DNA of 64,000 nt from assembly GCA_902615745.1 (NCBI GenBank), contig CACMQB010000006.1, positions 1 through 64,000 on the forward strand, in the 5' to 3' direction. This DNA comes from an uncultured Alphaproteobacteria bacterium (GTDB taxonomy: Bacteria; Pseudomonadota; Alphaproteobacteria; HIMB59; GCA-002718135). This document shows, piece after piece, positions 1-64,000 of this stretch; within the stretch, counting starts at the first letter, position 1, and each line of letters opens with the position of its first letter. The position numbers and the translations under genes are program-made. The notes beneath the pieces were generated by a model. The model saw nothing but the letters and a program-made list of their open reading frames with translations. It was not told the DNA's origin and did not search any database.

Positions 1-694
1 CTTTTGAATAATTTACTTCTAGCGTTTTAAAAACCCTGCCAGAGATTGTTGTTAAACATAAATACAATATTGCGGCTGTTATTAAGAAAGTTAAAGGTGA
101 ATGTTCAACGTTAGAAGATATTCTAGATTGACGCATAATTTCAACAAGACCAGTTACGGAAATAAGGGAAGTATCTTTAAGAGTTATTTGCCATACATTC
201 CCTATTCCCGGTAAAGCATGTCTTATAACTTGGGGCGAAATAACTTTAAAAAAAATACTAAATTTATTCATACCCAGTGCTCTTGCAGCTTCTATTTGAC
301 CCTTAGATATAGCCAAATAAGAAGCTCTTAAAACTTCACTGGAATATGTAGCTGATATTACTGCAATGGCTATTGTCGCAATTGTAAGTGCGTTTAGTTC
401 TATATATTTATTATATCCAAATACTTTAGCGATACTCATAACAACAGCATTGCCACCAAAGAAAATTAGATAAATAACTAATAATTCAGGAACACCTCTT
501 ATTACTGTCGTATAAAAATTTGCAATAAATCTTGTTATTCTGTTTTGTATTATCTTTGCCCAAACTGTAATAATTGCTAAAAAAAGACCCAACCCCATTG
601 ATAAAATACTTACTAGTAAAGTCATGAGTGTTGCTATAAGAAATTCATCGCCCCACCCTGCATCTCCAAATACAAGTTTGTCAAATTTGAACAT
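1..694 (-). CDS. Polar amino-acid ABC transporter permease (HisM/HisQ type), 3' end beyond window
   Basis: The minus strand is open from an ATG at 694 to the window edge (231 codons, no stop), so the C-terminus is cut off, probably by only a few residues. The protein starts MFKFDKLVFGDAGWGDEF and has hydrophobic membrane spans. It carries the TTVIRGVPELL segment typical of His/Glu/Gln permeases and the cytoplasmic EAA loop (IEAARALGMNKFSIFFKVISP, about residues 136-155), which docks to the ATPase. The following ALPGIGNVWQITLKDTSL is also characteristic of the family. Family members import polar amino acids with a periplasmic binding protein; those partner genes would lie left of the window. 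The gene upstream on the same strand is a glycosyltransferase, so this is probably the first visible gene of its own unit. The specific amino acid cannot be told. Confidence 0.9.
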   Translation of the reverse strand, partial: MFKFDKLVFGDAGWGDEFLIATLMTLLVSILSMGLGLFLAIITVWAKIIQNRITRFIANFYTTVIRGVPELLVIYLIFFGGNAVVMSIAKVFGYNKYIELNALTIATIAIAVISATYSSEVLRASYLAISKGQIEAARALGMNKFSIFFKVISPQVIRHALPGIGNVWQITLKDTSLISVTGLVEIMRQSRISSNVEHSPLTFLITAAILYLCLTTISGRVFKTLEVNYSK

Positions 695-753
695 ATAAAA
701 GTAAACAAGTAATGATGAAAAATATACTTGTCTACCTTCTAATATATGAAATT

Positions 754-1728
754 TTAAATCAGAACTTTTTCTATTTCTTCAATCACTCTAGAGACAGGTA
801 TTTTATTGATATTTTTTGAGTTAAAATCACTTGAAGATATCGAAAATAGATTTGGATTTTCAGGAGTAAATTTTGTAGAATCTTTTGGACCAAAGAGTTT
901 AATTAATGGGCAATATCCAGTGGACAACATATGACTAACACCACTATCGTTCGATATGGCTAATTGTAAATATTTGGTGGTAGCCATAATAATTTCTATA
1001 TTTTGAAATCCAGTAATATGATCCTCGATAAATATTGAGTGAGGATAAAGATTTTTTAATTTTTCTTTTAAATATAATTCGTCAGGTCCAATAAAAAAAA
1101 CTATAGTCTTATTATTTTCTTGAAGATAGTTACATAACTCGATGTATTTCTCTAAAGGCCAAATCTTATTCTTTTCTCCAGCACCAGGTGCAATTCCTAT
1201 ATAACTTTTATGTTTTAATAAAATATTACTTATTACTCCTTCTAGATTTTCACTTATTGGAATTTTAAAATCATTTCTATTTTTTTTAATAACTATTAAA
1301 TCTAATAAATCTAAAATGTAGTTTAAATAATATTTTTTTTTCTTATTACTTTTAATTTTTTTAGAAGAAAAAAAACCATTAGCTGATCCAGAAATAAAAT
1401 TTTTATGCTTGATACGTTTTAATGCTATAGTTCTTATTACTGATTTTTGTGTATCTAAAATATAATCAAAAAATTCATTTTCTAATTTATATCTTTTTGA
1501 TATTTTATTCCAAAAAAATGGATTAAGATCTGATTGATCAAGAATCTCATCAATATAATTACTTGCAATGAATTTAAGAGTGCTTGAATAAACAGTCTTA
1601 CCCTTATTAGTAAGCCAATATAATTTATAGTCAGGAAGTCTTGTTTTAATTTCGTGAAGAAGTTGTAATTTAATTATTCCATCTCCAATTTTTTCACCAT
1701 TTGAAAAAACTAAAATTTTTTTAGTCAT
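754..1728 (-). CDS. Glycosyltransferase family 9 (heptosyltransferase-like)
   Basis: The protein is about 324 residues if started at the ATG at 1728; a GTG at 1746 in frame would add six residues, but MTKKILVFSNGEKIGDG is the usual GT9 start. The C-terminal half has the sugar-nucleotide-binding features of the family: IGIAPGAGEKNKIWP (about 179-192), a following WPLEKYIEL helix, and ISNDSGVSH (about 258-266), where the D-S-G-V-S-H element sits by the nucleotide sugar. Family members add heptose or other sugars to lipopolysaccharide core on the cytoplasmic face of the inner membrane. No other LPS genes flank it, so acceptor and donor are unknown. It lacks membrane segments or a signal peptide. 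Confidence 0.8.
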   Translation of the reverse strand: MTKKILVFSNGEKIGDGIIKLQLLHEIKTRLPDYKLYWLTNKGKTVYSSTLKFIASNYIDEILDQSDLNPFFWNKISKRYKLENEFFDYILDTQKSVIRTIALKRIKHKNFISGSANGFFSSKKIKSNKKKKYYLNYILDLLDLIVIKKNRNDFKIPISENLEGVISNILLKHKSYIGIAPGAGEKNKIWPLEKYIELCNYLQENNKTIVFFIGPDELYLKEKLKNLYPHSIFIEDHITGFQNIEIIMATTKYLQLAISNDSGVSHMLSTGYCPLIKLFGPKDSTKFTPENPNLFSISSSDFNSKNINKIPVSRVIEEIEKVLI

Positions 1729-1944
1729 ATTAGAACACTTTAACACAAATTTTTTAAGAGTCTAATTTTGAAGAATTGTAGGATTAAATAGCGCAAAATA
1801 AAACAAAACATTTTGAGGGTGATAAAAGATGATATTTACGACCTAATTAACTAACCAAAAATTATCAAAACTTAGACTTTTCTCAAATAAAAAAGCTGTG
1901 TAGTTTATCTTTGCAAAAGCAGAAAAGTTACCTTCAAAAAAAAG

Positions 1945-2020
<76 letters not shown>

Positions 2021-2072
2021 ACAAGACATCAGATAAAGTATTTATAATTAAATTCAATTAAAAATAGGATAA

Positions 2073-2252
2073 TTAATCAGATTTTATTTGCAGCCCATGT
2101 TCATCAGTTAGCCATTTCATCAAATCAAGACTAGCGCATTTTTTTGAACAAAAAGGTATAAATGGTTCCTTAGAAACCTTTTTACATGTTGGGCATTTAG
2201 ATTTTTTTTTTAAAGAAATGATATTATTTTTTTTAGATTTTTTTATTTCCAT
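2073..2252 (-). CDS. yacG: YacG-like zinc-binding protein (DNA gyrase inhibitor family)
   Basis: A 59-residue protein, too short for common length cutoffs, starts at ATG 2252 and ends at TAA 2073. It has the full YacG signature: CPTCKK (Cys20, Cys23) and [16 protein letters not shown] (Cys35, Cys39), four cysteines that bind one zinc, followed by the D-L-x-x-W element. In E. coli YacG inhibits DNA gyrase. The lysine-rich N-terminal 19 residues are an extension with no obvious function. The start codon overlaps the end of infA by 10 bp, so the two are translationally coupled. The infA-yacG-tRNA-Phe order is conserved in alphaproteobacteria; the maf and ribonuclease genes often found between them are absent here. 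Confidence 0.85.
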
Positions 2253-2461
2253 CTAAAAGTAATTCTGCCTTTTGTTAAATCATAAGGTGTCATTTCTACT
2301 GTCACTTTATCACCAGCTAATACTCTTATTCTATTTTTTCTCATTTTTCCTGATGAGTGAGCTAGAATTTCATGATCATTTTCTAATTTTACTTTAAACA
2401 TTGCATTTGGAAGAAGTTCTAATACAACTCCTTGAAATTCAATCGATCCTTCTTTTGGCAT
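2243..2461 (-). CDS. infA: Translation initiation factor IF-1
   Basis: The 72-residue protein has the standard IF-1 length and is a single S1/OB-fold domain. Family-diagnostic stretches include [20 protein letters not shown] at the start, [20 protein letters not shown] in the middle and a [13 protein letters not shown] ending. IF-1 binds the ribosomal A site during initiation and is essential. It lies 24 bp downstream of hisD on the same strand and overlaps yacG by 10 bp at its 3' end. Nothing is unusual in it. Confidence 0.98.
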
Positions 2462-2485
2462 ATTTTTATAAGCTTATAGTAAAAA

Positions 2486-3766
2486 TTATTTCTTTTGTCT
2501 AATTTTAACTGACAATTTATGTCCATCTAGGCCTTCAAGTCCTGACATTTTTTCAGTATCTTCCGAAAGAGCATTAAAAGATTTTATATTCATCTCAACA
2601 ACAGAGGTTCTTTTCATAAAATCTAAAACACCTAGACCTGATGAAAATTTTGCTGCTCCTGATGTCGGCAATACATGGTTAGTTCCTACAATATAATCAC
2701 CAAAAGCTTCGACAGAGTATTCACCTAAAAATATACCGCCAGCATTATATATATTCGATAATAATTTTTTATTATTAGAAATGTGAATATGTAAATGTTC
2801 TGGTGCAACAAAATTTATGATTTCTGAAGCAAGTTCTATATTATCGACCAAAGCAATAATTCCGTTATTATTTATACTTTTTTCAATTATTTTCTTTTTT
2901 GATAAATCTTTTTTAATTTTTTTAATTGAACTTAAGACTTTAGTTGCAAAATCTTTACTATCCGTAATTAAAATTGATTGTGCATTTTCATCATGTTCTG
3001 CTTGAGCTATTAAATCTGAAGCTACCCAATCTGGATTATTATTGTTATTTGCAACAACTATTATTTCAGATGGTCCTGCTAGTAAATCTATACCTACTTT
3101 TCCATACAATTGTTTTTTTGCCTCTGCTACATAAGCATTACCAGGTCCAAATATTTTATTGACTGGCTTAATAGTTTGAGTGCCAAACGTTAGTGCACTA
3201 ATAGCTTGAGCTCCTCCTACAAAATATGTTTCTTTAATACCTAATTCCCTTATTAATTTTATAAAATATGGATTAATTGATTTAGTTGGTGGTGTGATAC
3301 AAACAATTCTTTTTACTCCAGCTATGATTGCAGGTACTGCATTCATAATTAAAGATGAGGGATAAAAAGCCCTTCCTCCAGGTACGTACAAACCAACTGA
3401 GTCAATAGGTTTCCATACAGATTTCAATGTTGCACCATTATTAGTATAGATGATATTTTTAGGTAATTGTTTTTTGTGAAATGATGAAATATTTTTTATA
3501 GCTTTTTTAAAACTATTAAATATTTGTGGCTCAACTTTAGATTGTATTTTTATTTTAGATAAATCTAAACTAAGATCTTTTTTGCGAATTTTAACTTTAT
3601 CAAATTTTGCTGCATACTTAATTAGAGATTTATCACCATTTTTTTTAACATCATAAATAATTTTTTTTACATCTTCTTGAATTGATTTACTTGATAATGA
3701 ATTTCTTTTTTCAATCTTTGTCTTAAATTGATTATAAAAATTTTTATTAAATTTTATTATTTTCAT
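2486..3766 (-). CDS. hisD: Histidinol dehydrogenase
   Basis: A 426-residue enzyme catalysing the last two steps of histidine synthesis, histidinol to histidine with two NAD. The zinc ligands of the E. coli enzyme are present at equivalent positions: Gln255 and His258 (AQAEHD), Asp357 (EAFGDYI) and His416 (LDGHKL). The catalytic Glu323-His324 pair is in APEHLHI. The Rossmann segment includes PGGRAFYPSS and FGPGNAYV. Its ATG overlaps the hisG stop by 4 bp (ATGA), so hisG and hisD are coupled. Other his genes are not in the window. Confidence 0.97.
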   Translation of the reverse strand: MKIIKFNKNFYNQFKTKIEKRNSLSSKSIQEDVKKIIYDVKKNGDKSLIKYAAKFDKVKIRKKDLSLDLSKIKIQSKVEPQIFNSFKKAIKNISSFHKKQLPKNIIYTNNGATLKSVWKPIDSVGLYVPGGRAFYPSSLIMNAVPAIIAGVKRIVCITPPTKSINPYFIKLIRELGIKETYFVGGAQAISALTFGTQTIKPVNKIFGPGNAYVAEAKKQLYGKVGIDLLAGPSEIIVVANNNNNPDWVASDLIAQAEHDENAQSILITDSKDFATKVLSSIKKIKKDLSKKKIIEKSINNNGIIALVDNIELASEIINFVAPEHLHIHISNNKKLLSNIYNAGGIFLGEYSVEAFGDYIVGTNHVLPTSGAAKFSSGLGVLDFMKRTSVVEMNIKSFNALSEDTEKMSGLEGLDGHKLSVKIRQKK

Positions 3767-4410
3767 TTAACAAAAGTATCTATTTCAGAAATAATTTTTG
3801 AAACCTCATTCATATTTGTCTTATAAGCTGATCTATTGACAATTAATTTAGATTGAATTTTCATTATTTCTTCAATTTCAGTCAAACCATTTTCTTTTAA
3901 TGTTTTTCCTGTAGAAACTAAATCTACAATTCTTCTACACATATTTAAAGAAGGGGCTAATTCCATTGATCCACTTAGTTTTATAATTTCTACTTGTATT
4001 CCTTTATTATAAAAAAATTTTTTAGTAATATTTGGGTATTTAGTAGCAATTCTAATATTACTCCAGGTTTCTGGATCCTCTTTTTTTAATAAAGATTTCA
4101 GAGCAGCTACAGAAATTCGACAATGACCAATATTTAAATCAAGGGGAGCATATATTTCTGAGTAATCAAATTCATTAATTACATCTTCGCCAGCAATACC
4201 TATTTGTGCTGCTCCAAACGCAACAAACGTACATGCATCAAATGCTCTTACTTTAATATACTCAATGTTTCTTTTTTTAGATTTAAAAGTTAACTTTCTT
4301 GTATCTTTATCAAATAGTAGAGGATCAGGGGCAAAACTTGTTTTAAGTAACAAGTTTTTACATTCTTTTGTTATTCTGCCTCTTGGTACTGCAATAACTA
4401 TTTTGCTCAT
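3763..4410 (-). CDS. hisG: ATP phosphoribosyltransferase catalytic subunit, short form
   Basis: This enzyme makes phosphoribosyl-ATP, the first step of histidine synthesis. The protein is 215 residues, starting MSKIVIAVPRGRITKECKNL, with the GIAGEDVINE and LAPSLNMCRRIVDLVSTGKT segments of the catalytic fold. It lacks the roughly 80-residue C-terminal regulatory domain of long-form HisG, so it is the short type that, in characterised cases, needs the HisRS-like partner HisZ for activity and feedback control. No hisZ is present in these 64 kb. It overlaps hisD by 4 bp and sits 46 bp downstream of murA. Confidence 0.95.
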   Translation of the reverse strand: MSKIVIAVPRGRITKECKNLLLKTSFAPDPLLFDKDTRKLTFKSKKRNIEYIKVRAFDACTFVAFGAAQIGIAGEDVINEFDYSEIYAPLDLNIGHCRISVAALKSLLKKEDPETWSNIRIATKYPNITKKFFYNKGIQVEIIKLSGSMELAPSLNMCRRIVDLVSTGKTLKENGLTEIEEIMKIQSKLIVNRSAYKTNMNEVSKIISEIDTFVK

Positions 4411-4456
4411 TAATTGCGGGCTTTTATATTGTGATCAAAGAAAAAACTAGAAAAAG

Positions 4457-5713
4457 TTAGTTTTTCTTTCTTTTTATTTTTACACCCAAACTTCCTAATG
4501 TTTTTTCAATATTTTCATAGCCTCTATCAAGATGATAAACACGATTTAGTGTTGTTTGACCATTTGCATTCATAGCAGCTAACACTAAACTTATACTAGC
4601 TCGTAAATCACTAGCCATTACCTGCGCTCCTTTAAATGTTTGATTGCCTATTATTGTAGCGGTATCTTTTTCTACTGTAATATTCGCACCTAATCGATTC
4701 AGTTCAGGAACATGCATGAATCTATTTTCAAAAATTGTTTCTTTAATTTTTGACTTCCCATCTGAGATACACATAAGAGACATTAATTGAGCTTGTAAAT
4801 CGGTTGGAAAACCTGGATATGGACTAGTTGAAATACTAGTAGATTTTAGTTTTGATCCTTTAGAGACTTTTATCGAATTTTTACTTACTTTTAATTTTGC
4901 ACCCATTTTTTTTAAAATATCAATTAAGGATTTTAAATAAATAGTATTAAAGTTTTTTATTTCTAAAGCTGAATTTAACATCAAAGCTGCAATTATATAT
5001 GTGCCAGCTACAATTCTATCGGAAATTATCTCATGCTCTGCTTTTTTTAATTTTGTAACGCCTTGAACAAGAATAGTTTTTGTTCCATGACCTTTGATTT
5101 TTGCACCCATTTTTATAAGACAGTTAGACAAATCTTCTATTTCTGGTTCTCTTGCAGCATTAGAAATTTTAGTTTCACCTTTTGCCAATACCGAGGCCAT
5201 TAATATATTTTCAGTAGCTCCTACACTTGGAAAAGGTAATTTAATTTTATTACCAATCAATTGTGATTTAACACTGCCAACAACAAAACCATTTTGAATT
5301 TCAAAATTAGCTCCCAATTTTGATAAACCATCAAGATGTATATCTATTGGCCTAGTTCCAATGGCACATCCTCCTGGTAAAGATATTCTAGCCTCACCAA
5401 ATCGAGAAAGTAATGGACCTAGAATCAATATAGAGGCTCTCATTTTTCGCACAACATCATAATCTGTTGATAGATTCTTAATTTTTGAGGGATTTATTTT
5501 TAATTTATTTTTTTTGTGTTCAATTTTGACACCATAATTTTTCAGTAATTTTATTAAATTTAGAATATCAACCACATTAGGTACATTTGAGAGTTTTAAA
5601 GTTTCTTTAGATAAAAGAGAAGATACAATAATCGGTAGTGCAGAATTTTTTGAACCGTGAACATTAACTGAGCCAGAAATTTTAGAACCTCCATTTATTA
5701 TTAATTTATCCAT
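4457..5713 (-). CDS. murA: UDP-N-acetylglucosamine 1-carboxyvinyltransferase
   Basis: A 418-residue cytoplasmic enzyme for the first committed step of peptidoglycan synthesis (enolpyruvyl transfer from PEP to UDP-GlcNAc). It has the two-domain EPSP-synthase fold with Lys22-Asn23 in HGSKNSALP, the catalytic cysteine at residue 116 in LPGGCAIGTRPID (so a fosfomycin-sensitive type is expected), and PYPGFPTDLQAQ plus DLRASISLVLAA in the C-terminal half. Its ATG lies inside the last codons of the small ORF at 5706-5855, an 8-bp overlap. hisG and hisD follow on the same strand. Confidence 0.98.
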   Translation of the reverse strand: MDKLIINGGSKISGSVNVHGSKNSALPIIVSSLLSKETLKLSNVPNVVDILNLIKLLKNYGVKIEHKKNKLKINPSKIKNLSTDYDVVRKMRASILILGPLLSRFGEARISLPGGCAIGTRPIDIHLDGLSKLGANFEIQNGFVVGSVKSQLIGNKIKLPFPSVGATENILMASVLAKGETKISNAAREPEIEDLSNCLIKMGAKIKGHGTKTILVQGVTKLKKAEHEIISDRIVAGTYIIAALMLNSALEIKNFNTIYLKSLIDILKKMGAKLKVSKNSIKVSKGSKLKSTSISTSPYPGFPTDLQAQLMSLMCISDGKSKIKETIFENRFMHVPELNRLGANITVEKDTATIIGNQTFKGAQVMASDLRASISLVLAAMNANGQTTLNRVYHLDRGYENIEKTLGSLGVKIKRKKN

Positions 5714-5855
5714 TTTTGCTAATAGCTTGCTTTCTTTTTAAAATATTTGATTTCAGTTTTTTTTCTAACCTTTTTAATCTCGTTAAGCGTATTTCTTTTT
5801 TAGTATCATCTTTTGCTTGATGTGTATCTTTTTCTTTATTTAATTTATCTGTCAT
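5706..5855 (-). CDS. Small basic protein (49 aa) overlapping murA
   Basis: A 49-residue ORF from ATG 5855 to TAA 5706, starting MTDKLNKEKDTHQAKDDTKK. It is rich in Lys and Arg and has the segment LKSNILKRKQAISKNG near the end. It reads as a charged helix with no membrane span or cysteine. As far as I recall, many alphaproteobacteria have a very short basic ORF ending in an L-x-x-N-x-x-R-R-K-like segment just before murA; that similarity is from memory and unverified. The 8-bp overlap with murA suggests translational coupling. Function unknown. Confidence 0.55.
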   Translation of the reverse strand: MTDKLNKEKDTHQAKDDTKKEIRLTRLKRLEKKLKSNILKRKQAISKNG

Positions 5856-5864
5856 AAATAAGAT

Positions 5865-6023
5865 TTAATTATTATTATTTTTTTTTAATCCATTTTTAGA
5901 GCATTTCTTAGAACAATATAAAACATTCTTCCAATCTCTTTCCCATTTTTTTCTCCAAGAGAATGGCTTATTGCAAACAATACAAACTTTAGATGGTAAG
6001 TTTTTCTTCAAGATTTTACTCAA
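5865..6023 (-). CDS. DUF2256 zinc-ribbon-like small protein
   Basis: A small protein of about 52 residues with the DUF2256 signature: [18 protein letters not shown] followed by VLYCSKKC. The four cysteines in C-x2-C and C-x3-C suggest zinc binding. No ATG is available in the frame before the domain. A TTG at 6023, which overlaps the mntX stop region by 8 bp, gives [14 protein letters not shown], close to the usual start of the family; a TTG at 6050 would add nine residues. The gene follows mntX on the same strand and precedes the 49-residue ORF and murA. The cellular role of the family is not known to me. Confidence 0.75.
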
Positions 6024-7164
6024 ATAGGTAAAAATATCCGTAGGCAACAACTAATGCAGGAATTGCACTATAAAGGGTTGCTAAAATCGCAGCTTTTGGG
6101 GCAAGAGCAATTGCTGGGAATAAAGCATCACCATCATTTGAAATAGCATTACCAAGCTCTGCAGAAAGAGGAATATAACCATTTAGATAAAACGTTGCTA
6201 CAACAACTTGCGGTCCACAACCAGGTAAAAAACCAAATAGAATTGCTACCAATGGAACAAACGGCAGCCATAAATCAAAAAATATTTTTAAATCTAAACT
6301 TGTAAAGTACATAAATATTTCAAAAACAAGAAAACCACTAATGACCCAGGTGGTTACAAAATTAGTTGTATCTACTACTCTTGATAATAATCCTCTACTT
6401 TTGTCAGTTGAGCATTGAAAATCACTTAATGGATTTAATGACCACATAAATATTGAAAGTATTGCTCCAGCAGAAGCTACAAAAACTAAAAGTGAGTTGT
6501 AAGCTGGTGAAAATTCTATCTGGAATGCAACTAGAATACCTAAAATAAAACCAGGGATAAATAAAAAAAGCCAAAAGAAATTAAAATTCGATACAAAAGT
6601 TTTATTTATTTTTTCAAATTCAACTTTTATTTTTGTCTCTGATTGCATAAAATTTATGCCATGAATAAAATCAATTATATAACCTGAAATTGATCCAACA
6701 ATTATTCCAATACCAAATATTAAAAGTCCTGTTGTGGGCTCAATAGCAAGTATTAAAAAAGCTGCATCGCCCATTGTTGCTGTTAACACAGCAACTAAAG
6801 ATCCAAAAGAAATCCGCCCCTGAATATATTGCGTTACAACTATTATGGCTCCACCACATCCAGGTATTGCACCTAAAAAAGCAGCTAAACCGACATGGTA
6901 CTTTTGTGTCTTAGATAAAAAATTCTTTACATCAAACTGTGTTAAACTGTCCAATCCGATAAAAACAAAAAGAGTAAATCCTACAAAAACAGATACTTGG
7001 ATATAAGCATCTATCATTGATGATCGTATAACTTCTCCAAACTCTCCTCCTTGAAAAACAAGAGAAAGCAATAATAGACCAAAAAAAGATTTCTTTAATA
7101 ACCTTCCATCATTTTCAAGAATGATCTTTGTTTTTTCATTAATAGCGTTAATTAGTGCATTCAT
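6016..7164 (-). CDS. mntX: MntX-type manganese transporter (10-11 TM)
   Basis: A 382-residue polytopic membrane protein with about ten spans arranged as two related halves. Each half has a conserved loop: [13 protein letters not shown] (98-110) with MGDAAF (131-136), and [10 protein letters not shown] (313-322) with SNDGDALFP (342-350). These are the hallmarks of the putative 10-TM heavy-metal transporter family (ArsP_2-like), commonly annotated as a putative manganese transporter. MntX was described as a manganese importer widespread in marine bacteria including SAR11 and SAR116; I assign this name from memory of that family and from context. The divergent neighbour is MntR, with a perfect palindrome between the two starts, which supports manganese. 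The direction of transport is an inference. Confidence 0.8.
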
Positions 7165-7184
7165 TGAATGTATATATAGCTAAT

Positions 7185-7206
7185 AAATATAGCTATGGCT
7201 ATATTT
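7185..7206. promoter_or_regulatory. Probable MntR operator
   Basis: A perfect inverted repeat, AAATATAGC-TATG-GCTATATTT, lies 20 bp upstream of the mntX start and 23 bp upstream of the likely mntR ATG. It closely resembles the E. coli MntR box as I remember it (AAACATAGCAAAGGCTATGTTT). An extra direct copy of ATATAGCTA at 7174-7182 repeats the left arm (7187-7195) 13 bp away, so there may be a second half-site. One operator could repress both divergent genes when manganese is plentiful. Confidence 0.8.
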
Positions 7207-7229
7207 TCTGTTAATTTTTATTGATTATT

Positions 7230-7634
7230 ATGTTAAAAAAAAGGATGTCATTCAGCAAAGTCCGAAATGCTCATAAAACAGAAAATACTGAAGATTATTT
7301 AGAATTAATTGCAGAACTTTTAAATTCCAAAGGTGAAGCTCGTATCGTTGATATTGCTGAAAACTTGGGTATTGCACAAGCTACAGCCAATAAAACGATA
7401 CAACGATTACAAACACAGGGTTACGTTAAAAGAGAACCTTATCGATCAATTTTTTTAACTTTTAAAGGTCAAAAAATAGCAAGTGAATCAAAAAAAAGGC
7501 ATAATATTGTATACAATTTTTTACTAAATCTTGGTTTAGACAAGAATACAGCCTCTGAAGATGCTGAAGGAATAGAGCATCATGTTAGTGAAAAGACACT
7601 TCGAAAAATGGATAATTTTAACTCAAAGAAATAA
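7230..7634 (+). CDS. mntR: Manganese-responsive transcriptional regulator MntR
   Basis: About 134 residues from the ATG at 7230; an upstream TTG at 7221 adds three residues and a later ATG at 7245 would shorten it. It is a DtxR/MntR-family protein with an N-terminal winged helix (EDYLELIAELL, then VDIAENLGIAQATANKTIQRL, about 22-62) and the C-terminal metal/dimer segment DAEGIEHHVSEKTL. Glu and His-His in that segment and the Asp/Glu pair in the first helix match manganese ligands of MntR proteins. It has no SH3-like domain, like E. coli MntR. It is divergent from the transporter gene and shares its operator. Confidence 0.92.
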   Translation: MLKKRMSFSKVRNAHKTENTEDYLELIAELLNSKGEARIVDIAENLGIAQATANKTIQRLQTQGYVKREPYRSIFLTFKGQKIASESKKRHNIVYNFLLNLGLDKNTASEDAEGIEHHVSEKTLRKMDNFNSKK

Positions 7635-7670
7635 ATTTAATTTGTTGCCAAATCAATTTTATCTAGTGTA

Positions 7671-7705
7671 TAAAAAAAGAAGGGACACGGCGAATATCCC
7701 TTCTT
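7671..7705 (-). terminator. Rho-independent terminator (minus strand)
   Basis: A perfect 9-bp stem (AAGAAGGGA at 7677-7685 with TCCCTTCTT at 7697-7705) encloses an 11-nt loop. On the minus strand it is followed by at least seven T residues, which makes it a good intrinsic terminator for transcripts arriving from the methyltransferase side, or for a small RNA starting between about 7710 and 7770. It stands 3' of mntR on the plus strand, where it lacks a T tract. Confidence 0.75.
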
Positions 7706-7765
7706 CTCTTCGTTGGTTTATGGATAGAAAATAAACCTAAGCAATAAATACCCGATTCTCGGTTT
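7706..7765 (-). ncRNA. Candidate small structured RNA next to the terminator
   Basis: Between the terminator and the methyltransferase stop there are two further perfect hairpins: GGTTTAT/ATAAACC (7715-7721 with 7731-7737) and CCGA/TCGG (7752-7755 with 7759-7762). On the minus strand a weak promoter-like pair (TTGAGC, 17-nt spacer, TATTTA) overlaps the second hairpin and would start a transcript of about 70 nt ending at the terminator. It has no open reading frame and matches no RNA family I recognise. It may equally be the structured 3' UTR of the operon. Confidence 0.3.
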
Positions 7766-7798
7766 TGGCTCAAATTTTTTAATTAAAATGCCTAAATT

Positions 7799-8422
7799 TT
7801 AATATTTTTGTAATAAAACAATTTTTATTTTTATTATATTTTTGAAATCATTGTTCAAAGGTAAATAATTTATAGGTCTAGAAATTTTATTGATTTTTAA
7901 TGTCTTTTGCTGTTTTTTTAAAATACTTAAAAAATCCTGTTTCTCCCATAAATCTATTCTATGGGTAAATAGCACAAAGCCTTTTTCTTTAATATTTTTA
8001 TTAATATTAGCAAAAAATTTGTCAAAGTTTTTACAATACGTCATCGAACCAATCAAAGAAATAAGATCAAATTTTATTTTATAATGATGTAATTGTTCAA
8101 AGTTTTTTATTTGTAATTTTTTATAAATTTTTTTTCCTAATGAAATTTTCAGGCTTTTTTTTGAAATATCTGAACCATAAATATGACTTTTTGGATAAAC
8201 TTTTTTTAATTCAGCACCAAATAAGCCAGTTCCACATGCTAAATCTAAGATATTTTTTGGTTTAAAATTAGTAATTTCTTTTAAAAATTTAATACTCTTT
8301 TTAGGTGCTTGATAATTCCATAACTTAAGTGTTTCATCATATTTTGCTGACCAATCATCATAATATTTTCTAGTTTTATTTAAATTTCCAACACCTGAAA
8401 CTAATGATTTAAAATTAGTCAT
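7799..8422 (-). CDS. Class I SAM-dependent methyltransferase
   Basis: 207 residues with the SAM-binding motif I ILDLACGTG (58-66), a motif-II-like acidic end YGSDIS (about 82-87) and the start RKYYDDWSAKYDETLKLWNY. The latter is common in Williams-Beuren-type and malonyl-ACP/ubiquinone-like methyltransferases. The substrate cannot be told. Its ATG overlaps the end of the nitrilase-family gene by 8 bp, and it is the last gene of the long operon. Pairing of a carbon-nitrogen hydrolase with a small methyltransferase is, from memory, common in alphaproteobacteria, so these two may be an older housekeeping pair joined to the sugar operon by chance. Confidence 0.8.
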   Translation of the reverse strand: MTNFKSLVSGVGNLNKTRKYYDDWSAKYDETLKLWNYQAPKKSIKFLKEITNFKPKNILDLACGTGLFGAELKKVYPKSHIYGSDISKKSLKISLGKKIYKKLQIKNFEQLHHYKIKFDLISLIGSMTYCKNFDKFFANINKNIKEKGFVLFTHRIDLWEKQDFLSILKKQQKTLKINKISRPINYLPLNNDFKNIIKIKIVLLQKY

Positions 8423-9221
8423 ATTTTAGAGAAGGAATTTTTTTTCTTATTTTTTTAACATCAGAAATATTAATCGTTGAATTAAGAATTGAAGGTTTAT
8501 TTTTAGTACTATTTACAATGTTCCCCCATGGGTCTGCTACAAGAGAATATCCATAAGTCTTTCTATTCATATGATGATTCCCACACATACCTGTTGCTAC
8601 AATAAAAACATTATTCTCTATAGCTCGTGATCTATTCAAAACCTCCCAATGATCTTTTCCGGTTGGTCTAGTAAATGCAGCAGGAACTAAAATAATTGAA
8701 CAATCTTTTTTAGCAAGCTGCCTATACAAATTAGGAAATCGTAAATCATAACAAATTGTCATTCCTAATTTAATATTATTAATTTTTGTAAAAATTATTT
8801 TATTTCCTGCTTTAAATAAATATGATTCTAGATGTTTTTCATTATTATTAATTTTGACATCAAACATATGAATTTTATCATATGTTTTTTTTATCACTCC
8901 ATGATTATCAATAAAAAAAGATCTGTTAACTAGTTTGCGTTGTTTTTTTACTTTTAAGAGTAGAGAACCAAGATTTATATTAACCTTATTTTTTTTAGCA
9001 AAATTTTTTGCCATTTTTAAAACTGGGCATGTATTTTGATATGGGGCATTTAATAATAAAAAATTTTTATCATTAGTAATAATGTTGGAGCATTCTGGTG
9101 TGCAAATCAAATGAGGTTTAAATTTTAATATTTTTTTAAAATTTTGTTCTAAATTTTTTGCATTTAAATTTGCTATGTGACTAGCACTAAATTGAATTTG
9201 AGATATTTTAAGTTTAGCCAT
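8415..9221 (-). CDS. Nitrilase-superfamily amidohydrolase (Nit-like)
   Basis: 268 residues with the Glu-Lys-Cys catalytic triad of the carbon-nitrogen hydrolase fold: Glu43 in CTPECS, Lys116 in KTYDKIHMFDV and Cys157 in TICYDLRFP. The YDKIHMFDV and RFPNLYRQLA stretches are typical of the Nit1/Nit2 branch, whose characterised members remove the amide of deaminated glutathione or of 2-oxo-amides. That makes a metabolite-repair role likely. It overlaps the MFS gene by 1 bp and the methyltransferase by 8 bp. It is cytoplasmic, with no signal peptide. Confidence 0.85.
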   Translation of the reverse strand: MAKLKISQIQFSASHIANLNAKNLEQNFKKILKFKPHLICTPECSNIITNDKNFLLLNAPYQNTCPVLKMAKNFAKKNKVNINLGSLLLKVKKQRKLVNRSFFIDNHGVIKKTYDKIHMFDVKINNNEKHLESYLFKAGNKIIFTKINNIKLGMTICYDLRFPNLYRQLAKKDCSIILVPAAFTRPTGKDHWEVLNRSRAIENNVFIVATGMCGNHHMNRKTYGYSLVADPWGNIVNSTKNKPSILNSTINISDVKKIRKKIPSLKYD

Positions 9222-10381
9222 TATTTATATTTAAACGAAAATATAACCGCACAAATAAATACTACAAATGTTAATAAATACATATTTAATGTTAATGAAT
9301 ATGTTTCAGCTAGAAAACCAATTCCAGCAGGTAAAATCATTGTAGAAGACAATCCAATTGTTATAAGATTAGTTACAGTCATTGGGATACTTTCATTGGA
9401 TTGTTTAACCGCTTGTCGAATTATTATAGGAACTAAATTTGCAATAGCAAATCCATAAATACATAGAACTCCTAGTATAATGTAGAAGTTATTTGTTAAT
9501 AAAGACAAAAACATTATAGCTGCGCCAATCATCACAAAGTGACAACCTACAACTTTTTCAGTGAATAAATTAATCAAAGAATTTGAAAATAAATTTGCAA
9601 AAATCCCTCCAATGCTAAAAAAGATTAATCCCATACTTGCTAAGTATAGAGGAGTATTTAAATCTTTTGATAACCATAATGTCGACCAATCCATAATTAT
9701 TCCACCTGATCCAAAAACAAAAAATAGCAAAAATCCAAATAAAAGTACATTCGTCTCTGGTAATTTAAATTTCTCACCTTCACCTTTAAAATCTAAATCT
9801 CGAGGTAATCCATAAGAATATACAAAAGAGGAAACTAAGATTGATAAAAAGGATAAGATCGTAAACGATATGTAAGGCTCATAATTATTTTTCATTATTA
9901 AACCTGCTAATCCCCCTCCAAGGAGAATTCCTAAATTAAATCCCATGGCATAATAAGGTGTAATAATTTTTTTAAAATGTCTTTCAATAAGTTGACTATG
10001 TATACCTCCAATTGGTCCAGAAGCACCCCATCCTATTCCACCAGATATAAAAGTTAATAAAAAATAAAAATATGATGAGGAAATAACAGTCAATAAGGCG
10101 GAAAATGTAACAATAGGAAAAGCTAAAGTCATAACTAATTTAGTTCCATATTTTGGGACTAATATTCTTCCAGAAATTTGATTAGAAATTATAAAAAAAA
10201 TACCAAAAAGTAATATTGCATAGCTTAAATCAGACTCGTCAATTGAAAGTCTTTCCATATTCCAAGGTGTTATTCCAAAATAACAACCCACGACTATCAT
10301 TGGATAGGTAGAGGTAATTACTGATGCAAGCGTAGCTCTTCTAAAAATTATATTTTCTTCTAACACAAAATTTTTTACCAA
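9221..10381 (-). CDS. MFS transporter
   Basis: 386 residues with about 12 membrane spans, a central hydrophilic loop (PRDLDFKGEGEKFKLPE) between two six-helix bundles and a glycine-rich fifth helix (SGGIGWGASGPIGG). It belongs to the major facilitator superfamily, resembling YbjJ-like permeases; the substrate is not identifiable. It sits between the aldo/keto reductase (7-bp overlap) and the nitrilase gene (1-bp overlap), so it is co-translated with the sugar operon. It could export a breakdown product or import a related compound. Confidence 0.85.
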   Translation of the reverse strand: MVKNFVLEENIIFRRATLASVITSTYPMIVVGCYFGITPWNMERLSIDESDLSYAILLFGIFFIISNQISGRILVPKYGTKLVMTLAFPIVTFSALLTVISSSYFYFLLTFISGGIGWGASGPIGGIHSQLIERHFKKIITPYYAMGFNLGILLGGGLAGLIMKNNYEPYISFTILSFLSILVSSFVYSYGLPRDLDFKGEGEKFKLPETNVLLFGFLLFFVFGSGGIIMDWSTLWLSKDLNTPLYLASMGLIFFSIGGIFANLFSNSLINLFTEKVVGCHFVMIGAAIMFLSLLTNNFYIILGVLCIYGFAIANLVPIIIRQAVKQSNESIPMTVTNLITIGLSSTMILPAGIGFLAETYSLTLNMYLLTFVVFICAVIFSFKYK

Positions 10382-11358
10382 CGATGATGCACATCATCAA
10401 AAAAGTACTCTGTGTAAATATTACTGATTTTATCCATCAAAGAAGAAATTTCGTTAATATTTGAAGAAGAAGTATTTAAATTCACATGATCTTTATTTTT
10501 AGCGCCAGGAATAACAACACTAACTGCATCATGCATCAAAATCCATCTTAGTGATAATTGTGACAAAGTTATATCAGTTGGCAAAATATTTTTTAAATCT
10601 TCAACTGCATCTAATGCTTTATTAAAGTTAACACCTGAAAATGTTTCTCCAACATCAAATGCATCACCATTGATATTATAATTTCTATGATCATCAGGAG
10701 CAAAAGAAGAATCTTTTGAGAACTTACCTGTTAACAAACCACTTGCAAGAGGCACCCTGACTATAATTGCCACTTTTTTTTCTTTTGCTATTTCAAATAA
10801 TTTTTCAGCAGGTTTTTGTCTAAAAATATTAAAAATAACTTGTATCGATTTTGTATTTGGACGTTTGATGCAAGCTAAAGCTTCATCAACTGTTTGAACA
10901 CTAAATCCGTAATGTTGAATTTTTCCTTTACTCACTAAATGATCTAACATGTCAAATGTATGATCAGATGAATATACTTCGGTTGGAGGACAATGCATTT
11001 GTAATAGATCAATTGTTTCAACATTAAGATTTGATAAAGATTGGTCTATATAAGACTCCATTAATTCCTTATTATAGTATCCCTCGGCCACATGAGGATT
11101 GATTTGTCTTCCAGCTTTTGTTGCCACATAAATTCTTTCAGATACTGATTTAATGAATTCACCTACAAATTTTTCACTTCTACCCATGCCATAGACATCA
11201 GCAGTATCAAAAAAATTAACACCATTTTCAAATGATGATTTTAATACTTCTTTAGCTTTATCTTCACGAACTTCTCCCCAATCTGCTCCAATTTGCCAGC
11301 AACCTAATCCAATTTCGGATACGTTCCAATCTAATGATCCAAATTTTCTATATTTCAT
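10375..11358 (-). CDS. Aldo/keto reductase
   Basis: 327 residues forming a single TIM barrel. The catalytic tetrad is visible: Asp in FFDTADVYG with Tyr four residues on, Lys in YVATKAG and His in LLQMHCPP. The N-terminal GSLDWNVSEIGLGCWQIG and C-terminal VVIPGAKNKDHVN (NADP-binding) are standard, and the general look is of the IolS/YghZ-like group. The enzyme interconverts a sugar carbonyl and alcohol with NADP(H). It lies 2 bp downstream of the fourth ADP-ribosylglycohydrolase gene, and I infer it acts on the sugar that those enzymes release. Confidence 0.9.
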   Translation of the reverse strand: MKYRKFGSLDWNVSEIGLGCWQIGADWGEVREDKAKEVLKSSFENGVNFFDTADVYGMGRSEKFVGEFIKSVSERIYVATKAGRQINPHVAEGYYNKELMESYIDQSLSNLNVETIDLLQMHCPPTEVYSSDHTFDMLDHLVSKGKIQHYGFSVQTVDEALACIKRPNTKSIQVIFNIFRQKPAEKLFEIAKEKKVAIIVRVPLASGLLTGKFSKDSSFAPDDHRNYNINGDAFDVGETFSGVNFNKALDAVEDLKNILPTDITLSQLSLRWILMHDAVSVVIPGAKNKDHVNLNTSSSNINEISSLMDKISNIYTEYFFDDVHHRW

Positions 11359-11360
11359 AT

Positions 11361-13520
11361 TTATCCTACAACTATTTCATCAGTGACTAATGTACCATCC
11401 TCAACAATCAATCCCATAGCTCCTGAGTCAAGAAGATTATTTTTATCTTCATATTCTAAAACTAATTTATTTTCTAAATATGCAGAAAGAACATTATCTT
11501 TAATTTTAAGAGATAATTTATAATTTTTAAAATATTCTAAATTAAAATCCATTTCTTTTAAAACTTTTACTTCATTTACCACTTTTATTAATTGAAGTTT
11601 GTTTGAAGAATTAATTACCAGTCCATAGTATCTATTTAAACCTTGTACTCTTACAGCAAGGCCGCCGGTAGTTAGTCTTTGCACTGCTATATCTGCACTA
11701 ACAGTATAGTTTTTCCAAGCTTCATTACCCGTAATGATAATCCCTCTCCCACTATCTTTTGTTATTCTAAATGTTCTTGCACCTACTTCCCATTTATCAA
11801 CAGCATTTACCCAACTTGATTTCCACATAACAGCTTTTGATGTTTTCACACCCCGTTTATGTTCTCCAATATGTTTTGGTTTATAAAATGAACAATCTGG
11901 TTCTCCAGTAAATGTTAGATAGTTTATTAATAAGCTGCCAGAATTTGCTTCTTCAGATTCAATAGAAAATCCAACTTGAGTAATTGGATTTCCCTCAGTT
12001 GAAGGAATTTTCCATTTTAAGTTATGTGATTTACCTGGATACAAAATTATTTCCTCTGAATTAATTCTTTCATATTCATCATCTTTCCCAAACATATTTA
12101 TGAAACATTTAACATTGATTGGTTTATCTGAACTTGTAACAAAATTAATTTCAGATTCAATTGTTTGACCAGAATATAATAATGGAGATGAAATAAAATT
12201 ATAACTTTGAAAAAATCTCTCTCTAGCTTTCCCCGTTAATTCGTGTAACTCTTGAGGAAAAAATACATCTACCAATGCTTCAGAGAAGACACCGGGCGCT
12301 ACTCTATCAAATTTAATCTCAAGGGCTCTTTTTCCAATTTTACTATCATATTTTATATTTTGTACATGAGTGGAAATGTTCTTATTTTCTTTATAGTTTG
12401 CTCTCCACCCTTGAACTGAACCAGGCATTTCAAAATGAAATCTAGATCCATTTTTAGGCTGAACAATTTCCTCATTGTTCATTCTTTTTGCAGTATTAAT
12501 TACTTTATAAGCTTCAGTTAATGCGTCTGTCTGTGTTTCGCCACCATTTGCCGTAGGGCAATACATTCTATCTTGGATTGGAGAAAGATAATCTGGGCCA
12601 TTATTTAATCCCTCAAGTCCATTTTTAATTCCCATCAGGCAACCAACATTTCCTGAGTTACAATCTGTATCTCGACCTGCAGTATTAACAATCATTAATG
12701 TTTTTTGAAGATCATCATCCCCAAATAATAATGATAGAATTATAATAGCATGGTTAGGTATCATGTGACACTCACCTAAATATTTATCATAATCATAGTT
12801 TTCAGCTAAAAATTCTCTTGCTTGCATCCAGTCACTATTACCTGATCGTATATTTTGTAATTCTCCAATTACTTTGTAAATCTCAGATGTATTTGGAATA
12901 TATTTCTTACTTTCATTAATAATTTTATTAATATCTTTTTCGATAAAAGCTAAAGACTCCATAGCGGCTACCATTTGTGCTCCGTAAATTGCTTCGCCAT
13001 CATGACTTACACTTGCAGCTTTTTTTGCAAGATCAGCAGCTTTTTCTGGATCTCCTGGTGATACTAAAGCCCATCCATCAATAAATATTTGAGCTCCTAT
13101 TTGTTGTGCAACAACTTCTCCATTGGTTTCAATCGAACCACTCATTGGGGCGTGAATGCCTGCCTTAAGGTTTTGGAATGCAGTGTCCTCAGCTGAATGA
13201 CCTCTACCTCCCCACCACAATACAGTTTTATTTTCTATAAGATTATTTAACCAACTTTGACCAATTTGTTTTGGCGTAATATTAGGATCATAATTATTTT
13301 CTCTTAAAGCTCTTAAAAAAGTAAAGGTACCAGTAATATCATCATCAGTTACTACTAATGGAACATTTAATTTCTCATTTACATAGTAATTAATCTCACC
13401 TAACTCTTCTAATATTCTTTCATGAGTCCATTGTTCAAAAGGACGTCCTAGATAAACACCAATTAACTTGCCAAGTACCCCTGCATATACTTTTTCTTCA
13501 TACACTTTATCTAGTTTCAT
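11361..13520 (-). CDS. ADP-ribosylglycohydrolase-family protein, tandem copy 4 (most divergent)
   Basis: 719 residues, no signal peptide, so cytoplasmic. Residues 1-330 form an ADP-ribosylglycohydrolase (ARH/DraG) domain. The first metal motif is TDDDITGTF (58-66), a middle motif SHDGEAIYGAQ is at 172-182, and the second metal motif is GRDTDCNSGN (282-291). About 345-580 is a beta-rich region I do not recognise, and about 590-719 is a concanavalin-like sugar-binding domain (WKNYTVSADI ... GGLAVRVQGLNRYYGLVI). Compared with the other three copies it has Arg rather than Trp before the DTD motif and WWGGRGHSAEDTA at 102-114. All metal aspartates are kept, so it should be active. The substrate is unknown; family members cleave ribosyl N- or O-glycosidic bonds. 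Confidence 0.85.
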   Translation of the reverse strand: MKLDKVYEEKVYAGVLGKLIGVYLGRPFEQWTHERILEELGEINYYVNEKLNVPLVVTDDDITGTFTFLRALRENNYDPNITPKQIGQSWLNNLIENKTVLWWGGRGHSAEDTAFQNLKAGIHAPMSGSIETNGEVVAQQIGAQIFIDGWALVSPGDPEKAADLAKKAASVSHDGEAIYGAQMVAAMESLAFIEKDINKIINESKKYIPNTSEIYKVIGELQNIRSGNSDWMQAREFLAENYDYDKYLGECHMIPNHAIIILSLLFGDDDLQKTLMIVNTAGRDTDCNSGNVGCLMGIKNGLEGLNNGPDYLSPIQDRMYCPTANGGETQTDALTEAYKVINTAKRMNNEEIVQPKNGSRFHFEMPGSVQGWRANYKENKNISTHVQNIKYDSKIGKRALEIKFDRVAPGVFSEALVDVFFPQELHELTGKARERFFQSYNFISSPLLYSGQTIESEINFVTSSDKPINVKCFINMFGKDDEYERINSEEIILYPGKSHNLKWKIPSTEGNPITQVGFSIESEEANSGSLLINYLTFTGEPDCSFYKPKHIGEHKRGVKTSKAVMWKSSWVNAVDKWEVGARTFRITKDSGRGIIITGNEAWKNYTVSADIAVQRLTTGGLAVRVQGLNRYYGLVINSSNKLQLIKVVNEVKVLKEMDFNLEYFKNYKLSLKIKDNVLSAYLENKLVLEYEDKNNLLDSGAMGLIVEDGTLVTDEIVVG

Positions 13521-13544
13521 TATTTCTCCCCTTTTTTTATAAAT

Positions 13545-15707
13545 TTATTCTATAGATATTGAATTACTTTGAATTGCTCCATTTTCAGTTAAAAATCCCA
13601 TCATACCTTCCTCAAATGGATTAGATGAATCTTCTGCTTCAATTAGTAATTGATTATCAACATAACCTTGAAGTTTATTGCCATCTACTTTAAATTTTAA
13701 ATCATATTCTTTAAAATATTCTAAATTAAAATCTATTTCATTAAGTGTTTTTAATTCATATTCCATTTTATTAATCTTAAGTTTATTTTCAGATGTTAAC
13801 TCAAGAGAATAATATCTTTTTAAACCTTGAGACCTAACAATTAATCCAGCGGCAGATGCAAGAGGAATAGATATCTTTGAAGAAATTGTATAATCTTTCC
13901 ATGTCTCACTCCCAGTCATTATGTGACCACGACCTATACCCCTTACTACTTTAAATGATTCATTATGTCGGTATTGCCATTTATCTACATCATTGACCCA
14001 AGCTCTTTTCCATAATTGACCGTAAACCTCCTCTTTATAAAATATGCCTCTTTTATATTCATCTATGTGGTCAGGTCTTCTAAAAGTCATTTTTGGAGTT
14101 CCAGAGATATTTAAATAATTAATTAAAATTTTTCCTGAAACATTATCATCAGAATTAATACTAATACCTATCTGTCCTATTGGATTTGCAAAAGTATCAG
14201 GAACAACCCATTCAATTGTATTATTTTCTTTACTCCTTAAATTAAAATCATCAGAGGATAATTTGATTAATTTATCTTCTTCTCCCCAATATTTAATAAA
14301 TAAATTAATTCGCAAATCTTTTTCAGATTGAGATATAATTTCTGTTTTGATATTTTGTCCAGAATATACAATAGGACAAGCGACATAATCATAATGAAAA
14401 TATCTTTGAACTTGATAGCCTTCTAATTTTGTAAACCATTCTGGAAAAAAACTATCTACAAAAATTTCACTTGCAAGACCAAATGATAGATCATTAAAAC
14501 TGACTTGTAACGCTCTCGTTCCATTATCTGATTTATAATCAACATTAGATAAGCTTGTATTTAGATTGTTATCATTTGATTTATCAACCATCCATCCTTG
14601 TGTAGATGTTTCCATTTCAAAATTATATCTCGCATTATTTTTGATAACCTTGCTTTCAAGACCATTCATTTTTCTTGTTATATTAATAATGTTCTGACTT
14701 TCCAATAAAGCATCAGTCATTGTTTCAGAACCATATGCTGTTGGTAAATAAATGATATCATTTACAGGAGTTATATAGTCTGGACCCTGTTTAATTCCTT
14801 CTAATCCATTTTTTATTCCTAAGATACAACCAACATTACCTGAGTTACAATCTGTATCCCATCCTGCTGTATTGACGATCATTAAGGATTTTTGAAAATC
14901 ATCATCTCCGAATAACAACGATAATATAATTAGTGCGTGATTAGGAACGATATGACAATTACCTGGAAATTTACTATACCCATACTTATCTTCAATCTTG
15001 GATCTAGCTTGTTCCCAATCTAAATTACCAGAGCTCCAATCTTGGATATCAGAAATCAATTTATAAATTGTTGAATCATTTGGAACAAATTTTTTACTGT
15101 CCTCTATTATTTTTTTTATATCTTTTTCTATGAATGCATAGGCTTCCATAGCAGCAACAACTTGAGCACCGTAAACAGATTCACCGTCATGACTAACACT
15201 CCCTGCTCTTTTTGCTAGATCAACAGCTTGTTCTGGATCACCTGGAGAAACCATTCCCCAGCCATCAATAAATATTTGCGCTCCGATTTGTTCCGCAATT
15301 ACTTTACCATTTTTAGCAATGGAACCACTTTCAGGTGCGTGAATACCTTGTTTAAGATTCATGTATGCGCTTTCTTCAGTTAAAATTCCTTTTCCTGCCC
15401 ACGCAAGTACAGTTTGATTTTCTAAACAATAATTTAACCAGGTTTGTCCAATTTGTTTAGGCGAAATATTTTTATCAAAATTAAAATGTTTAAGAGCATT
15501 TATAAACCTAAAAGTACCTGTTAGATCATCATCTGTGACATGTATTGGAAAATCAAGTTTATCATTTACATAATAATTAATTGGACCAAGTTCTTCCATG
15601 ATCCTGTCATAATACCAACCTTCAAATGGTCTACCTAAATAAACACCAATAATTTTTCCTAAGACACCAGCATAAACTTTTTCTTCAAATACTTTATCTA
15701 AATTCAT
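13545..15707 (-). CDS. ADP-ribosylglycohydrolase-family protein, tandem copy 3
   Basis: 720 residues with the same three-part layout as its neighbours: ARH domain with VTDDDLTGTF (57-66), SHDGESVYGAQ and GWDTDCNSGN, a middle beta-rich part, and a C-terminal sugar-binding-like domain with WKDYTISSKI and LIVRSQGLKRYYSLEL. The active-site-side loop reads AWAGKGILTEESA, shared with copy 2 but not with copies 1 and 4. It is separated from the next gene by a 24-bp gap holding a ribosome-binding site. No frame disruption is seen and both aspartate motifs are intact, so it is likely a functional paralogue with its own specificity rather than a decaying duplicate. Confidence 0.85.
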   Translation of the reverse strand: MNLDKVFEEKVYAGVLGKIIGVYLGRPFEGWYYDRIMEELGPINYYVNDKLDFPIHVTDDDLTGTFRFINALKHFNFDKNISPKQIGQTWLNYCLENQTVLAWAGKGILTEESAYMNLKQGIHAPESGSIAKNGKVIAEQIGAQIFIDGWGMVSPGDPEQAVDLAKRAGSVSHDGESVYGAQVVAAMEAYAFIEKDIKKIIEDSKKFVPNDSTIYKLISDIQDWSSGNLDWEQARSKIEDKYGYSKFPGNCHIVPNHALIILSLLFGDDDFQKSLMIVNTAGWDTDCNSGNVGCILGIKNGLEGIKQGPDYITPVNDIIYLPTAYGSETMTDALLESQNIINITRKMNGLESKVIKNNARYNFEMETSTQGWMVDKSNDNNLNTSLSNVDYKSDNGTRALQVSFNDLSFGLASEIFVDSFFPEWFTKLEGYQVQRYFHYDYVACPIVYSGQNIKTEIISQSEKDLRINLFIKYWGEEDKLIKLSSDDFNLRSKENNTIEWVVPDTFANPIGQIGISINSDDNVSGKILINYLNISGTPKMTFRRPDHIDEYKRGIFYKEEVYGQLWKRAWVNDVDKWQYRHNESFKVVRGIGRGHIMTGSETWKDYTISSKISIPLASAAGLIVRSQGLKRYYSLELTSENKLKINKMEYELKTLNEIDFNLEYFKEYDLKFKVDGNKLQGYVDNQLLIEAEDSSNPFEEGMMGFLTENGAIQSNSISIE

Positions 15708-15733
15708 TTTCCTCCCTCCAAATGAATATTATC

Positions 15734-17938
15734 TCAATTTATAGAAATTTCATCACTAATAATAGTTCCATTTTCAACAATACAGCCTATCATACCTTTT
15801 TCAAATTGATTTGATTTATCTTCTACCTCAATTAACAATTCATTATTAATAAAGCCTTTTAAAAAATTATTATCAGCCTCAAAACGCATAAAGTATTCCT
15901 CAAATGGCTCAAAAGCAAAATCTACTTCTTTTAATATTTTTAGACCATATTCCATTTTATTAATCTGTAATTTATTTGTTGATTTAATTTCTAATGAATA
16001 ATACCTCTGCAAACCCTGAGATCGAATTACCAATCCTCCAGATGATGCTAAACGAAACATTATTTTTGAAGTTACCGAATAATTTTTCCAATCAGAGGAT
16101 CCTGTAAATACATGCCCTCTTGATGTATTTTTGATTAACCCAAATGAATTTTTTCCATAACTATACCATTTATCTACATCATTCACCCAAGCCAATTTCC
16201 ATAACTGACCATAATATTTTTCATCATCTGGAATATAAACACCATTTGTTAAAGATTTAATATTATGACTTGTCGTATTTACTTTGTCGTTTTTAATATG
16301 CTCAGGTTTTTTAAAAGTCATCTTAGGTATTCCAGAAATATCAATATAATTTATTAATATTTTACCTGATACTTGTTCATCAGATGCAATACTATATCCA
16401 AGTTGAGTAATGGGATTTGATAATGTATCTGGAATAGTCCATTCTATTTTTTTTGTTTCATTTTCTGAGAAGTAAAATTCCTCCGAATCTAATTTAAATA
16501 ACTTATCTCCTTCACCATAATACTTAATAAATAATTTAATTTTTATATTTTTTTTCGTCTTCGATATAATTTCTGTTTTAATTTTTTGACCTGAGTAAAC
16601 TGTAGGACAACCAACAAAACTGTAAACCATAAGCATCATTTCTTGTTGCTCATTCAATCTTGTAAATTCTTCTGGGAAAAATGTATTCACATATAATTCA
16701 CTATTAATTCCTTTTGTAAGATTGTTAAAATTTATCTCTAAAGCTCTTTTGCCTATAGCAGAGATATGTTCACAGTTTTTTAAAAAAGTATTTTGATTAT
16801 TATTATTTGATTTATCAATCATCCATCCTTGCGTAGATGTTTCCATTTCAAAATTATATCGAGCATTGTTTTTAATTGATTGATGTTCAAGGCCATCTAA
16901 TTTTCTTCTAATATTAATTATATTCTGGCTTTCAGTTAATGCATCAGTCATAGTTTCTGAACCACGAGCAGATGTAATATATAAAGTGTCATTAACAGGT
17001 GTAATAAAATCTGCACCTTTTTGAATGCCCTCTAGACCATTTTTAATACCCATATAACAGCCAACATTTCCTGAGTTACAATCTGTATCCCACCCTGCTG
17101 TATTAACAATCATTAACGTTTTTTGAAAATCATCATCTCCAAATAAAAGAGCTAGAATTATCAAAGCATGATTTGGCACAATATGACAAAATCCTTGGTA
17201 TTTGTCATACCCATAGTGTTCTTCAATTTTGAATCTAGCTTGTTCCCAATCTAAATTACCAGAACTCCAATCTTGAATATCTGAAATTAATTTATAAATC
17301 ACAGAATTCTTAGGAATGTAACTTTTACAATGCTCAATTATTTTTTTTGTATCACTTTCAATAAAAGCCATTGCTTCCATAGAAGCAACCATTTGAGCGC
17401 CATAAACAGACTCACCATCATGACTAACACTCCCTGCTCTTTTTGCTAAATCAGATGCAAAGTCTGGATCACCTGCCGCAATCATTCCCCAACCATCAAT
17501 AAATATTTGTGCACCAATTTGCTCTGCAATAATTTTACCATTCCTTTTAATTGATCCACTCTCTGGGGCTTCAATACCTTCTTTTAAATTTAAATACGCA
17601 CTCTCTTCTGTCAATAATCCCTTTCCAGCCCATGCTAAAACAGCCTGATTTTCTAAACAATAATTTAACCACGTATCACCAATTTGCTTTGAAGTTATAT
17701 TTCGATTAAAATTAAAGTCTTTAAAAGCTTTAATAAAAGTAAAAGTACCATTGAGATCATCATCCGTAACATGAAGAGGTAAATTTAATTTGTCGTTTAC
17801 GTAATAATAAATAGGCCCAAGTTCCTTCATTATTTTATCATAGGGCCAACCCTCAAATGGTCTTCCTAAATAAACTCCAATAATTTTTCCTAAGACACCA
17901 GCATAAACTTTTTTTTCAAAATTATTATCTAATTTCAT
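15734..17938 (-). CDS. ADP-ribosylglycohydrolase-family protein, tandem copy 2
   Basis: 734 residues, the longest copy. The extra length comes from an insertion (HIKNDKVNTTSHNIKSLTNG and following) just before the C-terminal sugar-binding-like domain. The first metal motif reads TDDDLNGTF, with Asn replacing the Thr found in the other copies; the three aspartates remain. The second motif GWDTDCNSGN is intact. The loop AWAGKGLLTEESA groups it with copy 3. It is cytoplasmic, 12 bp after copy 1 and 26 bp before copy 3. The Thr-to-Asn change next to the metal site may alter specificity; this is inference only. Confidence 0.85.
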   Translation of the reverse strand: MKLDNNFEKKVYAGVLGKIIGVYLGRPFEGWPYDKIMKELGPIYYYVNDKLNLPLHVTDDDLNGTFTFIKAFKDFNFNRNITSKQIGDTWLNYCLENQAVLAWAGKGLLTEESAYLNLKEGIEAPESGSIKRNGKIIAEQIGAQIFIDGWGMIAAGDPDFASDLAKRAGSVSHDGESVYGAQMVASMEAMAFIESDTKKIIEHCKSYIPKNSVIYKLISDIQDWSSGNLDWEQARFKIEEHYGYDKYQGFCHIVPNHALIILALLFGDDDFQKTLMIVNTAGWDTDCNSGNVGCYMGIKNGLEGIQKGADFITPVNDTLYITSARGSETMTDALTESQNIINIRRKLDGLEHQSIKNNARYNFEMETSTQGWMIDKSNNNNQNTFLKNCEHISAIGKRALEINFNNLTKGINSELYVNTFFPEEFTRLNEQQEMMLMVYSFVGCPTVYSGQKIKTEIISKTKKNIKIKLFIKYYGEGDKLFKLDSEEFYFSENETKKIEWTIPDTLSNPITQLGYSIASDEQVSGKILINYIDISGIPKMTFKKPEHIKNDKVNTTSHNIKSLTNGVYIPDDEKYYGQLWKLAWVNDVDKWYSYGKNSFGLIKNTSRGHVFTGSSDWKNYSVTSKIMFRLASSGGLVIRSQGLQRYYSLEIKSTNKLQINKMEYGLKILKEVDFAFEPFEEYFMRFEADNNFLKGFINNELLIEVEDKSNQFEKGMIGCIVENGTIISDEISIN

Positions 17939-17950
17939 ACTCTTATACTT

Positions 17951-20116
17951 TTACTCTATGCTTATTGAATTGGATGATAATGTTCCATCTTGTGTAACAA
18001 AACCTATCATACCTGTTTCAAAAGAATTATCTTTGTCATGTGTTTCAATTAATAGCTTATCATCTACATAACCTAATAATTTATTTCCATTCACTTCAAA
18101 TTTTAATTCATATTCCTTATAAAACTCAAAATTAAAATCAATTTCTTTTAATGTTTCTATTTCATAAAACATTTTATTAATCTGCAGTTTATTATTGGAA
18201 GTAAGTTCTAAAGAGTAATATCGCTTTACTCCTTGAGATCTAATTATTAATCCCCCAGCTGATGCTAATGGAAAGTTCACTTTTGAAGTAACGGTGTAAT
18301 CTTTCCAAGAAGATGATCCTTGTAAAATATGGCCTCTACCAACTCCATTTATAATTTTAAATGATTCTAACCACCTATATTGCCACTTATCGATATCATT
18401 TACCCATGCTCTTTTCCATAATTGACCATAAAATTCTTGGTTAAAAAAATATCCATTTTTTGATGCATTTTCTATGTGTTCAGGTCTTTTAAATGTAACT
18501 TTTGGTGTACCCGTAATATCAAGAAAATTAATTAGTAATTTTCCTGAAGTGTTAACATCTGCTGATATGACAAATCCAATTTGTCCAATTGGATTTGCAT
18601 GTGTTTCTGGAACTATCCATTCAATTGATTTTACTTCATTATTTGAAAGCTCATATTCTTCAGCATCTATTTGTTTTAATTTATCTTCTTCACCCCAATA
18701 TTTTATAAATAAAGTAACTTTAATATTATTTTTACTTTTTGAAATAATTTCAGTTTTAATCTTTTGTCCACTATAGACAATTGGACATCCAACAAAGTCA
18801 TAGTGAAAAAATTTCTGCCGCTGAGAGTCTTTTAGTTCAGTAAACCAATCTGGAAAAAATGTATCAACATAGGCAACACTTGAATGCCCTATTGATAAAT
18901 TAGAAAAGTCAATTTCTAATGCTCTTTCACCAATCTTGGTTTCATAAGGAACATTAGTAATTGTAGTATTTAAATTATTATCATTAGTCTTATTAATTTT
19001 CCAAGCTTGAGTAGAGCCTGGCATTTCAAAATTATATCTTGCATTTTCTTTTACTATCTTGTTTTCCAAACCATTAATTCGTCTAGCAATATTAACAATA
19101 TTTTGACTTTCTCTTAATGCGTCAGTCATCGTTTCAGCACCATTACTTGTTGGAAGAAAAATTGTATCATTAACTGGTGTAATATAGTCGGGTCCGTCTT
19201 TAATACTCTCTAATCCATTTTTAATTCCAAGAAAACACCCGACATTTCCCGAATTACAATCTGTGTCCCAACCTGAAGTATTTACAATCATTAAAGATTT
19301 TTGAAAGTTATCATCTCCAAATAGTAATGCTAAAATAATTAATGCATGATTTGGTACAATATGAACACCGCCAATAAATTTTTCATAACCATAAATATCA
19401 TCTATTTTTTCTCTTGCTTGTTCCCAGTCTAAATTACCAGAACTCCAATCTTGAATATCAGATATAAGTTTAAAAATTGTTGAATCTTTTGGGATATATC
19501 TTTTGCAATGCTCAATAATTTTTTTTGTATCTTTTTCTATAAACGCCATTGCTTCCATTGCAGCAACAACTTGAGCGGCATAAACAGATTCACCATCATG
19601 ACTTACACTTCCAGCTTTTTTTGCAAAATCAGCTGCTTGATCTGGATCACCTGGCGAAACTAATCCCCATCCATCAATAAAAATTTGAGCACCTATTTGC
19701 TCTGCAACAATTCGACCATTTGTTTTTATAGAACCACTATCTGGCGCGTGAATACCTTGTTTAAGATTTTGATAAGCGGTATCTTCTGATGATGTTCCTT
19801 TACCACCCCACCATAAAACAGCTTGGTTTTCCAAACAATAATTTAACCAAGTTTGTCCAATTTGTTTAGAAGAAATATTCTTATCAAAATTAAAATCTTT
19901 TAGAGCATTTATGAATCTAAAAGTTCCAGTCAAATCATCATCTGTGATTTGAACAGGCATATTTAATTTATCATTTACATAATAATTAATTGGGCCTAAT
20001 TCTTTTATAATTCTATCATACCACCAACCCTCAAAAGGTCTGCCAAGATAGACGCCTATGATTTTACCTAAAACTCCTGAATAAACTTTCTCCTCATATT
20101 CTTTGTTAAGTTCCAT
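17951..20116 (-). CDS. ADP-ribosylglycohydrolase-family protein, tandem copy 1 (operon-proximal)
   Basis: 721 residues. The ARH domain carries QITDDDLTGTF, SHDGESVYAAQ and SGWDTDCNSGN. The C-terminal sugar-binding-like domain has WKDYTVTSKV and LIIRSQGVKRYYSLEL. It is nearest to copy 3 over most of its length (for example KRAWVND-DKWQYR), but its loop WWGGKGTSSEDTA resembles copy 4, so recombination between copies or separate selection on this loop is possible. It is the first enzyme gene after the two permeases, only 15 bp from them, which ties it directly to the imported substrate. Confidence 0.85.
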   Translation of the reverse strand: MELNKEYEEKVYSGVLGKIIGVYLGRPFEGWWYDRIIKELGPINYYVNDKLNMPVQITDDDLTGTFRFINALKDFNFDKNISSKQIGQTWLNYCLENQAVLWWGGKGTSSEDTAYQNLKQGIHAPDSGSIKTNGRIVAEQIGAQIFIDGWGLVSPGDPDQAADFAKKAGSVSHDGESVYAAQVVAAMEAMAFIEKDTKKIIEHCKRYIPKDSTIFKLISDIQDWSSGNLDWEQAREKIDDIYGYEKFIGGVHIVPNHALIILALLFGDDNFQKSLMIVNTSGWDTDCNSGNVGCFLGIKNGLESIKDGPDYITPVNDTIFLPTSNGAETMTDALRESQNIVNIARRINGLENKIVKENARYNFEMPGSTQAWKINKTNDNNLNTTITNVPYETKIGERALEIDFSNLSIGHSSVAYVDTFFPDWFTELKDSQRQKFFHYDFVGCPIVYSGQKIKTEIISKSKNNIKVTLFIKYWGEEDKLKQIDAEEYELSNNEVKSIEWIVPETHANPIGQIGFVISADVNTSGKLLINFLDITGTPKVTFKRPEHIENASKNGYFFNQEFYGQLWKRAWVNDIDKWQYRWLESFKIINGVGRGHILQGSSSWKDYTVTSKVNFPLASAGGLIIRSQGVKRYYSLELTSNNKLQINKMFYEIETLKEIDFNFEFYKEYELKFEVNGNKLLGYVDDKLLIETHDKDNSFETGMIGFVTQDGTLSSNSISIE

Positions 20117-20131
20117 CTTCCTCCCATTGAA

Positions 20132-20974
20132 CTAACCTTTTGTAGCACCACTGGTTAAACCAGCAATGAATCGTCTTTGAAAAAACATAAATAAAATAGC
20201 AATTGGTGCCGCCATTAAAATAGACGCCGCACTCACCAATCCATAATCATTTGCAAATCTACTTTGAAATGTAAATAAAATTGACGAAATAGGTTTGTAC
20301 TCATCAGTAATAATAAAAGTAATAGCAAATAAAAACTCATTCCAAACTGTTAATGACACAATAAGTGCTGTTGTTAAAAAAACTGGCCAAGATAAAGGTA
20401 GGGCAACTCTTGTAAACAATTGCATTACAGATGCCCCATCTAGTTTAGCGGCTTCAAAAAGTTCTGTAGGTAATTGCAACATGTAAGAGCGAATTAAGAA
20501 AGTTGCAAAAGGGGCATTTAAGGCGCTATAAATAATAACTAAACCAATCCTTGTATCTAGGAGGTATAAACTTTTCCACATTAAAAATAATGGTAAAATA
20601 AATAATTGAGCAGGAATACTTATTCCAACTAAAAGGTATAAGCCAACAACAATTGTTTGAATTCCTCTTGGATTTAAAACTGCCAAACTGAATGCAGCTA
20701 AACCTGAAACAGTCAAATTTAATATCAATGTTCCGATAACCAAAGTAAGTGAATTCATAAATATTTGAGTATAATTTCCATTCACCCAAGCATCATAATA
20801 ATTCATTAATCTTATTTCATTTGGAAAACCTAATGGATTTGCTCCAAATTCAGAAGATGGTTTTATAGAATTAAAAGCTAAAACTAGTAATGGCAAAATA
20901 ATTGTTAAAGCCATAAAAATCAAAATGGCGTGATTAATATAGCTTGATCTTTGTCTAAATCTTGCAGTTGCCAT
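20132..20974 (-). CDS. Carbohydrate ABC transporter permease (MalG type)
   Basis: 280 residues, six membrane spans, and the cytoplasmic EAA loop EAAKLDGASVMQLFTRVALP (about 189-208) that contacts the ATPase. The ending FIAGLTSGATKG is the usual MalG-family C-terminus, and the N-terminus has the RQRSSYINHAILIFMAL first span. It follows the MalF-type permease by 8 bp and precedes ADP-ribosylglycohydrolase copy 1 by 15 bp. No ATPase gene lies in this operon. The substrate is inferred to be the glycoside processed by the ARH enzymes. Confidence 0.93.
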   Translation of the reverse strand: MATARFRQRSSYINHAILIFMALTIILPLLVLAFNSIKPSSEFGANPLGFPNEIRLMNYYDAWVNGNYTQIFMNSLTLVIGTLILNLTVSGLAAFSLAVLNPRGIQTIVVGLYLLVGISIPAQLFILPLFLMWKSLYLLDTRIGLVIIYSALNAPFATFLIRSYMLQLPTELFEAAKLDGASVMQLFTRVALPLSWPVFLTTALIVSLTVWNEFLFAITFIITDEYKPISSILFTFQSRFANDYGLVSAASILMAAPIAILFMFFQRRFIAGLTSGATKG

Positions 20975-20982
20975 TTAAAATT

Positions 20983-21861
20983 TTATACCTCCCAACCCAT
21001 CCGCCTCAAAATTGCAAAGAAACCAACTATAATACCGACATAGAAGAACATCATGACACCTATAGTAGACGCGTAACCAACATTCATTCGTTGAAAGGCT
21101 TGAGAATACAGATGATTTGCTACAACTTCAGAACTATATGCTGGCCCACCCATTGTTAAAATATATACATAGTCAAAAGTTGGGACAGACCAGATGATTA
21201 TAATTATTAAAGATAAAACAAAAATTGGTCGTATCATTGGTAAAGTAATGTATCTAAATTTTTGAAATTTTGTTGCTCCTTCAATATCTGCTGCCTCATA
21301 AAGAGAGTCATCCACTTGATACATTCCAGTTAAATAAATAATAACTAAGAAGCCCCAAAAATGCCACATATCTACCCAGGCAACAGCGTATAAAGCAGTC
21401 TCCTTCATTGCAAAAGGTGACTTAGCAAGAAAATCAATACCTTGATTCTCAAACCAACCCCCTAAGCCATGTCTTGGATGGAATATGTATCTCCAAATCA
21501 AACAGTTAACGATACTGGCTAGAATGTATGGAAAAAAATACACTAGCCTATAAAAAAGTTGTCCTCTTTTTATTCCAGTTAAAAGATATGCTATAATAAG
21601 TGCTACGATTACTGGTATTGTTAAGAACATTACTGTCCAAATTATGTTGTGTTTAACTGCTTTCTTGAAAACACGGTCTCTAAATAATTCTTGAAAGTTT
21701 TCTAATCCAACGTAGTTTATTCTGCCGAAACCATTCCAGTCCGTTAAACATAACAATAAACTTAGTATCGATGGGAATGCTACCACAAAAAAATGTATAA
21801 ATATAACTGGAAATAAAAAGTACCAGGAAATTGCATTTATACTTGTTAAAAATTTTGGCAT
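20983..21861 (-). CDS. Carbohydrate ABC transporter permease (MalF type)
   Basis: 292 residues, six spans, with the EAA loop EAADIEGATKFQKFRYITLP (about 199-218). It starts MPKFLTSINAISWYFLFPV and is the partner of the MalG-type permease just downstream. A perfect hairpin (21877-21903) separates it from the binding-protein gene upstream, so its expression is probably lower than that of the binding protein. Nothing else is unusual. Confidence 0.93.
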   Translation of the reverse strand: MPKFLTSINAISWYFLFPVIFIHFFVVAFPSILSLLLCLTDWNGFGRINYVGLENFQELFRDRVFKKAVKHNIIWTVMFLTIPVIVALIIAYLLTGIKRGQLFYRLVYFFPYILASIVNCLIWRYIFHPRHGLGGWFENQGIDFLAKSPFAMKETALYAVAWVDMWHFWGFLVIIYLTGMYQVDDSLYEAADIEGATKFQKFRYITLPMIRPIFVLSLIIIIIWSVPTFDYVYILTMGGPAYSSEVVANHLYSQAFQRMNVGYASTIGVMMFFYVGIIVGFFAILRRMGWEV

Positions 21862-21876
21862 AATTACTTTATTTTT

Positions 21877-21903
21877 AATAAGGGGAAAAAATTTCCCCTT
21901 ATT
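21877..21903 (-). promoter_or_regulatory. Intercistronic hairpin between binding protein and permease
   Basis: A 12-bp perfect stem (AATAAGGGGAAA paired with TTTCCCCTTATT around a 3-nt A loop) lies 12 bp after the binding-protein stop and 15 bp before the permease start. The minus-strand transcript has no real U-tract after it, so a leaky terminator or an RNase barrier that protects the binding-protein mRNA is more likely than full termination. Confidence 0.7.
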
Positions 21904-21915
21904 TAAATTTATAAA

Positions 21916-23241
21916 TTATCTTTTTCCAACTGGAACTAATGCATCGTCTGCACGAGCTTGATCCCAAAGTCTTTGAGATTCCTCCATGAATTCAAGTGGA
22001 GTAATATCTCCAGCCCAAACAACTTCCATATCTTTCCAAATATGTACACCTGGGTCATTCGGATAGAACGTCCATGTTGTATATCCATAGTTTCCAGAAT
22101 CAGAAGCTTCTGCGAATTCAGTTAAGAATCTTTTTTGTCTTGGATCAATATTAGGATCAAAGTCAGCATCAGTGTATTTTAGTGGTAACAACCAAGCGCC
22201 ATAACCTAAACTGCCAGTAACTTTAAGAGCTCTTTCTTTATCAGAAAGAATCCAATCAATTACTTTTGCAGCTCCATCAGCATTTTTAGATGCTGCATTA
22301 ATGGACATAGTTCCACCTGTTGCAAGTTGGTAATTAGGAGCACTTCCTGCCTGTGAATTCAGAATCGGTAAAGGATTCCAATCCCAATCATCAGAAGTTT
22401 CTCCAAAATTTGTTGCCGTTACATTGAAACCCCAAGTTCCAATCATGAGCATCGCAGAACCTCTAGTAGCAAACTCGTTATTAAAATCATCCCAATCTAA
22501 AGAATAATATGTCTCTAAATCCCCAGACCAATAACCTTCATCTACCATGTGTTTTCTTAAAAGTTCAATTGCTTCTACAAACTCTGGATCAGTCCACTTT
22601 TTTTCACCAATTAATGCTTTATAGACATTATCTGGTCCAGCATAAGTGTTGAAATAGTTACCTACTAAATGTTCGTGAGTTGGCTGCCATCCAGCAGAAC
22701 CATACGCATAAACATTCATTCCCTTAGCTTTTATTTTAGCAGCTAAAGATTCAACTTCTTCTAAATTATTTGGCGTACTCCATCCATTTTCTTCAAACAA
22801 AGTTTTATTATAAAAATAAATCATTGTTTCATAGTTTTTTGGAATTGAATATAATTCACCATCAAATACTCCTGAGTTGTAAGCCCAACCTAGAAGTTTG
22901 TCTTGCCAACCATATTGATCAGCATACTCTTGCATAGATTTAACAAGACCTGCATCTTGGTAAATTTTTATATAAGAAGCACCAGGTGTATCAAACATGT
23001 CCGGTCCACTTCCAGATAAAAGAGCTGGTCTGATAGTATCATTAATGTCTTCTTTAAATACACATTCTAATTCTACTTCATCTTGTTCAGCATTAAAAGC
23101 ATCACACATCATTTCTTGAACTGTAGGGTCAGTATCTGCACTACTTTCCATCCACCAAACTACTTTAGTGGCAGCAAATGTTGATGTTGCGAAAAAAGCT
23201 GTAAGAATAAAAGTTAAAAAAATATTTAAAATTTTATTCAT
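21916..23241 (-). CDS. Sugar ABC transporter substrate-binding protein
   Basis: A periplasmic family-1 solute-binding protein of about 441 residues. The N-terminus MNKILNIFLTFILTAFFATS is a signal peptide cleaved after TFA, and the mature part begins ATKVVWWMES. I start it at ATG 23241 because GGAGG at 23247-23251 (minus strand) is five bases upstream; in-frame ATGs at 23244 and 23253 sit on or before that site. The mature protein is rich in Trp and Tyr (WDDFN, DWDWNPLP), as in sugar-binding proteins. It heads the operon with MalF/MalG permeases and four ADP-ribosylglycohydrolase genes, so it should capture their precursor. Confidence 0.93.
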   Translation of the reverse strand: MNKILNIFLTFILTAFFATSTFAATKVVWWMESSADTDPTVQEMMCDAFNAEQDEVELECVFKEDINDTIRPALLSGSGPDMFDTPGASYIKIYQDAGLVKSMQEYADQYGWQDKLLGWAYNSGVFDGELYSIPKNYETMIYFYNKTLFEENGWSTPNNLEEVESLAAKIKAKGMNVYAYGSAGWQPTHEHLVGNYFNTYAGPDNVYKALIGEKKWTDPEFVEAIELLRKHMVDEGYWSGDLETYYSLDWDDFNNEFATRGSAMLMIGTWGFNVTATNFGETSDDWDWNPLPILNSQAGSAPNYQLATGGTMSINAASKNADGAAKVIDWILSDKERALKVTGSLGYGAWLLPLKYTDADFDPNIDPRQKRFLTEFAEASDSGNYGYTTWTFYPNDPGVHIWKDMEVVWAGDITPLEFMEESQRLWDQARADDALVPVGKR

Positions 23242-23550
23242 CATTTCCTCCATTTATAAGAAATTTATACTATAAATAGAAAGACTGTAAATCTATTTAT
23301 GTAATATTTTGATCCAAAAAAACGAGGAAAATTAGGAATTGCGACAAAAAATTAATCTAAAGCATAAAAATCATTTGATCCCTAATTAAACTTAAAAAAT
23401 AGTTAAAAGAAAAATAAAAAATAACTATTAAAAAAATTGCTATTAAAGACCAGATTATAAATTTTATCATTTTATAGTTTTTATAAATTAAATAATGTTT
23501 AAGAGTAGTATTAATATATTATAAATTATTATTATATTCTAATCATAATT
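23242..23550. other. Divergent intergenic region (about 310 bp)
   Basis: This gap separates the binding-protein operon (minus) from the HpcH/HpaI aldolase (plus) and must hold both promoters. It is extremely AT-rich. A TATAAATTATTATTATATT stretch before 23551 could supply the aldolase -10 element. I see no convincing operator palindrome. A 37-codon minus-strand ORF (23357-23470, MIKFIIWSLIAIFLIVIFYF then a polar end) could encode a tiny membrane peptide but has no clear ribosome-binding site and may be chance in T-rich sequence. Confidence 0.5.
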
Positions 23551-24339
23551 ATGAAAAACAAATTATTTGATATTTGGAAAAAAAATAAAGCATCTATAAA
23601 TGCGTGGCTTTCTATACCTAATTCTTTTACAGCAGAAGCCTTTGGTAAAATGGGTTGGGATTCAGTAACTATCGATATGCAGCATGGCCAAAATGATTAT
23701 TCTACTGCTATTTCAATGGTTCAAGGATTAACAAATAGTGATACTGTTCCTATGACAAGAGTACCATGGAACGAGCCAGGTATTATTATGAAAATGTTAG
23801 ATTTAGGTATTCAAGGAATTATTGCGCCAATGATAAATACAAAAGAAGACTGTGAAAAGTTTGTTTCATATTGTTATTATCCTCCAATAGGTCAAAGAAG
23901 TTTTGGTCCAATGAGGGCTCAGGTAGTTTATGGTTCAGATTACTATCAACATGCAAATGATAATATTGTAAGTTTGGCAATGATAGAAACAAAACAAGCA
24001 GTAGAAAATTTAGATGCCATTCTTTCAGTTCCAAACTTAACTGGTATCTATATTGGACCTGCGGATATGAGTTCTTCTTATGGTTTACCACCTAAATTTG
24101 ATGTTCGTGAAGATCCCGTATTTTCAAATATAAAAATGATTGCAAAAAAAGCTAAAGAAAAAGGAAAGATTGCGGGTATTCATAATGGATCAGTTAAGTA
24201 TATGAAAGAAATGATGGAGTACGGTTTTCAATTTACCACCTTACTTTCTGATTTTAGAATGATGACATCACATGCTGAAAGTTTATTAAAAGAATTGAAA
24301 GATGTAGATACTAAATCTGATAATACTAGCGCTTATTAA
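23551..24339 (+). CDS. HpcH/HpaI-family aldolase
   Basis: 262 residues, class II pyruvate-type aldolase of the HpcH/HpaI family. The catalytic His45 (IDMQHGQ), phosphate/pyruvate-binding Arg70 (TRVPW), and metal ligands Glu146 (MIETKQA) and Asp172 (GPADMS) are all present. Such enzymes reversibly split 2-keto-3-deoxy acids to pyruvate and an aldehyde. It diverges from the ARH/sugar transporter operon, so I infer it cleaves a 2-keto-3-deoxy sugar acid made from the imported sugar. It converges with uup, leaving only 7 bp between them. Confidence 0.9.
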   Translation: MKNKLFDIWKKNKASINAWLSIPNSFTAEAFGKMGWDSVTIDMQHGQNDYSTAISMVQGLTNSDTVPMTRVPWNEPGIIMKMLDLGIQGIIAPMINTKEDCEKFVSYCYYPPIGQRSFGPMRAQVVYGSDYYQHANDNIVSLAMIETKQAVENLDAILSVPNLTGIYIGPADMSSSYGLPPKFDVREDPVFSNIKMIAKKAKEKGKIAGIHNGSVKYMKEMMEYGFQFTTLLSDFRMMTSHAESLLKELKDVDTKSDNTSAY

Positions 24340-24346
24340 TTGTCGC

Positions 24347-26161
24347 TTAATTACTAACTAGATCCTCTTCCATTTTAATTAATTCAAACCATCTATTCTC
24401 TTTTGTATTGAGATCATTATTAAGAACTTCCATTTTGGAAGTTATTTCTTGATAACGTTCAAAATTTTCCAAATATAGGTTTGTATCCTTCAATTCATTT
24501 TTAATATCTTCTAATTCTTGTTGAATATTTTTTATTTGGGTTGGAAGTTGTTCTAATTCATATTGAAACTTATATGATAGTTTAGCTTTAGAACTTTTTA
24601 CTTTGATGTTTTCTGAATATGATTTTTTAGTTTCTTTATTTTTAGTAACTTGTTGATTTTCAGATTTCAAAAAATCACTATATCCACCAAAGAACAATGA
24701 TACATTTCCATCCTCTTTAAAATGTAGAATTTTATTTACAGTTTGATCTAAAAAATCTCGATCATGCGATACTATTAATAACGTTCCATTATAATTGGAT
24801 AACATTTCAGTTAATAAATCTAATGTTTCTAAATCTAGGTCATTTGTTGGCTCATCTAAAATAAGTCCAGTCTTCGGATTAGCTAATACTTTTGCCAAAA
24901 GTAATCTATTTTGCTCTCCTCCTGATAATGTTTGTATAGTATGATTGACATTTTTAGGATCAAACTGAAAATCTTTCACATAACTACAAACATGCCTATC
25001 TCTTCCTTGAACTTTTAAATAATCGCCTCCAGAGGGTACTAAGATATCTTTAATAGATTTTCTACCATTAAGATCATTACGCATTTGATCAAAATAAGAA
25101 AATTCTAAATTTTTTTTCAGCTTGATTTTACCTTTAGAAATTTTTATTTCATTAAGGATGGTACGAAGAAAAGTTGATTTACCACTTCCATTATTCCCTA
25201 ACAGACCAATACGATCATTTTTTGAAATTTTAATGGATAAATTTTTAAAAACAAATTCACTTTGATTTGGATATTTCACAAAAACTTCTTGAAGTTCAGC
25301 AATAAATTTAGATTGATCGGTAGATTTTTTAGAAACTTGAGGTCTTAAAGATTTAATTGCACTTCTGTAAGATGCTTCATCCTTTTCTAATTGCGCTTTT
25401 AATTCTTTTGCTCTTTTTAATCTTTTTTCATTTCGCTTAACTCGGGCTTTTACACCTTTATTTGCCCACTCGAGTTCAATATTAACAAATTGCTTTCTAT
25501 TTCTTAATTCTCTATATTCTTGATCGAGTAACTCCTCTGACCATTTGTCAAAATCTTTAAAGCCTCTAGGACTTACGCGTAATTTTCCTCTATCTATCCA
25601 AAAAACTTTATTAGTAAAATTACTGAGAAAAGTTCTATCATGACTGACACATATAATTGTCTTATTTAAATTGCGTAAATAACTTTCTAGCCATTCGATG
25701 CATTGCAAATCTAAATGGTTGGTTGGCTCATCTAATAACAAAACATCGGAGTCTTTTAATAAAGATCGAATTAAATAAACTTTTCTTTTTTGACCTCCTG
25801 AAAGATCTTCAACATTAGCAAATTTGTCTAAATTGAGTTTATTACAAAATATATCAACAAAATGTTTATTTTGCTCATTAAGTAAGTCTGAAAAATTCTC
25901 TTCAATGGTTTTATTATCTAGTTTTTCAAATTTTTGATTAAAATATCCAACTTTAAGACCAGGGTAATTCCATAATTCTCCTGCATCTAAATCTTGATCA
26001 CCATAAATAGTCTTCATTAAGGTAGTTTTGCCAACACCATTTTTGCCAACAAGCGCAATCATATCACCCTTGTGTAAATTTAAGTTTAGATCTTGGAAAA
26101 TAACTTTTTTTCCAAATTTGATTTCTACATCTCTTAGAGAAAATAATAAATCACTAGCCAC
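24347..26161 (-). CDS. uup: ABC-F ATPase Uup
   Basis: 604 residues with two ATP-binding cassettes in one chain and no membrane span. The first Walker A is GKNGVGKTT (about 38-46) with signature LSGGQKRKV; the second is GNNGSGKST with LSGGEQNRL and LDEPTNDLDLETL. A linker with charged helices joins them. A C-terminal coiled coil (from about 510, with SKAKLSYKFQYELEQLP) is the DNA/ribosome-binding tail that marks Uup rather than EttA. ABC-F proteins act on ribosomes, and Uup also affects transposon excision. It stands alone at the end of a minus-strand unit with the DsbA-like and GST genes. Confidence 0.9.
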   Translation of the reverse strand: MASDLLFSLRDVEIKFGKKVIFQDLNLNLHKGDMIALVGKNGVGKTTLMKTIYGDQDLDAGELWNYPGLKVGYFNQKFEKLDNKTIEENFSDLLNEQNKHFVDIFCNKLNLDKFANVEDLSGGQKRKVYLIRSLLKDSDVLLLDEPTNHLDLQCIEWLESYLRNLNKTIICVSHDRTFLSNFTNKVFWIDRGKLRVSPRGFKDFDKWSEELLDQEYRELRNRKQFVNIELEWANKGVKARVKRNEKRLKRAKELKAQLEKDEASYRSAIKSLRPQVSKKSTDQSKFIAELQEVFVKYPNQSEFVFKNLSIKISKNDRIGLLGNNGSGKSTFLRTILNEIKISKGKIKLKKNLEFSYFDQMRNDLNGRKSIKDILVPSGGDYLKVQGRDRHVCSYVKDFQFDPKNVNHTIQTLSGGEQNRLLLAKVLANPKTGLILDEPTNDLDLETLDLLTEMLSNYNGTLLIVSHDRDFLDQTVNKILHFKEDGNVSLFFGGYSDFLKSENQQVTKNKETKKSYSENIKVKSSKAKLSYKFQYELEQLPTQIKNIQQELEDIKNELKDTNLYLENFERYQEITSKMEVLNNDLNTKENRWFELIKMEEDLVSN

Positions 26162-26172
26162 TAATTTAAGTC

Positions 26173-26289
26173 TTATATAATTTTGTAATAGACAACAATA
26201 AAATCAAGGATCATAAATATCAGAAATAGTATTGCCACTCTAGTTAATGACCATTGACCTTTTGGAAAAATAAAATTTAGAAACTTCAT
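26173..26289 (-). CDS. Possible small membrane protein (38 aa)
   Basis: A 38-codon ORF from ATG 26289 to TAA 26173. It begins MKFLNFIFPKGQWSLTRVAI and continues as one hydrophobic span ending in VVYYKII. It starts 6 bp after the stop of the DsbA-like isomerase gene and ends 11 bp before uup, so it fills an otherwise empty 134-bp gap in a same-strand run. A Trp/Arg-flanked single span is what a real small membrane protein looks like, but there is no clear Shine-Dalgarno. Function unknown. Confidence 0.4.
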   Translation of the reverse strand: MKFLNFIFPKGQWSLTRVAILFLIFMILDFIVVYYKII

Positions 26290-26295
26290 ATTAAT

Positions 26296-26901
26296 TTACT
26301 TACTTTTTAACCTAATCCATTTAATACAATCTTCAAGTCTATCATCTCCCCAAAATACTTCCTTACCTTGATATATAAACGAAGGACTTCCAAAAACTCC
26401 TTTTTTGTAGGCATATTCAGTATTGCTTAGATATTTATCCTTTATTTCCTGCTCATTAGCTTTCTTTATAGTTTCTTCTGGATCTAAGTTAAGCTCTTTA
26501 AATATTTCGTTTAAGTTTGGCTGCGTAGCTGGTTCTTTTCCTTGCTGAAACCATCTTTGATATGTTTTGTAAACATAATCAACTCCCCAACCTTCATTCA
26601 TTCCAAGAATTGCAATTTGATTTGCTAAATCAAATTCTTTTAATGGATATGGTGCTGGCACCTTAGCTTCAAAGCCATAAAATTTTGCTCGTCTTTCAAT
26701 ATCTCTCCACATGTAATCTGATTTTATTTTTTTGGCTGGTGGCGTGAATGGAATGTTATCCATATCCATCATAATTTTTCTTACACTAAAGGGATGCCAA
26801 TTAAATTTGATGTTTTCTTTTTCTGCAACCTCATTCAACCTATTGACTGTTAAATACGTATAAGTACTTCCTATTGAAAACCAAAAATTTACCTCTTCCA
26901 T
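26296..26901 (-). CDS. DsbA-family 2-hydroxychromene-2-carboxylate isomerase-like protein
   Basis: 201 residues with the GST-kappa/HCCA isomerase fold. It begins VNFWFSIGSTYTYLTVNRL, where a Ser takes the place of the DsbA active cysteine, and ends with KGVFGSPSFIYQGKEVFWGDDRLEDC, the conserved cis-Pro loop and C-terminal signature. Family members use glutathione to isomerise aromatic breakdown products, or act as general glutathione transferases. Another GST gene lies 26 bp upstream in the same unit. Confidence 0.88.
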   Translation of the reverse strand: MEEVNFWFSIGSTYTYLTVNRLNEVAEKENIKFNWHPFSVRKIMMDMDNIPFTPPAKKIKSDYMWRDIERRAKFYGFEAKVPAPYPLKEFDLANQIAILGMNEGWGVDYVYKTYQRWFQQGKEPATQPNLNEIFKELNLDPEETIKKANEQEIKDKYLSNTEYAYKKGVFGSPSFIYQGKEVFWGDDRLEDCIKWIRLKSK

Positions 26902-26927
26902 AAAATTACTTTATAAATTTTATATTT

Positions 26928-27779
26928 TTATTCAACAATTATTTTATCCGGTGTTGTATCGATATCAATACTTGGATCCCACGTAATACCACTTTTACCT
27001 GATCCAAATTTTGCACCTTTGTTTGTGAATGGAAGTTTGTATAATTCAGATTCAAAATATTTTTGCATTTTGGGAAGTTGTTTAAAGTTATTAAAAAAAT
27101 CTGAAATCAGAGGATATTTAAGCAACGCAAAAACATTATTTTTATCTGCATGTTCAACAAAATTATAATAAAGTAAAAACTCACAATAAAGATCTAAAGT
27201 ATCAAAAAGGTTAAAGTCTGGAGAAGAAATTTTATTACCTACTAAATATAATTTTGTTTTGCTTTTCTCTTTTGAAGAAAGCCAATGTTCAAATTTTTGA
27301 AGTTTACCAGAATTAGAATTTTCAAATGCAGTATTGTAAACTTCTTTAGCTGCTAATAATTCTTCATCTTTAGAATTAAAATGAGTGTAAGCAAATCTTG
27401 TTACAATTGATCTTAAATCTACAGTTTCTTGGAGTAACTGCTCACATTCCAGTTCTTCCTCTTGCGTCTCACCAAACATACCAAATTCTTTGCCCAAAAA
27501 AGTAAGACAGGTATTGGAATGAGATATTATGAATTCTTTATCATCCTTAAAATATTTTAAGTATGGCAAATTAATTAAACTATTTTTTTTCTTTAAATCA
27601 ATTTTATCATTATCATGCCATGAACTTCCCTCATATATAATCTGATTATTTTCTTCTTTAGGAAGTACTTTATAAATTTTTGCTATTAGAGGAACACCTG
27701 CATAAATAATCATTTGTCTTGATGCAGAGCCAAGTCCTTTTGTACTCCAATATCCTAGTGTAATTTTATTCACATCCAT
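26928..27779 (-). CDS. Glutathione S-transferase (Mu-like)
   Basis: 283 residues. The N-terminal thioredoxin-like domain begins ITLGYWSTKGLGSASRQMII, close to the start of Mu-class enzymes, where the Tyr activates glutathione. SHSNTCLTFLG matches the glutathione-binding S-N loop, and the C-terminal helical domain has the conserved SSPDFNLFDTL N-cap. The extra ~40 C-terminal residues after the usual end are unassigned. It is the first gene of a minus-strand unit with the HCCA isomerase-like gene, and diverges from a pair of alpha/beta-barrel genes. Confidence 0.82.
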   Translation of the reverse strand: MDVNKITLGYWSTKGLGSASRQMIIYAGVPLIAKIYKVLPKEENNQIIYEGSSWHDNDKIDLKKKNSLINLPYLKYFKDDKEFIISHSNTCLTFLGKEFGMFGETQEEELECEQLLQETVDLRSIVTRFAYTHFNSKDEELLAAKEVYNTAFENSNSGKLQKFEHWLSSKEKSKTKLYLVGNKISSPDFNLFDTLDLYCEFLLYYNFVEHADKNNVFALLKYPLISDFFNNFKQLPKMQKYFESELYKLPFTNKGAKFGSGKSGITWDPSIDIDTTPDKIIVE

Positions 27780-27976
27780 ATAAATTATAATTTAAATTAA
27801 ATATTATTTTATAATCATTCTAAATTTAATTTATAACTAAATCATAATAATTCTTTATTTTTTAGAGCTTTCTTGGAATAAAATACATCAAAAATATTAT
27901 TAAAAAAAAATATTTTTAATCTCTATGTAATAAACCCATAATAACCATCATATTGCAACTAACAAAGGAGGTAAAT

Positions 27977-28591
27977 ATGTTTGCAACATGGAAAATAAGA
28001 ACTGACTACGCAAATGCTGTAGATATTTTTGATAAAGTTTCGCCCTGGTTTAAAGAAAGTGGAGCTCGAATGACTAATGTTACGCATAATATTGGTGGTG
28101 ATGATAATACTTTTACTATCGTAGCAGGATTTGAGAGTTATGAAGCATTTGGAAAAAATGATGATGCTTGGGCTTCATCTCCAGAATGGTGGCAAAAAAT
28201 GCAGCCTAATTTTGTAAACAATCAATTAGTTGAAGCTGTTTATTTGACTGAATTGATTGGAAATATTAAAGGTGCTACTGAGCAAATGCCTGTTTGGGCA
28301 CATTTTGTTTTTAGTCATCCAGATGTGGATGCTATAAAAAAAAGTTTTGAAATTGATGAAAAACACTACATGTCAAATGGTGCATCAGGAATTGCAATTC
28401 ATAGAATGTTTGGTGATAGAAATAATCAATATTTATTTGCTGCAAGATTTAACAGTATGCAAGAATTAGGTAAGTGCATGGATGCTAGCCAAAATTCTCC
28501 AGATTATTGGGCAAGCCATAAAGATTATTATGCAAACTTAAATATTCATCTCAATTATAATTCTAGAGTAATTAGAAGAGATATTTATTAA
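27977..28591 (+). CDS. Uncharacterised protein with two alpha/beta-barrel-like repeats (tandem copy 1)
   Basis: About 204 residues from ATG 27977, chosen because AAAGGAGG stands five bases upstream; an earlier in-frame start at 27953 would include that site. I do not recognise a named family. The protein looks like two related halves: a first beginning FATWKIRTDYANA with AGFESYEAFGKNDDAWASSP, and a second beginning WAHFVFSHPDVDA with ARFNSMQELGKCMDASQNSP. This suggests a duplicated dimeric alpha/beta-barrel (ferredoxin-like) domain, as in EthD, NIPSNAP or GYD proteins. It is soluble and cytoplasmic. The next gene is a clear paralogue and both have unusually strong ribosome-binding sites, so high expression is likely. 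Confidence 0.7.
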   Translation: MFATWKIRTDYANAVDIFDKVSPWFKESGARMTNVTHNIGGDDNTFTIVAGFESYEAFGKNDDAWASSPEWWQKMQPNFVNNQLVEAVYLTELIGNIKGATEQMPVWAHFVFSHPDVDAIKKSFEIDEKHYMSNGASGIAIHRMFGDRNNQYLFAARFNSMQELGKCMDASQNSPDYWASHKDYYANLNIHLNYNSRVIRRDIY

Positions 28592-28603
28592 AAAGGAGGA
28601 AAT

Positions 28604-29230
28604 ATGATGATTGTAGCATGGAAATATAGAACAAACTTTGAAAATGCTTATGATTCTTTTGGAAAGATTTCTAAATTTCATAAAGATGCAGGAGCAGATT
28701 GGATTAATATGTTCATTACAACAGGTGCAGATAATGGATCTTTTATAACTGCAGTAGGCTTTGAAAATATGAAAGCATATGGAAAAATGGATGATATGTG
28801 GAATGCCCCAGATAGTGAAATGGATAAAATTATGGCAAATAATTTAAGTGATACCCATTTAATTGAAACATATAATCTAAATTTGATGGTTGGTAATATA
28901 GAAGCTGATCAATCACCTGAAGTTTTTTCAAATTTTATTTTTGAATGCGATGATGTTCAAGCTGTAAGAGATAGTCACGAAATTGATTGGAAATATTACA
29001 AAGAAGGTGGTTGTACAGGAATAGACATACATCGAATGAGTGGAGGTGATTATGCATCTAATAATACATTCATGTTTTGCGCCAGGTTTAAATCAATGGA
29101 AGACTTAGGAGCTAATCAGGATAAAATGGGAGAAAGTTCTTATGGCAAAGATCTTGCAGGCTATCATTCAAAAATTAAAATTATAAAAAATTTTAATGGT
29201 AGAAGTTTAAAATTTGAGAGGTTTAAATAA
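28604..29230 (+). CDS. Uncharacterised protein with two alpha/beta-barrel-like repeats (tandem copy 2)
   Basis: 208 residues, paralogous to the gene 12 bp upstream: MIVAWKYRTNFENAYDSFGK aligns with MFATWKIRTDYANAVDIFDK, and CARFKSMEDLGANQDKM aligns with AARFNSMQELGKCMDAS. It starts ATG-ATG at 28604 and 28607; the second fits the alignment with copy 1 and has better spacing from GGAGG (28595-28599). Function unknown. The neighbours (two GSTs, an HCCA isomerase-like protein, a GYD protein) suggest handling of reactive or aromatic metabolites, which is only inference. A strong terminator follows at 29326. Confidence 0.7.
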   Translation: MMIVAWKYRTNFENAYDSFGKISKFHKDAGADWINMFITTGADNGSFITAVGFENMKAYGKMDDMWNAPDSEMDKIMANNLSDTHLIETYNLNLMVGNIEADQSPEVFSNFIFECDDVQAVRDSHEIDWKYYKEGGCTGIDIHRMSGGDYASNNTFMFCARFKSMEDLGANQDKMGESSYGKDLAGYHSKIKIIKNFNGRSLKFERFK

Positions 29231-29325
29231 TCAAAACTTTTTATTGCTTTACAACAAAAGAGCATGGTGTAAGCTATGAAACATATATAATAGCTAGGCA
29301 AAAACAGAAGCTATTTCTAAAATAA

Positions 29326-29351
29326 AATTAGCGGACTTCAGTCCGCTAATT
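29326..29351 (+). terminator. Terminator-like perfect hairpin
   Basis: A 12-bp inverted repeat (AATTAGCGGACT at 29326-29337 and AGTCCGCTAATT at 29340-29351) with a 2-nt centre, so the tip must open to form a loop. It lies about 95 bp after the alpha/beta-barrel pair and 44 bp before tRNA-Thr. The following ACATTTCTTTT is a modest T-rich tail. It probably ends the upstream transcript. Confidence 0.65.
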
Positions 29352-29395
29352 ACATTTCTTTTCATTAAAAAATTTTGTGATATTACATAGATTGA

Positions 29396-29470
29396 GCTGA
29401 TATAGTATAATGGTTATTACAGGCCGTTGGTAACGGTCAGACCCAAGTTCGATTCTCGGTATCAGCACCA
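29396..29470 (+). tRNA. tRNA-Thr (anticodon GGT), CCA encoded
   Basis: 75 nt. Acceptor GCTGATA pairs with TATCAGC, followed by the discriminator A and an encoded CCA (29468-29470). Anticodon stem GGCCG/CGGTC holds loop TTGGTAA, anticodon GGT at 29429-29431. The ends (GCTGATATAG and TATCAGCACCA) match bacterial tRNA-Thr(GGT). Odd points: the D-arm GTATAATGGTTATTAC is of a type usually seen in Glu/Asp/Gln tRNAs, the variable loop is only four bases, and the T-stem has an A-C mismatch (CCAAG/CTCGG). DUF4174 gene follows 6 bp later. Confidence 0.88.
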
Positions 29471-29476
29471 TTCTTG

Positions 29477-29863
29477 ATGAAATATATTTTTACAGTACTA
29501 ATTTTATTTATTAATTTTGAAACAATGACTAAACAAATATCAGAACTCAATTGGAAAAAAAGATTGCTTGTTATATCTTATCAAAATGAAGATGATCTAT
29601 TATTTATTCAAACTACAAAGTTTATTTCCAATAATACATGTCAGATCGATGATAGAAATTTGGAAATAATTTTTTTTGAAAATTTTAAAAACAAACAATA
29701 CACAACACCGGATTTCATTGAAGATAAATATGGTATCTGGCTAATTGGTTATGATGGCAATATAAAAGATTATACGGAAGATGATAAAATATTTTTAGGG
29801 TTATTTGCTCTTATAGATATCATGCCTATGAGAAAAAATGAAATGATTGATGATAAATGTTAG
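29477..29863 (+). CDS. DUF4174 domain protein
   Basis: 128 residues from the ATG at 29477 (a TTG three bases earlier is less likely). The start MKYIFTVLILFINFETM looks like an uncleaved anchor or a signal peptide. The rest is a small thioredoxin-like DUF4174 domain: LNWKKRLLVISYQNEDD at the beginning and the diagnostic IGYDGNIKDY with FALIDIMPMRKNEM at the end. The family is common in alphaproteobacteria and lacks a redox cysteine pair; its role is unknown to me. It begins only 6 bp after tRNA-Thr, so it may share that transcript. Confidence 0.8.
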   Translation: MKYIFTVLILFINFETMTKQISELNWKKRLLVISYQNEDDLLFIQTTKFISNNTCQIDDRNLEIIFFENFKNKQYTTPDFIEDKYGIWLIGYDGNIKDYTEDDKIFLGLFALIDIMPMRKNEMIDDKC

Positions 29864-29873
29864 ATATCTAATA

Positions 29874-30272
29874 TTACATTTTTTTTAAATTATTTATTAT
29901 CAATAGTAAATTTAGAAGAGTGATTATCGAAAATAAAAATGCATTTATACTAATTGTTTGTAAGTTAGTTTCCCCTGGGCTGTTTGTTATGACATATCTC
30001 CAGAAATTAATTGATACTAAAAACTGTAATACGAAAATACAATAAATAAGAGGTGATTGTTTATCAATTCCTCTAAAAATAATAGTTATTAGTGCTACTA
30101 CAAAAGATAAAAAAATTATACCAATTATCTCAGATAATCCTGCAACTGCATGATTAAAGAAACCTAAATTATTTAAAGCAAATTCATCAGTGAATACAAG
30201 AAGTTGGATTGAATAGTATGAAAAAAAAATAATATTAATGACAATAATGAAAAGATCTATTTTTTTGATCAT
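29874..30272 (-). CDS. Hypothetical four-span membrane protein
   Basis: 132 residues with four predicted membrane spans (about 8-27, 48-68, 75-95, 108-128) and short polar loops. I do not recognise a family. The FNHAVAGLSEIIGIIFL segment in the second span has polar residues that might line a site. It is a single minus-strand gene between two plus-strand ones, converging on the DUF4174 gene with a 10-bp gap and diverging from a GST gene with 35 bp between starts. Confidence 0.6.
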   Translation of the reverse strand: MIKKIDLFIIVINIIFFSYYSIQLLVFTDEFALNNLGFFNHAVAGLSEIIGIIFLSFVVALITIIFRGIDKQSPLIYCIFVLQFLVSINFWRYVITNSPGETNLQTISINAFLFSIITLLNLLLIINNLKKM

Positions 30273-30307
30273 AACTGTGTATCATAGATCATAATAAAAA
30301 AATCAAT

Positions 30308-30964
30308 ATGGAAATTACGTTATACTATTTTAAAATACCTTTTTGGAGAGCAGAAGTAACAAGATTAGCTCTATTTATAGGCGATATTCCCTTCAAAGAT
30401 TATCGAGTAGAAGGAAAAGAAATAGATAACTTAAAAGGAATGGGATTATTGCCGAATAAACAAATAGCTCCTTTTAAACAATTGCCAGTATTAGATGTTG
30501 ATGGAAAAATAATTGCCCAAACAGGAGCAATTGCAAGATTTTGTGGAAAGTTATCAGGTTTATATCCAAAAAATAATGATTTTGAAGCAGCACAAATTGA
30601 TCAAATAATTGATGCGGCACAAGACATTAACTATCTGGTAACTCTGTCTGGCAGAGATAAAGAAAAGGAACGATTAGAATTAGCTAGAAAAATATTAGCA
30701 ACAAAACATTTACCAAAATGGTTTCAATTTCTTGAAAATTTACTTTCAGAAAATAAAGATTCTAATTTTTTTGTTGGTAACAAAATTTCTATTGCTGATT
30801 TAGCAATTTGGAGATTACTTGGATGGTTAAGTTCGGGCCTTTTAGATGGTGTTCCAGCTAACATATTAGAACCCTATGAGAAATTAAATAAATTGAGAGA
30901 AGAAGTGTATAAGCATCCAAAAGTTAATGAATGGATGCTTAAAACATATGGAAAAATAATTTAA
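30308..30964 (+). CDS. Glutathione S-transferase (Sigma-like)
   Basis: 218 residues. The N-terminal domain starts MEITLYYFKIPFWRAEVTRL, where Tyr6/Tyr7 is the likely glutathione-activating residue, and has the glutathione loop KQLPVLDVDGKIIAQTGAIARF (cis-Pro and Gln-Thr). The C-terminal helical domain contains FVGNKISIADLAIWRLLGW, the usual N-capping motif. It most resembles Sigma/Pi-like enzymes. It is the third GST-fold gene within 5 kb and converges with the GYD gene (8-bp gap). Confidence 0.88.
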   Translation: MEITLYYFKIPFWRAEVTRLALFIGDIPFKDYRVEGKEIDNLKGMGLLPNKQIAPFKQLPVLDVDGKIIAQTGAIARFCGKLSGLYPKNNDFEAAQIDQIIDAAQDINYLVTLSGRDKEKERLELARKILATKHLPKWFQFLENLLSENKDSNFFVGNKISIADLAIWRLLGWLSSGLLDGVPANILEPYEKLNKLREEVYKHPKVNEWMLKTYGKII

Positions 30965-30972
30965 ACTAATTC

Positions 30973-31293
30973 TTAAGTTTTTTTATAAGTTCCAGAGGCT
31001 TCCACTGCTTTTTTTACAGTACTAACCATATCAAATTTTGTATCTAAAATGATTAATTCATTTAACATTCCTGATTGTAAAGCTGTAACCTTCATGGCAA
31101 GCATTGATTCATAATCACCTTCTGCTGTAGCAATCATGTCAAAGTCACCTCTTACAAATTCTAAACTATGTAATTTACCTCCAGCTTTTTCAGCAGCACT
31201 TCCAACAATCGCTGCTCTATCTTGATCTGGATTACTCATATAACCTTTAACGTATTCTGGACTTAATTTTCCGATTAAATAAAATTTATTCAT
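30973..31293 (-). CDS. GYD domain protein
   Basis: 106 residues, a single dimeric alpha/beta-barrel-type domain of the GYD family. The diagnostic part is VRGDFDMIATAEGDYESMLAMKVTALQSG, the equivalent of the G-x-Y-D element, with LIGKLSPEYVKGYMSNPDQD at the start. The biochemical function of the family is unknown; many members are near stress or aromatic-compound genes. It stands alone, divergent from pdxJ by 74 bp, and has a good ribosome-binding site (AAGGAGTAAT). Confidence 0.8.
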   Translation of the reverse strand: MNKFYLIGKLSPEYVKGYMSNPDQDRAAIVGSAAEKAGGKLHSLEFVRGDFDMIATAEGDYESMLAMKVTALQSGMLNELIILDTKFDMVSTVKKAVEASGTYKKT

Positions 31294-31367
31294 ATTACTC
31301 CTTTAAATTTGATGTTATTGATTAGTAAAAATAATAAGTGAAGTTAAAATAAAAAAATTAATAAATT

Positions 31368-32102
31368 ATGACAGCTTTAAGCGTAAATGTGAATAAATTT
31401 GCTTTAGTGAGAAATGCAAGAGGTGCTGACTTACCAAACTTGATTGATATTAGTAATAAATGTTTAAACTTTGGTGCTAATGGAATTACAGTGCACCCTC
31501 GCCCTGATGAAAGACATGCAAAATTTTCTGACCTAGAGCCATTAAAAAATTTATTGGCAAAATTTGAAAATAAAGAGTTCAATATTGAAGGATATCCATC
31601 AGATTTTTTTGTTAAAAAAGTAATTGAGGTTAAACCAGATCAAGTCACGTTAGTGCCAGATCCACCCGGTGCATTAACCTCTTCATTTGGTTGGGATTGT
31701 CATGAAAATAAAGAATTTCTTCGAGATATCGTTAGTGAATTTAAAAAAAATAAAATTCGTGTTTCAATTTTTATAAATCCATCGATTAAAACATTGGAAA
31801 ATTTAGAAGTTATACAAACTGATAGAGTGGAACTTTATACATATGATTATGCTCATAATTTTATAGAGAATAAAGATACTGCCATAAAGTCCTATATAGA
31901 TGTATCAACATATTTAAAAAAAGAATTTCCTGAGATTAAATTAAATGCGGGTCATGATTTGAATTTGGAAAATTTAAAATTTTTCTTAGAAAATATTAAT
32001 GATATCAAAGAGGTTTCTATAGGTCATGCTCTGATCTGTGATACTTTTGAATTTGGTTTAGAAAAAACAATTAAAAAATATTTATCTCTAACAAAAAATT
32101 AA
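31368..32102 (+). CDS. pdxJ: Pyridoxine 5'-phosphate synthase
   Basis: 244 residues, TIM barrel that condenses 1-deoxyxylulose 5-phosphate with 3-amino-2-oxopropyl phosphate to give pyridoxine phosphate. Family features: RNARGADLPN (17-25), GITVHPRPDERH (about 40-51), FNIEGYPS, TLVPDPPGALTSSFGWD and the phosphate loop LNAGHDLN with SIGHALICD. It is the variant type that reads SVNVNKFA where the E. coli enzyme has NIDHIA, so the first active-site His is replaced by Lys, as in Bacteroidota-like PdxJ. The LysE exporter starts on the base after its stop codon. Confidence 0.93.
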   Translation: MTALSVNVNKFALVRNARGADLPNLIDISNKCLNFGANGITVHPRPDERHAKFSDLEPLKNLLAKFENKEFNIEGYPSDFFVKKVIEVKPDQVTLVPDPPGALTSSFGWDCHENKEFLRDIVSEFKKNKIRVSIFINPSIKTLENLEVIQTDRVELYTYDYAHNFIENKDTAIKSYIDVSTYLKKEFPEIKLNAGHDLNLENLKFFLENINDIKEVSIGHALICDTFEFGLEKTIKKYLSLTKN

Positions 32103-32720
32103 ATGACTTTTATCTTTTGGCTTCAATTTGCCTTTGTATGTATTGCTGGAGCCATGTCTCCTGGACCTAGTTTAGCATTAATTATCAGAAACAGTATTAC
32201 AGTTAATAGATTTGCTGGCATTCTGACCTCTATTGGTCACGGGATTGGTATGGGTGTGTACGCAATTTTTGCAGTAACTGGACTGATAATTATTTTAACA
32301 ACAAATGAAATACTATTTCAATTTATACAAATTATTGGAATTTTATTTTTACTATTTATAGGCTTCCAATTTCTTTTTAAAAAAAATCAAGAAATTGAAA
32401 ATATAAATAATCAAAAACATTTTAATTCATTCTTACAGGGTTTTTCTATAGCAATTTTAAATCCTAAAATTCTTATCTGGTTTTCAGCAGTATTTTCACA
32501 ATTTGTAAAAATAGATGCATCCTTTTTTTCACACTCAATTCTTGTCATTACTGCATCTGTAATAGATGGCATTTGGTATATTATAGTTACAGTTATAGTA
32601 ACAAGTTATGGAATGGGCAATTTTTTTCAGAGAAGAAAAAATTTTATTCAAAAAACATCGGGAATAATTTTAGTGTTAATTGGTATACTTCTAATTATAG
32701 ATTTCTTCCAAAACTCTTAA
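32103..32720 (+). CDS. LysE/RhtB-family amino-acid exporter
   Basis: 205 residues with six membrane spans. The opening WLQFAFVCIAGAMSPGPSLALIIRNS contains the SPGPS motif of the family, and NPKILIWFSAVFSQFV is the conserved fourth-span region. Members export lysine, homoserine, threonine or related compounds. It starts directly after the pdxJ stop codon, so the two are cotranslated. Its 3' end overlaps the convergent dipeptidase gene by 30 bp. Confidence 0.9.
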   Translation: MTFIFWLQFAFVCIAGAMSPGPSLALIIRNSITVNRFAGILTSIGHGIGMGVYAIFAVTGLIIILTTNEILFQFIQIIGILFLLFIGFQFLFKKNQEIENINNQKHFNSFLQGFSIAILNPKILIWFSAVFSQFVKIDASFFSHSILVITASVIDGIWYIIVTVIVTSYGMGNFFQRRKNFIQKTSGIILVLIGILLIIDFFQNS

Positions 32721-33773
32721 GATATTTTTACCCATAATTTTTTCAATTTCAGTATTTTTATATCCTCTTTTTTCTAAACTTTCTGTAATTATCATGTGAT
32801 CTAGACAATCATTCCATTTATTTGGCAAACAATCAAGACCATCATAATCACTGCCTATTCCAACATAATCTATACCTATTTGATTAATTACATACTCAAT
32901 ATGATCAACAAATATTTCAATACTCGGACATATATTTGCTAATTTTTTTTGAAGAAAATGTTGTTTTGCGATCCATTGAGATGTTTTGTTTGAATATTTT
33001 CTTTCAATAGAATTTAATTCATCAATATTTTTTTTTCTTTCTTTGGTTTCTCTTTCTTTAAAAGATTTATCAATGAAGAAAGGGTATGGATTAAGACCAA
33101 TCAAACCTTTTACTTTTTTAATAGCTTCAATTTGATCATCTTTTAAATTACGAAAATGAGGACACAAATTATACACGCTAGAATGTGAGGCTATAAAAGG
33201 TTTGGTACTTATTGATGCAATATCCCAAAAACTTTTCTCTCCAATGTGAGAAACATCAACTAACACATTATTATCTTGGCAAATAGAAATAACTTCTTTC
33301 CCAAATTCATTTAAGCCATGGCTTTTCAGCTTTGAAGAATTGTATGTCTCATCATAATTTGATGAAACCCATTCCAAAGAATGATTCCAAGTTGGGCCAA
33401 AATAGAAAAGACCCCTTTCAATAAAATGATATAAATTATTAATATCATTTTCTAAACCCTCTCCACCTTCCATTGAAATTGGAAGTATTAACTTATTTTT
33501 TTCTATTGCTTCATTAATGTCCGAGAGTTTTTTTGGAATGACAATTTCTTCATGTGATGAAATTCTTTCAATCTCATCATACATTCTATCGGCTCTTTTA
33601 AAAAAATTTGGTTCTTTAGCATTGCTAGAGACCCAAATAATTAAAATCTCTAAATCAATTTCAGATTTTAGTAACCTTGGTATGTCCGTATGCCCATGCG
33701 ATGTAAGTTTAGTAACATCTTCACCTTCAATAACTCTTTGCACAAGATCATTATGCAAGTCAGCAACAAACAT
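32691..33773 (-). CDS. Membrane dipeptidase (peptidase family M19)
   Basis: 360 residues, a binuclear zinc TIM-barrel enzyme related to renal dipeptidase. The metal ligands are visible: His7 and Asp9 in DLHND, Glu in SMEGGEG (about 121), His in DVSHIGEKS and His in IASHSSVY, and Asp in GIGSDYDG. Family members hydrolyse dipeptides, including D-amino-acid-containing ones. It has no signal peptide, so it is cytoplasmic here. It overlaps the LysE gene by 30 bp tail-to-tail and lies 4 bp downstream of the cyclophilin gene. Confidence 0.92.
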   Translation of the reverse strand: MFVADLHNDLVQRVIEGEDVTKLTSHGHTDIPRLLKSEIDLEILIIWVSSNAKEPNFFKRADRMYDEIERISSHEEIVIPKKLSDINEAIEKNKLILPISMEGGEGLENDINNLYHFIERGLFYFGPTWNHSLEWVSSNYDETYNSSKLKSHGLNEFGKEVISICQDNNVLVDVSHIGEKSFWDIASISTKPFIASHSSVYNLCPHFRNLKDDQIEAIKKVKGLIGLNPYPFFIDKSFKERETKERKKNIDELNSIERKYSNKTSQWIAKQHFLQKKLANICPSIEIFVDHIEYVINQIGIDYVGIGSDYDGLDCLPNKWNDCLDHMIITESLEKRGYKNTEIEKIMGKNILRVLEEIYN

Positions 33774-33777
33774 CTAA

Positions 33778-34344
33778 TTATTTTATAATCTCCATTTTAA
33801 TTATTTTATCTGGATCCGCAGGTGGCTCGCCTCTTGTGATATTATCAACATATTCCATACCTTCAATAACTTGAGCCCAAACTGTATATTGACCATCTAA
33901 AAAAGAGCAATCATTAAAACAAATGAAAAATTGACTATTGGCACTGTTTGGATTTTGAGCTCTTGCCATTGATACTGCCCCTCTTCCATGATTCTCAGAA
34001 GAAAATTCTGCCTCAATATCCGGAAGTTTTGATCCACCTGTGCCTGCTCTTGATAAGTTGAAATTATCATTACTTGAATTTCCAAATTCTACATCACCAG
34101 TTTGAGCCATAAAACCATCTATAACTCTATGAAAAACAACTCCATCATATTGTCCTTCTTCTATAAGTTGTTTGATTTGTTTTACATGTTTTGGTGCTAC
34201 GTTTGGTTTTGTCTCTATTACAACAACACCATCCTTAAGTGTCATATGAATAGTATCTTTCTTTTCATCAGCCATTGAAATCCCCCCTTTTAAGAATATT
34301 GAGAATATGAAGATGAAAATAAATAGTTTTTTAAGTTTATTCAT
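33778..34344 (-). CDS. Periplasmic cyclophilin-type peptidyl-prolyl isomerase
   Basis: 188 residues from ATG 34344 (a GTG at 34365 adds seven residues but is less likely). The start MNKLKKLFIFIFIFSIFLKG is a signal peptide with likely cleavage near SMA-DEK. The cyclophilin core has FHRVIDGFMAQTGD, RGAVSMARAQNPNSANSQFF (catalytic Arg in FHR and Gln-Phe-Phe) and FLDGQYTVWAQVIEGMEYVD. The tryptophan of the classic F-G-x-V end is here TVWAQV, as in prokaryotic PpiA/PpiB. It should speed proline isomerisation of envelope proteins. It diverges from the RidA gene with 44 bp between starts. Confidence 0.9.
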   Translation of the reverse strand: MNKLKKLFIFIFIFSIFLKGGISMADEKKDTIHMTLKDGVVVIETKPNVAPKHVKQIKQLIEEGQYDGVVFHRVIDGFMAQTGDVEFGNSSNDNFNLSRAGTGGSKLPDIEAEFSSENHGRGAVSMARAQNPNSANSQFFICFNDCSFLDGQYTVWAQVIEGMEYVDNITRGEPPADPDKIIKMEIIK

Positions 34345-34388
34345 ATTTGTTTTCTTTACCTTCACCCAAATTGTTTTATATATATGTA

Positions 34389-34853
34389 ATGCACATCTTT
34401 GAAGAAAATATCAAGAAATTAGATTTAAAAATTCCAGATATGCCAACACCAATTGCAAATTACGTACCCTTTAAGGTTGCAGATAATACCGTTTATGTAT
34501 CTGGTCAAGGGCCCGTTATCGATGGTAAAATTCTTTATAGTGGAAAAGTTGGTGTAGATATTTCTGAAGAAGAAGGAATAAAAGCTGCTGAAACTTGTTG
34601 CATTAATATTATTGCAGCTCTTAAAACATCGATAGATGGTGATTGGGACAGACTAGATTCTTTTTTAAAACTTGGAGGTTTTGTAAATTGCAATGATAAC
34701 TTTACCGATCAACCAAAAATCATAAATGGAGCATCAGATTTATTAGTGAACATTTTTGGTGACAAAGGAAGACACTCAAGATTTGCAGTTGGTTCAAATG
34801 CGCTTCCTCTAAATATTTCTGTTGAAATAGACGCCATCATTAAAATCAAATAA
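34389..34853 (+). CDS. RidA-family protein (YjgF/Rid subfamily)
   Basis: About 154 residues from ATG 34389; earlier in-frame starts have no support. It shows the Rid fold: LKIPDMPTPIANYVPFKVAD, VYVSGQGPVIDGKILYSGKV, and GRHSRFAVGSNALPLNISVEIDAI. The last contains the Arg-x-x-V-G-x-x-x-L-P pattern of the longer Rid subfamilies rather than of archetypal RidA. RidA itself hydrolyses reactive enamines and imines; deaminase activity of this subfamily is not assured. It is followed 10 bp later by a GNAT-type gene. Confidence 0.88.
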   Translation: MHIFEENIKKLDLKIPDMPTPIANYVPFKVADNTVYVSGQGPVIDGKILYSGKVGVDISEEEGIKAAETCCINIIAALKTSIDGDWDRLDSFLKLGGFVNCNDNFTDQPKIINGASDLLVNIFGDKGRHSRFAVGSNALPLNISVEIDAIIKIK

Positions 34854-34863
34854 TAAATTTAAT

Positions 34864-35997
34864 ATGAGTAAATATTTTTTTTGCTCTTCTCTTAATGATA
34901 TTAAAAAATCAGACTGGAATGAATGTGTTGGAAATGATCATCCATTCTTGCAATATGAATTTCTTCACGCATTAGAAGAAAGTAAAAGCGCAAATACCAA
35001 GACAGGTTGGCAACCATATCATTATATTGAACAAGAAAATGATAAAATTATCTCATTATGTCCTCTTTATATAAAGAACCATTCTTTTGGAGAATATATC
35101 TTTGATCATTCTTGGGCTGATGCTTATCATCGATATGGAATAAATTATTATCCAAAACTTCAATCTGCAATTCCCTTTACACCCGTTACTGGTGATAGAA
35201 TTATTTTAAATAAGTCAGTTAAAGATAAAAAGAAAAAACAAGTTCAAGTAATTAAGAATATTATAGAAGAAGCTAAAAAAATAAATGTTTCTTCCCTGCA
35301 TTTTAATTTTGTTAATGATGCTTCTAATTGGAATGATGTTGAGAATATAATGATTAGATCAGGGATACAGTTTCATTGGCATAATAATGAATATAAAAAA
35401 TTTGATGATTTTTTAAATGATTTATCTTCCAGAAAAAGAAAAATTATTAGACGAGAAAGACAATGTATTGAAAATAATAATTTAACTGTAAAATTACTTA
35501 ATGGAGATGATATTAAAGAAGAGCATATAAATTTTTTTTACGATTGTTATTTAGATACTACAGGAAGAAAATGGGGCTCTACTTATTTAACTAAAGAATT
35601 TTTCTTTGAAATATTTCATAATTTTAGAAACAAAATATTACTTATAATGGCTTATCAAGAAGATAAAATGGTTGCCTCTGCAATCAATTTTCTAAGTAAA
35701 ACTCATTTGTATGGACGATTATGGGGCTCAAAATATGAAGTGCCATTTTTACATTTTGAACTTTGTTATTATCAAGCAATTGAATATGCAATTCAAAATA
35801 AGATTCAAATTGTAGAAGCAGGCGCTCAAGGTGAACATAAATTGCAAAGAGGTTATGCTCCTACAAAAACTTGGAGTGCTCATTGGATAAAAGATCAAGA
35901 GTTTAGCAAAGCTATTCAAAATTTTCTTGATAATGAAAGTCAGCTTATTGATAATCAAAAAGAAAAATTAGAAGATTATCTTCCTTTCAAAAATTAG
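34864..35997 (+). CDS. GNAT/FemAB-like N-acyltransferase (DUF482 type)
   Basis: 377 residues. Features of the peptidogalycan-biosynthesis/GNAT family are HPFLQYEFLHALEES near the N-terminus, FDHSWADAYHRYGINYYPK, FHWHNNEYKKFDDFLNDLSSRKRKIIRRER, and LYGRLWGSKYEVPFLHFELCYYQAIEYAI with VEAGAQGEHKLQRGYAP at the end. The fold is two GNAT domains; the substrate is unknown, and members of this group are annotated as N-acetyltransferases. It is soluble. Its stop overlaps that of clpA by 4 bp, tail-to-tail. Confidence 0.85.
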   Translation: MSKYFFCSSLNDIKKSDWNECVGNDHPFLQYEFLHALEESKSANTKTGWQPYHYIEQENDKIISLCPLYIKNHSFGEYIFDHSWADAYHRYGINYYPKLQSAIPFTPVTGDRIILNKSVKDKKKKQVQVIKNIIEEAKKINVSSLHFNFVNDASNWNDVENIMIRSGIQFHWHNNEYKKFDDFLNDLSSRKRKIIRRERQCIENNNLTVKLLNGDDIKEEHINFFYDCYLDTTGRKWGSTYLTKEFFFEIFHNFRNKILLIMAYQEDKMVASAINFLSKTHLYGRLWGSKYEVPFLHFELCYYQAIEYAIQNKIQIVEAGAQGEHKLQRGYAPTKTWSAHWIKDQEFSKAIQNFLDNESQLIDNQKEKLEDYLPFKN

Positions 35998-38267
35998 GCT
36001 AATTCTTTTTTTACTTCTTGTTTATTAGAAAATTCAAAGTTAATTTTTTTATCTTTACATGTAATTTCAACATGACCACCTTTAGCAAGTTTACCAAATA
36101 TAAGTTCTTCAGCCATCGGTTTTTTAACTTTTTCTTGTATTACTCTACCTAATTCTCTAGCACCATAAACTTCATCATAACCTTCTTCAGCTAAAAACTC
36201 TTTTGCCTCTTTATTAATCGATAATGAAACACCTTTATCTTCGAGTTGTGCTTCAATTTCTATAATAAATTTATCTACTATCGAAAGAACGATATTTTTA
36301 GATAAATGGTTAAAATGAATAATTGAGTCGATACGATTTCTAAATTCTGGTGAAAAAATTCTATTTATTGCATCACTACTATCATCGTTAGATCTTTTTG
36401 CATTAAAACCAATTTTGTTTTTAGATACATCAATTGCACCAGCGTTAGTTGTCATAATTAATATAACGTTTCTGAAATCTATGGTCTTACCATTGTGATC
36501 GGTTAGTTTTCCATAATCCATAACTTGTAAAAGAATATTGAATAAATCATAGTGGGCTTTTTCAATCTCATCCAATAACAATACACAATGAGGATTTTGA
36601 TCAACTCCATCAGTTAATAACCCGCCTTGGTCAAAACCTACATAGCCAGGAGGAGCTCCAATAAGTCTGCTCACAGTATGACGTTCCATATATTCTGACA
36701 TATCAAATCTAAGTAGTTTAATACCAAGTGTATTACTTAACTGTTTAGCTACCTCAGTCTTCCCTACCCCTGTAGGCCCAGAAAATAGATATGAACCAAT
36801 TGGCTTTCCATCTTCTCTTAGTCCTGCTCTTGCTAACTTAATGGAAGATGATAATTCTTCGATTGCTTTGTCTTGACCAAAGACAAAATTTTTCAAATCT
36901 CTCTCTAAATTTTTTAAACTGTTCTTATCGCTTTGATTAACAGATTTTGTTGGAATTCTTGCCATTAAAGCAACTACTGCTTCAATATCTTTAGAAAGAA
37001 TAATTTTTTTTCTCTTTTCTTCTGGTAATAAATATTGAGATGCTCCTGCTTCATCGATAACATCAATAGCTTTATCAGGAAGCTTTCTATCACCTATATA
37101 TTTATTTGATAACTCAACCGCGCTAATAATTGCTTCTGGTGAATATTTAATATTATGATGTTCTTCATAGTAAGTTTTTAAACCTTCAAGAATTTTGATT
37201 GTCTCATCTTTTGATGGTTCTTTAACGTCAATTTTTTGGAATCTTCTTACCAAAGCTCTATCTTTTTCAAAATAGTTTTTAAACTCCTTATAAGTAGTTG
37301 ATCCAATGCATTTAAGAGTACCATTGCCCAGAGAAGGTTTTAATAAGTTACTGGCATCCATTGAGCCTCCACTGGTTGCGCCTGCACCAATAACAGTATG
37401 GATTTCATCTATAAATAAAACAGCTTTGTCTTTTTTTTGTAACTCTTTAAGAACTGCTTTCAATCTCTCTTCAAAATCACCTCTGTATCTTGTACCTGCA
37501 AGTAGAGCGCCCATATCAAGTGAATATATAATTGCGTCCTCCATAATTTTAGGTACTTTTTTTTCTGTAATTCTTTTTGCCAATCCTTCAGCAATTGCTG
37601 TTTTCCCAACACCAGGGTCGCCAACAAATAAAGGATTATTTTTTTGTCTTCTACATAAAATTTGAATTGTTCTATCTAGTTCTTTGCTTCTTCCAATTAG
37701 CTTGTCAATTTTACCATCTTTTGATTTTTCATTTAAGTTAATACAAAACTGACCTAAAGCACTTTTCGGTTTTTGTTGTTCATTATTGTCATTTGTTTGA
37801 CTATCTACAAATTCTTCATTTTCAAAACTTTCATTACTTTTAGAAATACCATGTGAAATATATTGCACAGCATCTAATCTGCTCATATTTTGTTGATGAA
37901 GAAAATATACTGCATGGCTTTCTTTCTCAGAAAATAAAGCTACAATCATGTTAGCTCCTGTAACACTCTCTCTCCCACTTGATTGCACGTGAATAGCAGC
38001 TCTTTGTAAAACTCTTTGAAAACCATTTGTTAATTTTGGCTCTCCAGTAAAGTTCTCTTTAAGATTTTCTAAATCATTAATAATAAATTTCTCAACACTT
38101 TCTTTTAAATTTGAAATATCTACAGCGCACGCTTTAAGAACACTAATTGCATCTTGGTCTTCCAAAAGAGAATATAATAAATGCTCTAGAGTTACATACT
38201 CATGCTTATAAGTAGTCGCTAGTTGATATGCTTCTCTTAATGTTTTTTCTAAATTTTGTGACAGCAT
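35994..38267 (-). CDS. clpA: ATP-dependent Clp protease ATP-binding subunit ClpA
   Basis: 757 residues from ATG 38267, which overlaps the clpS stop (TAATG) and yields the usual [14 protein letters not shown] start; an ATG at 38288 would add seven residues. Domain order: double Clp-N repeat (1-150), AAA module 1 with Walker A GDPGVGKTA and Walker B LFIDEIHT, short linker, AAA module 2 with GPTGVGKTE and LLLDEIEKAH, then the C-terminal helical subdomain. It lacks the long ClpB middle coiled coil, and a C-terminal IGF-like loop (NKIGFNAKR) for ClpP docking is present. It unfolds substrates for ClpP. ClpS is encoded just upstream. Confidence 0.97.
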   Translation of the reverse strand: MLSQNLEKTLREAYQLATTYKHEYVTLEHLLYSLLEDQDAISVLKACAVDISNLKESVEKFIINDLENLKENFTGEPKLTNGFQRVLQRAAIHVQSSGRESVTGANMIVALFSEKESHAVYFLHQQNMSRLDAVQYISHGISKSNESFENEEFVDSQTNDNNEQQKPKSALGQFCINLNEKSKDGKIDKLIGRSKELDRTIQILCRRQKNNPLFVGDPGVGKTAIAEGLAKRITEKKVPKIMEDAIIYSLDMGALLAGTRYRGDFEERLKAVLKELQKKDKAVLFIDEIHTVIGAGATSGGSMDASNLLKPSLGNGTLKCIGSTTYKEFKNYFEKDRALVRRFQKIDVKEPSKDETIKILEGLKTYYEEHHNIKYSPEAIISAVELSNKYIGDRKLPDKAIDVIDEAGASQYLLPEEKRKKIILSKDIEAVVALMARIPTKSVNQSDKNSLKNLERDLKNFVFGQDKAIEELSSSIKLARAGLREDGKPIGSYLFSGPTGVGKTEVAKQLSNTLGIKLLRFDMSEYMERHTVSRLIGAPPGYVGFDQGGLLTDGVDQNPHCVLLLDEIEKAHYDLFNILLQVMDYGKLTDHNGKTIDFRNVILIMTTNAGAIDVSKNKIGFNAKRSNDDSSDAINRIFSPEFRNRIDSIIHFNHLSKNIVLSIVDKFIIEIEAQLEDKGVSLSINKEAKEFLAEEGYDEVYGARELGRVIQEKVKKPMAEELIFGKLAKGGHVEITCKDKKINFEFSNKQEVKKELA

Positions 38268-38602
38268 TAACTTTTTTCCATTGTGCATTGTAAAGGATGT
38301 TCATTTTTTTTTGCCATATCCATTACTGATTTACATTTAGACTCAGCCACTTCATAAGTAAAAGTTCCACAAACACCAATACCATTTTTGTGAACATGTA
38401 GCATGATTTGTGTAGCCTCCTCTTGTTTTTTATTAAATATTTTTTCTAATACCATAACAACAAACTCCATGGGGGTATAGTCATCATTTAAAAGTAGAAC
38501 ATTATACATAGATGGTTTTTTAGTCTTAGGCTTTGTATCTAATAAAAGGCCTCTTTGAAAATCGTCCTTATTATTGTTATTATTTTGATCTTCATTTGCC
38601 AT
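38267..38602 (-). CDS. clpS: ATP-dependent Clp protease adaptor ClpS
   Basis: 111 residues. The core reads [20 protein letters not shown] with the N-degron pocket residues (Asn, Asp, Thr-Pro-Met-Glu-Phe), then [21 protein letters not shown]. The N-terminal tail of about 30 residues is rich in Asn, Asp and Lys ([14 protein letters not shown]), as expected of the disordered ClpA-engaging tail. ClpS hands N-end-rule substrates to ClpAP. It is coupled to clpA by a one-base overlap. Confidence 0.96.
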
Positions 38603-38685
38603 ATTTCTTAAATAATATGTTTTAGAATATTTTAAAGTATTTTTCTGTTTGAAAGCATCGAAAATCTTATGTTAATCAAGAAAAA

Positions 38686-39798
38686 ATGAAAAAAAATTTA
38701 TTATTAATCATAATTTTAAATAGCTTTTTAATATTAGGTTTTTCATCAAATCTTTTTGCTAAAAAAGCAGCAATCGTTATTGATTTTGACACAGAAGAAG
38801 TACTATTCGAAGTTAACGCCGATACAAGAAATTATCCAGCATCCTTAACAAAAATAATGACTCTATACATAGTGTTTGATTATATCAATAAAGGAAAGCT
38901 TAGTTATGATAGTCAATTAAGTGTATCAAATATTGCCGCTTCAAGATCACCAAGCAAACTTTATTTAGAAGCAGGATCAAGTATCAAAGTTAGAGATGCA
39001 ATTAATGCTCTTATAATTAAATCAGCAAATGATGTAGCAACAGTAGTTTCTGAAAATATATCTGGCAGTGAAAAAGAATTTGCTAAACTTATGACAAGCT
39101 ATGCAAAAAATTTAGGTATGAATAATACAACATTTAAAAATGCGTCAGGTCTGCCCAATAGAGCGCAATTAACAACTGCAAGAGATATAGCAAAACTTTC
39201 GCATGCACTAATTTCAAATTTTCCAGAAGAGTATAAATTGTTTAGTAAAACAAAATTTACGTATAAGGGTAAGACTTACAAAACGCATAATAAATTAATG
39301 TTAAGCTACGAAGGTGCTGATGGAATTAAAACTGGATATATCAAAGCATCTGGTTTTCAGTTAGCTTTTTCAGCTGTTAGAGATGATAAGAGATTAATAG
39401 GAATTATTTTTGGGGGTGATACGGGTAGTCAACGGAACAAATCTTTAAAAATAATAATGGATAAAGAATTTGCTGAATTAAACATTAAGACAAGAGGTAG
39501 TAATAAAAAAATAGTTAAAAAAGATGATACTTCAAACAAAAAAATTGAAAAGAAAAAAAATGCTTATTCCATTGTTGTTGGTACATTTAAATATAGAAAT
39601 AATGCAGAAAAACAAATCAAATTAATTAAAAGTAAATATCCAGTTTCTACTAAAGGTAAAATTTCAAATGTTGTGCTGATAAAAGTGAGCGGTAAACAAC
39701 TTTATGAGTCTAGGTTTGAAAATTTTTCTAGAAAAGAAGCGTATACAGCCTGTAAAAGACTAAAAAAATATAATCGTGATTGTTTTGTTAGATTGTAA
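38686..39798 (+). CDS. dacA: D-alanyl-D-alanine carboxypeptidase with SPOR domain
   Basis: 370 residues. A signal peptide (MKKNLLLIIILNSFLILGFS ... LFA) is followed by a penicillin-binding S11 domain with Ser53-x-x-Lys56 in YPASLTKIMT, Ser113-Ala-Asn115 in KSANDVA and the GIKTGYIKASG triad near 217. After a Lys/Ser-rich linker (about 270-290) comes a C-terminal SPOR domain (about 293-370, YSIVVGTFKYRNNAEKQI) that binds denuded peptidoglycan at septa. The enzyme trims pentapeptide stems. The SPOR fusion is typical of alphaproteobacteria. It converges on the phosphomannomutase gene with an 11-bp overlap. Confidence 0.93.
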   Translation: MKKNLLLIIILNSFLILGFSSNLFAKKAAIVIDFDTEEVLFEVNADTRNYPASLTKIMTLYIVFDYINKGKLSYDSQLSVSNIAASRSPSKLYLEAGSSIKVRDAINALIIKSANDVATVVSENISGSEKEFAKLMTSYAKNLGMNNTTFKNASGLPNRAQLTTARDIAKLSHALISNFPEEYKLFSKTKFTYKGKTYKTHNKLMLSYEGADGIKTGYIKASGFQLAFSAVRDDKRLIGIIFGGDTGSQRNKSLKIIMDKEFAELNIKTRGSNKKIVKKDDTSNKKIEKKKNAYSIVVGTFKYRNNAEKQIKLIKSKYPVSTKGKISNVVLIKVSGKQLYESRFENFSRKEAYTACKRLKKYNRDCFVRL

Positions 39799-41203
39799 AC
39801 TTATAATTTACACCACTTAGAGATAACTGATTTTCGATAATTGCTATCAAAGACTTAAGGCCTTCTTTAGAAGTAGACTCTGCTCTACAAGTTAGTTGGT
39901 TTTGGGTATTACTAGCTCTCATTAGAAACCATCCATTATCATTTTCAACTCTTATACCGTCAATATCTATTATTTTACCTTCTGTATTTTTTATTCTTTC
40001 TTTTATTTCTTTAATAATTAAAAATTTTTTTGTTTCATCTACATCAAACCTTGTTTCAGGAGTTGAATAAGTTTTTGGATATATATTAATTAACTCATTT
40101 AAGGATTTTTCTTGATTACATAATATTCTTAATAAACGTAAAGCAACATACATTGCATCATCGTAACCATAAAAATCATCTGCATAACATACATGACCAC
40201 TCATTTCTCCTGATAAAGGTGATTTTAATTCTTTCATTTTTTCTTTTATTGGAGAGTGACCAGTTTTAGACATAATAGGATCGCAATTAAGTTTTTTTGC
40301 TTCATCAAAAAAAACTTTACTGCATTTAACATCCATAATTATTTTTGGGTTATCGTATAAGTTAGCAATTTCAGTACATAGTAATAACATGTACTGATCC
40401 GCCCAAACTAAATTGCCTAAGTTATCTACAACACCTAAACGATCTCCATCTCCATCAAAAGCCAGACCTATGTCACATTTGTTATCTTTGACTGACTTTA
40501 TTAATTGCTCCATATTTTTTGGCACTGTTGGGTCTGGATGATGGTTTGGAAAATTTCCATCAACTTCTTCATTAATTAATATATTTTCAGAATTATTTAA
40601 ATTGTTTGTAACTTCCTTAATGACAGCTCCCATCGCACCATTACCAATATCCCAAGCAATTTTTATTTTTTTATTGAGATTAATATTTTGTAATAATCTT
40701 TCGGTATAATCTTTTTTAATATCTTGATTAATGATCTCACCTTCGATTAATTTTAAATCATTTTGATCAATTAACTTTTGAAGGCTTTGAATGTCTTCGG
40801 CATAAAAAGAATGCTTATTTAAAACCATTTTAAAGCCATTATATTCTGAAGGATTATGAGAGCCTGTTACCATTATAGCTGCATCTACATTAAGATGGTA
40901 ATGAGCAAAGTAAGTCATAGGTGTAGGCCCCATACCAATATTAATTACCTTAGCACCTGAATCTTTTAAACCTTCACATAGTGCTTTATGTAAATCTGGT
41001 GATGTTAATCTTCCATCGTAACCAGTAGCAATTATATTAGATCTTAATCGATTAATTACCGTGTAGGCAAATGTTTTTCCAATAGTATATGCAGTGTTTT
41101 GATTAATATTATTACCAACCACACCTCGGATATCATACTCTCTTAAAACCTCTTTATCGAAATTCTCAATTTCCAATTTATTTACCTGTTCCATAGTATT
41201 CAT
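39788..41203 (-). CDS. Phosphomannomutase/phosphoglucomutase
   Basis: 471 residues, alpha-D-phosphohexomutase fold. The phosphoserine loop is VTGSHNPSEYNG with Ser115, the metal loop is FDGDGDRLG (about 250), the sugar-recognition loop is GEMSGHVCY and the phosphate-binding loop is RASNTQNQLTCRAES near the C-terminus. The GEMSGH form fits a dual-specificity PMM/PGM such as AlgC. It supplies mannose-1-P or glucose-1-P for nucleotide sugars and pairs with ugd, whose 3' end it overlaps by 26 bp. Confidence 0.93.
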   Translation of the reverse strand: MNTMEQVNKLEIENFDKEVLREYDIRGVVGNNINQNTAYTIGKTFAYTVINRLRSNIIATGYDGRLTSPDLHKALCEGLKDSGAKVINIGMGPTPMTYFAHYHLNVDAAIMVTGSHNPSEYNGFKMVLNKHSFYAEDIQSLQKLIDQNDLKLIEGEIINQDIKKDYTERLLQNINLNKKIKIAWDIGNGAMGAVIKEVTNNLNNSENILINEEVDGNFPNHHPDPTVPKNMEQLIKSVKDNKCDIGLAFDGDGDRLGVVDNLGNLVWADQYMLLLCTEIANLYDNPKIIMDVKCSKVFFDEAKKLNCDPIMSKTGHSPIKEKMKELKSPLSGEMSGHVCYADDFYGYDDAMYVALRLLRILCNQEKSLNELINIYPKTYSTPETRFDVDETKKFLIIKEIKERIKNTEGKIIDIDGIRVENDNGWFLMRASNTQNQLTCRAESTSKEGLKSLIAIIENQLSLSGVNYKFTI

Positions 41204-42476
41204 AGCCCATTTCTTTTAAATCTTTTGGAATATAAATGTTTCTTAAATCGAAAATTATTTTGTCTTTTAATAATTTAGATATCTTCTCAAAATTTAATGC
41301 TCTGAATTCGTTCCACTCTGTTCCAATAATAATTGCAGATGAGCCTTCACAAGCTTCATAAGCAGAATTAAAAAAAACAAGTTTAGAATTTACTTTTTTA
41401 GCATTATTCATTGCCTCAGGATCATAACATTGTATTTTAAATCCTTGTTCAAAAAGTGATGATGCAATTTTCATCGATGTAGAATCTCTTACATCGTCTG
41501 TATTAGGTTTAAAACTTAAACCTAGCAAAGTGATTGTAGAATTATTTTTTATTTTTGAACTAATTTTGTTAGTAATTTTAATTATACGATCTTGATTAGA
41601 TTTGTTCACTGCATTAATTATGGATAAATCAATATTTTTCTTTTTTGCTGTAGAAGCGAATGCTTTTACATCTTTTGGAAAACATGAACCACCAAATCCA
41701 GGTCCAGCATTTAAAAATTTAGAGCCAATACGTTTATCTATACCCATCGCATGCGCTACTTGCTGAACATCAGCTCCTACTACTTCACATAAATCAGCAA
41801 CCTCATTAATAAATGCAATTTTAGTTGCTAGAAAACTATTGGATGCATATTTAATTATTTCTGAAGTTTCTATTGATGTAGCCACAATTGGTGTTTCTTT
41901 AAGAAATAAAGGTCTATAAAGTTCTCTCATTATATTTTCAGATTTTTTATTATCTGTTCCTATTACAACTCTATCTGGTCTAATAAAATCATCAATAGCA
42001 GATCCTTCTCGTAAAAATTCTGGATTAGAAACTACATCAAAAAGTTTTTGATTAACTTTATTTGATATAATTTTTTTTACTTCACTTGTCGTTCCAACTG
42101 GTACGGTGGATTTAGTTACAACTAAACAATATTTTTTTATACTTTCTGAAATTTCATCCGCAACTTGCCATACAAAACTTAAATCAGCTTCATCTTCTAA
42201 CCTCCTTGTAGGAGTTCCAACAGTTATAAAAAAAATATCTGTATTTTCTGAATTATTCTTTATGCTTGAAGCAAAAGATAATAGTTTTGTTTTATTAATA
42301 TGCTTATCTAAAAGCTTATCCATTCCAGGTTCAAAAAATGGACACGTACCTGATTTGAGTTTTTCAAGACGCTCCGTATCTTTATCGATACATTTTACAG
42401 AATATCCAAATTCAGCAAAGCAAACTCCCGTCACCAAACCAACGTAACCGGTACCAACGATTGTAAGATTCATCAT
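41178..42476 (-). CDS. ugd: UDP-glucose 6-dehydrogenase
   Basis: 432 residues. The N-terminal NAD domain has IVGTGYVGLVTGVCFAEFGY, the middle has VGTPTRR and VTKSTVPVGT, and the catalytic cysteine is in GPGFGGSCFPKDVKAF (about 265). The C-terminal UDP-binding domain has LLGLSFKPNTDDVRDSTSM. The enzyme oxidises UDP-glucose to UDP-glucuronate for surface polysaccharides. It starts ATG-ATG (42476/42473). Together with the phosphomannomutase gene it forms a small nucleotide-sugar operon, divergent from a desaturase gene. Confidence 0.96.
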   Translation of the reverse strand: MMNLTIVGTGYVGLVTGVCFAEFGYSVKCIDKDTERLEKLKSGTCPFFEPGMDKLLDKHINKTKLLSFASSIKNNSENTDIFFITVGTPTRRLEDEADLSFVWQVADEISESIKKYCLVVTKSTVPVGTTSEVKKIISNKVNQKLFDVVSNPEFLREGSAIDDFIRPDRVVIGTDNKKSENIMRELYRPLFLKETPIVATSIETSEIIKYASNSFLATKIAFINEVADLCEVVGADVQQVAHAMGIDKRIGSKFLNAGPGFGGSCFPKDVKAFASTAKKKNIDLSIINAVNKSNQDRIIKITNKISSKIKNNSTITLLGLSFKPNTDDVRDSTSMKIASSLFEQGFKIQCYDPEAMNNAKKVNSKLVFFNSAYEACEGSSAIIIGTEWNEFRALNFEKISKLLKDKIIFDLRNIYIPKDLKEMGYEYYGTGK

Positions 42477-42593
42477 ATTGCAGAATTTATTAAAATTTCT
42501 GTCTCAATAACCTAAATATTTATCATTTGTTATAAAATAAATACGAGATTTTTACTGGAAAAAACGTAAATATTTATTATTTATATAGTAATT

Positions 42594-43604
42594 ATGACAG
42601 AAACTAAAAAGATTCAAACAGGAATAAATAACATTTCCGAGGAATGGTTTAGAGCTAACATAGATAGAAAAACACTAAAAAAACTTTCTAAAAGATCAGA
42701 TTTTGAAGGTTGGAAACATATAATTATTTATGCAATATCTTTAACCACTCTATGTGCGTTATCAGTATATGCATGGGAAACTTTATGGTTCCTTCCTGCA
42801 TATCTTGCTTATTGCACTCTTTGGGGTGGAGCTGATGCTATATGGCATGAGTGTGGTCATGGAACCGCTTTCAAAAATAGAAAGTTAAATAAATTTTTCT
42901 ATAACATTGCTAGTTTTATGAATAATTTTGAACCTGTTAGATGGAAGTGGAGTCACTCTCTTCATCATAGCTATACTGCCTCAGTTGATCCTCATGACTA
43001 CGAAGTTGATGGTAGTATTTTTGCTAAACATACATTTTTAAGTTTTATTTTAAATTTTATTCCTGGAATTGGTTTTTTTACAATTTATAAATCTCTTTAT
43101 GTAGAAATTATAAAACATGCTTTAGGTATTAAAACTGATGTAATGAAAGATTGCATACCAGAAGATAAAATAAAAGATTGTATTAATAGTTCTAGAACTT
43201 TTGTCTTACTATGGATATTAATAATAGCTGCCTCAATTTACTTTTCTACCTTTCTTCCAATATTTTTATTTTTAATTCCAAAGTTCTTTGGCATTAATGG
43301 TATCTGGGGCGTAACACAACACATGGGTCTAAAAGAAAATGCCAAGGATCACCGACTATCAACAAGATCAGTTAGGCTTAATCCGATTTTTAGTTTTATT
43401 TATTGGAAGATGGAATACCATATTGAACATCATATGTTTCCTATGATACCTTCATACAATCTTCCTAAATTATATGATGTTATAAAAGATCAAATGCCAG
43501 AACCACAAACTTTATATCAAGCTTATAGAGAAATTATTCCAGCAGTTATAAAAAAATCTAAAAATCCCGACTATTTTATTGCAGTTCAAGTTCCAAATAA
43601 CTAA
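42594..43604 (+). CDS. Membrane fatty acid desaturase family protein, paralogue 1
   Basis: 336 residues with membrane spans and the three histidine boxes of the FADS-like di-iron family: HECGH (85-89), HSLHH (121-125) and HIEHH (about 279-283, in MEYHIEHHMFP). Members insert double bonds into lipid acyl chains or hydroxylate related substrates at the membrane. The C-terminal QAYREIIPAVIKKSKNPDYF is shared with the paralogue at 49846. It stands 46 bp before an aldehyde dehydrogenase gene; the acyl or other substrate is not identifiable. Confidence 0.85.
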   Translation: MTETKKIQTGINNISEEWFRANIDRKTLKKLSKRSDFEGWKHIIIYAISLTTLCALSVYAWETLWFLPAYLAYCTLWGGADAIWHECGHGTAFKNRKLNKFFYNIASFMNNFEPVRWKWSHSLHHSYTASVDPHDYEVDGSIFAKHTFLSFILNFIPGIGFFTIYKSLYVEIIKHALGIKTDVMKDCIPEDKIKDCINSSRTFVLLWILIIAASIYFSTFLPIFLFLIPKFFGINGIWGVTQHMGLKENAKDHRLSTRSVRLNPIFSFIYWKMEYHIEHHMFPMIPSYNLPKLYDVIKDQMPEPQTLYQAYREIIPAVIKKSKNPDYFIAVQVPNN

Positions 43605-43650
43605 ACTGTTCTTGACACATCTTCAGCTTTAGTTTTATCTATATATTTAT

Positions 43651-45087
43651 ATGGAGTTAAGAAATTTTATTGATGGTAAATTCATTGATTCACTCTCAAA
43701 GAAAAATATTCCTGTATTAAATCCGGCTAATCAAAAAATTGTTGGTAATATTGATGAAGCATTGGATGAAGAAATAGATTTAGCTTTCAAAGCTGCAAAA
43801 AGAGCATTCGATAAAAGAATTTTAGTAGACATGGATGCAAAAAATAAATCGAATATGATGAGAGCTATTGCTCAAAAATTAAGAGAGCGCAAAGAAGAAG
43901 GAGGCAAACTCCTTAGCCAAGAAAATGGCAAAACGATTAAACAATGTATTGATGAATTTAAAGGTGCTGCCGATACTTTTGATTTTTATGCTGGACTCAC
44001 AGATAAAATAGAAAATAAACTTATACCTTCAGGACATGATACTTTAAATTATGTTGTACTTGAGCCTTTTGGAGTAGCTCTTCAAATTGTTCCGTGGAAC
44101 TATCCTGTTTCTATTTTTTCAGGTATGGTTGCACAAAACTGGATTGTTGGAAATACAATAGTTATCAAACCTCCTGAATTGTGTCCCATATCATCTAATT
44201 TTTATGGTCAAATTTTTAAAGATGTAGGCGTGCCAAATGGAATTATAAATATTGTTCATGGTTATGGTGAAACAACTGGACGAAAACTAGTTCAACATCC
44301 TGGAAGTGATTATATTGTTTTTACAGGATCGCCTGAAGTTGCATCTGAAATTCTAAAAGAAACAGCAGATAGAATTATTCCTACTCATTTTGAATTAGGC
44401 GGAAAGTCTGCAGCTATAATCTATCCTGATGCCGATATTGATAAAGCTGTAGACAGTACTTTAAGAGGAGTTTTTAAACCTAATGCTGGTCAAATTTGTG
44501 TAGCGATGTCTAGAGTATTACTGCATCCAAAAATTAAAGATGAGTACATGACAAAGCTAGTGGCAAAAACACAAAAATTAAAAGTTGGTGCAGGTGATGA
44601 AAAAGATACTCAGGTAACACCACTTATTTCAAAAGATCAAATGCAAAGAGTCTCAAATTATGTAAAATCTGGAGTACAATCAGGAGCAACTATAGCCATA
44701 GGTGGAGAAAAGGCTGAAAGAGAAGATGGTAATTTCTACAAACCAACGATTTTTGACAATGTAAAAATTGATGCAACAATTGCACAAGAAGAAATATTTG
44801 GTCCAGTTACATCAATATTTGATTTTGAAGATGAAGAAGAAGCAATAAGTATAGCAAACTCAACGAAATATGGTCTAGCTTCGGGTGTATTTACTGCAGA
44901 TGATCAAAAAGCGAGATGGACAGCTGATAGAATTCAAGCCGGAATTATATGGCATAATGACTGGGCTGTTGATGGAACCAACCTACCTGGAGGGGGTTAC
45001 AAAAGATCTGGTTATGGAAGAGATGGTGGGGTTGATGGTGTCTATAGTCATGGACAAACTAAGCGTATAAGTAAAAGACTCTACTAG
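43651..45087 (+). CDS. NAD(P)-dependent aldehyde dehydrogenase
   Basis: 478 residues with all catalytic elements: Asn in QIVPWNYP, general base Glu in HFELGGKSA, nucleophile Cys in NAGQICVAMSR, and EEIFGPV plus YGLASGVF in the C-terminal part. It resembles betaine-aldehyde and related semialdehyde dehydrogenases, but the substrate cannot be fixed. A good -35 (TTGACA, 43612) lies close upstream with a weak -10, so a nearly leaderless transcript is possible. The sugar transporter genes begin 82 bp after it. Confidence 0.92.
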   Translation: MELRNFIDGKFIDSLSKKNIPVLNPANQKIVGNIDEALDEEIDLAFKAAKRAFDKRILVDMDAKNKSNMMRAIAQKLRERKEEGGKLLSQENGKTIKQCIDEFKGAADTFDFYAGLTDKIENKLIPSGHDTLNYVVLEPFGVALQIVPWNYPVSIFSGMVAQNWIVGNTIVIKPPELCPISSNFYGQIFKDVGVPNGIINIVHGYGETTGRKLVQHPGSDYIVFTGSPEVASEILKETADRIIPTHFELGGKSAAIIYPDADIDKAVDSTLRGVFKPNAGQICVAMSRVLLHPKIKDEYMTKLVAKTQKLKVGAGDEKDTQVTPLISKDQMQRVSNYVKSGVQSGATIAIGGEKAEREDGNFYKPTIFDNVKIDATIAQEEIFGPVTSIFDFEDEEEAISIANSTKYGLASGVFTADDQKARWTADRIQAGIIWHNDWAVDGTNLPGGGYKRSGYGRDGGVDGVYSHGQTKRISKRLY

Positions 45088-45168
45088 TTGACATTTACAA
45101 GTTATTTTTGTTAAGCTTTATTATTATTATTTAATATTAATGTTAAAAATAAATCCGTGGGAGGAAAT

Positions 45169-46164
45169 ATGAAAATTATTAAATTATTTCTTATTACTCT
45201 ATTTCTTTTTCCAGTTTCTATGCAAGCTTATGCTGCTCCAACTGGACAAGACCTAGGTGATAAATGGTGCTCAGATGTAAAAATGCATTTCTATGCAGGT
45301 GGTCCTGAAGCAGGAGGTTTTGCTGGAATAGTTGCAGCAGGAGCTATGAATGCTATTAGAGATACTGGAGCTGACGCCGAAATTATATACTCAGAATGGG
45401 ATTTTGAAAAAATGGTCCGTCAACTTAGAGAATCAGTTGGACTTGGTGTTGATGCTATTGCAATGATGGGACATCCAGGAGATGAAGCTCTAATGCCTTT
45501 AGCAAAACAAGCCGCTGAAAAGGGTATTCTAATGACATATCAAAACGTTGATCCATCAGGTGTAAGAGCAAAATTTGGTGGTGGATACGTAGGAGCAAAT
45601 TTAGCAACTCAAGGTAAAGCTCTTGCAAGAGAAGCAATTAGGCAATTTGGTTTCAAAGCTGGAGATCACGCTATAGTAATGGTTCCTATTGGAGATTACG
45701 CTAGAGCTCAAAGAGAAGATGGTGCAAGAATCATATTTGAAGAACACGGAATGACAGTTACTGTTCTTGATGGACAACCAGCTTATGCTTCAGATCCAAA
45801 TATGACTATCCCAGTTTTCTCAGCAGCGTTAAATGCAAATCCTGAAACAAAAGTAATTGTTCACTCTGGAAGTGATGTAATGAATGTTGCAGAAGGTATT
45901 GCCAAAGCTGCTGGTTATGGACCAGGTGAGTTACTTCAAATTGGATTTGATACAAGTCCACAAATTATGTCGGCGTTTGAAAAAGGATATGTTCATCTAA
46001 CATCTGATCAACAACCTTTTCTTCAAGGGTATCTTCCAGTGTTGTCACTTTGTCAAACAGCTGTACTTGGTACTGGTGCAATAAACCAAGATACTGGTGC
46101 AGGATTTGTTGATACAAATAATTATCAAGCTGTTAAAGCTCTTGCTGATGCAGGCTTAAGATAG
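45169..46164 (+). CDS. Ribose-type sugar ABC transporter substrate-binding protein
   Basis: About 331 residues from ATG 45169, which has GGGAGG just upstream; a GTG at 45157 is less likely. The signal peptide is MKIIKLFLITLFLFPVSMQA-YA. The mature protein is a periplasmic-binding-protein type 1 (Peripla_BP_4) with MHFYAGGPEAGGF at the start, GVDAIAMMGHPGD for the second strand-loop, and VIVHSGSDVMNVAEGIAKA and LLQIGFDTSPQIM in the C-lobe. It binds a sugar for the adjacent single ATPase and RbsC-like permease. A perfect hairpin follows at 46175. Confidence 0.93.
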   Translation: MKIIKLFLITLFLFPVSMQAYAAPTGQDLGDKWCSDVKMHFYAGGPEAGGFAGIVAAGAMNAIRDTGADAEIIYSEWDFEKMVRQLRESVGLGVDAIAMMGHPGDEALMPLAKQAAEKGILMTYQNVDPSGVRAKFGGGYVGANLATQGKALAREAIRQFGFKAGDHAIVMVPIGDYARAQREDGARIIFEEHGMTVTVLDGQPAYASDPNMTIPVFSAALNANPETKVIVHSGSDVMNVAEGIAKAAGYGPGELLQIGFDTSPQIMSAFEKGYVHLTSDQQPFLQGYLPVLSLCQTAVLGTGAINQDTGAGFVDTNNYQAVKALADAGLR

Positions 46165-46174
46165 GTAAATATAT

Positions 46175-46200
46175 TGCTAACCCATTTTAATGGGTTAGCA
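46175..46200 (+). promoter_or_regulatory. Intercistronic hairpin after binding-protein gene
   Basis: A perfect 10-bp stem (TGCTAACCCA/TGGGTTAGCA) with a TTTTAA loop, 10 bp after the binding-protein stop and 11 bp before the ATPase start. The tail is only TTTC, so partial termination or mRNA protection fits better than a full terminator. Confidence 0.7.
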
Positions 46201-46211
46201 TTTCAAATTAT

Positions 46212-46958
46212 ATGGAAAATATCATTGAATTAGATAATGTTACAAAAAGGTTTGGCGGTATTACTGCTCTAAACAAAGCATCATTAAAAGTAACCAGGGG
46301 TGAAGTGGTAGGTTTAATTGGTGATAATGGTGCAGGTAAATCAACATTAATTAAAACACTAGTAGGTGTATATAGTCCTGACGAAGGTGATATACTAATA
46401 AGAGGAAAAAAAGTAAACGCTTGGAATGCTCTCAAGGCTAGAGAGTCTGGTATAGAAACTGTTTTTCAAGATAGAGCTTTAACTCCACAACAATCGATAG
46501 TTAAAAATATTTTTATGGGTAAGGAACTTCGATACCCATTTGGTTTTATAAAAGAAAAAGAACAAATTTTTGAAGCAAATAGATTAATAAGAGAAATAGG
46601 TTTTACATCAAAATTAATTAATGCTGAATCTCCTGTTGGAAATTTATCCGGAGGTGAAAGACAAGGCGTAGCAATTGCACGAGCAATTTATAATAAAGCA
46701 GAATTAATTGTTCTTGATGAGCCAACAAATAACTTATCTCTTAATGAAACACAGAAAGTTTTTGATTTTGTCTTAAATGTAAAAAAATCAAATAGATCTG
46801 TTCTATTTATTGGTCATAATATTTATCATGTATACGACATATCAGATAGATTTGTAATTTTAGATAGAGGAGAAGTCGTTCATAAACTCGATAAGAATGA
46901 CATATCTACTCCTGAAGAACTTATGAAAATAATGAGAGATACTATAGGGGCACACTAA
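46212..46958 (+). CDS. Sugar ABC transporter ATP-binding protein (RbsA/FrcA type, single cassette)
   Basis: 248 residues, one ATPase domain rather than the fused double domain of RbsA. It has Walker A GDNGAGKST (about 37-45), signature LSGGERQGVAIARA, Walker B LIVLDEPTNNLS and the switch His in FIGHNIYHV. The Q-loop reads VFQDRALTP. It should power the RbsC-like permease downstream, whose ATG overlaps its stop (TAATG). Confidence 0.94.
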   Translation: MENIIELDNVTKRFGGITALNKASLKVTRGEVVGLIGDNGAGKSTLIKTLVGVYSPDEGDILIRGKKVNAWNALKARESGIETVFQDRALTPQQSIVKNIFMGKELRYPFGFIKEKEQIFEANRLIREIGFTSKLINAESPVGNLSGGERQGVAIARAIYNKAELIVLDEPTNNLSLNETQKVFDFVLNVKKSNRSVLFIGHNIYHVYDISDRFVILDRGEVVHKLDKNDISTPEELMKIMRDTIGAH

Positions 46959-47932
46959 TGAGTAAAAATAATTCATATTTAAGTAATTACTTCCACAGAA
47001 ATGGAAGGGCTTTAGGAAGCATTGGATACTTTGTTCTATTAATGGTAATTTTTTTAATAGGTGCACCAGAAGCTTGGATAAGGCCCAACCTTCATCAATC
47101 TGTATTTGTAATGATGCCTACTTTAATTTTTTTAACTATTCCTTTAGTTTTTCTAGTTGCATCTGGTGAAATAGATCTTTCCTTTGCCTCTACTTACGCT
47201 GTAGCAGCTTATGTTTTTGCTTTACTTGTTAAAAATGGAGTTGATCCAGCTATTTGTTTAGTTCTTGGTATTTTTACTGGAGCAGCTATTGGTGCTCTCG
47301 TTGGAACATTAATTGTTGTATTTAGACTTTCCTCTCTTGTTGCATCACTTGGAGTATTATTTTTATTGAGAGGTGTAATTCTCTTATTATCTAACAGCAG
47401 ATCCATTACGATTATGGAAGTAGAGAACCACTGGATCTACCCTCTTTTAGTTGGAAATTTTTATGGCTTTCCAATGCAAATTTTTTGGGCAGCAATATTT
47501 GTAATTTTTTGTTACTATTTTTTTAACAAACATGTTTTTGGTATTCATATTCAGCATGTAGGAGATAATTCTGTTAGTGCAGAACAAATGGGTATTAATG
47601 TAAATGCTGTTAAAATAAAAGCTTTTATGTTTGTTGGTGTTGGTGCAGCAATAGGTGGAATATTTACTACTATGATTACGTATACTTTTTTTCCAACTCA
47701 AGGTTTTGGATATTTGTTATTAGCTCTTGCGGCAGTGTTTGTTGGCGGCACCCCTTACTGGGGGGGATTGGGTACAATCATTGGTGCAGTTTTTGGTGTA
47801 GGAATAATTGCGTATATGGAAATTGGTATAATAGCAATAGGCTGGAGTGGTGAATGGAGACAGTTTTTTAATGGTTTAATTATTCTATTAGCTCTTCTTG
47901 GTCATAGACTACACGGTGAAAGAGTAAGGTAA
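46958..47932 (+). CDS. Sugar ABC transporter permease (RbsC type)
   Basis: 324 residues, about 9-10 membrane spans of the branched-chain/ribose permease family (BPD_transp_2). The cytoplasmic EAA-like loop region HIQHVGDNSVSAEQMGINV (about 191-210) and the ALAAVFVGGTPYWGGLGTIIGA motif are diagnostic. It is coupled to the ATPase by a one-base overlap and to thuA by a 4-bp gap. The imported sugar is not identifiable from sequence; the ThuA/Gfo-Idh neighbours suggest a glycoside or disaccharide. Confidence 0.94.
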   Translation: MSKNNSYLSNYFHRNGRALGSIGYFVLLMVIFLIGAPEAWIRPNLHQSVFVMMPTLIFLTIPLVFLVASGEIDLSFASTYAVAAYVFALLVKNGVDPAICLVLGIFTGAAIGALVGTLIVVFRLSSLVASLGVLFLLRGVILLLSNSRSITIMEVENHWIYPLLVGNFYGFPMQIFWAAIFVIFCYYFFNKHVFGIHIQHVGDNSVSAEQMGINVNAVKIKAFMFVGVGAAIGGIFTTMITYTFFPTQGFGYLLLALAAVFVGGTPYWGGLGTIIGAVFGVGIIAYMEIGIIAIGWSGEWRQFFNGLIILLALLGHRLHGERVR

Positions 47933-47936
47933 TATA

Positions 47937-48722
47937 ATGGTCAACTTAGTTATTTGGAATGAATTTGTTCACGAACAAGAAGATGAACATGTAAAATCGA
48001 TTTATCCAAATGGTATTCATGGTTGTATAAAAGATTTTTTATCTGAAGATAAAAATTTAAATATTAAAACAGCAACTCTTGAAGAAAAAGATCATGGTTT
48101 AAGTGAGGAGTTATTAGAAAAGACTGATGTATTAATTTGGTGGGGTCATAAAGCTCATAAATTGGTTGAAGATAGAATTGTCGATAGAATTCAGCAAAGA
48201 GTTTTAGAAGGAATGGGTCTTTTAGTTTTACATTCTGGACATCATTCTAAAATTTTTAAAAGAATGATGGGAACTACAGCAAATATAAGATGGGCTGAGA
48301 GAGGTGAAAAGGAAAGAATTTGGATATGCAATCCTGGTCATCCAATTGCAGAGGGTCTAGATGAATATTTTGAAATTGAAATGACTGAGATGTATGGAGA
48401 ACCTTTTCAAGTTCCAGCACCAGATGAAACAGTATTTGTAAGTTGGTTTGAAGGTGGTGAGGTTTTTAGATCAGGGCTTTGTTATAAAAGAGGTAATGGG
48501 AAGATCTTTTATTTTAGACCAGGGCACGAATCTTATCCTGTTTATTATAATAAAGATGTTCAAAGAGTTATTAGAAACTCTATTCATTGGGTTTGTCCTG
48601 AAAAAACATCAGGTGTTTGGATTGACAGAATTGCTAAAGGTATAGACAATATGGAAAGAACAACTCCTGTTGAACCAATTGAAACTAAAGGATATCAAGT
48701 CGATCATAATTATAAAAAATGA
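47937..48722 (+). CDS. ThuA-family protein (trehalose utilisation type)
   Basis: 261 residues with a class-I glutamine-amidotransferase-like fold and ThuA signature: VIWNEFVHEQEDE at the N-terminus, VLIWWGHKAHKLV, LGLLVLHSGHHSKIFKRMMGT-like core, and YFRPGHESYPVYY. In Sinorhizobium ThuA and ThuB help convert trehalose and related disaccharides to 3-keto forms. It overlaps the downstream Gfo/Idh/MocA oxidoreductase by 4 bp, the same pairing. It has no signal peptide, so it acts in the cytoplasm on an imported sugar. Confidence 0.88.
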   Translation: MVNLVIWNEFVHEQEDEHVKSIYPNGIHGCIKDFLSEDKNLNIKTATLEEKDHGLSEELLEKTDVLIWWGHKAHKLVEDRIVDRIQQRVLEGMGLLVLHSGHHSKIFKRMMGTTANIRWAERGEKERIWICNPGHPIAEGLDEYFEIEMTEMYGEPFQVPAPDETVFVSWFEGGEVFRSGLCYKRGNGKIFYFRPGHESYPVYYNKDVQRVIRNSIHWVCPEKTSGVWIDRIAKGIDNMERTTPVEPIETKGYQVDHNYKK

Positions 48723-49786
48723 TTAAAGTTGGCATTGTTGGTACAGGTGGAATAGCTGAATGGCATGCAAGTGCTTTTAAAGATAATAAAGATTCAGACG
48801 TTGTTGCAGCATGTGATGTAAACAATGATAGATTAAATGAGTTTTGTGATAAATTTAATATTGATCATAGATATAATAGTGTCGATGAACTATTAGAAAA
48901 ATCAGATGTTGATGCAATCTCAAATACAACACCAGATGCTTTTCATAAAGAAATATCAATTAAAGCAATAGAAAAAAATAAGCATATTTTTTGTGAAAAA
49001 CCTCTTGCTGAAAATCATGCAGACGCACAATTAATGTGCGAGGCACTTAAAGGAAGAAACCTAATTAATATGGTAAATTTTAGTTACCGTAATTCATCTG
49101 GCTATCAAGAACTCTGCAAAATGGTTCAAGAAGGTAAAATTGGAAATGTGATTCACATGGATGCCAATTATAATCAGTCTTGGTTAACTTCAAATTACTG
49201 GGGAAATTGGAAGGAGCAAGATAAATGGCTATGGAGATTATCTACAAAACATGGCAGCAAGGGTACTTTAGGTGACATTGGTGTACATATATTTGATTTT
49301 GCTTCACGGCCTATTGGAAAAATCAAAAGACTCAATTCATATCTAAAAACTTTTCACTCAAAGGGTGAAAAAATTAAAGATTATGTATTAGATGCAAATG
49401 ATACTTTCTTATCAATGGTAGAATTTGATAATGGAGCAATTGGTACTGTTAATGCCACAAGATTTGCAACTGGTTATTCAAATAGATTGGAATTAAGAAT
49501 ATTTGGTGACAAAGGTGCTGTTAAGATTGAATTTGATGATCCAATTTCAGAAGGTAACAAATTTATGTATACAAAAGATATTGAAAGAGAATTTAATAGT
49601 AAAGATGATAAAATAAAATGGGAGGAAATTAAATGCCCTTCTTCCTTAACTAATTTTGAAAGATTTATAGAGTCTATAATGAATAATAATAATCACGAGC
49701 CTGATTTCAAACGAGGAGCAGAAATCCAGAAAGTGCTTGATAGTTGCTATGAAAGTAGTGAAAATGGATGTTGGGTTGAAGTATAG
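48719..49786 (+). CDS. Gfo/Idh/MocA-family sugar oxidoreductase (ThuB-like)
   Basis: 355 residues. The N-terminal Rossmann domain has VGIVGTGGIAEWHASAF and the catalytic Lys in FCEKPLAE (about 95). The C-terminal domain has GTLGDIGVHIFDFA, whose Asp and His complete the usual Lys-Asp-His active site. Such enzymes oxidise a sugar ring hydroxyl with NAD, often at C3. The 4-bp overlap with thuA and the ABC transporter upstream indicate oxidation of the imported sugar to a 3-keto derivative. Confidence 0.9.
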   Translation: MIKVGIVGTGGIAEWHASAFKDNKDSDVVAACDVNNDRLNEFCDKFNIDHRYNSVDELLEKSDVDAISNTTPDAFHKEISIKAIEKNKHIFCEKPLAENHADAQLMCEALKGRNLINMVNFSYRNSSGYQELCKMVQEGKIGNVIHMDANYNQSWLTSNYWGNWKEQDKWLWRLSTKHGSKGTLGDIGVHIFDFASRPIGKIKRLNSYLKTFHSKGEKIKDYVLDANDTFLSMVEFDNGAIGTVNATRFATGYSNRLELRIFGDKGAVKIEFDDPISEGNKFMYTKDIEREFNSKDDKIKWEEIKCPSSLTNFERFIESIMNNNNHEPDFKRGAEIQKVLDSCYESSENGCWVEV

Positions 49787-49845
49787 TGTGTCAAAATAGT
49801 TGATTTTTATCTTTATATTTTCATCAATTTTTTTATAAAAGATAA

Positions 49846-50841
49846 ATGTCAGAAAAGTTAGATAATGTAGATACTAAATGGTTTAGGGCTGAAATAAGTA
49901 AAAAGGACTTAAAACTATTATCAAAAAAAAGCGATCTTAAAGGATTACAGCACGTTACTATATATTTCATATTACTATTTTTCTTTGGATACATGTCTGC
50001 AGTAACTTGGGGAACATGGTGGACTGTATTATGGCTATGGCTTTATGGCGTTTTATTTTACGCAAGTAACCCTATCTGGCACGAATGTGGTCATAGAACA
50101 GCTTTCAAATCAAAATATTTAAATGAAATCTTTTATCAAATAGGTTCTTTTATGACAGACTTTGAGCCTACAAGGTGGACGTGGAGTCATTTTAGACATC
50201 ATAGCAATACTGCTTCAGTAAAAGACCCTCATGATTATGAAGCTGCATTATTCCATCAATATCCAACTCTACAAAATTTTCTTTTCAGCTTTGTACCATT
50301 CGCAGAGTTAATAAAATTTAAAGACTCATGGAAATTTGAAACAATTAAACATGCTATTGGGATTACAACTCCTGTTATGAGAGATTGCATACCCCAAAAT
50401 GAAATTTGGAAATGTAGACTTATTTCAAGAATACATGTTACAATATGGATAGCATCTTTTGTAATATCCATTTATTTAATGAATCCGCTTCCAGCTCTTC
50501 TAATTTTCTTTCCTAGGTATTGGGGAAATATTATTGAACTTTTTAATCAAACTCAACATATTGGTCTACCTGAAGATATTAAAGATCACAGATATACAAC
50601 AAGATCAGTGCGCTTAAATCCAATTTTTAGTTTTTTATATTGGCATATGGAATATCATGTTGAACACCACATGTTTCCATCTGTGCCATCTTACAATTTA
50701 CCTAAATTAAGTAATTTAATTAAGAATCAATTACCAAAAGCAAATACTAGTTTATTTGATGCATATAGGGAAATTATTCCAGCAATAATTAAACAAAATA
50801 AGGATAATTCATTTTATATTTCAAAAATTGTGCCATCATAA
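49846..50841 (+). CDS. Membrane fatty acid desaturase family protein, paralogue 2
   Basis: 331 residues, a clear paralogue of the gene at 42594. The three histidine boxes are HECGH, HFRHH and HVEHH, and the shared segments include RSVRLNPIFSF, PSYNLPKL and AYREIIPA. It differs mainly in the membrane spans and N-terminus. It begins 59 bp after the ThuB-like gene and lies 157 bp before the aglE binding-protein gene. The two paralogues bracket the ALDH, ribose-type transporter and ThuAB-like genes, so this block may have arisen by insertion between duplicated copies. Confidence 0.85.
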   Translation: MSEKLDNVDTKWFRAEISKKDLKLLSKKSDLKGLQHVTIYFILLFFFGYMSAVTWGTWWTVLWLWLYGVLFYASNPIWHECGHRTAFKSKYLNEIFYQIGSFMTDFEPTRWTWSHFRHHSNTASVKDPHDYEAALFHQYPTLQNFLFSFVPFAELIKFKDSWKFETIKHAIGITTPVMRDCIPQNEIWKCRLISRIHVTIWIASFVISIYLMNPLPALLIFFPRYWGNIIELFNQTQHIGLPEDIKDHRYTTRSVRLNPIFSFLYWHMEYHVEHHMFPSVPSYNLPKLSNLIKNQLPKANTSLFDAYREIIPAIIKQNKDNSFYISKIVPS

Positions 50842-50903
50842 GAATAGATAGAAGATTTATATTTGAATTTTTTCTTGAGCAAAATCAACAAAATATAAAA
50901 CTG

Positions 50904-50958
50904 TTATAAATTGACAGTAAATATCAACAATTAGAAAGTTATTATAAATTGACAATAA
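50904..50958 (+). promoter_or_regulatory. Two direct 17-bp repeats with TTGACA cores upstream of aglE
   Basis: TTATAAATTGACAGTAA at 50904-50920 and TTATAAATTGACAATAA at 50942-50958 differ at one base and are 38 bp apart. Each contains a consensus -35 hexamer. The second is followed at a slightly short or suboptimal spacing by GATAAT/TAATTG near 50969-50976. They may be tandem promoters or paired regulator sites for the alpha-glucoside-type operon; no regulator gene is nearby. Confidence 0.5.
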
Positions 50959-50998
50959 CTAATGATGGGATAATTGTTTTTTTAAATTAGGAGGATTA

Positions 50999-52309
50999 AT
51001 GAAAAACTCAATTAAAAGTCTAGTAGTATTTATTTCTTCATTATTTCTAAGTTTCTCTGCATTTGCTGGAGGACACGCATATACTGGTCCGGATCTAAGT
51101 GGACAAAAAGTAGTTATGTTTGGTCCTTGGTTATCTCCAGAGCAAGAAACAATGAGAGAAGTAGGTGCTATATTTGAAAAAGCTACAGGAGCAACATTTG
51201 AATATGGAGGCTCAGATAGTTTTGAACAACAAGTTATGATCGATCTAAAAGCTGGAAGTGCTGCAGATCTAGTTGTATTTCCACAACCAGGTCTTGCTGC
51301 AAATGCTGCAGCTATGGGAGGATTAGTTCCTCTTGGAGATGATATCAAGCAAATGGTTTTAGACAACTATGCTGCCGGACAATCATGGATTGATCTTTCA
51401 ACTTATGCTGATGAAAATGGTAATGAGCAATTTAATGCTATATTCTTTAGAACTAATGTAAAAAGTTTAGTTTGGTATTCACCTGATAACTTTGAAGATA
51501 ATGGTTATGAAGTACCTTCATCTATGGAAGAGCTTATGACATTAACGGAACAAATGGCATCAGATGGAAATACTCCTTGGTGTATAGGTCTAGGTTCAGG
51601 AGCAGCTACTGGTTGGCCAGCAACTGATTGGATGGAAGACATAATGCTTAGAACTCATTCTCCAGATGTCTATGACATGTGGGTATCAAACGAAATGCCT
51701 TTCAATGACCCAAGAGTTCTTGAAGCAATGGATTTCTTTGGTTCAATAGCTCTAAATGATAGTTATGTTAATGGTGGATCAAAAGCAGTTGCTACAACTG
51801 ATTTCAGAGATGCTCCAAATGGTTTATTTACTTCTCCTGCTGAGTGCATGATGCATCGTCAGGCAAGTTTTATTCCTGCATTCTTTCCTGAAGGTGTTGA
51901 AGCTGGTGTAGATTATGACTTTTTCTATTTTCCTGCGTTTGCTGGAAAAGATTTAGGTACTCCAGTTTTAGGAGCAGGAACATTGGTAGCAGCTACAAAT
52001 GACAATCCTGCAACTATAGAGTTCATGAAATTCTTAATGCATCCTGAGGCACACGAATATTGGATGGCTAAGGGAGGTTTCTTAACTCCTCACAAAGGTG
52101 TTGATGGCAGTAAATATGCTAGTGATACTTTTAGAAAACTTGGAGAAATATTAACTGGAGCAACAACTTTTAGATTTGATGCTTCTGATTTAATGCCAGG
52201 TGCTATTGGAGCTGGAACTTTCTGGACTGGTATGGTTGATTATACCAACGGAAAATCAGCAAAAGATGTTGCTGATGCAATCCAAGACAGTTGGGACGCA
52301 ATTAAATAA
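50999..52309 (+). CDS. aglE: Alpha-glucoside-type ABC transporter substrate-binding protein
   Basis: 436 residues. Signal peptide MKNSIKSLVVFISSLFLSFS-AFA, then a mature family-1 sugar-binding protein with SGQKVVMFGPWLSPEQ, SAADLVVFPQPGLAANAAAM and WPATDWMEDIML. The sequence and the following aglF-aglG-aglK order match the alpha-glucoside transporter of rhizobia. Likely ligands are maltose, sucrose, trehalose or similar; the exact one is unknown. The start is ATG 50999 with TTAGGAGG upstream. A strong terminator-like hairpin follows. Confidence 0.9.
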   Translation: MKNSIKSLVVFISSLFLSFSAFAGGHAYTGPDLSGQKVVMFGPWLSPEQETMREVGAIFEKATGATFEYGGSDSFEQQVMIDLKAGSAADLVVFPQPGLAANAAAMGGLVPLGDDIKQMVLDNYAAGQSWIDLSTYADENGNEQFNAIFFRTNVKSLVWYSPDNFEDNGYEVPSSMEELMTLTEQMASDGNTPWCIGLGSGAATGWPATDWMEDIMLRTHSPDVYDMWVSNEMPFNDPRVLEAMDFFGSIALNDSYVNGGSKAVATTDFRDAPNGLFTSPAECMMHRQASFIPAFFPEGVEAGVDYDFFYFPAFAGKDLGTPVLGAGTLVAATNDNPATIEFMKFLMHPEAHEYWMAKGGFLTPHKGVDGSKYASDTFRKLGEILTGATTFRFDASDLMPGAIGAGTFWTGMVDYTNGKSAKDVADAIQDSWDAIK

Positions 52310-52320
52310 CTACCTCCTTA

Positions 52321-52358
52321 AAACAGGCGGACAATTAACTTGTTCGCCTGTTTTTTTT
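52321..52358 (+). terminator. Strong hairpin with U-tract after aglE
   Basis: AAACAGGCGGACAA pairs with TTGTTCGCCTGTTT (14 bp, one G-U) around TTAAC, followed by eight T residues. It is a good intrinsic terminator, but aglF starts only 16 bp later with no visible new promoter, so it probably acts as a partial terminator that keeps binding protein more abundant than the membrane parts. Confidence 0.85.
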
Positions 52359-52374
52359 ATATATTTAATCATTA

Positions 52375-53358
52375 ATGACTATCCTAAATTTATTATTCAT
52401 CGTTTTTTTAGGAATATTATTTTTTATCGCTTATTTTCATATCTCAAATTATCTTTTGGATAGTTATGGAGGTAAAAGCGTAAAAAGATATAATATTGAA
52501 AACTCCATAAGAGTAATCGTTTTTATAGCTCCAGCATTTATTGTTTTATTTGTATTTATTTTATATCCAGTTTTTGAAACTATTAGACTAAGTTTCTATG
52601 ATAAATTTGGCAGAGAATTTGTTGGGCTATATAATTATAAATGGGCTGTAAATGATCCTGAATTTAGAAGAAGTATTTTAAATAATCTTGTTTGGTTGCT
52701 TGTTGTCCCAACTTTAAGTACATTTTTTGGTTTAGTTATAGCAAACCTAGCAGATAGAATTTGGTGGGGCTCAATTGCAAAATCAATAATATTTATGCCT
52801 ATGGCAATTTCATTTGTTGGAGCAGGAGTAATTTGGAAGTTTATTTACGAGTACAGAGGACCAGATAATACACAAATTGGGTTACTTAATGCAATAATAG
52901 TTTCACTTGGCTATGAGCCTCAGGCTTGGTTAACAATTCCAATATGGAATAATTTTTTTTTAATGGCAATAATGATTTGGATACAGACTGGACTAGCTCT
53001 TGTAATATTTAGTGCTGCTTTAAGAAGTATACCTAAAGAAATGTTGGAAGCTGCAAGAATTGATGGAGCGAGTGAATTAAAAATATTTTTTTCAATTATC
53101 ATACCCTATTTAGAACAAACAATTCTTGTCATTTGGACTCTAATAACAATTATTGTTCTAAGAATTTTTGATATTATTTTTGCTATGACCAATGGGGAAT
53201 GGCAAACTGGAGTATTAGCTAATTTAATGTACGACTGGATGTTTAGGGGTGGCGGAGATTCTGGAAGAGGCAGTGTTTTAGCTATAGTTATTATGATAGG
53301 GGTAATACCAATCCTAGCTTGGAATTTATATAAACATAGACAGGAGCAAAAAATATAA
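52375..53358 (+). CDS. aglF: Alpha-glucoside-type ABC transporter permease AglF
   Basis: 327 residues, MalF-type permease with an extra N-terminal span (MTILNLLFIVFLGILFFIAY) before the six core spans. The EAA loop is EAARIDGASELKIFFSIIIPYL (about 222-243). FAMTNGEWQTGVLANLMYDWMF in the C-terminal part is typical of AglF. Its stop overlaps the aglG start (TAATG). Confidence 0.92.
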   Translation: MTILNLLFIVFLGILFFIAYFHISNYLLDSYGGKSVKRYNIENSIRVIVFIAPAFIVLFVFILYPVFETIRLSFYDKFGREFVGLYNYKWAVNDPEFRRSILNNLVWLLVVPTLSTFFGLVIANLADRIWWGSIAKSIIFMPMAISFVGAGVIWKFIYEYRGPDNTQIGLLNAIIVSLGYEPQAWLTIPIWNNFFLMAIMIWIQTGLALVIFSAALRSIPKEMLEAARIDGASELKIFFSIIIPYLEQTILVIWTLITIIVLRIFDIIFAMTNGEWQTGVLANLMYDWMFRGGGDSGRGSVLAIVIMIGVIPILAWNLYKHRQEQKI

Positions 53359-54497
53359 TGAAAAAAATTTCATTATCATCAGTCTTATCACAATTATTGT
53401 TATTGTTTTTTGTAATTGTATGGATCATTCCGACTTTTGGACTTTTTATAAGCTCTTTAAGAGATAAGGATTTACTAGCTATAAGTGGCTGGTGGACAGC
53501 TTTAACTACAACCGAAATAAATGAAATATATAGAATGTCGGGAATGGAAGCTCAAATTGAGGAAGATGGTTATTTTAAAATTAAAGGAAAACTGTTTGAA
53601 GAAAATTCTGGAAAAAAAATTGAAAGCTTTGGAATAAATTCAAAAAAAATAAATGAATTCAAGATTGGTGATATTGCTATTTTTAAAGATGAAAGTGAAG
53701 TCATACTAGATGAAGATGGAAACTATGAATGGAGATCAAAAAGTGAATTTCAAAAGAAAAAAGGGAAAAGATTATTTACTACATCATTAAGCCCACCATC
53801 ATTTACTTTTGAAAATTATAGAGAAGTTTTATTTAAAGAAGGAATTGGAAGAGCATTTATTAATACAATGGCTGTTGCCCTACCTTCTACGTTGATACCA
53901 TTAATAATATGTTCCTTTTTTGCCTATTCCTTAACTTGGATGAGATTTTATGGAAGAGATACTCTTTTAGCGATAATAATTGCTTCTCTTGTTGTTCCTC
54001 TTCAAATGTCTTTAATACCAATTTTAACAATCTATAATGATTTTGGTGCATTATTTGGTGTAGCAGCAAAATCATATCCTGGAGTATGGATGGCACATAC
54101 TGGTTTTGGATTAGCTTCGACTACTTTCTTATTGAGAAATTTCTTAAAAAGCTTGCCTAATGAAATGATGGAGGCTGCTAAAGTTGATGGCGCTTCTCAT
54201 TATGATATTTTTTTACGTATTATTATTCCTTTATCAATACCTGCGTTTGCTTCAATATTCATATTGCAATTTTTATGGTGCTGGAATGATTTATTAGTTG
54301 GTTTAGTATTTTTAGACCAGGTTCCAAGTGAGATAATTTTAACTGCTAAACTAAAAGAATTACTCGGATCAAGAGGGGAAAATTGGGAAATATTAACAAC
54401 AGGAGCTTTTGTATCAATGACAGTCCCTTTATTTATCTTTTTCGCTCTACAAAGATATTTTATAAGAGGATTAGTAGCAGGATCAGTTAAGGGCTAG
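53358..54497 (+). CDS. aglG: Alpha-glucoside-type ABC transporter permease AglG
   Basis: 379 residues, MalG-type permease. Between the first span and the second there is a periplasmic insertion of roughly 110 residues (WWTALTTTEINEIYRMSGME onward), an insertion also known from AglG proteins and responsible for the greater length than ordinary MalG. The EAA loop is EAAKVDGASHYDIFLRIIIP and the end is RYFIRGLVAGSVKG. It partners AglF and AglK. Confidence 0.92.
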   Translation: MKKISLSSVLSQLLLLFFVIVWIIPTFGLFISSLRDKDLLAISGWWTALTTTEINEIYRMSGMEAQIEEDGYFKIKGKLFEENSGKKIESFGINSKKINEFKIGDIAIFKDESEVILDEDGNYEWRSKSEFQKKKGKRLFTTSLSPPSFTFENYREVLFKEGIGRAFINTMAVALPSTLIPLIICSFFAYSLTWMRFYGRDTLLAIIIASLVVPLQMSLIPILTIYNDFGALFGVAAKSYPGVWMAHTGFGLASTTFLLRNFLKSLPNEMMEAAKVDGASHYDIFLRIIIPLSIPAFASIFILQFLWCWNDLLVGLVFLDQVPSEIILTAKLKELLGSRGENWEILTTGAFVSMTVPLFIFFALQRYFIRGLVAGSVKG

Positions 54498-54599
54498 TAT
54501 TAAAAACTATTGATTTTTCCTTTAAATTATCGTTAAATAAACTCATATTTGTATGATGATGTATTCATACACTTGAAAGATCGCTCAAAGGAGGATGAA

Positions 54600-55679
54600 G
54601 TGGCAGATATAAATATAAATACTGTTAATAAATATTTTGGAGACGTCCACGTAATTAAAGACGTATCTCTAGATATCAAAAGTCAATCATTCACAGTTCT
54701 AGTCGGACCTAGTGGTTGTGGTAAATCAACTATGTTAAGAATGATAGCAGGACTGGAAGATATCAATTCAGGTACAATTTCAATTGATGGTCAAGTAGTT
54801 AATGATTTACCACCAAAGCAAAGAAATATTGCAATGGTGTTTCAATCTTATGCATTGTACCCTCATATGACTGTATTTGATAATATGGCATTTGGATTAA
54901 AATTAGAAAAAAGATCTAAAGATGAAATTAATGAAAGAGTAAATGAAGCTGCAAGAATTCTTCAAATAGAAGATTATCTTCAAAGAAAACCAAAACAACT
55001 TTCAGGTGGTCAAAGACAACGTGTTGCAATTGGAAGAGCAATCACAAGAAAGCCAAAAGTTTTCTTGTTTGATGAACCACTTTCTAACCTTGATGCTGCA
55101 TTGAGGGTTCAAATGAGAGTTGAATTAGCAAAACTTCATAATGAACTAGAAGCAACAATGATCTACGTTACACATGATCAAACAGAAGCAATGACTCTAG
55201 CAGATGATATTGTAGTTCTTGATACAGGTATCGTTTCACAAAAAGGATCCCCATTAGAACTTTATGATAGACCAAATAATATGTTCGTAGGTGGATTTAT
55301 TGGTTCACCAAAAATGAACTTTATTTCAAGTAAGATATTAAGCAAAAGTTCTGATGCTACAGAAGTTGATATTATGGGAATGTCAAAAATATCAGTCTCT
55401 AAAATGTCAGCATCCTCCTCGGAGGGTGATTCAGTAACTCTAGGTATTAGACCTGAACACTTAGTAGTAAATGGTGACTCAGATGGATCTTGGGAAAGTA
55501 AAGTATTTGTTGTTGAAAAACTTGGTGACGTTACTTACCTATACCTTGAAAAAGATGGAGAGCCATTAGTTGCTGAAACTGAAGGACATTCAGAAATTAA
55601 AGTTGGTGATACTGTAAAAGTTGGATTCCCTGCTGGAAGATGCCAATTATTTGATAGTTCAGGACAAGCTTTTAAATAA
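54600..55679 (+). CDS. aglK: Alpha-glucoside-type ABC transporter ATP-binding protein AglK (MalK family)
   Basis: 359 residues from a GTG at 54600, chosen because AAAGGAGG (54587-54594) ends five bases upstream and MADININTVNKYFGDV is the normal MalK start; the reading frame is open further upstream but without support. It has Walker A VGPSGCGKST, Q-loop MVFQSYALYPHMTV, signature LSGGQRQRVAIGRA, Walker B VFLFDEPLSNLDAALR and the switch His in YVTHDQTEAM. The C-terminal part is a TOBE/OB domain (GIRPEHLVV, about 285). It is the only MalK-type ATPase in the window and could also serve the transporter at 20-23 kb. Confidence 0.93.
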   Translation: MADININTVNKYFGDVHVIKDVSLDIKSQSFTVLVGPSGCGKSTMLRMIAGLEDINSGTISIDGQVVNDLPPKQRNIAMVFQSYALYPHMTVFDNMAFGLKLEKRSKDEINERVNEAARILQIEDYLQRKPKQLSGGQRQRVAIGRAITRKPKVFLFDEPLSNLDAALRVQMRVELAKLHNELEATMIYVTHDQTEAMTLADDIVVLDTGIVSQKGSPLELYDRPNNMFVGGFIGSPKMNFISSKILSKSSDATEVDIMGMSKISVSKMSASSSEGDSVTLGIRPEHLVVNGDSDGSWESKVFVVEKLGDVTYLYLEKDGEPLVAETEGHSEIKVGDTVKVGFPAGRCQLFDSSGQAFK

Positions 55680-55694
55680 TAGAATCGTATTGAA

Positions 55695-55720
55695 TATTGC
55701 CCCTAATATAAGGGGCAATA
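55695..55720 (+). terminator. Terminator after aglK
   Basis: A perfect 10-bp stem (TATTGCCCCT/AGGGGCAATA) with an AATATA loop lies 16 bp after the aglK stop. CATCC followed by a T7 run comes next. It should end the agl operon transcript. Confidence 0.75.
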
Positions 55721-55775
55721 CATCCTTTTTTTCAAAATTTTAAATAAATATCATAAAATTAAACTAAAATAAGAT

Positions 55776-55843
55776 TGGGCAGAGGGTTCATATTATTTCC
55801 TCCTATAAGAAGTATTCCTCTTATAAAACTTTTCTGCCCACCA
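55776..55843. other. Structured intergenic element of unknown type
   Basis: An 8-bp outer helix (TGGGCAGA 55776-55783 with TCTGCCCA 55833-55840) encloses a 7-bp hairpin (TATAAGA 55804-55810 with TCTTATA 55819-55825) and a weaker GAGG/CCTC pairing. On the plus strand the 3' arm runs into an ACCA, tRNA-like, but there is no T-arm or anticodon arm. On the minus strand it contains a strong AGGAGG seven bases before an ATG that opens a 10-codon ORF (MNPLPNLILV). It lies between two convergent genes, so it is a candidate ncRNA, repeat element or bidirectional terminator. Confidence 0.4.
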
Positions 55844-55874
55844 AATTTGAAAAGTTATTTAAGAGGGATACCAA

Positions 55875-57026
55875 TTATAGTTTTTGCTTAGCAGTCCAGG
55901 AATTTTTTTTATTTACAGGAATATATTTATTTAGAGCAAGAAGAACATTTTCAGCTAATTTTCTATACGTCGTTAATTTTCCTCCATAGATGTTTAATAA
56001 TGGCGCCTGTGAACCATCCTCATTTAAGTCGAATATATAGTCTCTAGTAACTTTTGATGCTTCTTTGAAATCTTCAATAAGTGGTCTAATTCCAGAATAA
56101 GAATTTACAATATCATCTCTCGATATTTGTTTAATGAAATATTTATTTACTGAATTTAATAAATAATCAATTTCACTTTCATCAATTTTTGGATTTTCTG
56201 GTGAAACAACTTCTGTTTCGGTAGTGCCAATAAGAGAATATTCATCTTTATAAGGTATGACAAAAATTATTCTGTTATCTTCATTTTGTAAAGTGAAAGC
56301 TTTTTTCTGACTATATAGACTTTTAGTTATTATGTGACTACCTTTTACAAGTCGAATTGATTTATTTGAATTTAATTTAATGACATTGCTTAAAACTTCA
56401 TTTATCCAAGGCCCGGCAGCATTTATAAGTATTTTACATTTAAGTATAGTATTATTATCTAAAGTTATATCCCAAATATTTTTATTTCGTTTTGCGTCTA
56501 TTACTTTTCTATTTTGAATAATCATAGCACCTTTTTTCTTTGCATCTTCAACATTTAACTGAACAAGTTTTTTATCATCAACTTGTAAATCATAATATTG
56601 GAAACCAATTTTAAATTGATCTTTTAAAATATTAGGCATTTCCTTTTTAATATTTACAGTTGAAGATTTTGGTATAGTTATTTTACCACCAAGATTATCG
56701 TATAAAAATAATCCTAATTTAATTAACCATTTAGGTCTTAAAGATTTTTGATAAGGTATAATAAAAGGTAATGGTGTTGTTATATTACTGGCAATTTTTT
56801 TAATTACTTCTCTTTCCTTAAGAGATTCACGTACAAGGCGAAATTCATAATTTTCAAGATACCTTAATCCACCATGTATTAATTTTGTAGACCAAGATGA
56901 AGTGGCGGAGCCAACTGTGTTTTTTTCAACTAAACAAACTTTTAAATTTCTACCTGATGCATCTCTAACAATTCCAGCACCATTAATACCTCCACCAATA
57001 ACTAAAATATCAAAAGTTTCATTCAT
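55875..57026 (-). CDS. glpD: FAD-dependent glycerol-3-phosphate dehydrogenase, lacking the C-terminal domain
   Basis: 383 residues with the FAD-binding start ILVIGGGINGAGIVRDASGR, SSWSTKLIHGGLRYLE, LINAAGPWINEV, YSGIRPLIED and GGKLTTYRKLAENVL. The enzyme oxidises glycerol-3-phosphate to dihydroxyacetone phosphate at the membrane. Typical GlpD is about 500 residues; here the frame stops right after NSWTAKQKL, the point where the C-terminal all-helical domain normally begins, so roughly 120 residues are missing. I found no continuation in other frames. All FAD and active-site regions seem present, so it may be functional or may be a recent truncation. Confidence 0.85.
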   Translation of the reverse strand: MNETFDILVIGGGINGAGIVRDASGRNLKVCLVEKNTVGSATSSWSTKLIHGGLRYLENYEFRLVRESLKEREVIKKIASNITTPLPFIIPYQKSLRPKWLIKLGLFLYDNLGGKITIPKSSTVNIKKEMPNILKDQFKIGFQYYDLQVDDKKLVQLNVEDAKKKGAMIIQNRKVIDAKRNKNIWDITLDNNTILKCKILINAAGPWINEVLSNVIKLNSNKSIRLVKGSHIITKSLYSQKKAFTLQNEDNRIIFVIPYKDEYSLIGTTETEVVSPENPKIDESEIDYLLNSVNKYFIKQISRDDIVNSYSGIRPLIEDFKEASKVTRDYIFDLNEDGSQAPLLNIYGGKLTTYRKLAENVLLALNKYIPVNKKNSWTAKQKL

Positions 57027-57033
57027 GCTTAAA

Positions 57034-57624
57034 TTAAATAAATCTATTTATTTCGTGAATTATTATTTCAGGGTCAGTTAAATGTATAGTTAAAAAACCA
57101 AGTTTCTTTGCAGCCTCAATATTCTCTTTTTTATCATCAATAAATACAGTTTCTTCTGGAATTAGATTAAAACGACTTGTAGCTAATTTATATATTTCGG
57201 CATTAGGTTTAACCAATTTTTCTTTTCCAGATATTATTAGGCCATCAAATTTATTTAAGAATGGATATTTTTTATCCATATCTTGAAATGTTTCCCAAGA
57301 CCAATTTGACAAAACATAACACTCATATTTTTTATTTTTTAAATGATCTAAAATATCTACTGAATACTTAAAGATTTTTCTGAACATTTTATGATGATTT
57401 TTATAATATAATTTAATTTTATCTTCATAATCAGGATAAGTTTTGATTAGATCAGTTTCAGCATCTTTTATAAGTCTTCCAGCATCTTGTTGGATATTCC
57501 ATTCATCATTGCAAATATTATTGAGAAAATTATCTCTTTCTTCTTTGTCTTTAATTACATCTTTATAAAAATAATGAGGGTCCCAATCAAAAAAAACACC
57601 ACCTAAATCAAAAAGAAATTTCAT
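57034..57624 (-). CDS. HAD-superfamily hydrolase (YihX-like)
   Basis: 196 residues, HAD subfamily IA. The nucleophile motif is FDLGGVFFDWDP with Asp6, followed by a four-helix cap. Motif II is VLSNWSW, motif III has Lys in EKLVKPNAEIY and motif IV is VFIDDKKENIEAA. FDLGGVFFDWDP is typical of the YihX group that acts on glucose-1-phosphate; specificity is a guess. It lies 7 bp upstream of glpD and diverges from the glycerate kinase gene. Confidence 0.85.
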   Translation of the reverse strand: MKFLFDLGGVFFDWDPHYFYKDVIKDKEERDNFLNNICNDEWNIQQDAGRLIKDAETDLIKTYPDYEDKIKLYYKNHHKMFRKIFKYSVDILDHLKNKKYECYVLSNWSWETFQDMDKKYPFLNKFDGLIISGKEKLVKPNAEIYKLATSRFNLIPEETVFIDDKKENIEAAKKLGFLTIHLTDPEIIIHEINRFI

Positions 57625-57656
57625 GTATAAGTATTTTGTTTATAAATAAGTATTAA

Positions 57657-58517
57657 ATGAGTGCATTAATAGACTATATTCAAATAGAAATACACAAAAC
57701 ATATAATAAAAAATATTCCAAGAAGTATATAAAAGATAAATTAATTCCAATAATAAATTATGTTTGCTCTAGTAAATCAAACAAATTCCTATTTGGAGGC
57801 TCTCAAGGTATTGGAAAATCATCATTTATTTATATTATCACTAAAACTATTGAAAAATTTTATAATAAGAAAATACTTTTGCTTAGTTTAGATAATTATT
57901 ATTTATCAAGAAAACAACGATCTCAATTATCAAAAAAAATACATCAATTATTAATAACTCGAGGTGTTCCAGGAACACATGATATTGAAAAATTACTTAA
58001 AAATATAAAACAATTCAATAAAAGTAAATACCCTATCACAACCCCTATATTTGATAAGTTGATTGATGATACGACTAAATTAACTAAAATAACTAAAACT
58101 AAATGTGATATTCTTTTCTTAGAAGGTTGGTGTTGTGGAAGTTCAGAAATTCCAAAAAAAATTCTTCATAAAAATATAAATAATTTAGAAAAAATTAAAG
58201 ATCCAAAATATCAATGGAGAAATTTCTATAATAATAAATTAAAATTAGAATATAAAAAATTATTTAATTTATTTGATGAACTTATTTTTTTGAAAACATC
58301 CTCTTTTGATAATGTTTTTAAATGGCGGTTAAAGCAGGAAAAAACTAATCAATCAAAAAACAAAAAATCAAAAAGAATGACTTCAAATGAAATTAAATAT
58401 TTTGTTCAACATTATGAGAAAATAACTAAATGGATGATGAAGGATCTAAATAAAAAAGCTCAGATCGTTATTAAATTTGAAAAAAATCATAAAATTTCTT
58501 CAATAAATTTTAACTAG
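57657..58517 (+). CDS. D-glycerate 3-kinase-like P-loop kinase
   Basis: 286 residues. A P-loop GGSQGIGKSS (47-56) is followed by LLSLDNYYLSRKQR, TRGVPGTHDIEKL (about 101-113) and FLEGWCCGSSEIP (about 156-168). These elements, with the R-G-x-P-G-T-H-D motif, mark the plant-type/GLYK glycerate 3-kinase and related uridine-kinase-like family. The enzyme would make 3-phosphoglycerate. The C-terminal part is Lys-rich and has QWRNFYNNKLKLEYKKLF and MTSNEIKYFVQHYEKITKWM typical of the family. It converges with the methyltransferase-like gene, overlapping by 4 bp. Confidence 0.82.
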   Translation: MSALIDYIQIEIHKTYNKKYSKKYIKDKLIPIINYVCSSKSNKFLFGGSQGIGKSSFIYIITKTIEKFYNKKILLLSLDNYYLSRKQRSQLSKKIHQLLITRGVPGTHDIEKLLKNIKQFNKSKYPITTPIFDKLIDDTTKLTKITKTKCDILFLEGWCCGSSEIPKKILHKNINNLEKIKDPKYQWRNFYNNKLKLEYKKLFNLFDELIFLKTSSFDNVFKWRLKQEKTNQSKNKKSKRMTSNEIKYFVQHYEKITKWMMKDLNKKAQIVIKFEKNHKISSINFN

Positions 58518-58972
58518 AAAAAAATCCATCTTTTAACCGAATTACAATATCTTTCAAATTCATCACCAAATTTATCTTTTAAATATTTCTCCTCTTCATA
58601 TATTACAAAATTATTTAACCAAAAAAATAATCCTAAAGAACAAATAAAATACATAATGTTTTCAAAAGTAAGAAACATACCAAAATGAAATAAAACAAAA
58701 CATAGATAAATTGGATTTCTAGAGTAAGCATAAATTCCAGTTTTTATAATTCTATTTGTTTCAGTTTGAGGAGGTAATTTTTCTTCATGTGCATTAAATG
58801 CATTTCTTGAGGAAAAAAATACAATTGGCATTAAAATTATAATTAATAATCCAAAAAGATTAAGAATATATAGAAGTGGATATTTAGGAAAAATAAATTC
58901 GCCTAAAATATAGGAGGCTATCAAAAGATAGACTGAAATATAAAGTGGATTTCCTTTTACATCTGGCCCCAT
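58514..58972 (-). CDS. Isoprenylcysteine/phospholipid methyltransferase-like membrane protein
   Basis: 152 residues with about four spans. The C-terminal half has the SAM-binding motif of the ICMT/PEMT family: GIYAYSRNPIYLCFVLFHFG (R-N-P-x-Y) and IYEEEKYLKDKFGDEFERYC. Family members methylate lipid or prenyl-cysteine carboxylates in membranes; many bacterial ones have no known substrate. It directly follows a HAD phosphatase gene with no gap, at the 3' end of the amino-sugar/sugar-acid operon. Confidence 0.8.
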   Translation of the reverse strand: MGPDVKGNPLYISVYLLIASYILGEFIFPKYPLLYILNLFGLLIIILMPIVFFSSRNAFNAHEEKLPPQTETNRIIKTGIYAYSRNPIYLCFVLFHFGMFLTFENIMYFICSLGLFFWLNNFVIYEEEKYLKDKFGDEFERYCNSVKRWIFF

Positions 58973-59632
58973 TTAAAGTTCCTCTATTGCCTTACCTAAA
59001 CTTTCATAATCACTAAATACATTCAAAGCACCATTGTCAAATAATTCATTTGTATCTCTATCTGAATGCCAATGTTTTCCTGCAGTAAGACCGAATACCA
59101 TGACTCCTGCTGCAGTTGCTGCTTTAACACCTACGCCACTATCTTCAATAATGACCGACTCTTCTCTAATAAGTAAATTATCATTCAAAACCTTTAAGTA
59201 TATATCTGGATCAGGTTTTGGTTTTTTTACCATATCGAATGAATAAACCTGATCACTTAAAAAAAATTTATCTAATCCAACAAGCTTCAATCCATCAAGA
59301 ATTCTATCCTTATTACTGTTAGATCCAATAAAGTGATTTCTATCTGAGTTACTAATATAATCTTTTGCACCATCAACTAGTTTTAAATCCTTGGAATAAA
59401 CTTCTGAAACAATATCAAATATTTCGTTTGTAAATTTTTCTTTGTTTTCAATCTTGTATTTAGAAGACAATAAATCTATTACTTCGACTGTTTTTTTTCC
59501 AGCATATTTATAAAATTGCTCCTCTTTAATTGATTGATCAAATTTACTAAAATATTTGGAAAATGCCCTAGAAGCTAAAACCTCACTATCAACTATTACT
59601 CCATCAAAATCAAAAATTATATTTTTAATCAT
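58973..59632 (-). CDS. HAD-superfamily phosphatase (beta-phosphoglucomutase-like)
   Basis: 219 residues, HAD subfamily IA. The nucleophile motif is IFDFDGVIVDSE with Asp8 and Asp10, motif II is FIGSNSNK, motif III has Lys in VKKPKPDPDIYL and motif IV is VIIEDSGVGVKAATAAGM-like VIIEDSGVGVKAA. The cap is helical. This resembles phosphoglycolate or sugar phosphatases. It is the gene after the enolase-superfamily member and may dephosphorylate a pathway intermediate. Confidence 0.85.
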   Translation of the reverse strand: MIKNIIFDFDGVIVDSEVLASRAFSKYFSKFDQSIKEEQFYKYAGKKTVEVIDLLSSKYKIENKEKFTNEIFDIVSEVYSKDLKLVDGAKDYISNSDRNHFIGSNSNKDRILDGLKLVGLDKFFLSDQVYSFDMVKKPKPDPDIYLKVLNDNLLIREESVIIEDSGVGVKAATAAGVMVFGLTAGKHWHSDRDTNELFDNGALNVFSDYESLGKAIEEL

Positions 59633-59636
59633 TATT

Positions 59637-60737
59637 TTATATTTCTGTCTTTTTGTATTCTGATTTCTCTAACCAATCAGGATTAATCTCTATACCCCAA
59701 CCAGGAGTATCTTCAATTTTAACCATTCCATTAGATATTTTAAAAGGATCACCTAAAAATAAATTCTGCTGCCATGGATAATAATCTTTACCTTCAATTG
59801 AAAATTCAAGATAGGGACCTGAATTATTTATTGCTTTTAAAAAATGCATTGTACAAATTGTTACTAAAGATAAATTAGCTGTATGTGGAGTACATATAAA
59901 ACCACCCTTTTCAATAATTTTAGCAACCTTCAAAGCTTTTGTTAATCCTCCCATGTACATAACATCTGGCTGAAAAATATTTACAATTTTTCTGTTTACC
60001 ATATCTCTCCATATTCGCAGATCACAATCTTGCTCTCCCCCAGTAACATCTATCTTCAAACTATCAGTAACTTTTTTAGTTTCTTCTGGTTTCCAGTAAG
60101 GACAAGGTTCTTCAAAATGAGTAACATTATTATCTTCTAAAAGTTTACCAATTTCTATTGCTTGAACAGAACTATAACAACTGTTTGCGTCGACCATCTT
60201 AATTACACTTTTATCTAGAGTCGAATTTATTGTTTTTACTATACTAGGCGTTCTTCCTTCCCATTCATCGATCCCTCTTCCACATTCAGAACCAACTCTA
60301 AATTTAAATGCATCAACACCCTTTTCATCAAAGAGTTTTTTAAATCTATTTGCCTCATCATTTGGTGTAATATCTCTTTTCATTGATGAACCATATATTC
60401 TTAAATTCCCTGGAGATCCTCCTATCAATGAGACTACAGGTTTACTTTCGATTTTACCTTTCAAATCCCACAAGGCTGTATCTAAACCAGCAATTGCACG
60501 TAAAAGATAAGATCCTGGAAATTTATGCTCTCTTTCAAAGACAAAATCTTCTAAATCATCGAAATCAAAATATTCTTTTCCTAAAACCCAAGGTGCTACT
60601 TGTTTATGAAAAATTTGAGCTGTGATATCTGCATGATAAGTTGACATTTGACCATAACCAATTGAACCATCCTCAACTGTTATTTTTACAAAACTTACAT
60701 ATGGTTTTGTGAATGTTTCAAGTTTAACTATTTTCAT
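59637..60737 (-). CDS. Enolase-superfamily sugar-acid dehydratase-like protein
   Basis: 366 residues, mandelate racemase/muconate lactonizing family. Candidate catalytic residues: Lys145 (FKFRVG) and His285 (CTPHTAN). Metal ligands are Asp183 (MVDANS), Glu209 (FEEPCPYW) and Glu235 (TGGEQDCD). The DxN, EEP and GGEQ pattern with a C-terminal His is the acid-sugar dehydratase/racemase type. The usual K-x-K is K-x-R here. Such enzymes make 2-keto-3-deoxy acids. It is 3 bp from the GMC oxidoreductase gene. Confidence 0.88.
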   Translation of the reverse strand: MKIVKLETFTKPYVSFVKITVEDGSIGYGQMSTYHADITAQIFHKQVAPWVLGKEYFDFDDLEDFVFEREHKFPGSYLLRAIAGLDTALWDLKGKIESKPVVSLIGGSPGNLRIYGSSMKRDITPNDEANRFKKLFDEKGVDAFKFRVGSECGRGIDEWEGRTPSIVKTINSTLDKSVIKMVDANSCYSSVQAIEIGKLLEDNNVTHFEEPCPYWKPEETKKVTDSLKIDVTGGEQDCDLRIWRDMVNRKIVNIFQPDVMYMGGLTKALKVAKIIEKGGFICTPHTANLSLVTICTMHFLKAINNSGPYLEFSIEGKDYYPWQQNLFLGDPFKISNGMVKIEDTPGWGIEINPDWLEKSEYKKTEI

Positions 60738-60740
60738 GAA

Positions 60741-62354
60741 TTAAATCTTATTTAAATCCTCAATAATAAATTTACTTCCAAGATTAGCAAGCATCATTAC
60801 AGGGGCATTTATATTGCCAGAAGTAATATTTGGGAAAACAGATGCGTCAGCAATCCAAAGATTCTCCATTCCATGAACTTTTAATCTTTCAGAAACAACT
60901 CCCTTTTTAGGATCTTCATCCATTTTACAAGTACCACAAGGGTGATATATAGAAACTGCATTAGATTTAAAATGATCAATCATTTCTTCTTCAGTAGCAT
61001 TTAAAAGATCATGCTTAACACTTTCATTTCTTATTTTTTTAATATTATTTGTTTTTGCCAAAACTTTTGAAAAATTAATTGCGCATTTAACATCATATAT
61101 ATCTTCTTCATGTGATAGAAAATTTGGATCAATTAATGGAGCATCTTCAAAATTAGGAGAGTTCAATGCAACTCTACCCAAACTTTTTGGTCGACAAGAA
61201 TTATAACCAATAATAAAACCATTAAATTTGTCAGTTTTTAGAAGAGGTCTTTTATTTTTATGAGTAATAGAATAAGTCAACGGATTGAAATATATCTGCA
61301 AGTTGGGATAATGATGTTTTGAATTCCAATTTACATATCCCCCAGACTGATTAATACTTAGTGATAATGGTCCTTTCCTATTATAAATATATTTTAATAC
61401 AGAAGTAATTCTGCCTGGCCAAGTTCCTAACGATTTATTTAGTGAATGATGGTGAGTTTTAAATAAATAATCTAACCCAAGATGATCCTGAAGATTTCTT
61501 CCAACATTAGAATTATCAATTACTATTTCTTTATCAAATTTTTTTAAATGTTCTTTATCACCAATACCAGAATGCATTAACAAATAAGGTGTCATTATAG
61601 AACCAGAACATAAAATTGCTCCATGAGATAAGTGTATGATTTGTTCTATTGATTTATTTTGAATTTTAATACCAGTAATTTTTTTATCTTTAATTATTAA
61701 ATTTTTAACTTGAGTATTTTCTAATATTGTAAGTCTTGGATTTTTTATTACAGGCTTTAAAAATACTTTTGATGATGAATGTCTAGTACCGTTGTAAGTA
61801 TTAATATTATAATGACCTACTTGATTTTCGATTGATGTAGTTAAATTTGTATTTTTTTTAATTCCAATTTCATTACTAGCATTAAAAAAATATTCTAAAA
61901 TTGAATGATGATGCTTACTTACATTATTTACTGGAATCTTTTCTTTTGTAAGAAATTCTTTATCATGATTTATTTGTTGCTCCATAGAACTGTATACTTT
62001 TTTTATATTTTCAAAACTCCATTCCTTATTGCTACCCCAATTTTCATAATCTGTTTCTAATCCTCTTGCATAGACCATTGCATTTATTGAGCCAGAGCCA
62101 CCTAAAACTTTACCTCTCGGATAATATATTTGCCTATTGAATAAATTATCTTGTTTTTCCGAGTAGAAGTTCCAATTAATTTTTTTATTATAAAATGTCA
62201 TTCCATAACCAAGAGGAACGTCAATGATAGGATTGTTATCTTTAGGCCCAGCCTCAATAAGGACTATATTAAAATTAGTTTTAGTCAGAAGTTTATTTGC
62301 TATTATACTTCCTGCAGAACCTGCTCCAATAATTGCTATATTAATATTATTCAA
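60741..62354 (-). CDS. GMC-family FAD oxidoreductase
   Basis: 537 residues. N-terminal FAD motif AIIGAGSAGSIIANKLL with a Glu in VLIEAGPKDN, the GMC signature YYPRGKVLGGSGSINAMVYARG, and the active-site pair in SIYHPCGTCKM (His) and SGNINAPVMML (Asn). It resembles choline and alcohol dehydrogenases. It would oxidise a hydroxyl, presumably of a sugar or amino sugar given the SIS/NagA and enolase-like neighbours. Only 1 bp separates it from the SIS gene. Confidence 0.88.
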   Translation of the reverse strand: MNNINIAIIGAGSAGSIIANKLLTKTNFNIVLIEAGPKDNNPIIDVPLGYGMTFYNKKINWNFYSEKQDNLFNRQIYYPRGKVLGGSGSINAMVYARGLETDYENWGSNKEWSFENIKKVYSSMEQQINHDKEFLTKEKIPVNNVSKHHHSILEYFFNASNEIGIKKNTNLTTSIENQVGHYNINTYNGTRHSSSKVFLKPVIKNPRLTILENTQVKNLIIKDKKITGIKIQNKSIEQIIHLSHGAILCSGSIMTPYLLMHSGIGDKEHLKKFDKEIVIDNSNVGRNLQDHLGLDYLFKTHHHSLNKSLGTWPGRITSVLKYIYNRKGPLSLSINQSGGYVNWNSKHHYPNLQIYFNPLTYSITHKNKRPLLKTDKFNGFIIGYNSCRPKSLGRVALNSPNFEDAPLIDPNFLSHEEDIYDVKCAINFSKVLAKTNNIKKIRNESVKHDLLNATEEEMIDHFKSNAVSIYHPCGTCKMDEDPKKGVVSERLKVHGMENLWIADASVFPNITSGNINAPVMMLANLGSKFIIEDLNKI

Positions 62355-62355
62355 A

Positions 62356-63378
62356 TTAGAATGTTTGTGTTACTTTAGTTAAATATCTAGGATTGTCTGG
62401 ATCTAATCCCTTTTGAAAAGAGTAATTAACTATCCATGGATAAAATTTTGATAGAACTATAATTGGATCTAACTCTATTATATCATTAGGGCTATATAGA
62501 AGTTCAGTGTTAGATTTTTTATCATAGGTTATTTCATAGTGAAGATTGGTTAATGAAATAATTTGACTAGCATCTTTTGCTACTATCATCCCACTTTTAT
62601 CTCTAAGCGATATAGTAAATAATTTGAATGAGTTTTGTATCAAGCTTTTTGGCCCATGCATTACTTCAGCACTACTGAAAGGTTCTATCATTTCTTGACA
62701 TAACTCTTTAAACTTTAAAGATATTTCATTAGAAATTGCATATCCAACACCTCTACTAATTATGTATCCATTACTTATGGTTTTATCTAATATATTTGGA
62801 TTCCATTGATTTTGATTATCTAAAATTAAATGATCACTTAACTTTTCAATTTGTTTATTAATATCTTTTTTATTAAGAGTATTAAAAACAAGCTTTAAAA
62901 TTATCAATAAAGACAAAACAAAAGTTTTTGTCGCTGCAACACTTTTTTCTTCTCCAGCATTTATATCAAAAAAATAATTGGATGTGTTTGCAATTGGGCT
63001 ATTTAAGTTATTACTTATTAATATGGTCTTTGCTCCCATTTTTTGTACCATTTTATGACATTCAACCAAATCTTCACTTTTTCCTGATTGAGAAATAATG
63101 AAAACTAATGCTCTCGAAAAATTAAATTTTGATTCTTCTAAAGTTATTATAGATGGAGGCATGCTGTACGTTGGTAGACCAAGATATTTTGCAAACATGT
63201 AAGATAAATACAGAGCAGCACAATCTGAAGTCCCCCTTGCAACAGTAACAACATAATCAATTTTTTTTTCTGATATTAAACTTGATATTTCCTGATAATT
63301 ATTTTTATCATTCAAGATAAAATGATTAATTTTATTTGGAATAGAGAGTGCTTCAGATAAAACTTTGGAACTAGACAT
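62356..63378 (-). CDS. SIS-domain amino-sugar isomerase/deaminase (GlmS C-terminal-like)
   Basis: 340 residues with two SIS domains. The first has VARGTSDCAALYLSYMFAKY and IISQSGKSEDLVE, and the AATKTFVLSLLI stretch and the SNGYIISRGVGYAISNEISLKFKELCQEM segment belong to the second. The EPFSSAEVMHGPKSLI part matches the sugar-phosphate-binding region of GlmS and of NagB-II glucosamine-6-phosphate deaminases. It overlaps nagA by 8 bp, so deamination of glucosamine-6-phosphate is the likely role. Confidence 0.88.
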   Translation of the reverse strand: MSSSKVLSEALSIPNKINHFILNDKNNYQEISSLISEKKIDYVVTVARGTSDCAALYLSYMFAKYLGLPTYSMPPSIITLEESKFNFSRALVFIISQSGKSEDLVECHKMVQKMGAKTILISNNLNSPIANTSNYFFDINAGEEKSVAATKTFVLSLLIILKLVFNTLNKKDINKQIEKLSDHLILDNQNQWNPNILDKTISNGYIISRGVGYAISNEISLKFKELCQEMIEPFSSAEVMHGPKSLIQNSFKLFTISLRDKSGMIVAKDASQIISLTNLHYEITYDKKSNTELLYSPNDIIELDPIIVLSKFYPWIVNYSFQKGLDPDNPRYLTKVTQTF

Positions 63379-64000
63379 TAATTTTTTTTCCTCTTAAATA
63401 AACTTCTTTAAGATTAAATTCTTTATCTAAAATAAGAAAATTACTTAAAAAATTTTTTTGAATTACACCGACATTGTCTAGATTCATATATTTAGAAGCA
63501 TTATAACTAGTTAAAGCGACTGCTTCTTCTAATGAAAAATTCATTGATATTAAATTTTTAAAAGTTTGATCCATAGTAACAATACTTCCTGCTAAAGTAC
63601 CGTCAGACTTAATTTTTACTGAATGATTTTCTTTTTTTATATTATTTTTTGCAAAAATATATTCTCCATCTTTCATTCCGCTAGCGTTAATAGAATCTGT
63701 TATCGCATAAAGACCAGGAATACATTTTTTTGCAATTTTTATTGCTTCTTTACTAACATGAATATTATCACAAATTATTTCAGCATATTTTCCTTTTGAA
63801 AGAGCAGCTGATAAAACTCCTGGGGATCTATGATGATTACCAGACATAGCATTATACAAATGTGTAAAACCAATTTCATGATCTTTCATAATTTTTTCAC
63901 AGCAATCAAAGTCTGCCAAAGTGTGGCCAAATTGAATCTTAATATTTAGCTTCACTAAATCATTTATAAATTCTTGCATTCCATCAATTTCTGGGGCTAA
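63371..64000 (-). CDS. nagA: N-acetylglucosamine-6-phosphate deacetylase, 5' part beyond window
   Basis: The minus-strand frame is open to the window edge, so the N-terminal ~170 residues are missing. What remains (about 210 residues) begins LAPEIDGM, then IQFGHTLADFDCCEK, GFTHLYNAMSGNHHRSPGVL, YAEIICDNIHVSKEA, and LYAITDSINASGMKDGEY. These supply His ligands (GHT, THLYNAM), the substrate-contacting Asn-Ala-Met, and the catalytic Asp (ITDS). The end is QKNFLSNFLILDKEFNLKEV. NagA removes the acetyl group of GlcNAc-6-P. The SIS gene overlaps it by 8 bp. Confidence 0.9.
   Translation of the reverse strand, partial: LAPEIDGMQEFINDLVKLNIKIQFGHTLADFDCCEKIMKDHEIGFTHLYNAMSGNHHRSPGVLSAALSKGKYAEIICDNIHVSKEAIKIAKKCIPGLYAITDSINASGMKDGEYIFAKNNIKKENHSVKIKSDGTLAGSIVTMDQTFKNLISMNFSLEEAVALTSYNASKYMNLDNVGVIQKNFLSNFLILDKEFNLKEVYLRGKKINV

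Follow-up and report, generated by a model that had tools for sequence, protein, structure and literature searches.

To our knowledge, work on enzymes of the ADP-ribosylglycohydrolase (ARH) fold has dealt almost wholly with their part in erasing ADP-ribosylation; the bonds attacked by those enzymes that have been characterised are ribosyl bonds. In the rus locus of Bacteroides thetaiotaomicron an ARH-family enzyme, a nucleosidase and ribokinases are coupled to the uptake of ribose-containing nutrients. The E. coli yegT-yegU-yegV genes encode an MFS nucleoside-type transporter, an ARH protein and a PfkB sugar kinase, and the function of YegU is still unknown (PMC10819704). A literature search for ARH genes in AEGEAN-169/HIMB59 found no papers on them, and the AEGEAN-169 genome paper makes no mention of such genes. 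Here, we describe an operon of this lineage, located in a 64,000-nucleotide stretch of DNA (the window), in which four ARH genes follow the genes of a sugar importer.

Organization of the four-gene array

The four tandem ORFs occupy positions 11361-20116 of the minus strand, directly downstream of genes for a solute-binding protein (SBP) and two permeases of the same orientation, exactly as the first-pass annotation had them (Table 1). The intergenic gaps from the SBP gene to the aldo/keto reductase gene are, in order, 54, 8, 15, 12, 26, 24 and 2 bp, which is consistent with a single transcript, and the run goes on into an MFS transporter gene. Almost every operon of the genus includes the reductase gene, which the operons of SAR116 and Rhodobacteraceae lack. 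A promoter scan revealed no excess of matches (90 versus 88.5 in shuffled sequences). No PfkB kinase gene was detected in the window operon, and five genes for MalK-type ATPases, of which the operon has none, are found elsewhere in the genome, one of them at 54549-55679 of the window. Histidine genes lie near the locus both in the window and in Chloroflexota, where a kinase gene is followed by hisD, hisC and hisB; we take them to be unrelated neighbours.

Table 1. Genes of the operon in the window, in the order of transcription
Feature	Position	Strand	Length (aa)	Evidence
CUT1-type solute-binding protein, first operon gene	21916..23253	-		PF01547 E 4.5e-25; signal-peptide-like N-terminus
MalF-like permease	20983..21861	-		PF00528 above cut-off
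MalG-like permease	20132..20974	-		PF00528 E 2.9e-17
ARH-CBM66 copy 4, adjoins MalG	17951..20116	-	721	PF03747 157 bits; AlphaFold2; CBM66 and ARH3/MJ1187 folds
ARH-CBM66 copy 3	15734..17938	-	734	PF03747 155 bits; dN/dS 0.10
ARH-CBM66 copy 2	13545..15707	-	720	PF03747 169 bits; dN/dS 0.045
ARH-CBM66 copy 1, deepest-branching paralogue	11361..13520	-	719	PF03747 172 bits; Glyco_hydro_59_C 27.5 bits; dN/dS 0.048
Aldo/keto reductase, 2 bp past copy 1	10375..11358	-		PF00248 E 3.2e-62; IolS-like
MFS transporter, 7 bp overlap with reductase	9221..10381	-		PF07690 E 1.8e-19

An assembly artefact or a recent amplification was rejected, since the longest DNA repeat segments that the copies have in common are 60-81% identical and other single-cell genomes have the four copies in the same order. 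Measured against the copy at 17951, the other proteins have 53-71% identity, and the paralogues form old separate clades that are conserved across species. Strong purifying selection acts on each of the four (dN/dS 0.05-0.10), which, together with the intact metal-site residues described below, rules out pseudogenes or decayed copies. One loop of the ARH domain has been rewritten in copies 2 and 3 alike (W102A, G104A, S109L, H112E and T113S in copy 4 numbering), with the changes falling at otherwise fixed positions, and copy 1 carries W283R just before the DTD metal motif. The proposal that each paralogue serves its own leaving group thus stands in part: all four copies are kept by selection, but clear concentrated change is seen only in copies 2 and 3 and is common to both.

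The four-copy state is not fixed in the genus. Its 27 complete operons contain one copy in 12 cases, two in 6 and four in 9, and incomplete genomes of the genus range from none detected up to four; outside the genus, all 30 genomes searched have a single full-match copy. Array types and transporter types recombine independently, and one, two or four copies occur whether the transporter alleles agree or differ. A phage or viral origin was rejected: no relative was found in viral contigs, and viral fold matches were to the C-terminal lectin-like part or to generic ARH.

Domains and metal site of the ARH-CBM66 proteins

All four proteins are members of the ADP-ribosylglycohydrolase superfamily: they match PF03747 with 155-172 bits (E 1e-45 to 1e-50; gathering cut-off 26.2 bits) over profile positions 2 to 284-286 of 287. 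A whole-genome profile search revealed no PF03747 genes beyond these four. The AlphaFold2 model of copy 4 (pLDDT 91.7, pTM 0.92) confirms the three-part architecture first read from the ORFs: an ARH domain (residues 1-345) is followed by a beta-sandwich at about 380-545 and, from about 565 to 721, by a domain of the concanavalin type. Foldseek matched the all-alpha ARH domain to 1t5j, 6g1q and 2woc (TM 0.71-0.73 on the targets; 0.70-0.74 for ARH3, DraG and MJ1187) and also to ARH3-ADP-ribose complexes. The C-terminal domain has a CBM66 fold by both model and sequence profile (E 5.5e-5), the model superimposing on 4b1m with a TM of 0.84, an rmsd of 1.7 Å and 24% identity. 4b1m is the CBM66 of levanase, a module that binds terminal fructose; CBM66-type folds also bind other ligands. 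The first-pass reading of a sugar-binding fold for this domain is supported by the match, and ARH-CBM66 is a widespread, uncharacterised protein family.

The TDDD and DTDCNSGN motifs are present in all four copies, as are E29, D59, D60, D284 and D286 (E41, D77, D78, D314 and D316 of ARH3). These residues and His173, the equivalent of ARH3 His182, do not vary across the 121 sequences compared, two unresolved X excepted. In all 121, Cys287 occupies the position of the ARH3 metal ligand T317, where a Thr or Ser after DTD would be expected of an ADP-ribosyl hydrolase proper. No recognisable equivalent was found of the ARH3 GSYGNGGAMR stretch, which holds the diphosphate in that enzyme; the region aligned with it, in an alignment that is approximate here, reads SGSIxxNGxxxAEQIG.

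Importers and kinases next to the enzyme

The SBP and two permeases encoded in one operon are those of a CUT1 importer, and such an importer is linked to ARH in 27/27 complete operons of the genus. Outside the genus, MalF/MalG genes are located upstream of ARH-CBM66 in 28 of 43 loci (Alphaproteobacteria, Chloroflexota, Deinococcota and others), the remaining 15 having no transporter upstream. The order SBP-MalF-MalG-ARH is kept in the genus, SAR116, Rhodobacteraceae, Chloroflexota, Thermomicrobiota and Deinococcota, and a MalG-ARH pair is also present on one Myxococcota contig. The linkage that the first-pass annotation had proposed is thus borne out, and of the two findings that it had named as fatal, unlinked genes in most relatives and loss of the metal site, neither was made, as the linkage is kept and the metal residues are intact. 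A LacI-type regulator is often encoded in front of the operon; the best matches of the one tested are RbsR/CcpA. The solved proteins nearest to the SBP bind oligosaccharides of the pyranosyl kind, with xylobiose or xylo-oligosaccharides, chito-oligosaccharides and raffinose-type sugars among their ligands, but these matches are generic to the CUT1 fold.

A PfkB kinase gene lies within two genes of ARH in 12 of the 43 outside loci. In three of these (L077, L079 and L102) it is a ribokinase adjoining ARH (373, 347 and 335 bits with TIGR02152; cut-off 299.65 bits), an adjacency seen in no Proteobacteria among the loci examined. Among the other nine the commoner type, that of L081, is nearest by score to ribokinase and ribose-1-phosphate kinase but falls far below the cut-off. 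No fructokinase above cut-off was found beside the ARH copies checked. In the genome under study a ribokinase gene (312 bits) has deoC and an RbsD/FucU-like gene as neighbours; ribokinase is also present in relatives without the array and is near-universal in the order, so its co-occurrence with the array in the genus is uninformative. The earlier suggestion of ribosylated glycosides gains support from the ribokinase and PfkB genes adjoining the enzyme in other phyla; the substrate itself we infer.

Proposed pathway and known systems

One can expect, with about an even chance of being right, that the operon serves the uptake and cytoplasmic hydrolysis of furanosyl, probably ribosyl, glycosides and that the paralogues widen the range accepted. 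SBP-MalF-MalG, with a MalK-type ATPase encoded elsewhere, would import a glycoside or oligosaccharide that is small and contains a furanosyl unit. Having no signal peptide, the ARH-CBM66 enzymes are predicted to act in the cytoplasm, where they would grip the terminal furanose with the CBM66-like module and hydrolyse its glycosidic bond at the two metals of the ARH domain. The sugar set free in this way would most likely be D-ribose. The RbsD/FucU-like mutarotase and ribokinase of the genome could then convert D-ribose to ribose 5-phosphate. Tandem duplication in the marine lineage would have given rise to the four copies, making more linkages or aglycones cleavable. Gene order, domain folds, metal residues, selection, the linkage across phyla, the kinase neighbours in other phyla and the ribokinase of this genome are observed; hydrolysis, the identity of the furanose as ribose and the roles of CBM66 and the paralogues are parts that we infer.

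The enzymes may instead cleave imported pyranosyl or fructofuranosyl glycosides (sucrose-like compounds, fructo-oligosaccharides or xylosides), the kinase partner in other phyla being a fructokinase-like PfkB. The match to the terminal-fructose binder of levanase, the sugars bound by the nearest SBPs and the scores of the majority PfkB type, which is not ribokinase, all point this way, but true ribokinases adjoin ARH in three loci, no fructokinase above cut-off stands beside any copy checked and ribosyl bonds are the targets of those ARH-fold enzymes that have been characterised, so we consider this unlikely. ADP-ribose is disfavoured as a substrate because the diphosphate-binding motif is not recognisable. 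That the enzymes hydrolyse imported ADP-ribose derivatives or cellular ADP-ribosylated targets, or scavenge NAD or nucleotides, is highly improbable despite the intact binuclear metal residues, His173 and the fold match to ARH3-ADP-ribose complexes: Cys287 replaces T317, the partners are CUT1 sugar importers and not nucleoside or NAD systems, and no ADP-ribosyltransferase gene was seen adjoining the array.

The array could also serve dosage: its four enzymes would be near-equivalent, with a single specificity, and would be retained for the level of expression and reshuffled by recombination, having undergone no diversification in function. The identical metal site of all copies and the copy number that varies behind like or unlike transporter alleles would fit, but pure dosage would favour near-identical copies, and the divergence, the old conserved clades and the differences at otherwise fixed loop positions make it quite improbable.

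That importer and enzyme are paired in a number of phyla, and are joined in some loci by a ribose kinase, suggests an unstudied route of eating ribose-type glycosides. Tentatively, and with less than even confidence, we propose that ARH-CBM66 proteins are unrecognised metal-dependent cytoplasmic ribofuranosidases, that the marine array holds diversified specificities behind one importer and is exchanged between cells as a module, and that it points to overlooked dissolved ribosides in the ocean. With a widely distributed ARH subfamily linked to sugar importers and ribokinases, the superfamily would gain a role in nutrient acquisition, and there would perhaps be a new glycoside hydrolase family. 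A 9-kb array in abundant, streamlined marine bacteria implies a substrate worth its cost and offers a concrete assay for the diet of these cells.

Among known systems, the rus locus differs in SusCD/permease-type uptake and in a single ARH that is not known to have a CBM66-like domain. ARH3, DraG and MJ1187 share with ARH-CBM66 the fold and the Glu, TDD and DTD metal-site residues, whereas ARH-CBM66 has two extra C-terminal domains, a sugar-importer context, Cys in place of T317 and an unrecognisable diphosphate motif. The C-terminal domain resembles in fold the B. subtilis levanase CBM66 and the GALC lectin domain, but levanase is a secreted GH32 enzyme and GALC a lysosomal GH59 enzyme, while here the module is carried by a predicted cytoplasmic ARH enzyme. 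Finally, yegT-yegU-yegV, like the ARH-CBM66 loci, combines transporter, ARH and PfkB kinase in one operon (the kinase being found in Chloroflexota relatives); the window operon has an ABC importer and no kinase, and YegU is a 334-aa single-domain ARH whose profile similarity to ARH-CBM66 is marginal (hhalign probability 6%).

Organisation of the ARH-CBM66 operon

The tandem ADP-ribosylglycohydrolase (ARH) genes lie in an unbroken run of genes, in which neighbours are separated by 2 to 54 bp from the solute-binding protein (SBP) gene through the aldo/keto reductase gene, and the latter overlaps the MFS transporter gene by 7 bp. A search of the whole 34-contig assembly (1.48 Mb, 88.5% complete) found no PF03747 genes beyond the four. 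The closest named relatives of the genome are uncultured marine alphaproteobacterial single-cell genomes. From the two-family structure of order HIMB59/AEGEAN-169 and the genome sizes given for it (PMC10734472; PMC10308909), we infer that the genome belongs to the GCA-002718135-type family.

Genes of the window operon and second ARH genes of outside loci
Feature	Location	Strand	Position
SBP	21916-23253	minus	first of run
MalF	20983-21861	minus	after SBP
MalG	20132-20974	minus	after MalF
ARH copy 4	17951-20116	minus	after MalG
ARH copy 3	15734-17938	minus	same run
ARH copy 2	13545-15707	minus	same run
ARH copy 1	11361-13520	minus	same run
Aldo/keto reductase	10375-11358	minus	after copy 1
MFS transporter	9221-10381	minus	last of run
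Second single-domain ARH	L067:8783-9931
Second single-domain ARH	L069:252-1394
Second single-domain ARH	L086:6383-7525
Second single-domain ARH	L095:8765-9895
Second single-domain ARH	L100:8852-9997

An HpcH/HpaI-type aldolase gene (23551-24339, plus strand) diverges from the operon and is retained as its neighbour across the genus. Two further ABC importer operons, one CUT2-like of monosaccharide type (45157-47932) and one of CUT1 type with its own MalK (50999-55679), are present in the window, as are two similar tandem proteins of ~210 aa (27953-28591 and 28604-29230), the first of which alone matches DUF6854.

Distribution and origin of the array

A homology scan of 84,980 genomes (incomplete, one per species) with the four-copy alignment retrieved at least 395 relatives, of which the best-scoring 78 loci were analysed. 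The groups that harbour full-length members (41-49% identity) include SAR116, Rhodobacteraceae, Chloroflexota, Thermomicrobiota, Deinococcota, Abditibacteriota and Myxococcota. Each of 30 genomes from outside the genus, searched whole, contained one full-match copy, and two of them carried an additional member (36% identity) elsewhere. Of the 27 complete operons of the genus, 12 have a single copy, six have two and nine have four; no copy was detected in several genus genomes, all of them incomplete. Copy 1 forms the deepest branch of the tree, according to which copies 2, 3 and 4 are of later origin within the genus. One locus, L054, retains a single ARH gene with the reductase and MFS genes but lacks SBP, MalF and MalG, which elsewhere stand ahead of this set.

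At the DNA level, loci L028 and L032 are about 84% identical to the window in SBP-MalF-MalG and about 98% in the four ARH genes; in L039 and L045, SBP is about 99% identical and the array is of the two-copy type, at 78-83%. Thus, transporter alleles and array types reassort. Since a two- or four-copy array is found behind either importer allele, this argues that added copies extend the processing of a common imported substrate set, rather than each being served by its own importer. Set against window positions 11361-23253, these four loci show transporter alleles and two- or four-copy arrays shuffling independently of each other among single-cell genomes, which marks a local recombination hot spot.

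Comparison of orthologues between species gave dN/dS values of 0.045-0.099 per copy, with the ARH domain showing the smallest (0.02-0.05). Among the sites that do not vary outside the genus, five in the short segment 101-114 are changed in both copy 2 and copy 3 (W102A, G104A, S109L, H112E and T113S; copy 4 numbering), an excess relative to the remainder of the domain (Fisher p 0.004 and 0.002); because the segment was picked after viewing the alignment and the two copies have common ancestry, this change counts as a single event, and the p-values should be read as indicative only. We infer the contacts of the variable loop from ARH sequence correspondence. Copy 1 has W283R immediately ahead of the DTD motif.

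Among 43 outside loci with usable upstream sequence, MalF/MalG genes lie within three genes upstream of ARH in 28 and a PfkB kinase gene within two genes in 12. Three kinases (in L077, L079 and L102) passed the ribokinase cut-off. Since nine kinase loci resemble one closely related group and are not independent, we count two or three separate ARH-kinase associations. A LacI-type regulator is often encoded ahead of the transporter; the one tested matched RbsR/CcpA best. In a Chloroflexota locus (L071:2850-4460, minus strand), a LacI-type DNA-binding domain is fused to an ARH domain next to the importer-ARH operon, the ARH fold apparently being used as the regulator's ligand sensor. In five outside loci (see the table), the second, single-domain ARH directly ahead of the ARH-CBM66 gene has GRDNDS or GRDCDS as its second Asp motif, not the usual DTD.

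Predicted structure and probable function

AlphaFold2, supplied with copy 4 and 40 relatives, returned a model with pLDDT 91.7 and pTM 0.92, in which a beta-sandwich separates an ARH fold (residues 1 to ~345; TMt 0.72 to MJ1187, about 0.7 to ARH3 complexes and 0.73 to DraG) from a CBM66 fold in the last ~155 residues (TMt 0.84, rmsd 1.7 Å, 24% identity). CBM66 was also matched independently by sequence profile (E 5.5e-5), and copy 1 has a Pfam match to the GALC lectin domain, which is related to CBM66. Since the ARH N-termini (MxLDKxYEEKVYAGVLGK) show no obvious signal peptide and the SBP has one by inspection, the enzymes are probably cytoplasmic.

The partner genes that consistently accompany ARH-CBM66 encode an importer of oligosaccharide type and a regulator of sugar-responsive type, joined outside Proteobacteria by a ribokinase-family kinase. 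The window genome itself encodes a ribokinase (312 bits; cut-off 299.65) next to an RbsD/FucU-like protein and deoC; ribokinase is also present in relatives that lack the array. Glycoside catabolism of some kind is likely. The partners and the genome's own ribokinase favour a narrower proposal, to which we give an even chance: imported furanosyl, most likely ribosyl, glycosides would be hydrolysed inside the cell by the ARH-CBM66 enzymes. ADP-ribose turnover by these enzymes is disfavoured; the ARH3 stretch that holds the ADP-ribose diphosphate has no recognisable counterpart in the ARH-CBM66 sequence. Comparison with ARH3 shows that the metal-site equivalents E29, D59, D60, D284 and D286, as well as H173 (His182 of ARH3), are invariant in 121 homologues including all four copies, save two unresolved X. 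T58 varies in other family members, and Cys287 occupies the position of ARH3 T317 throughout the 121 homologues.
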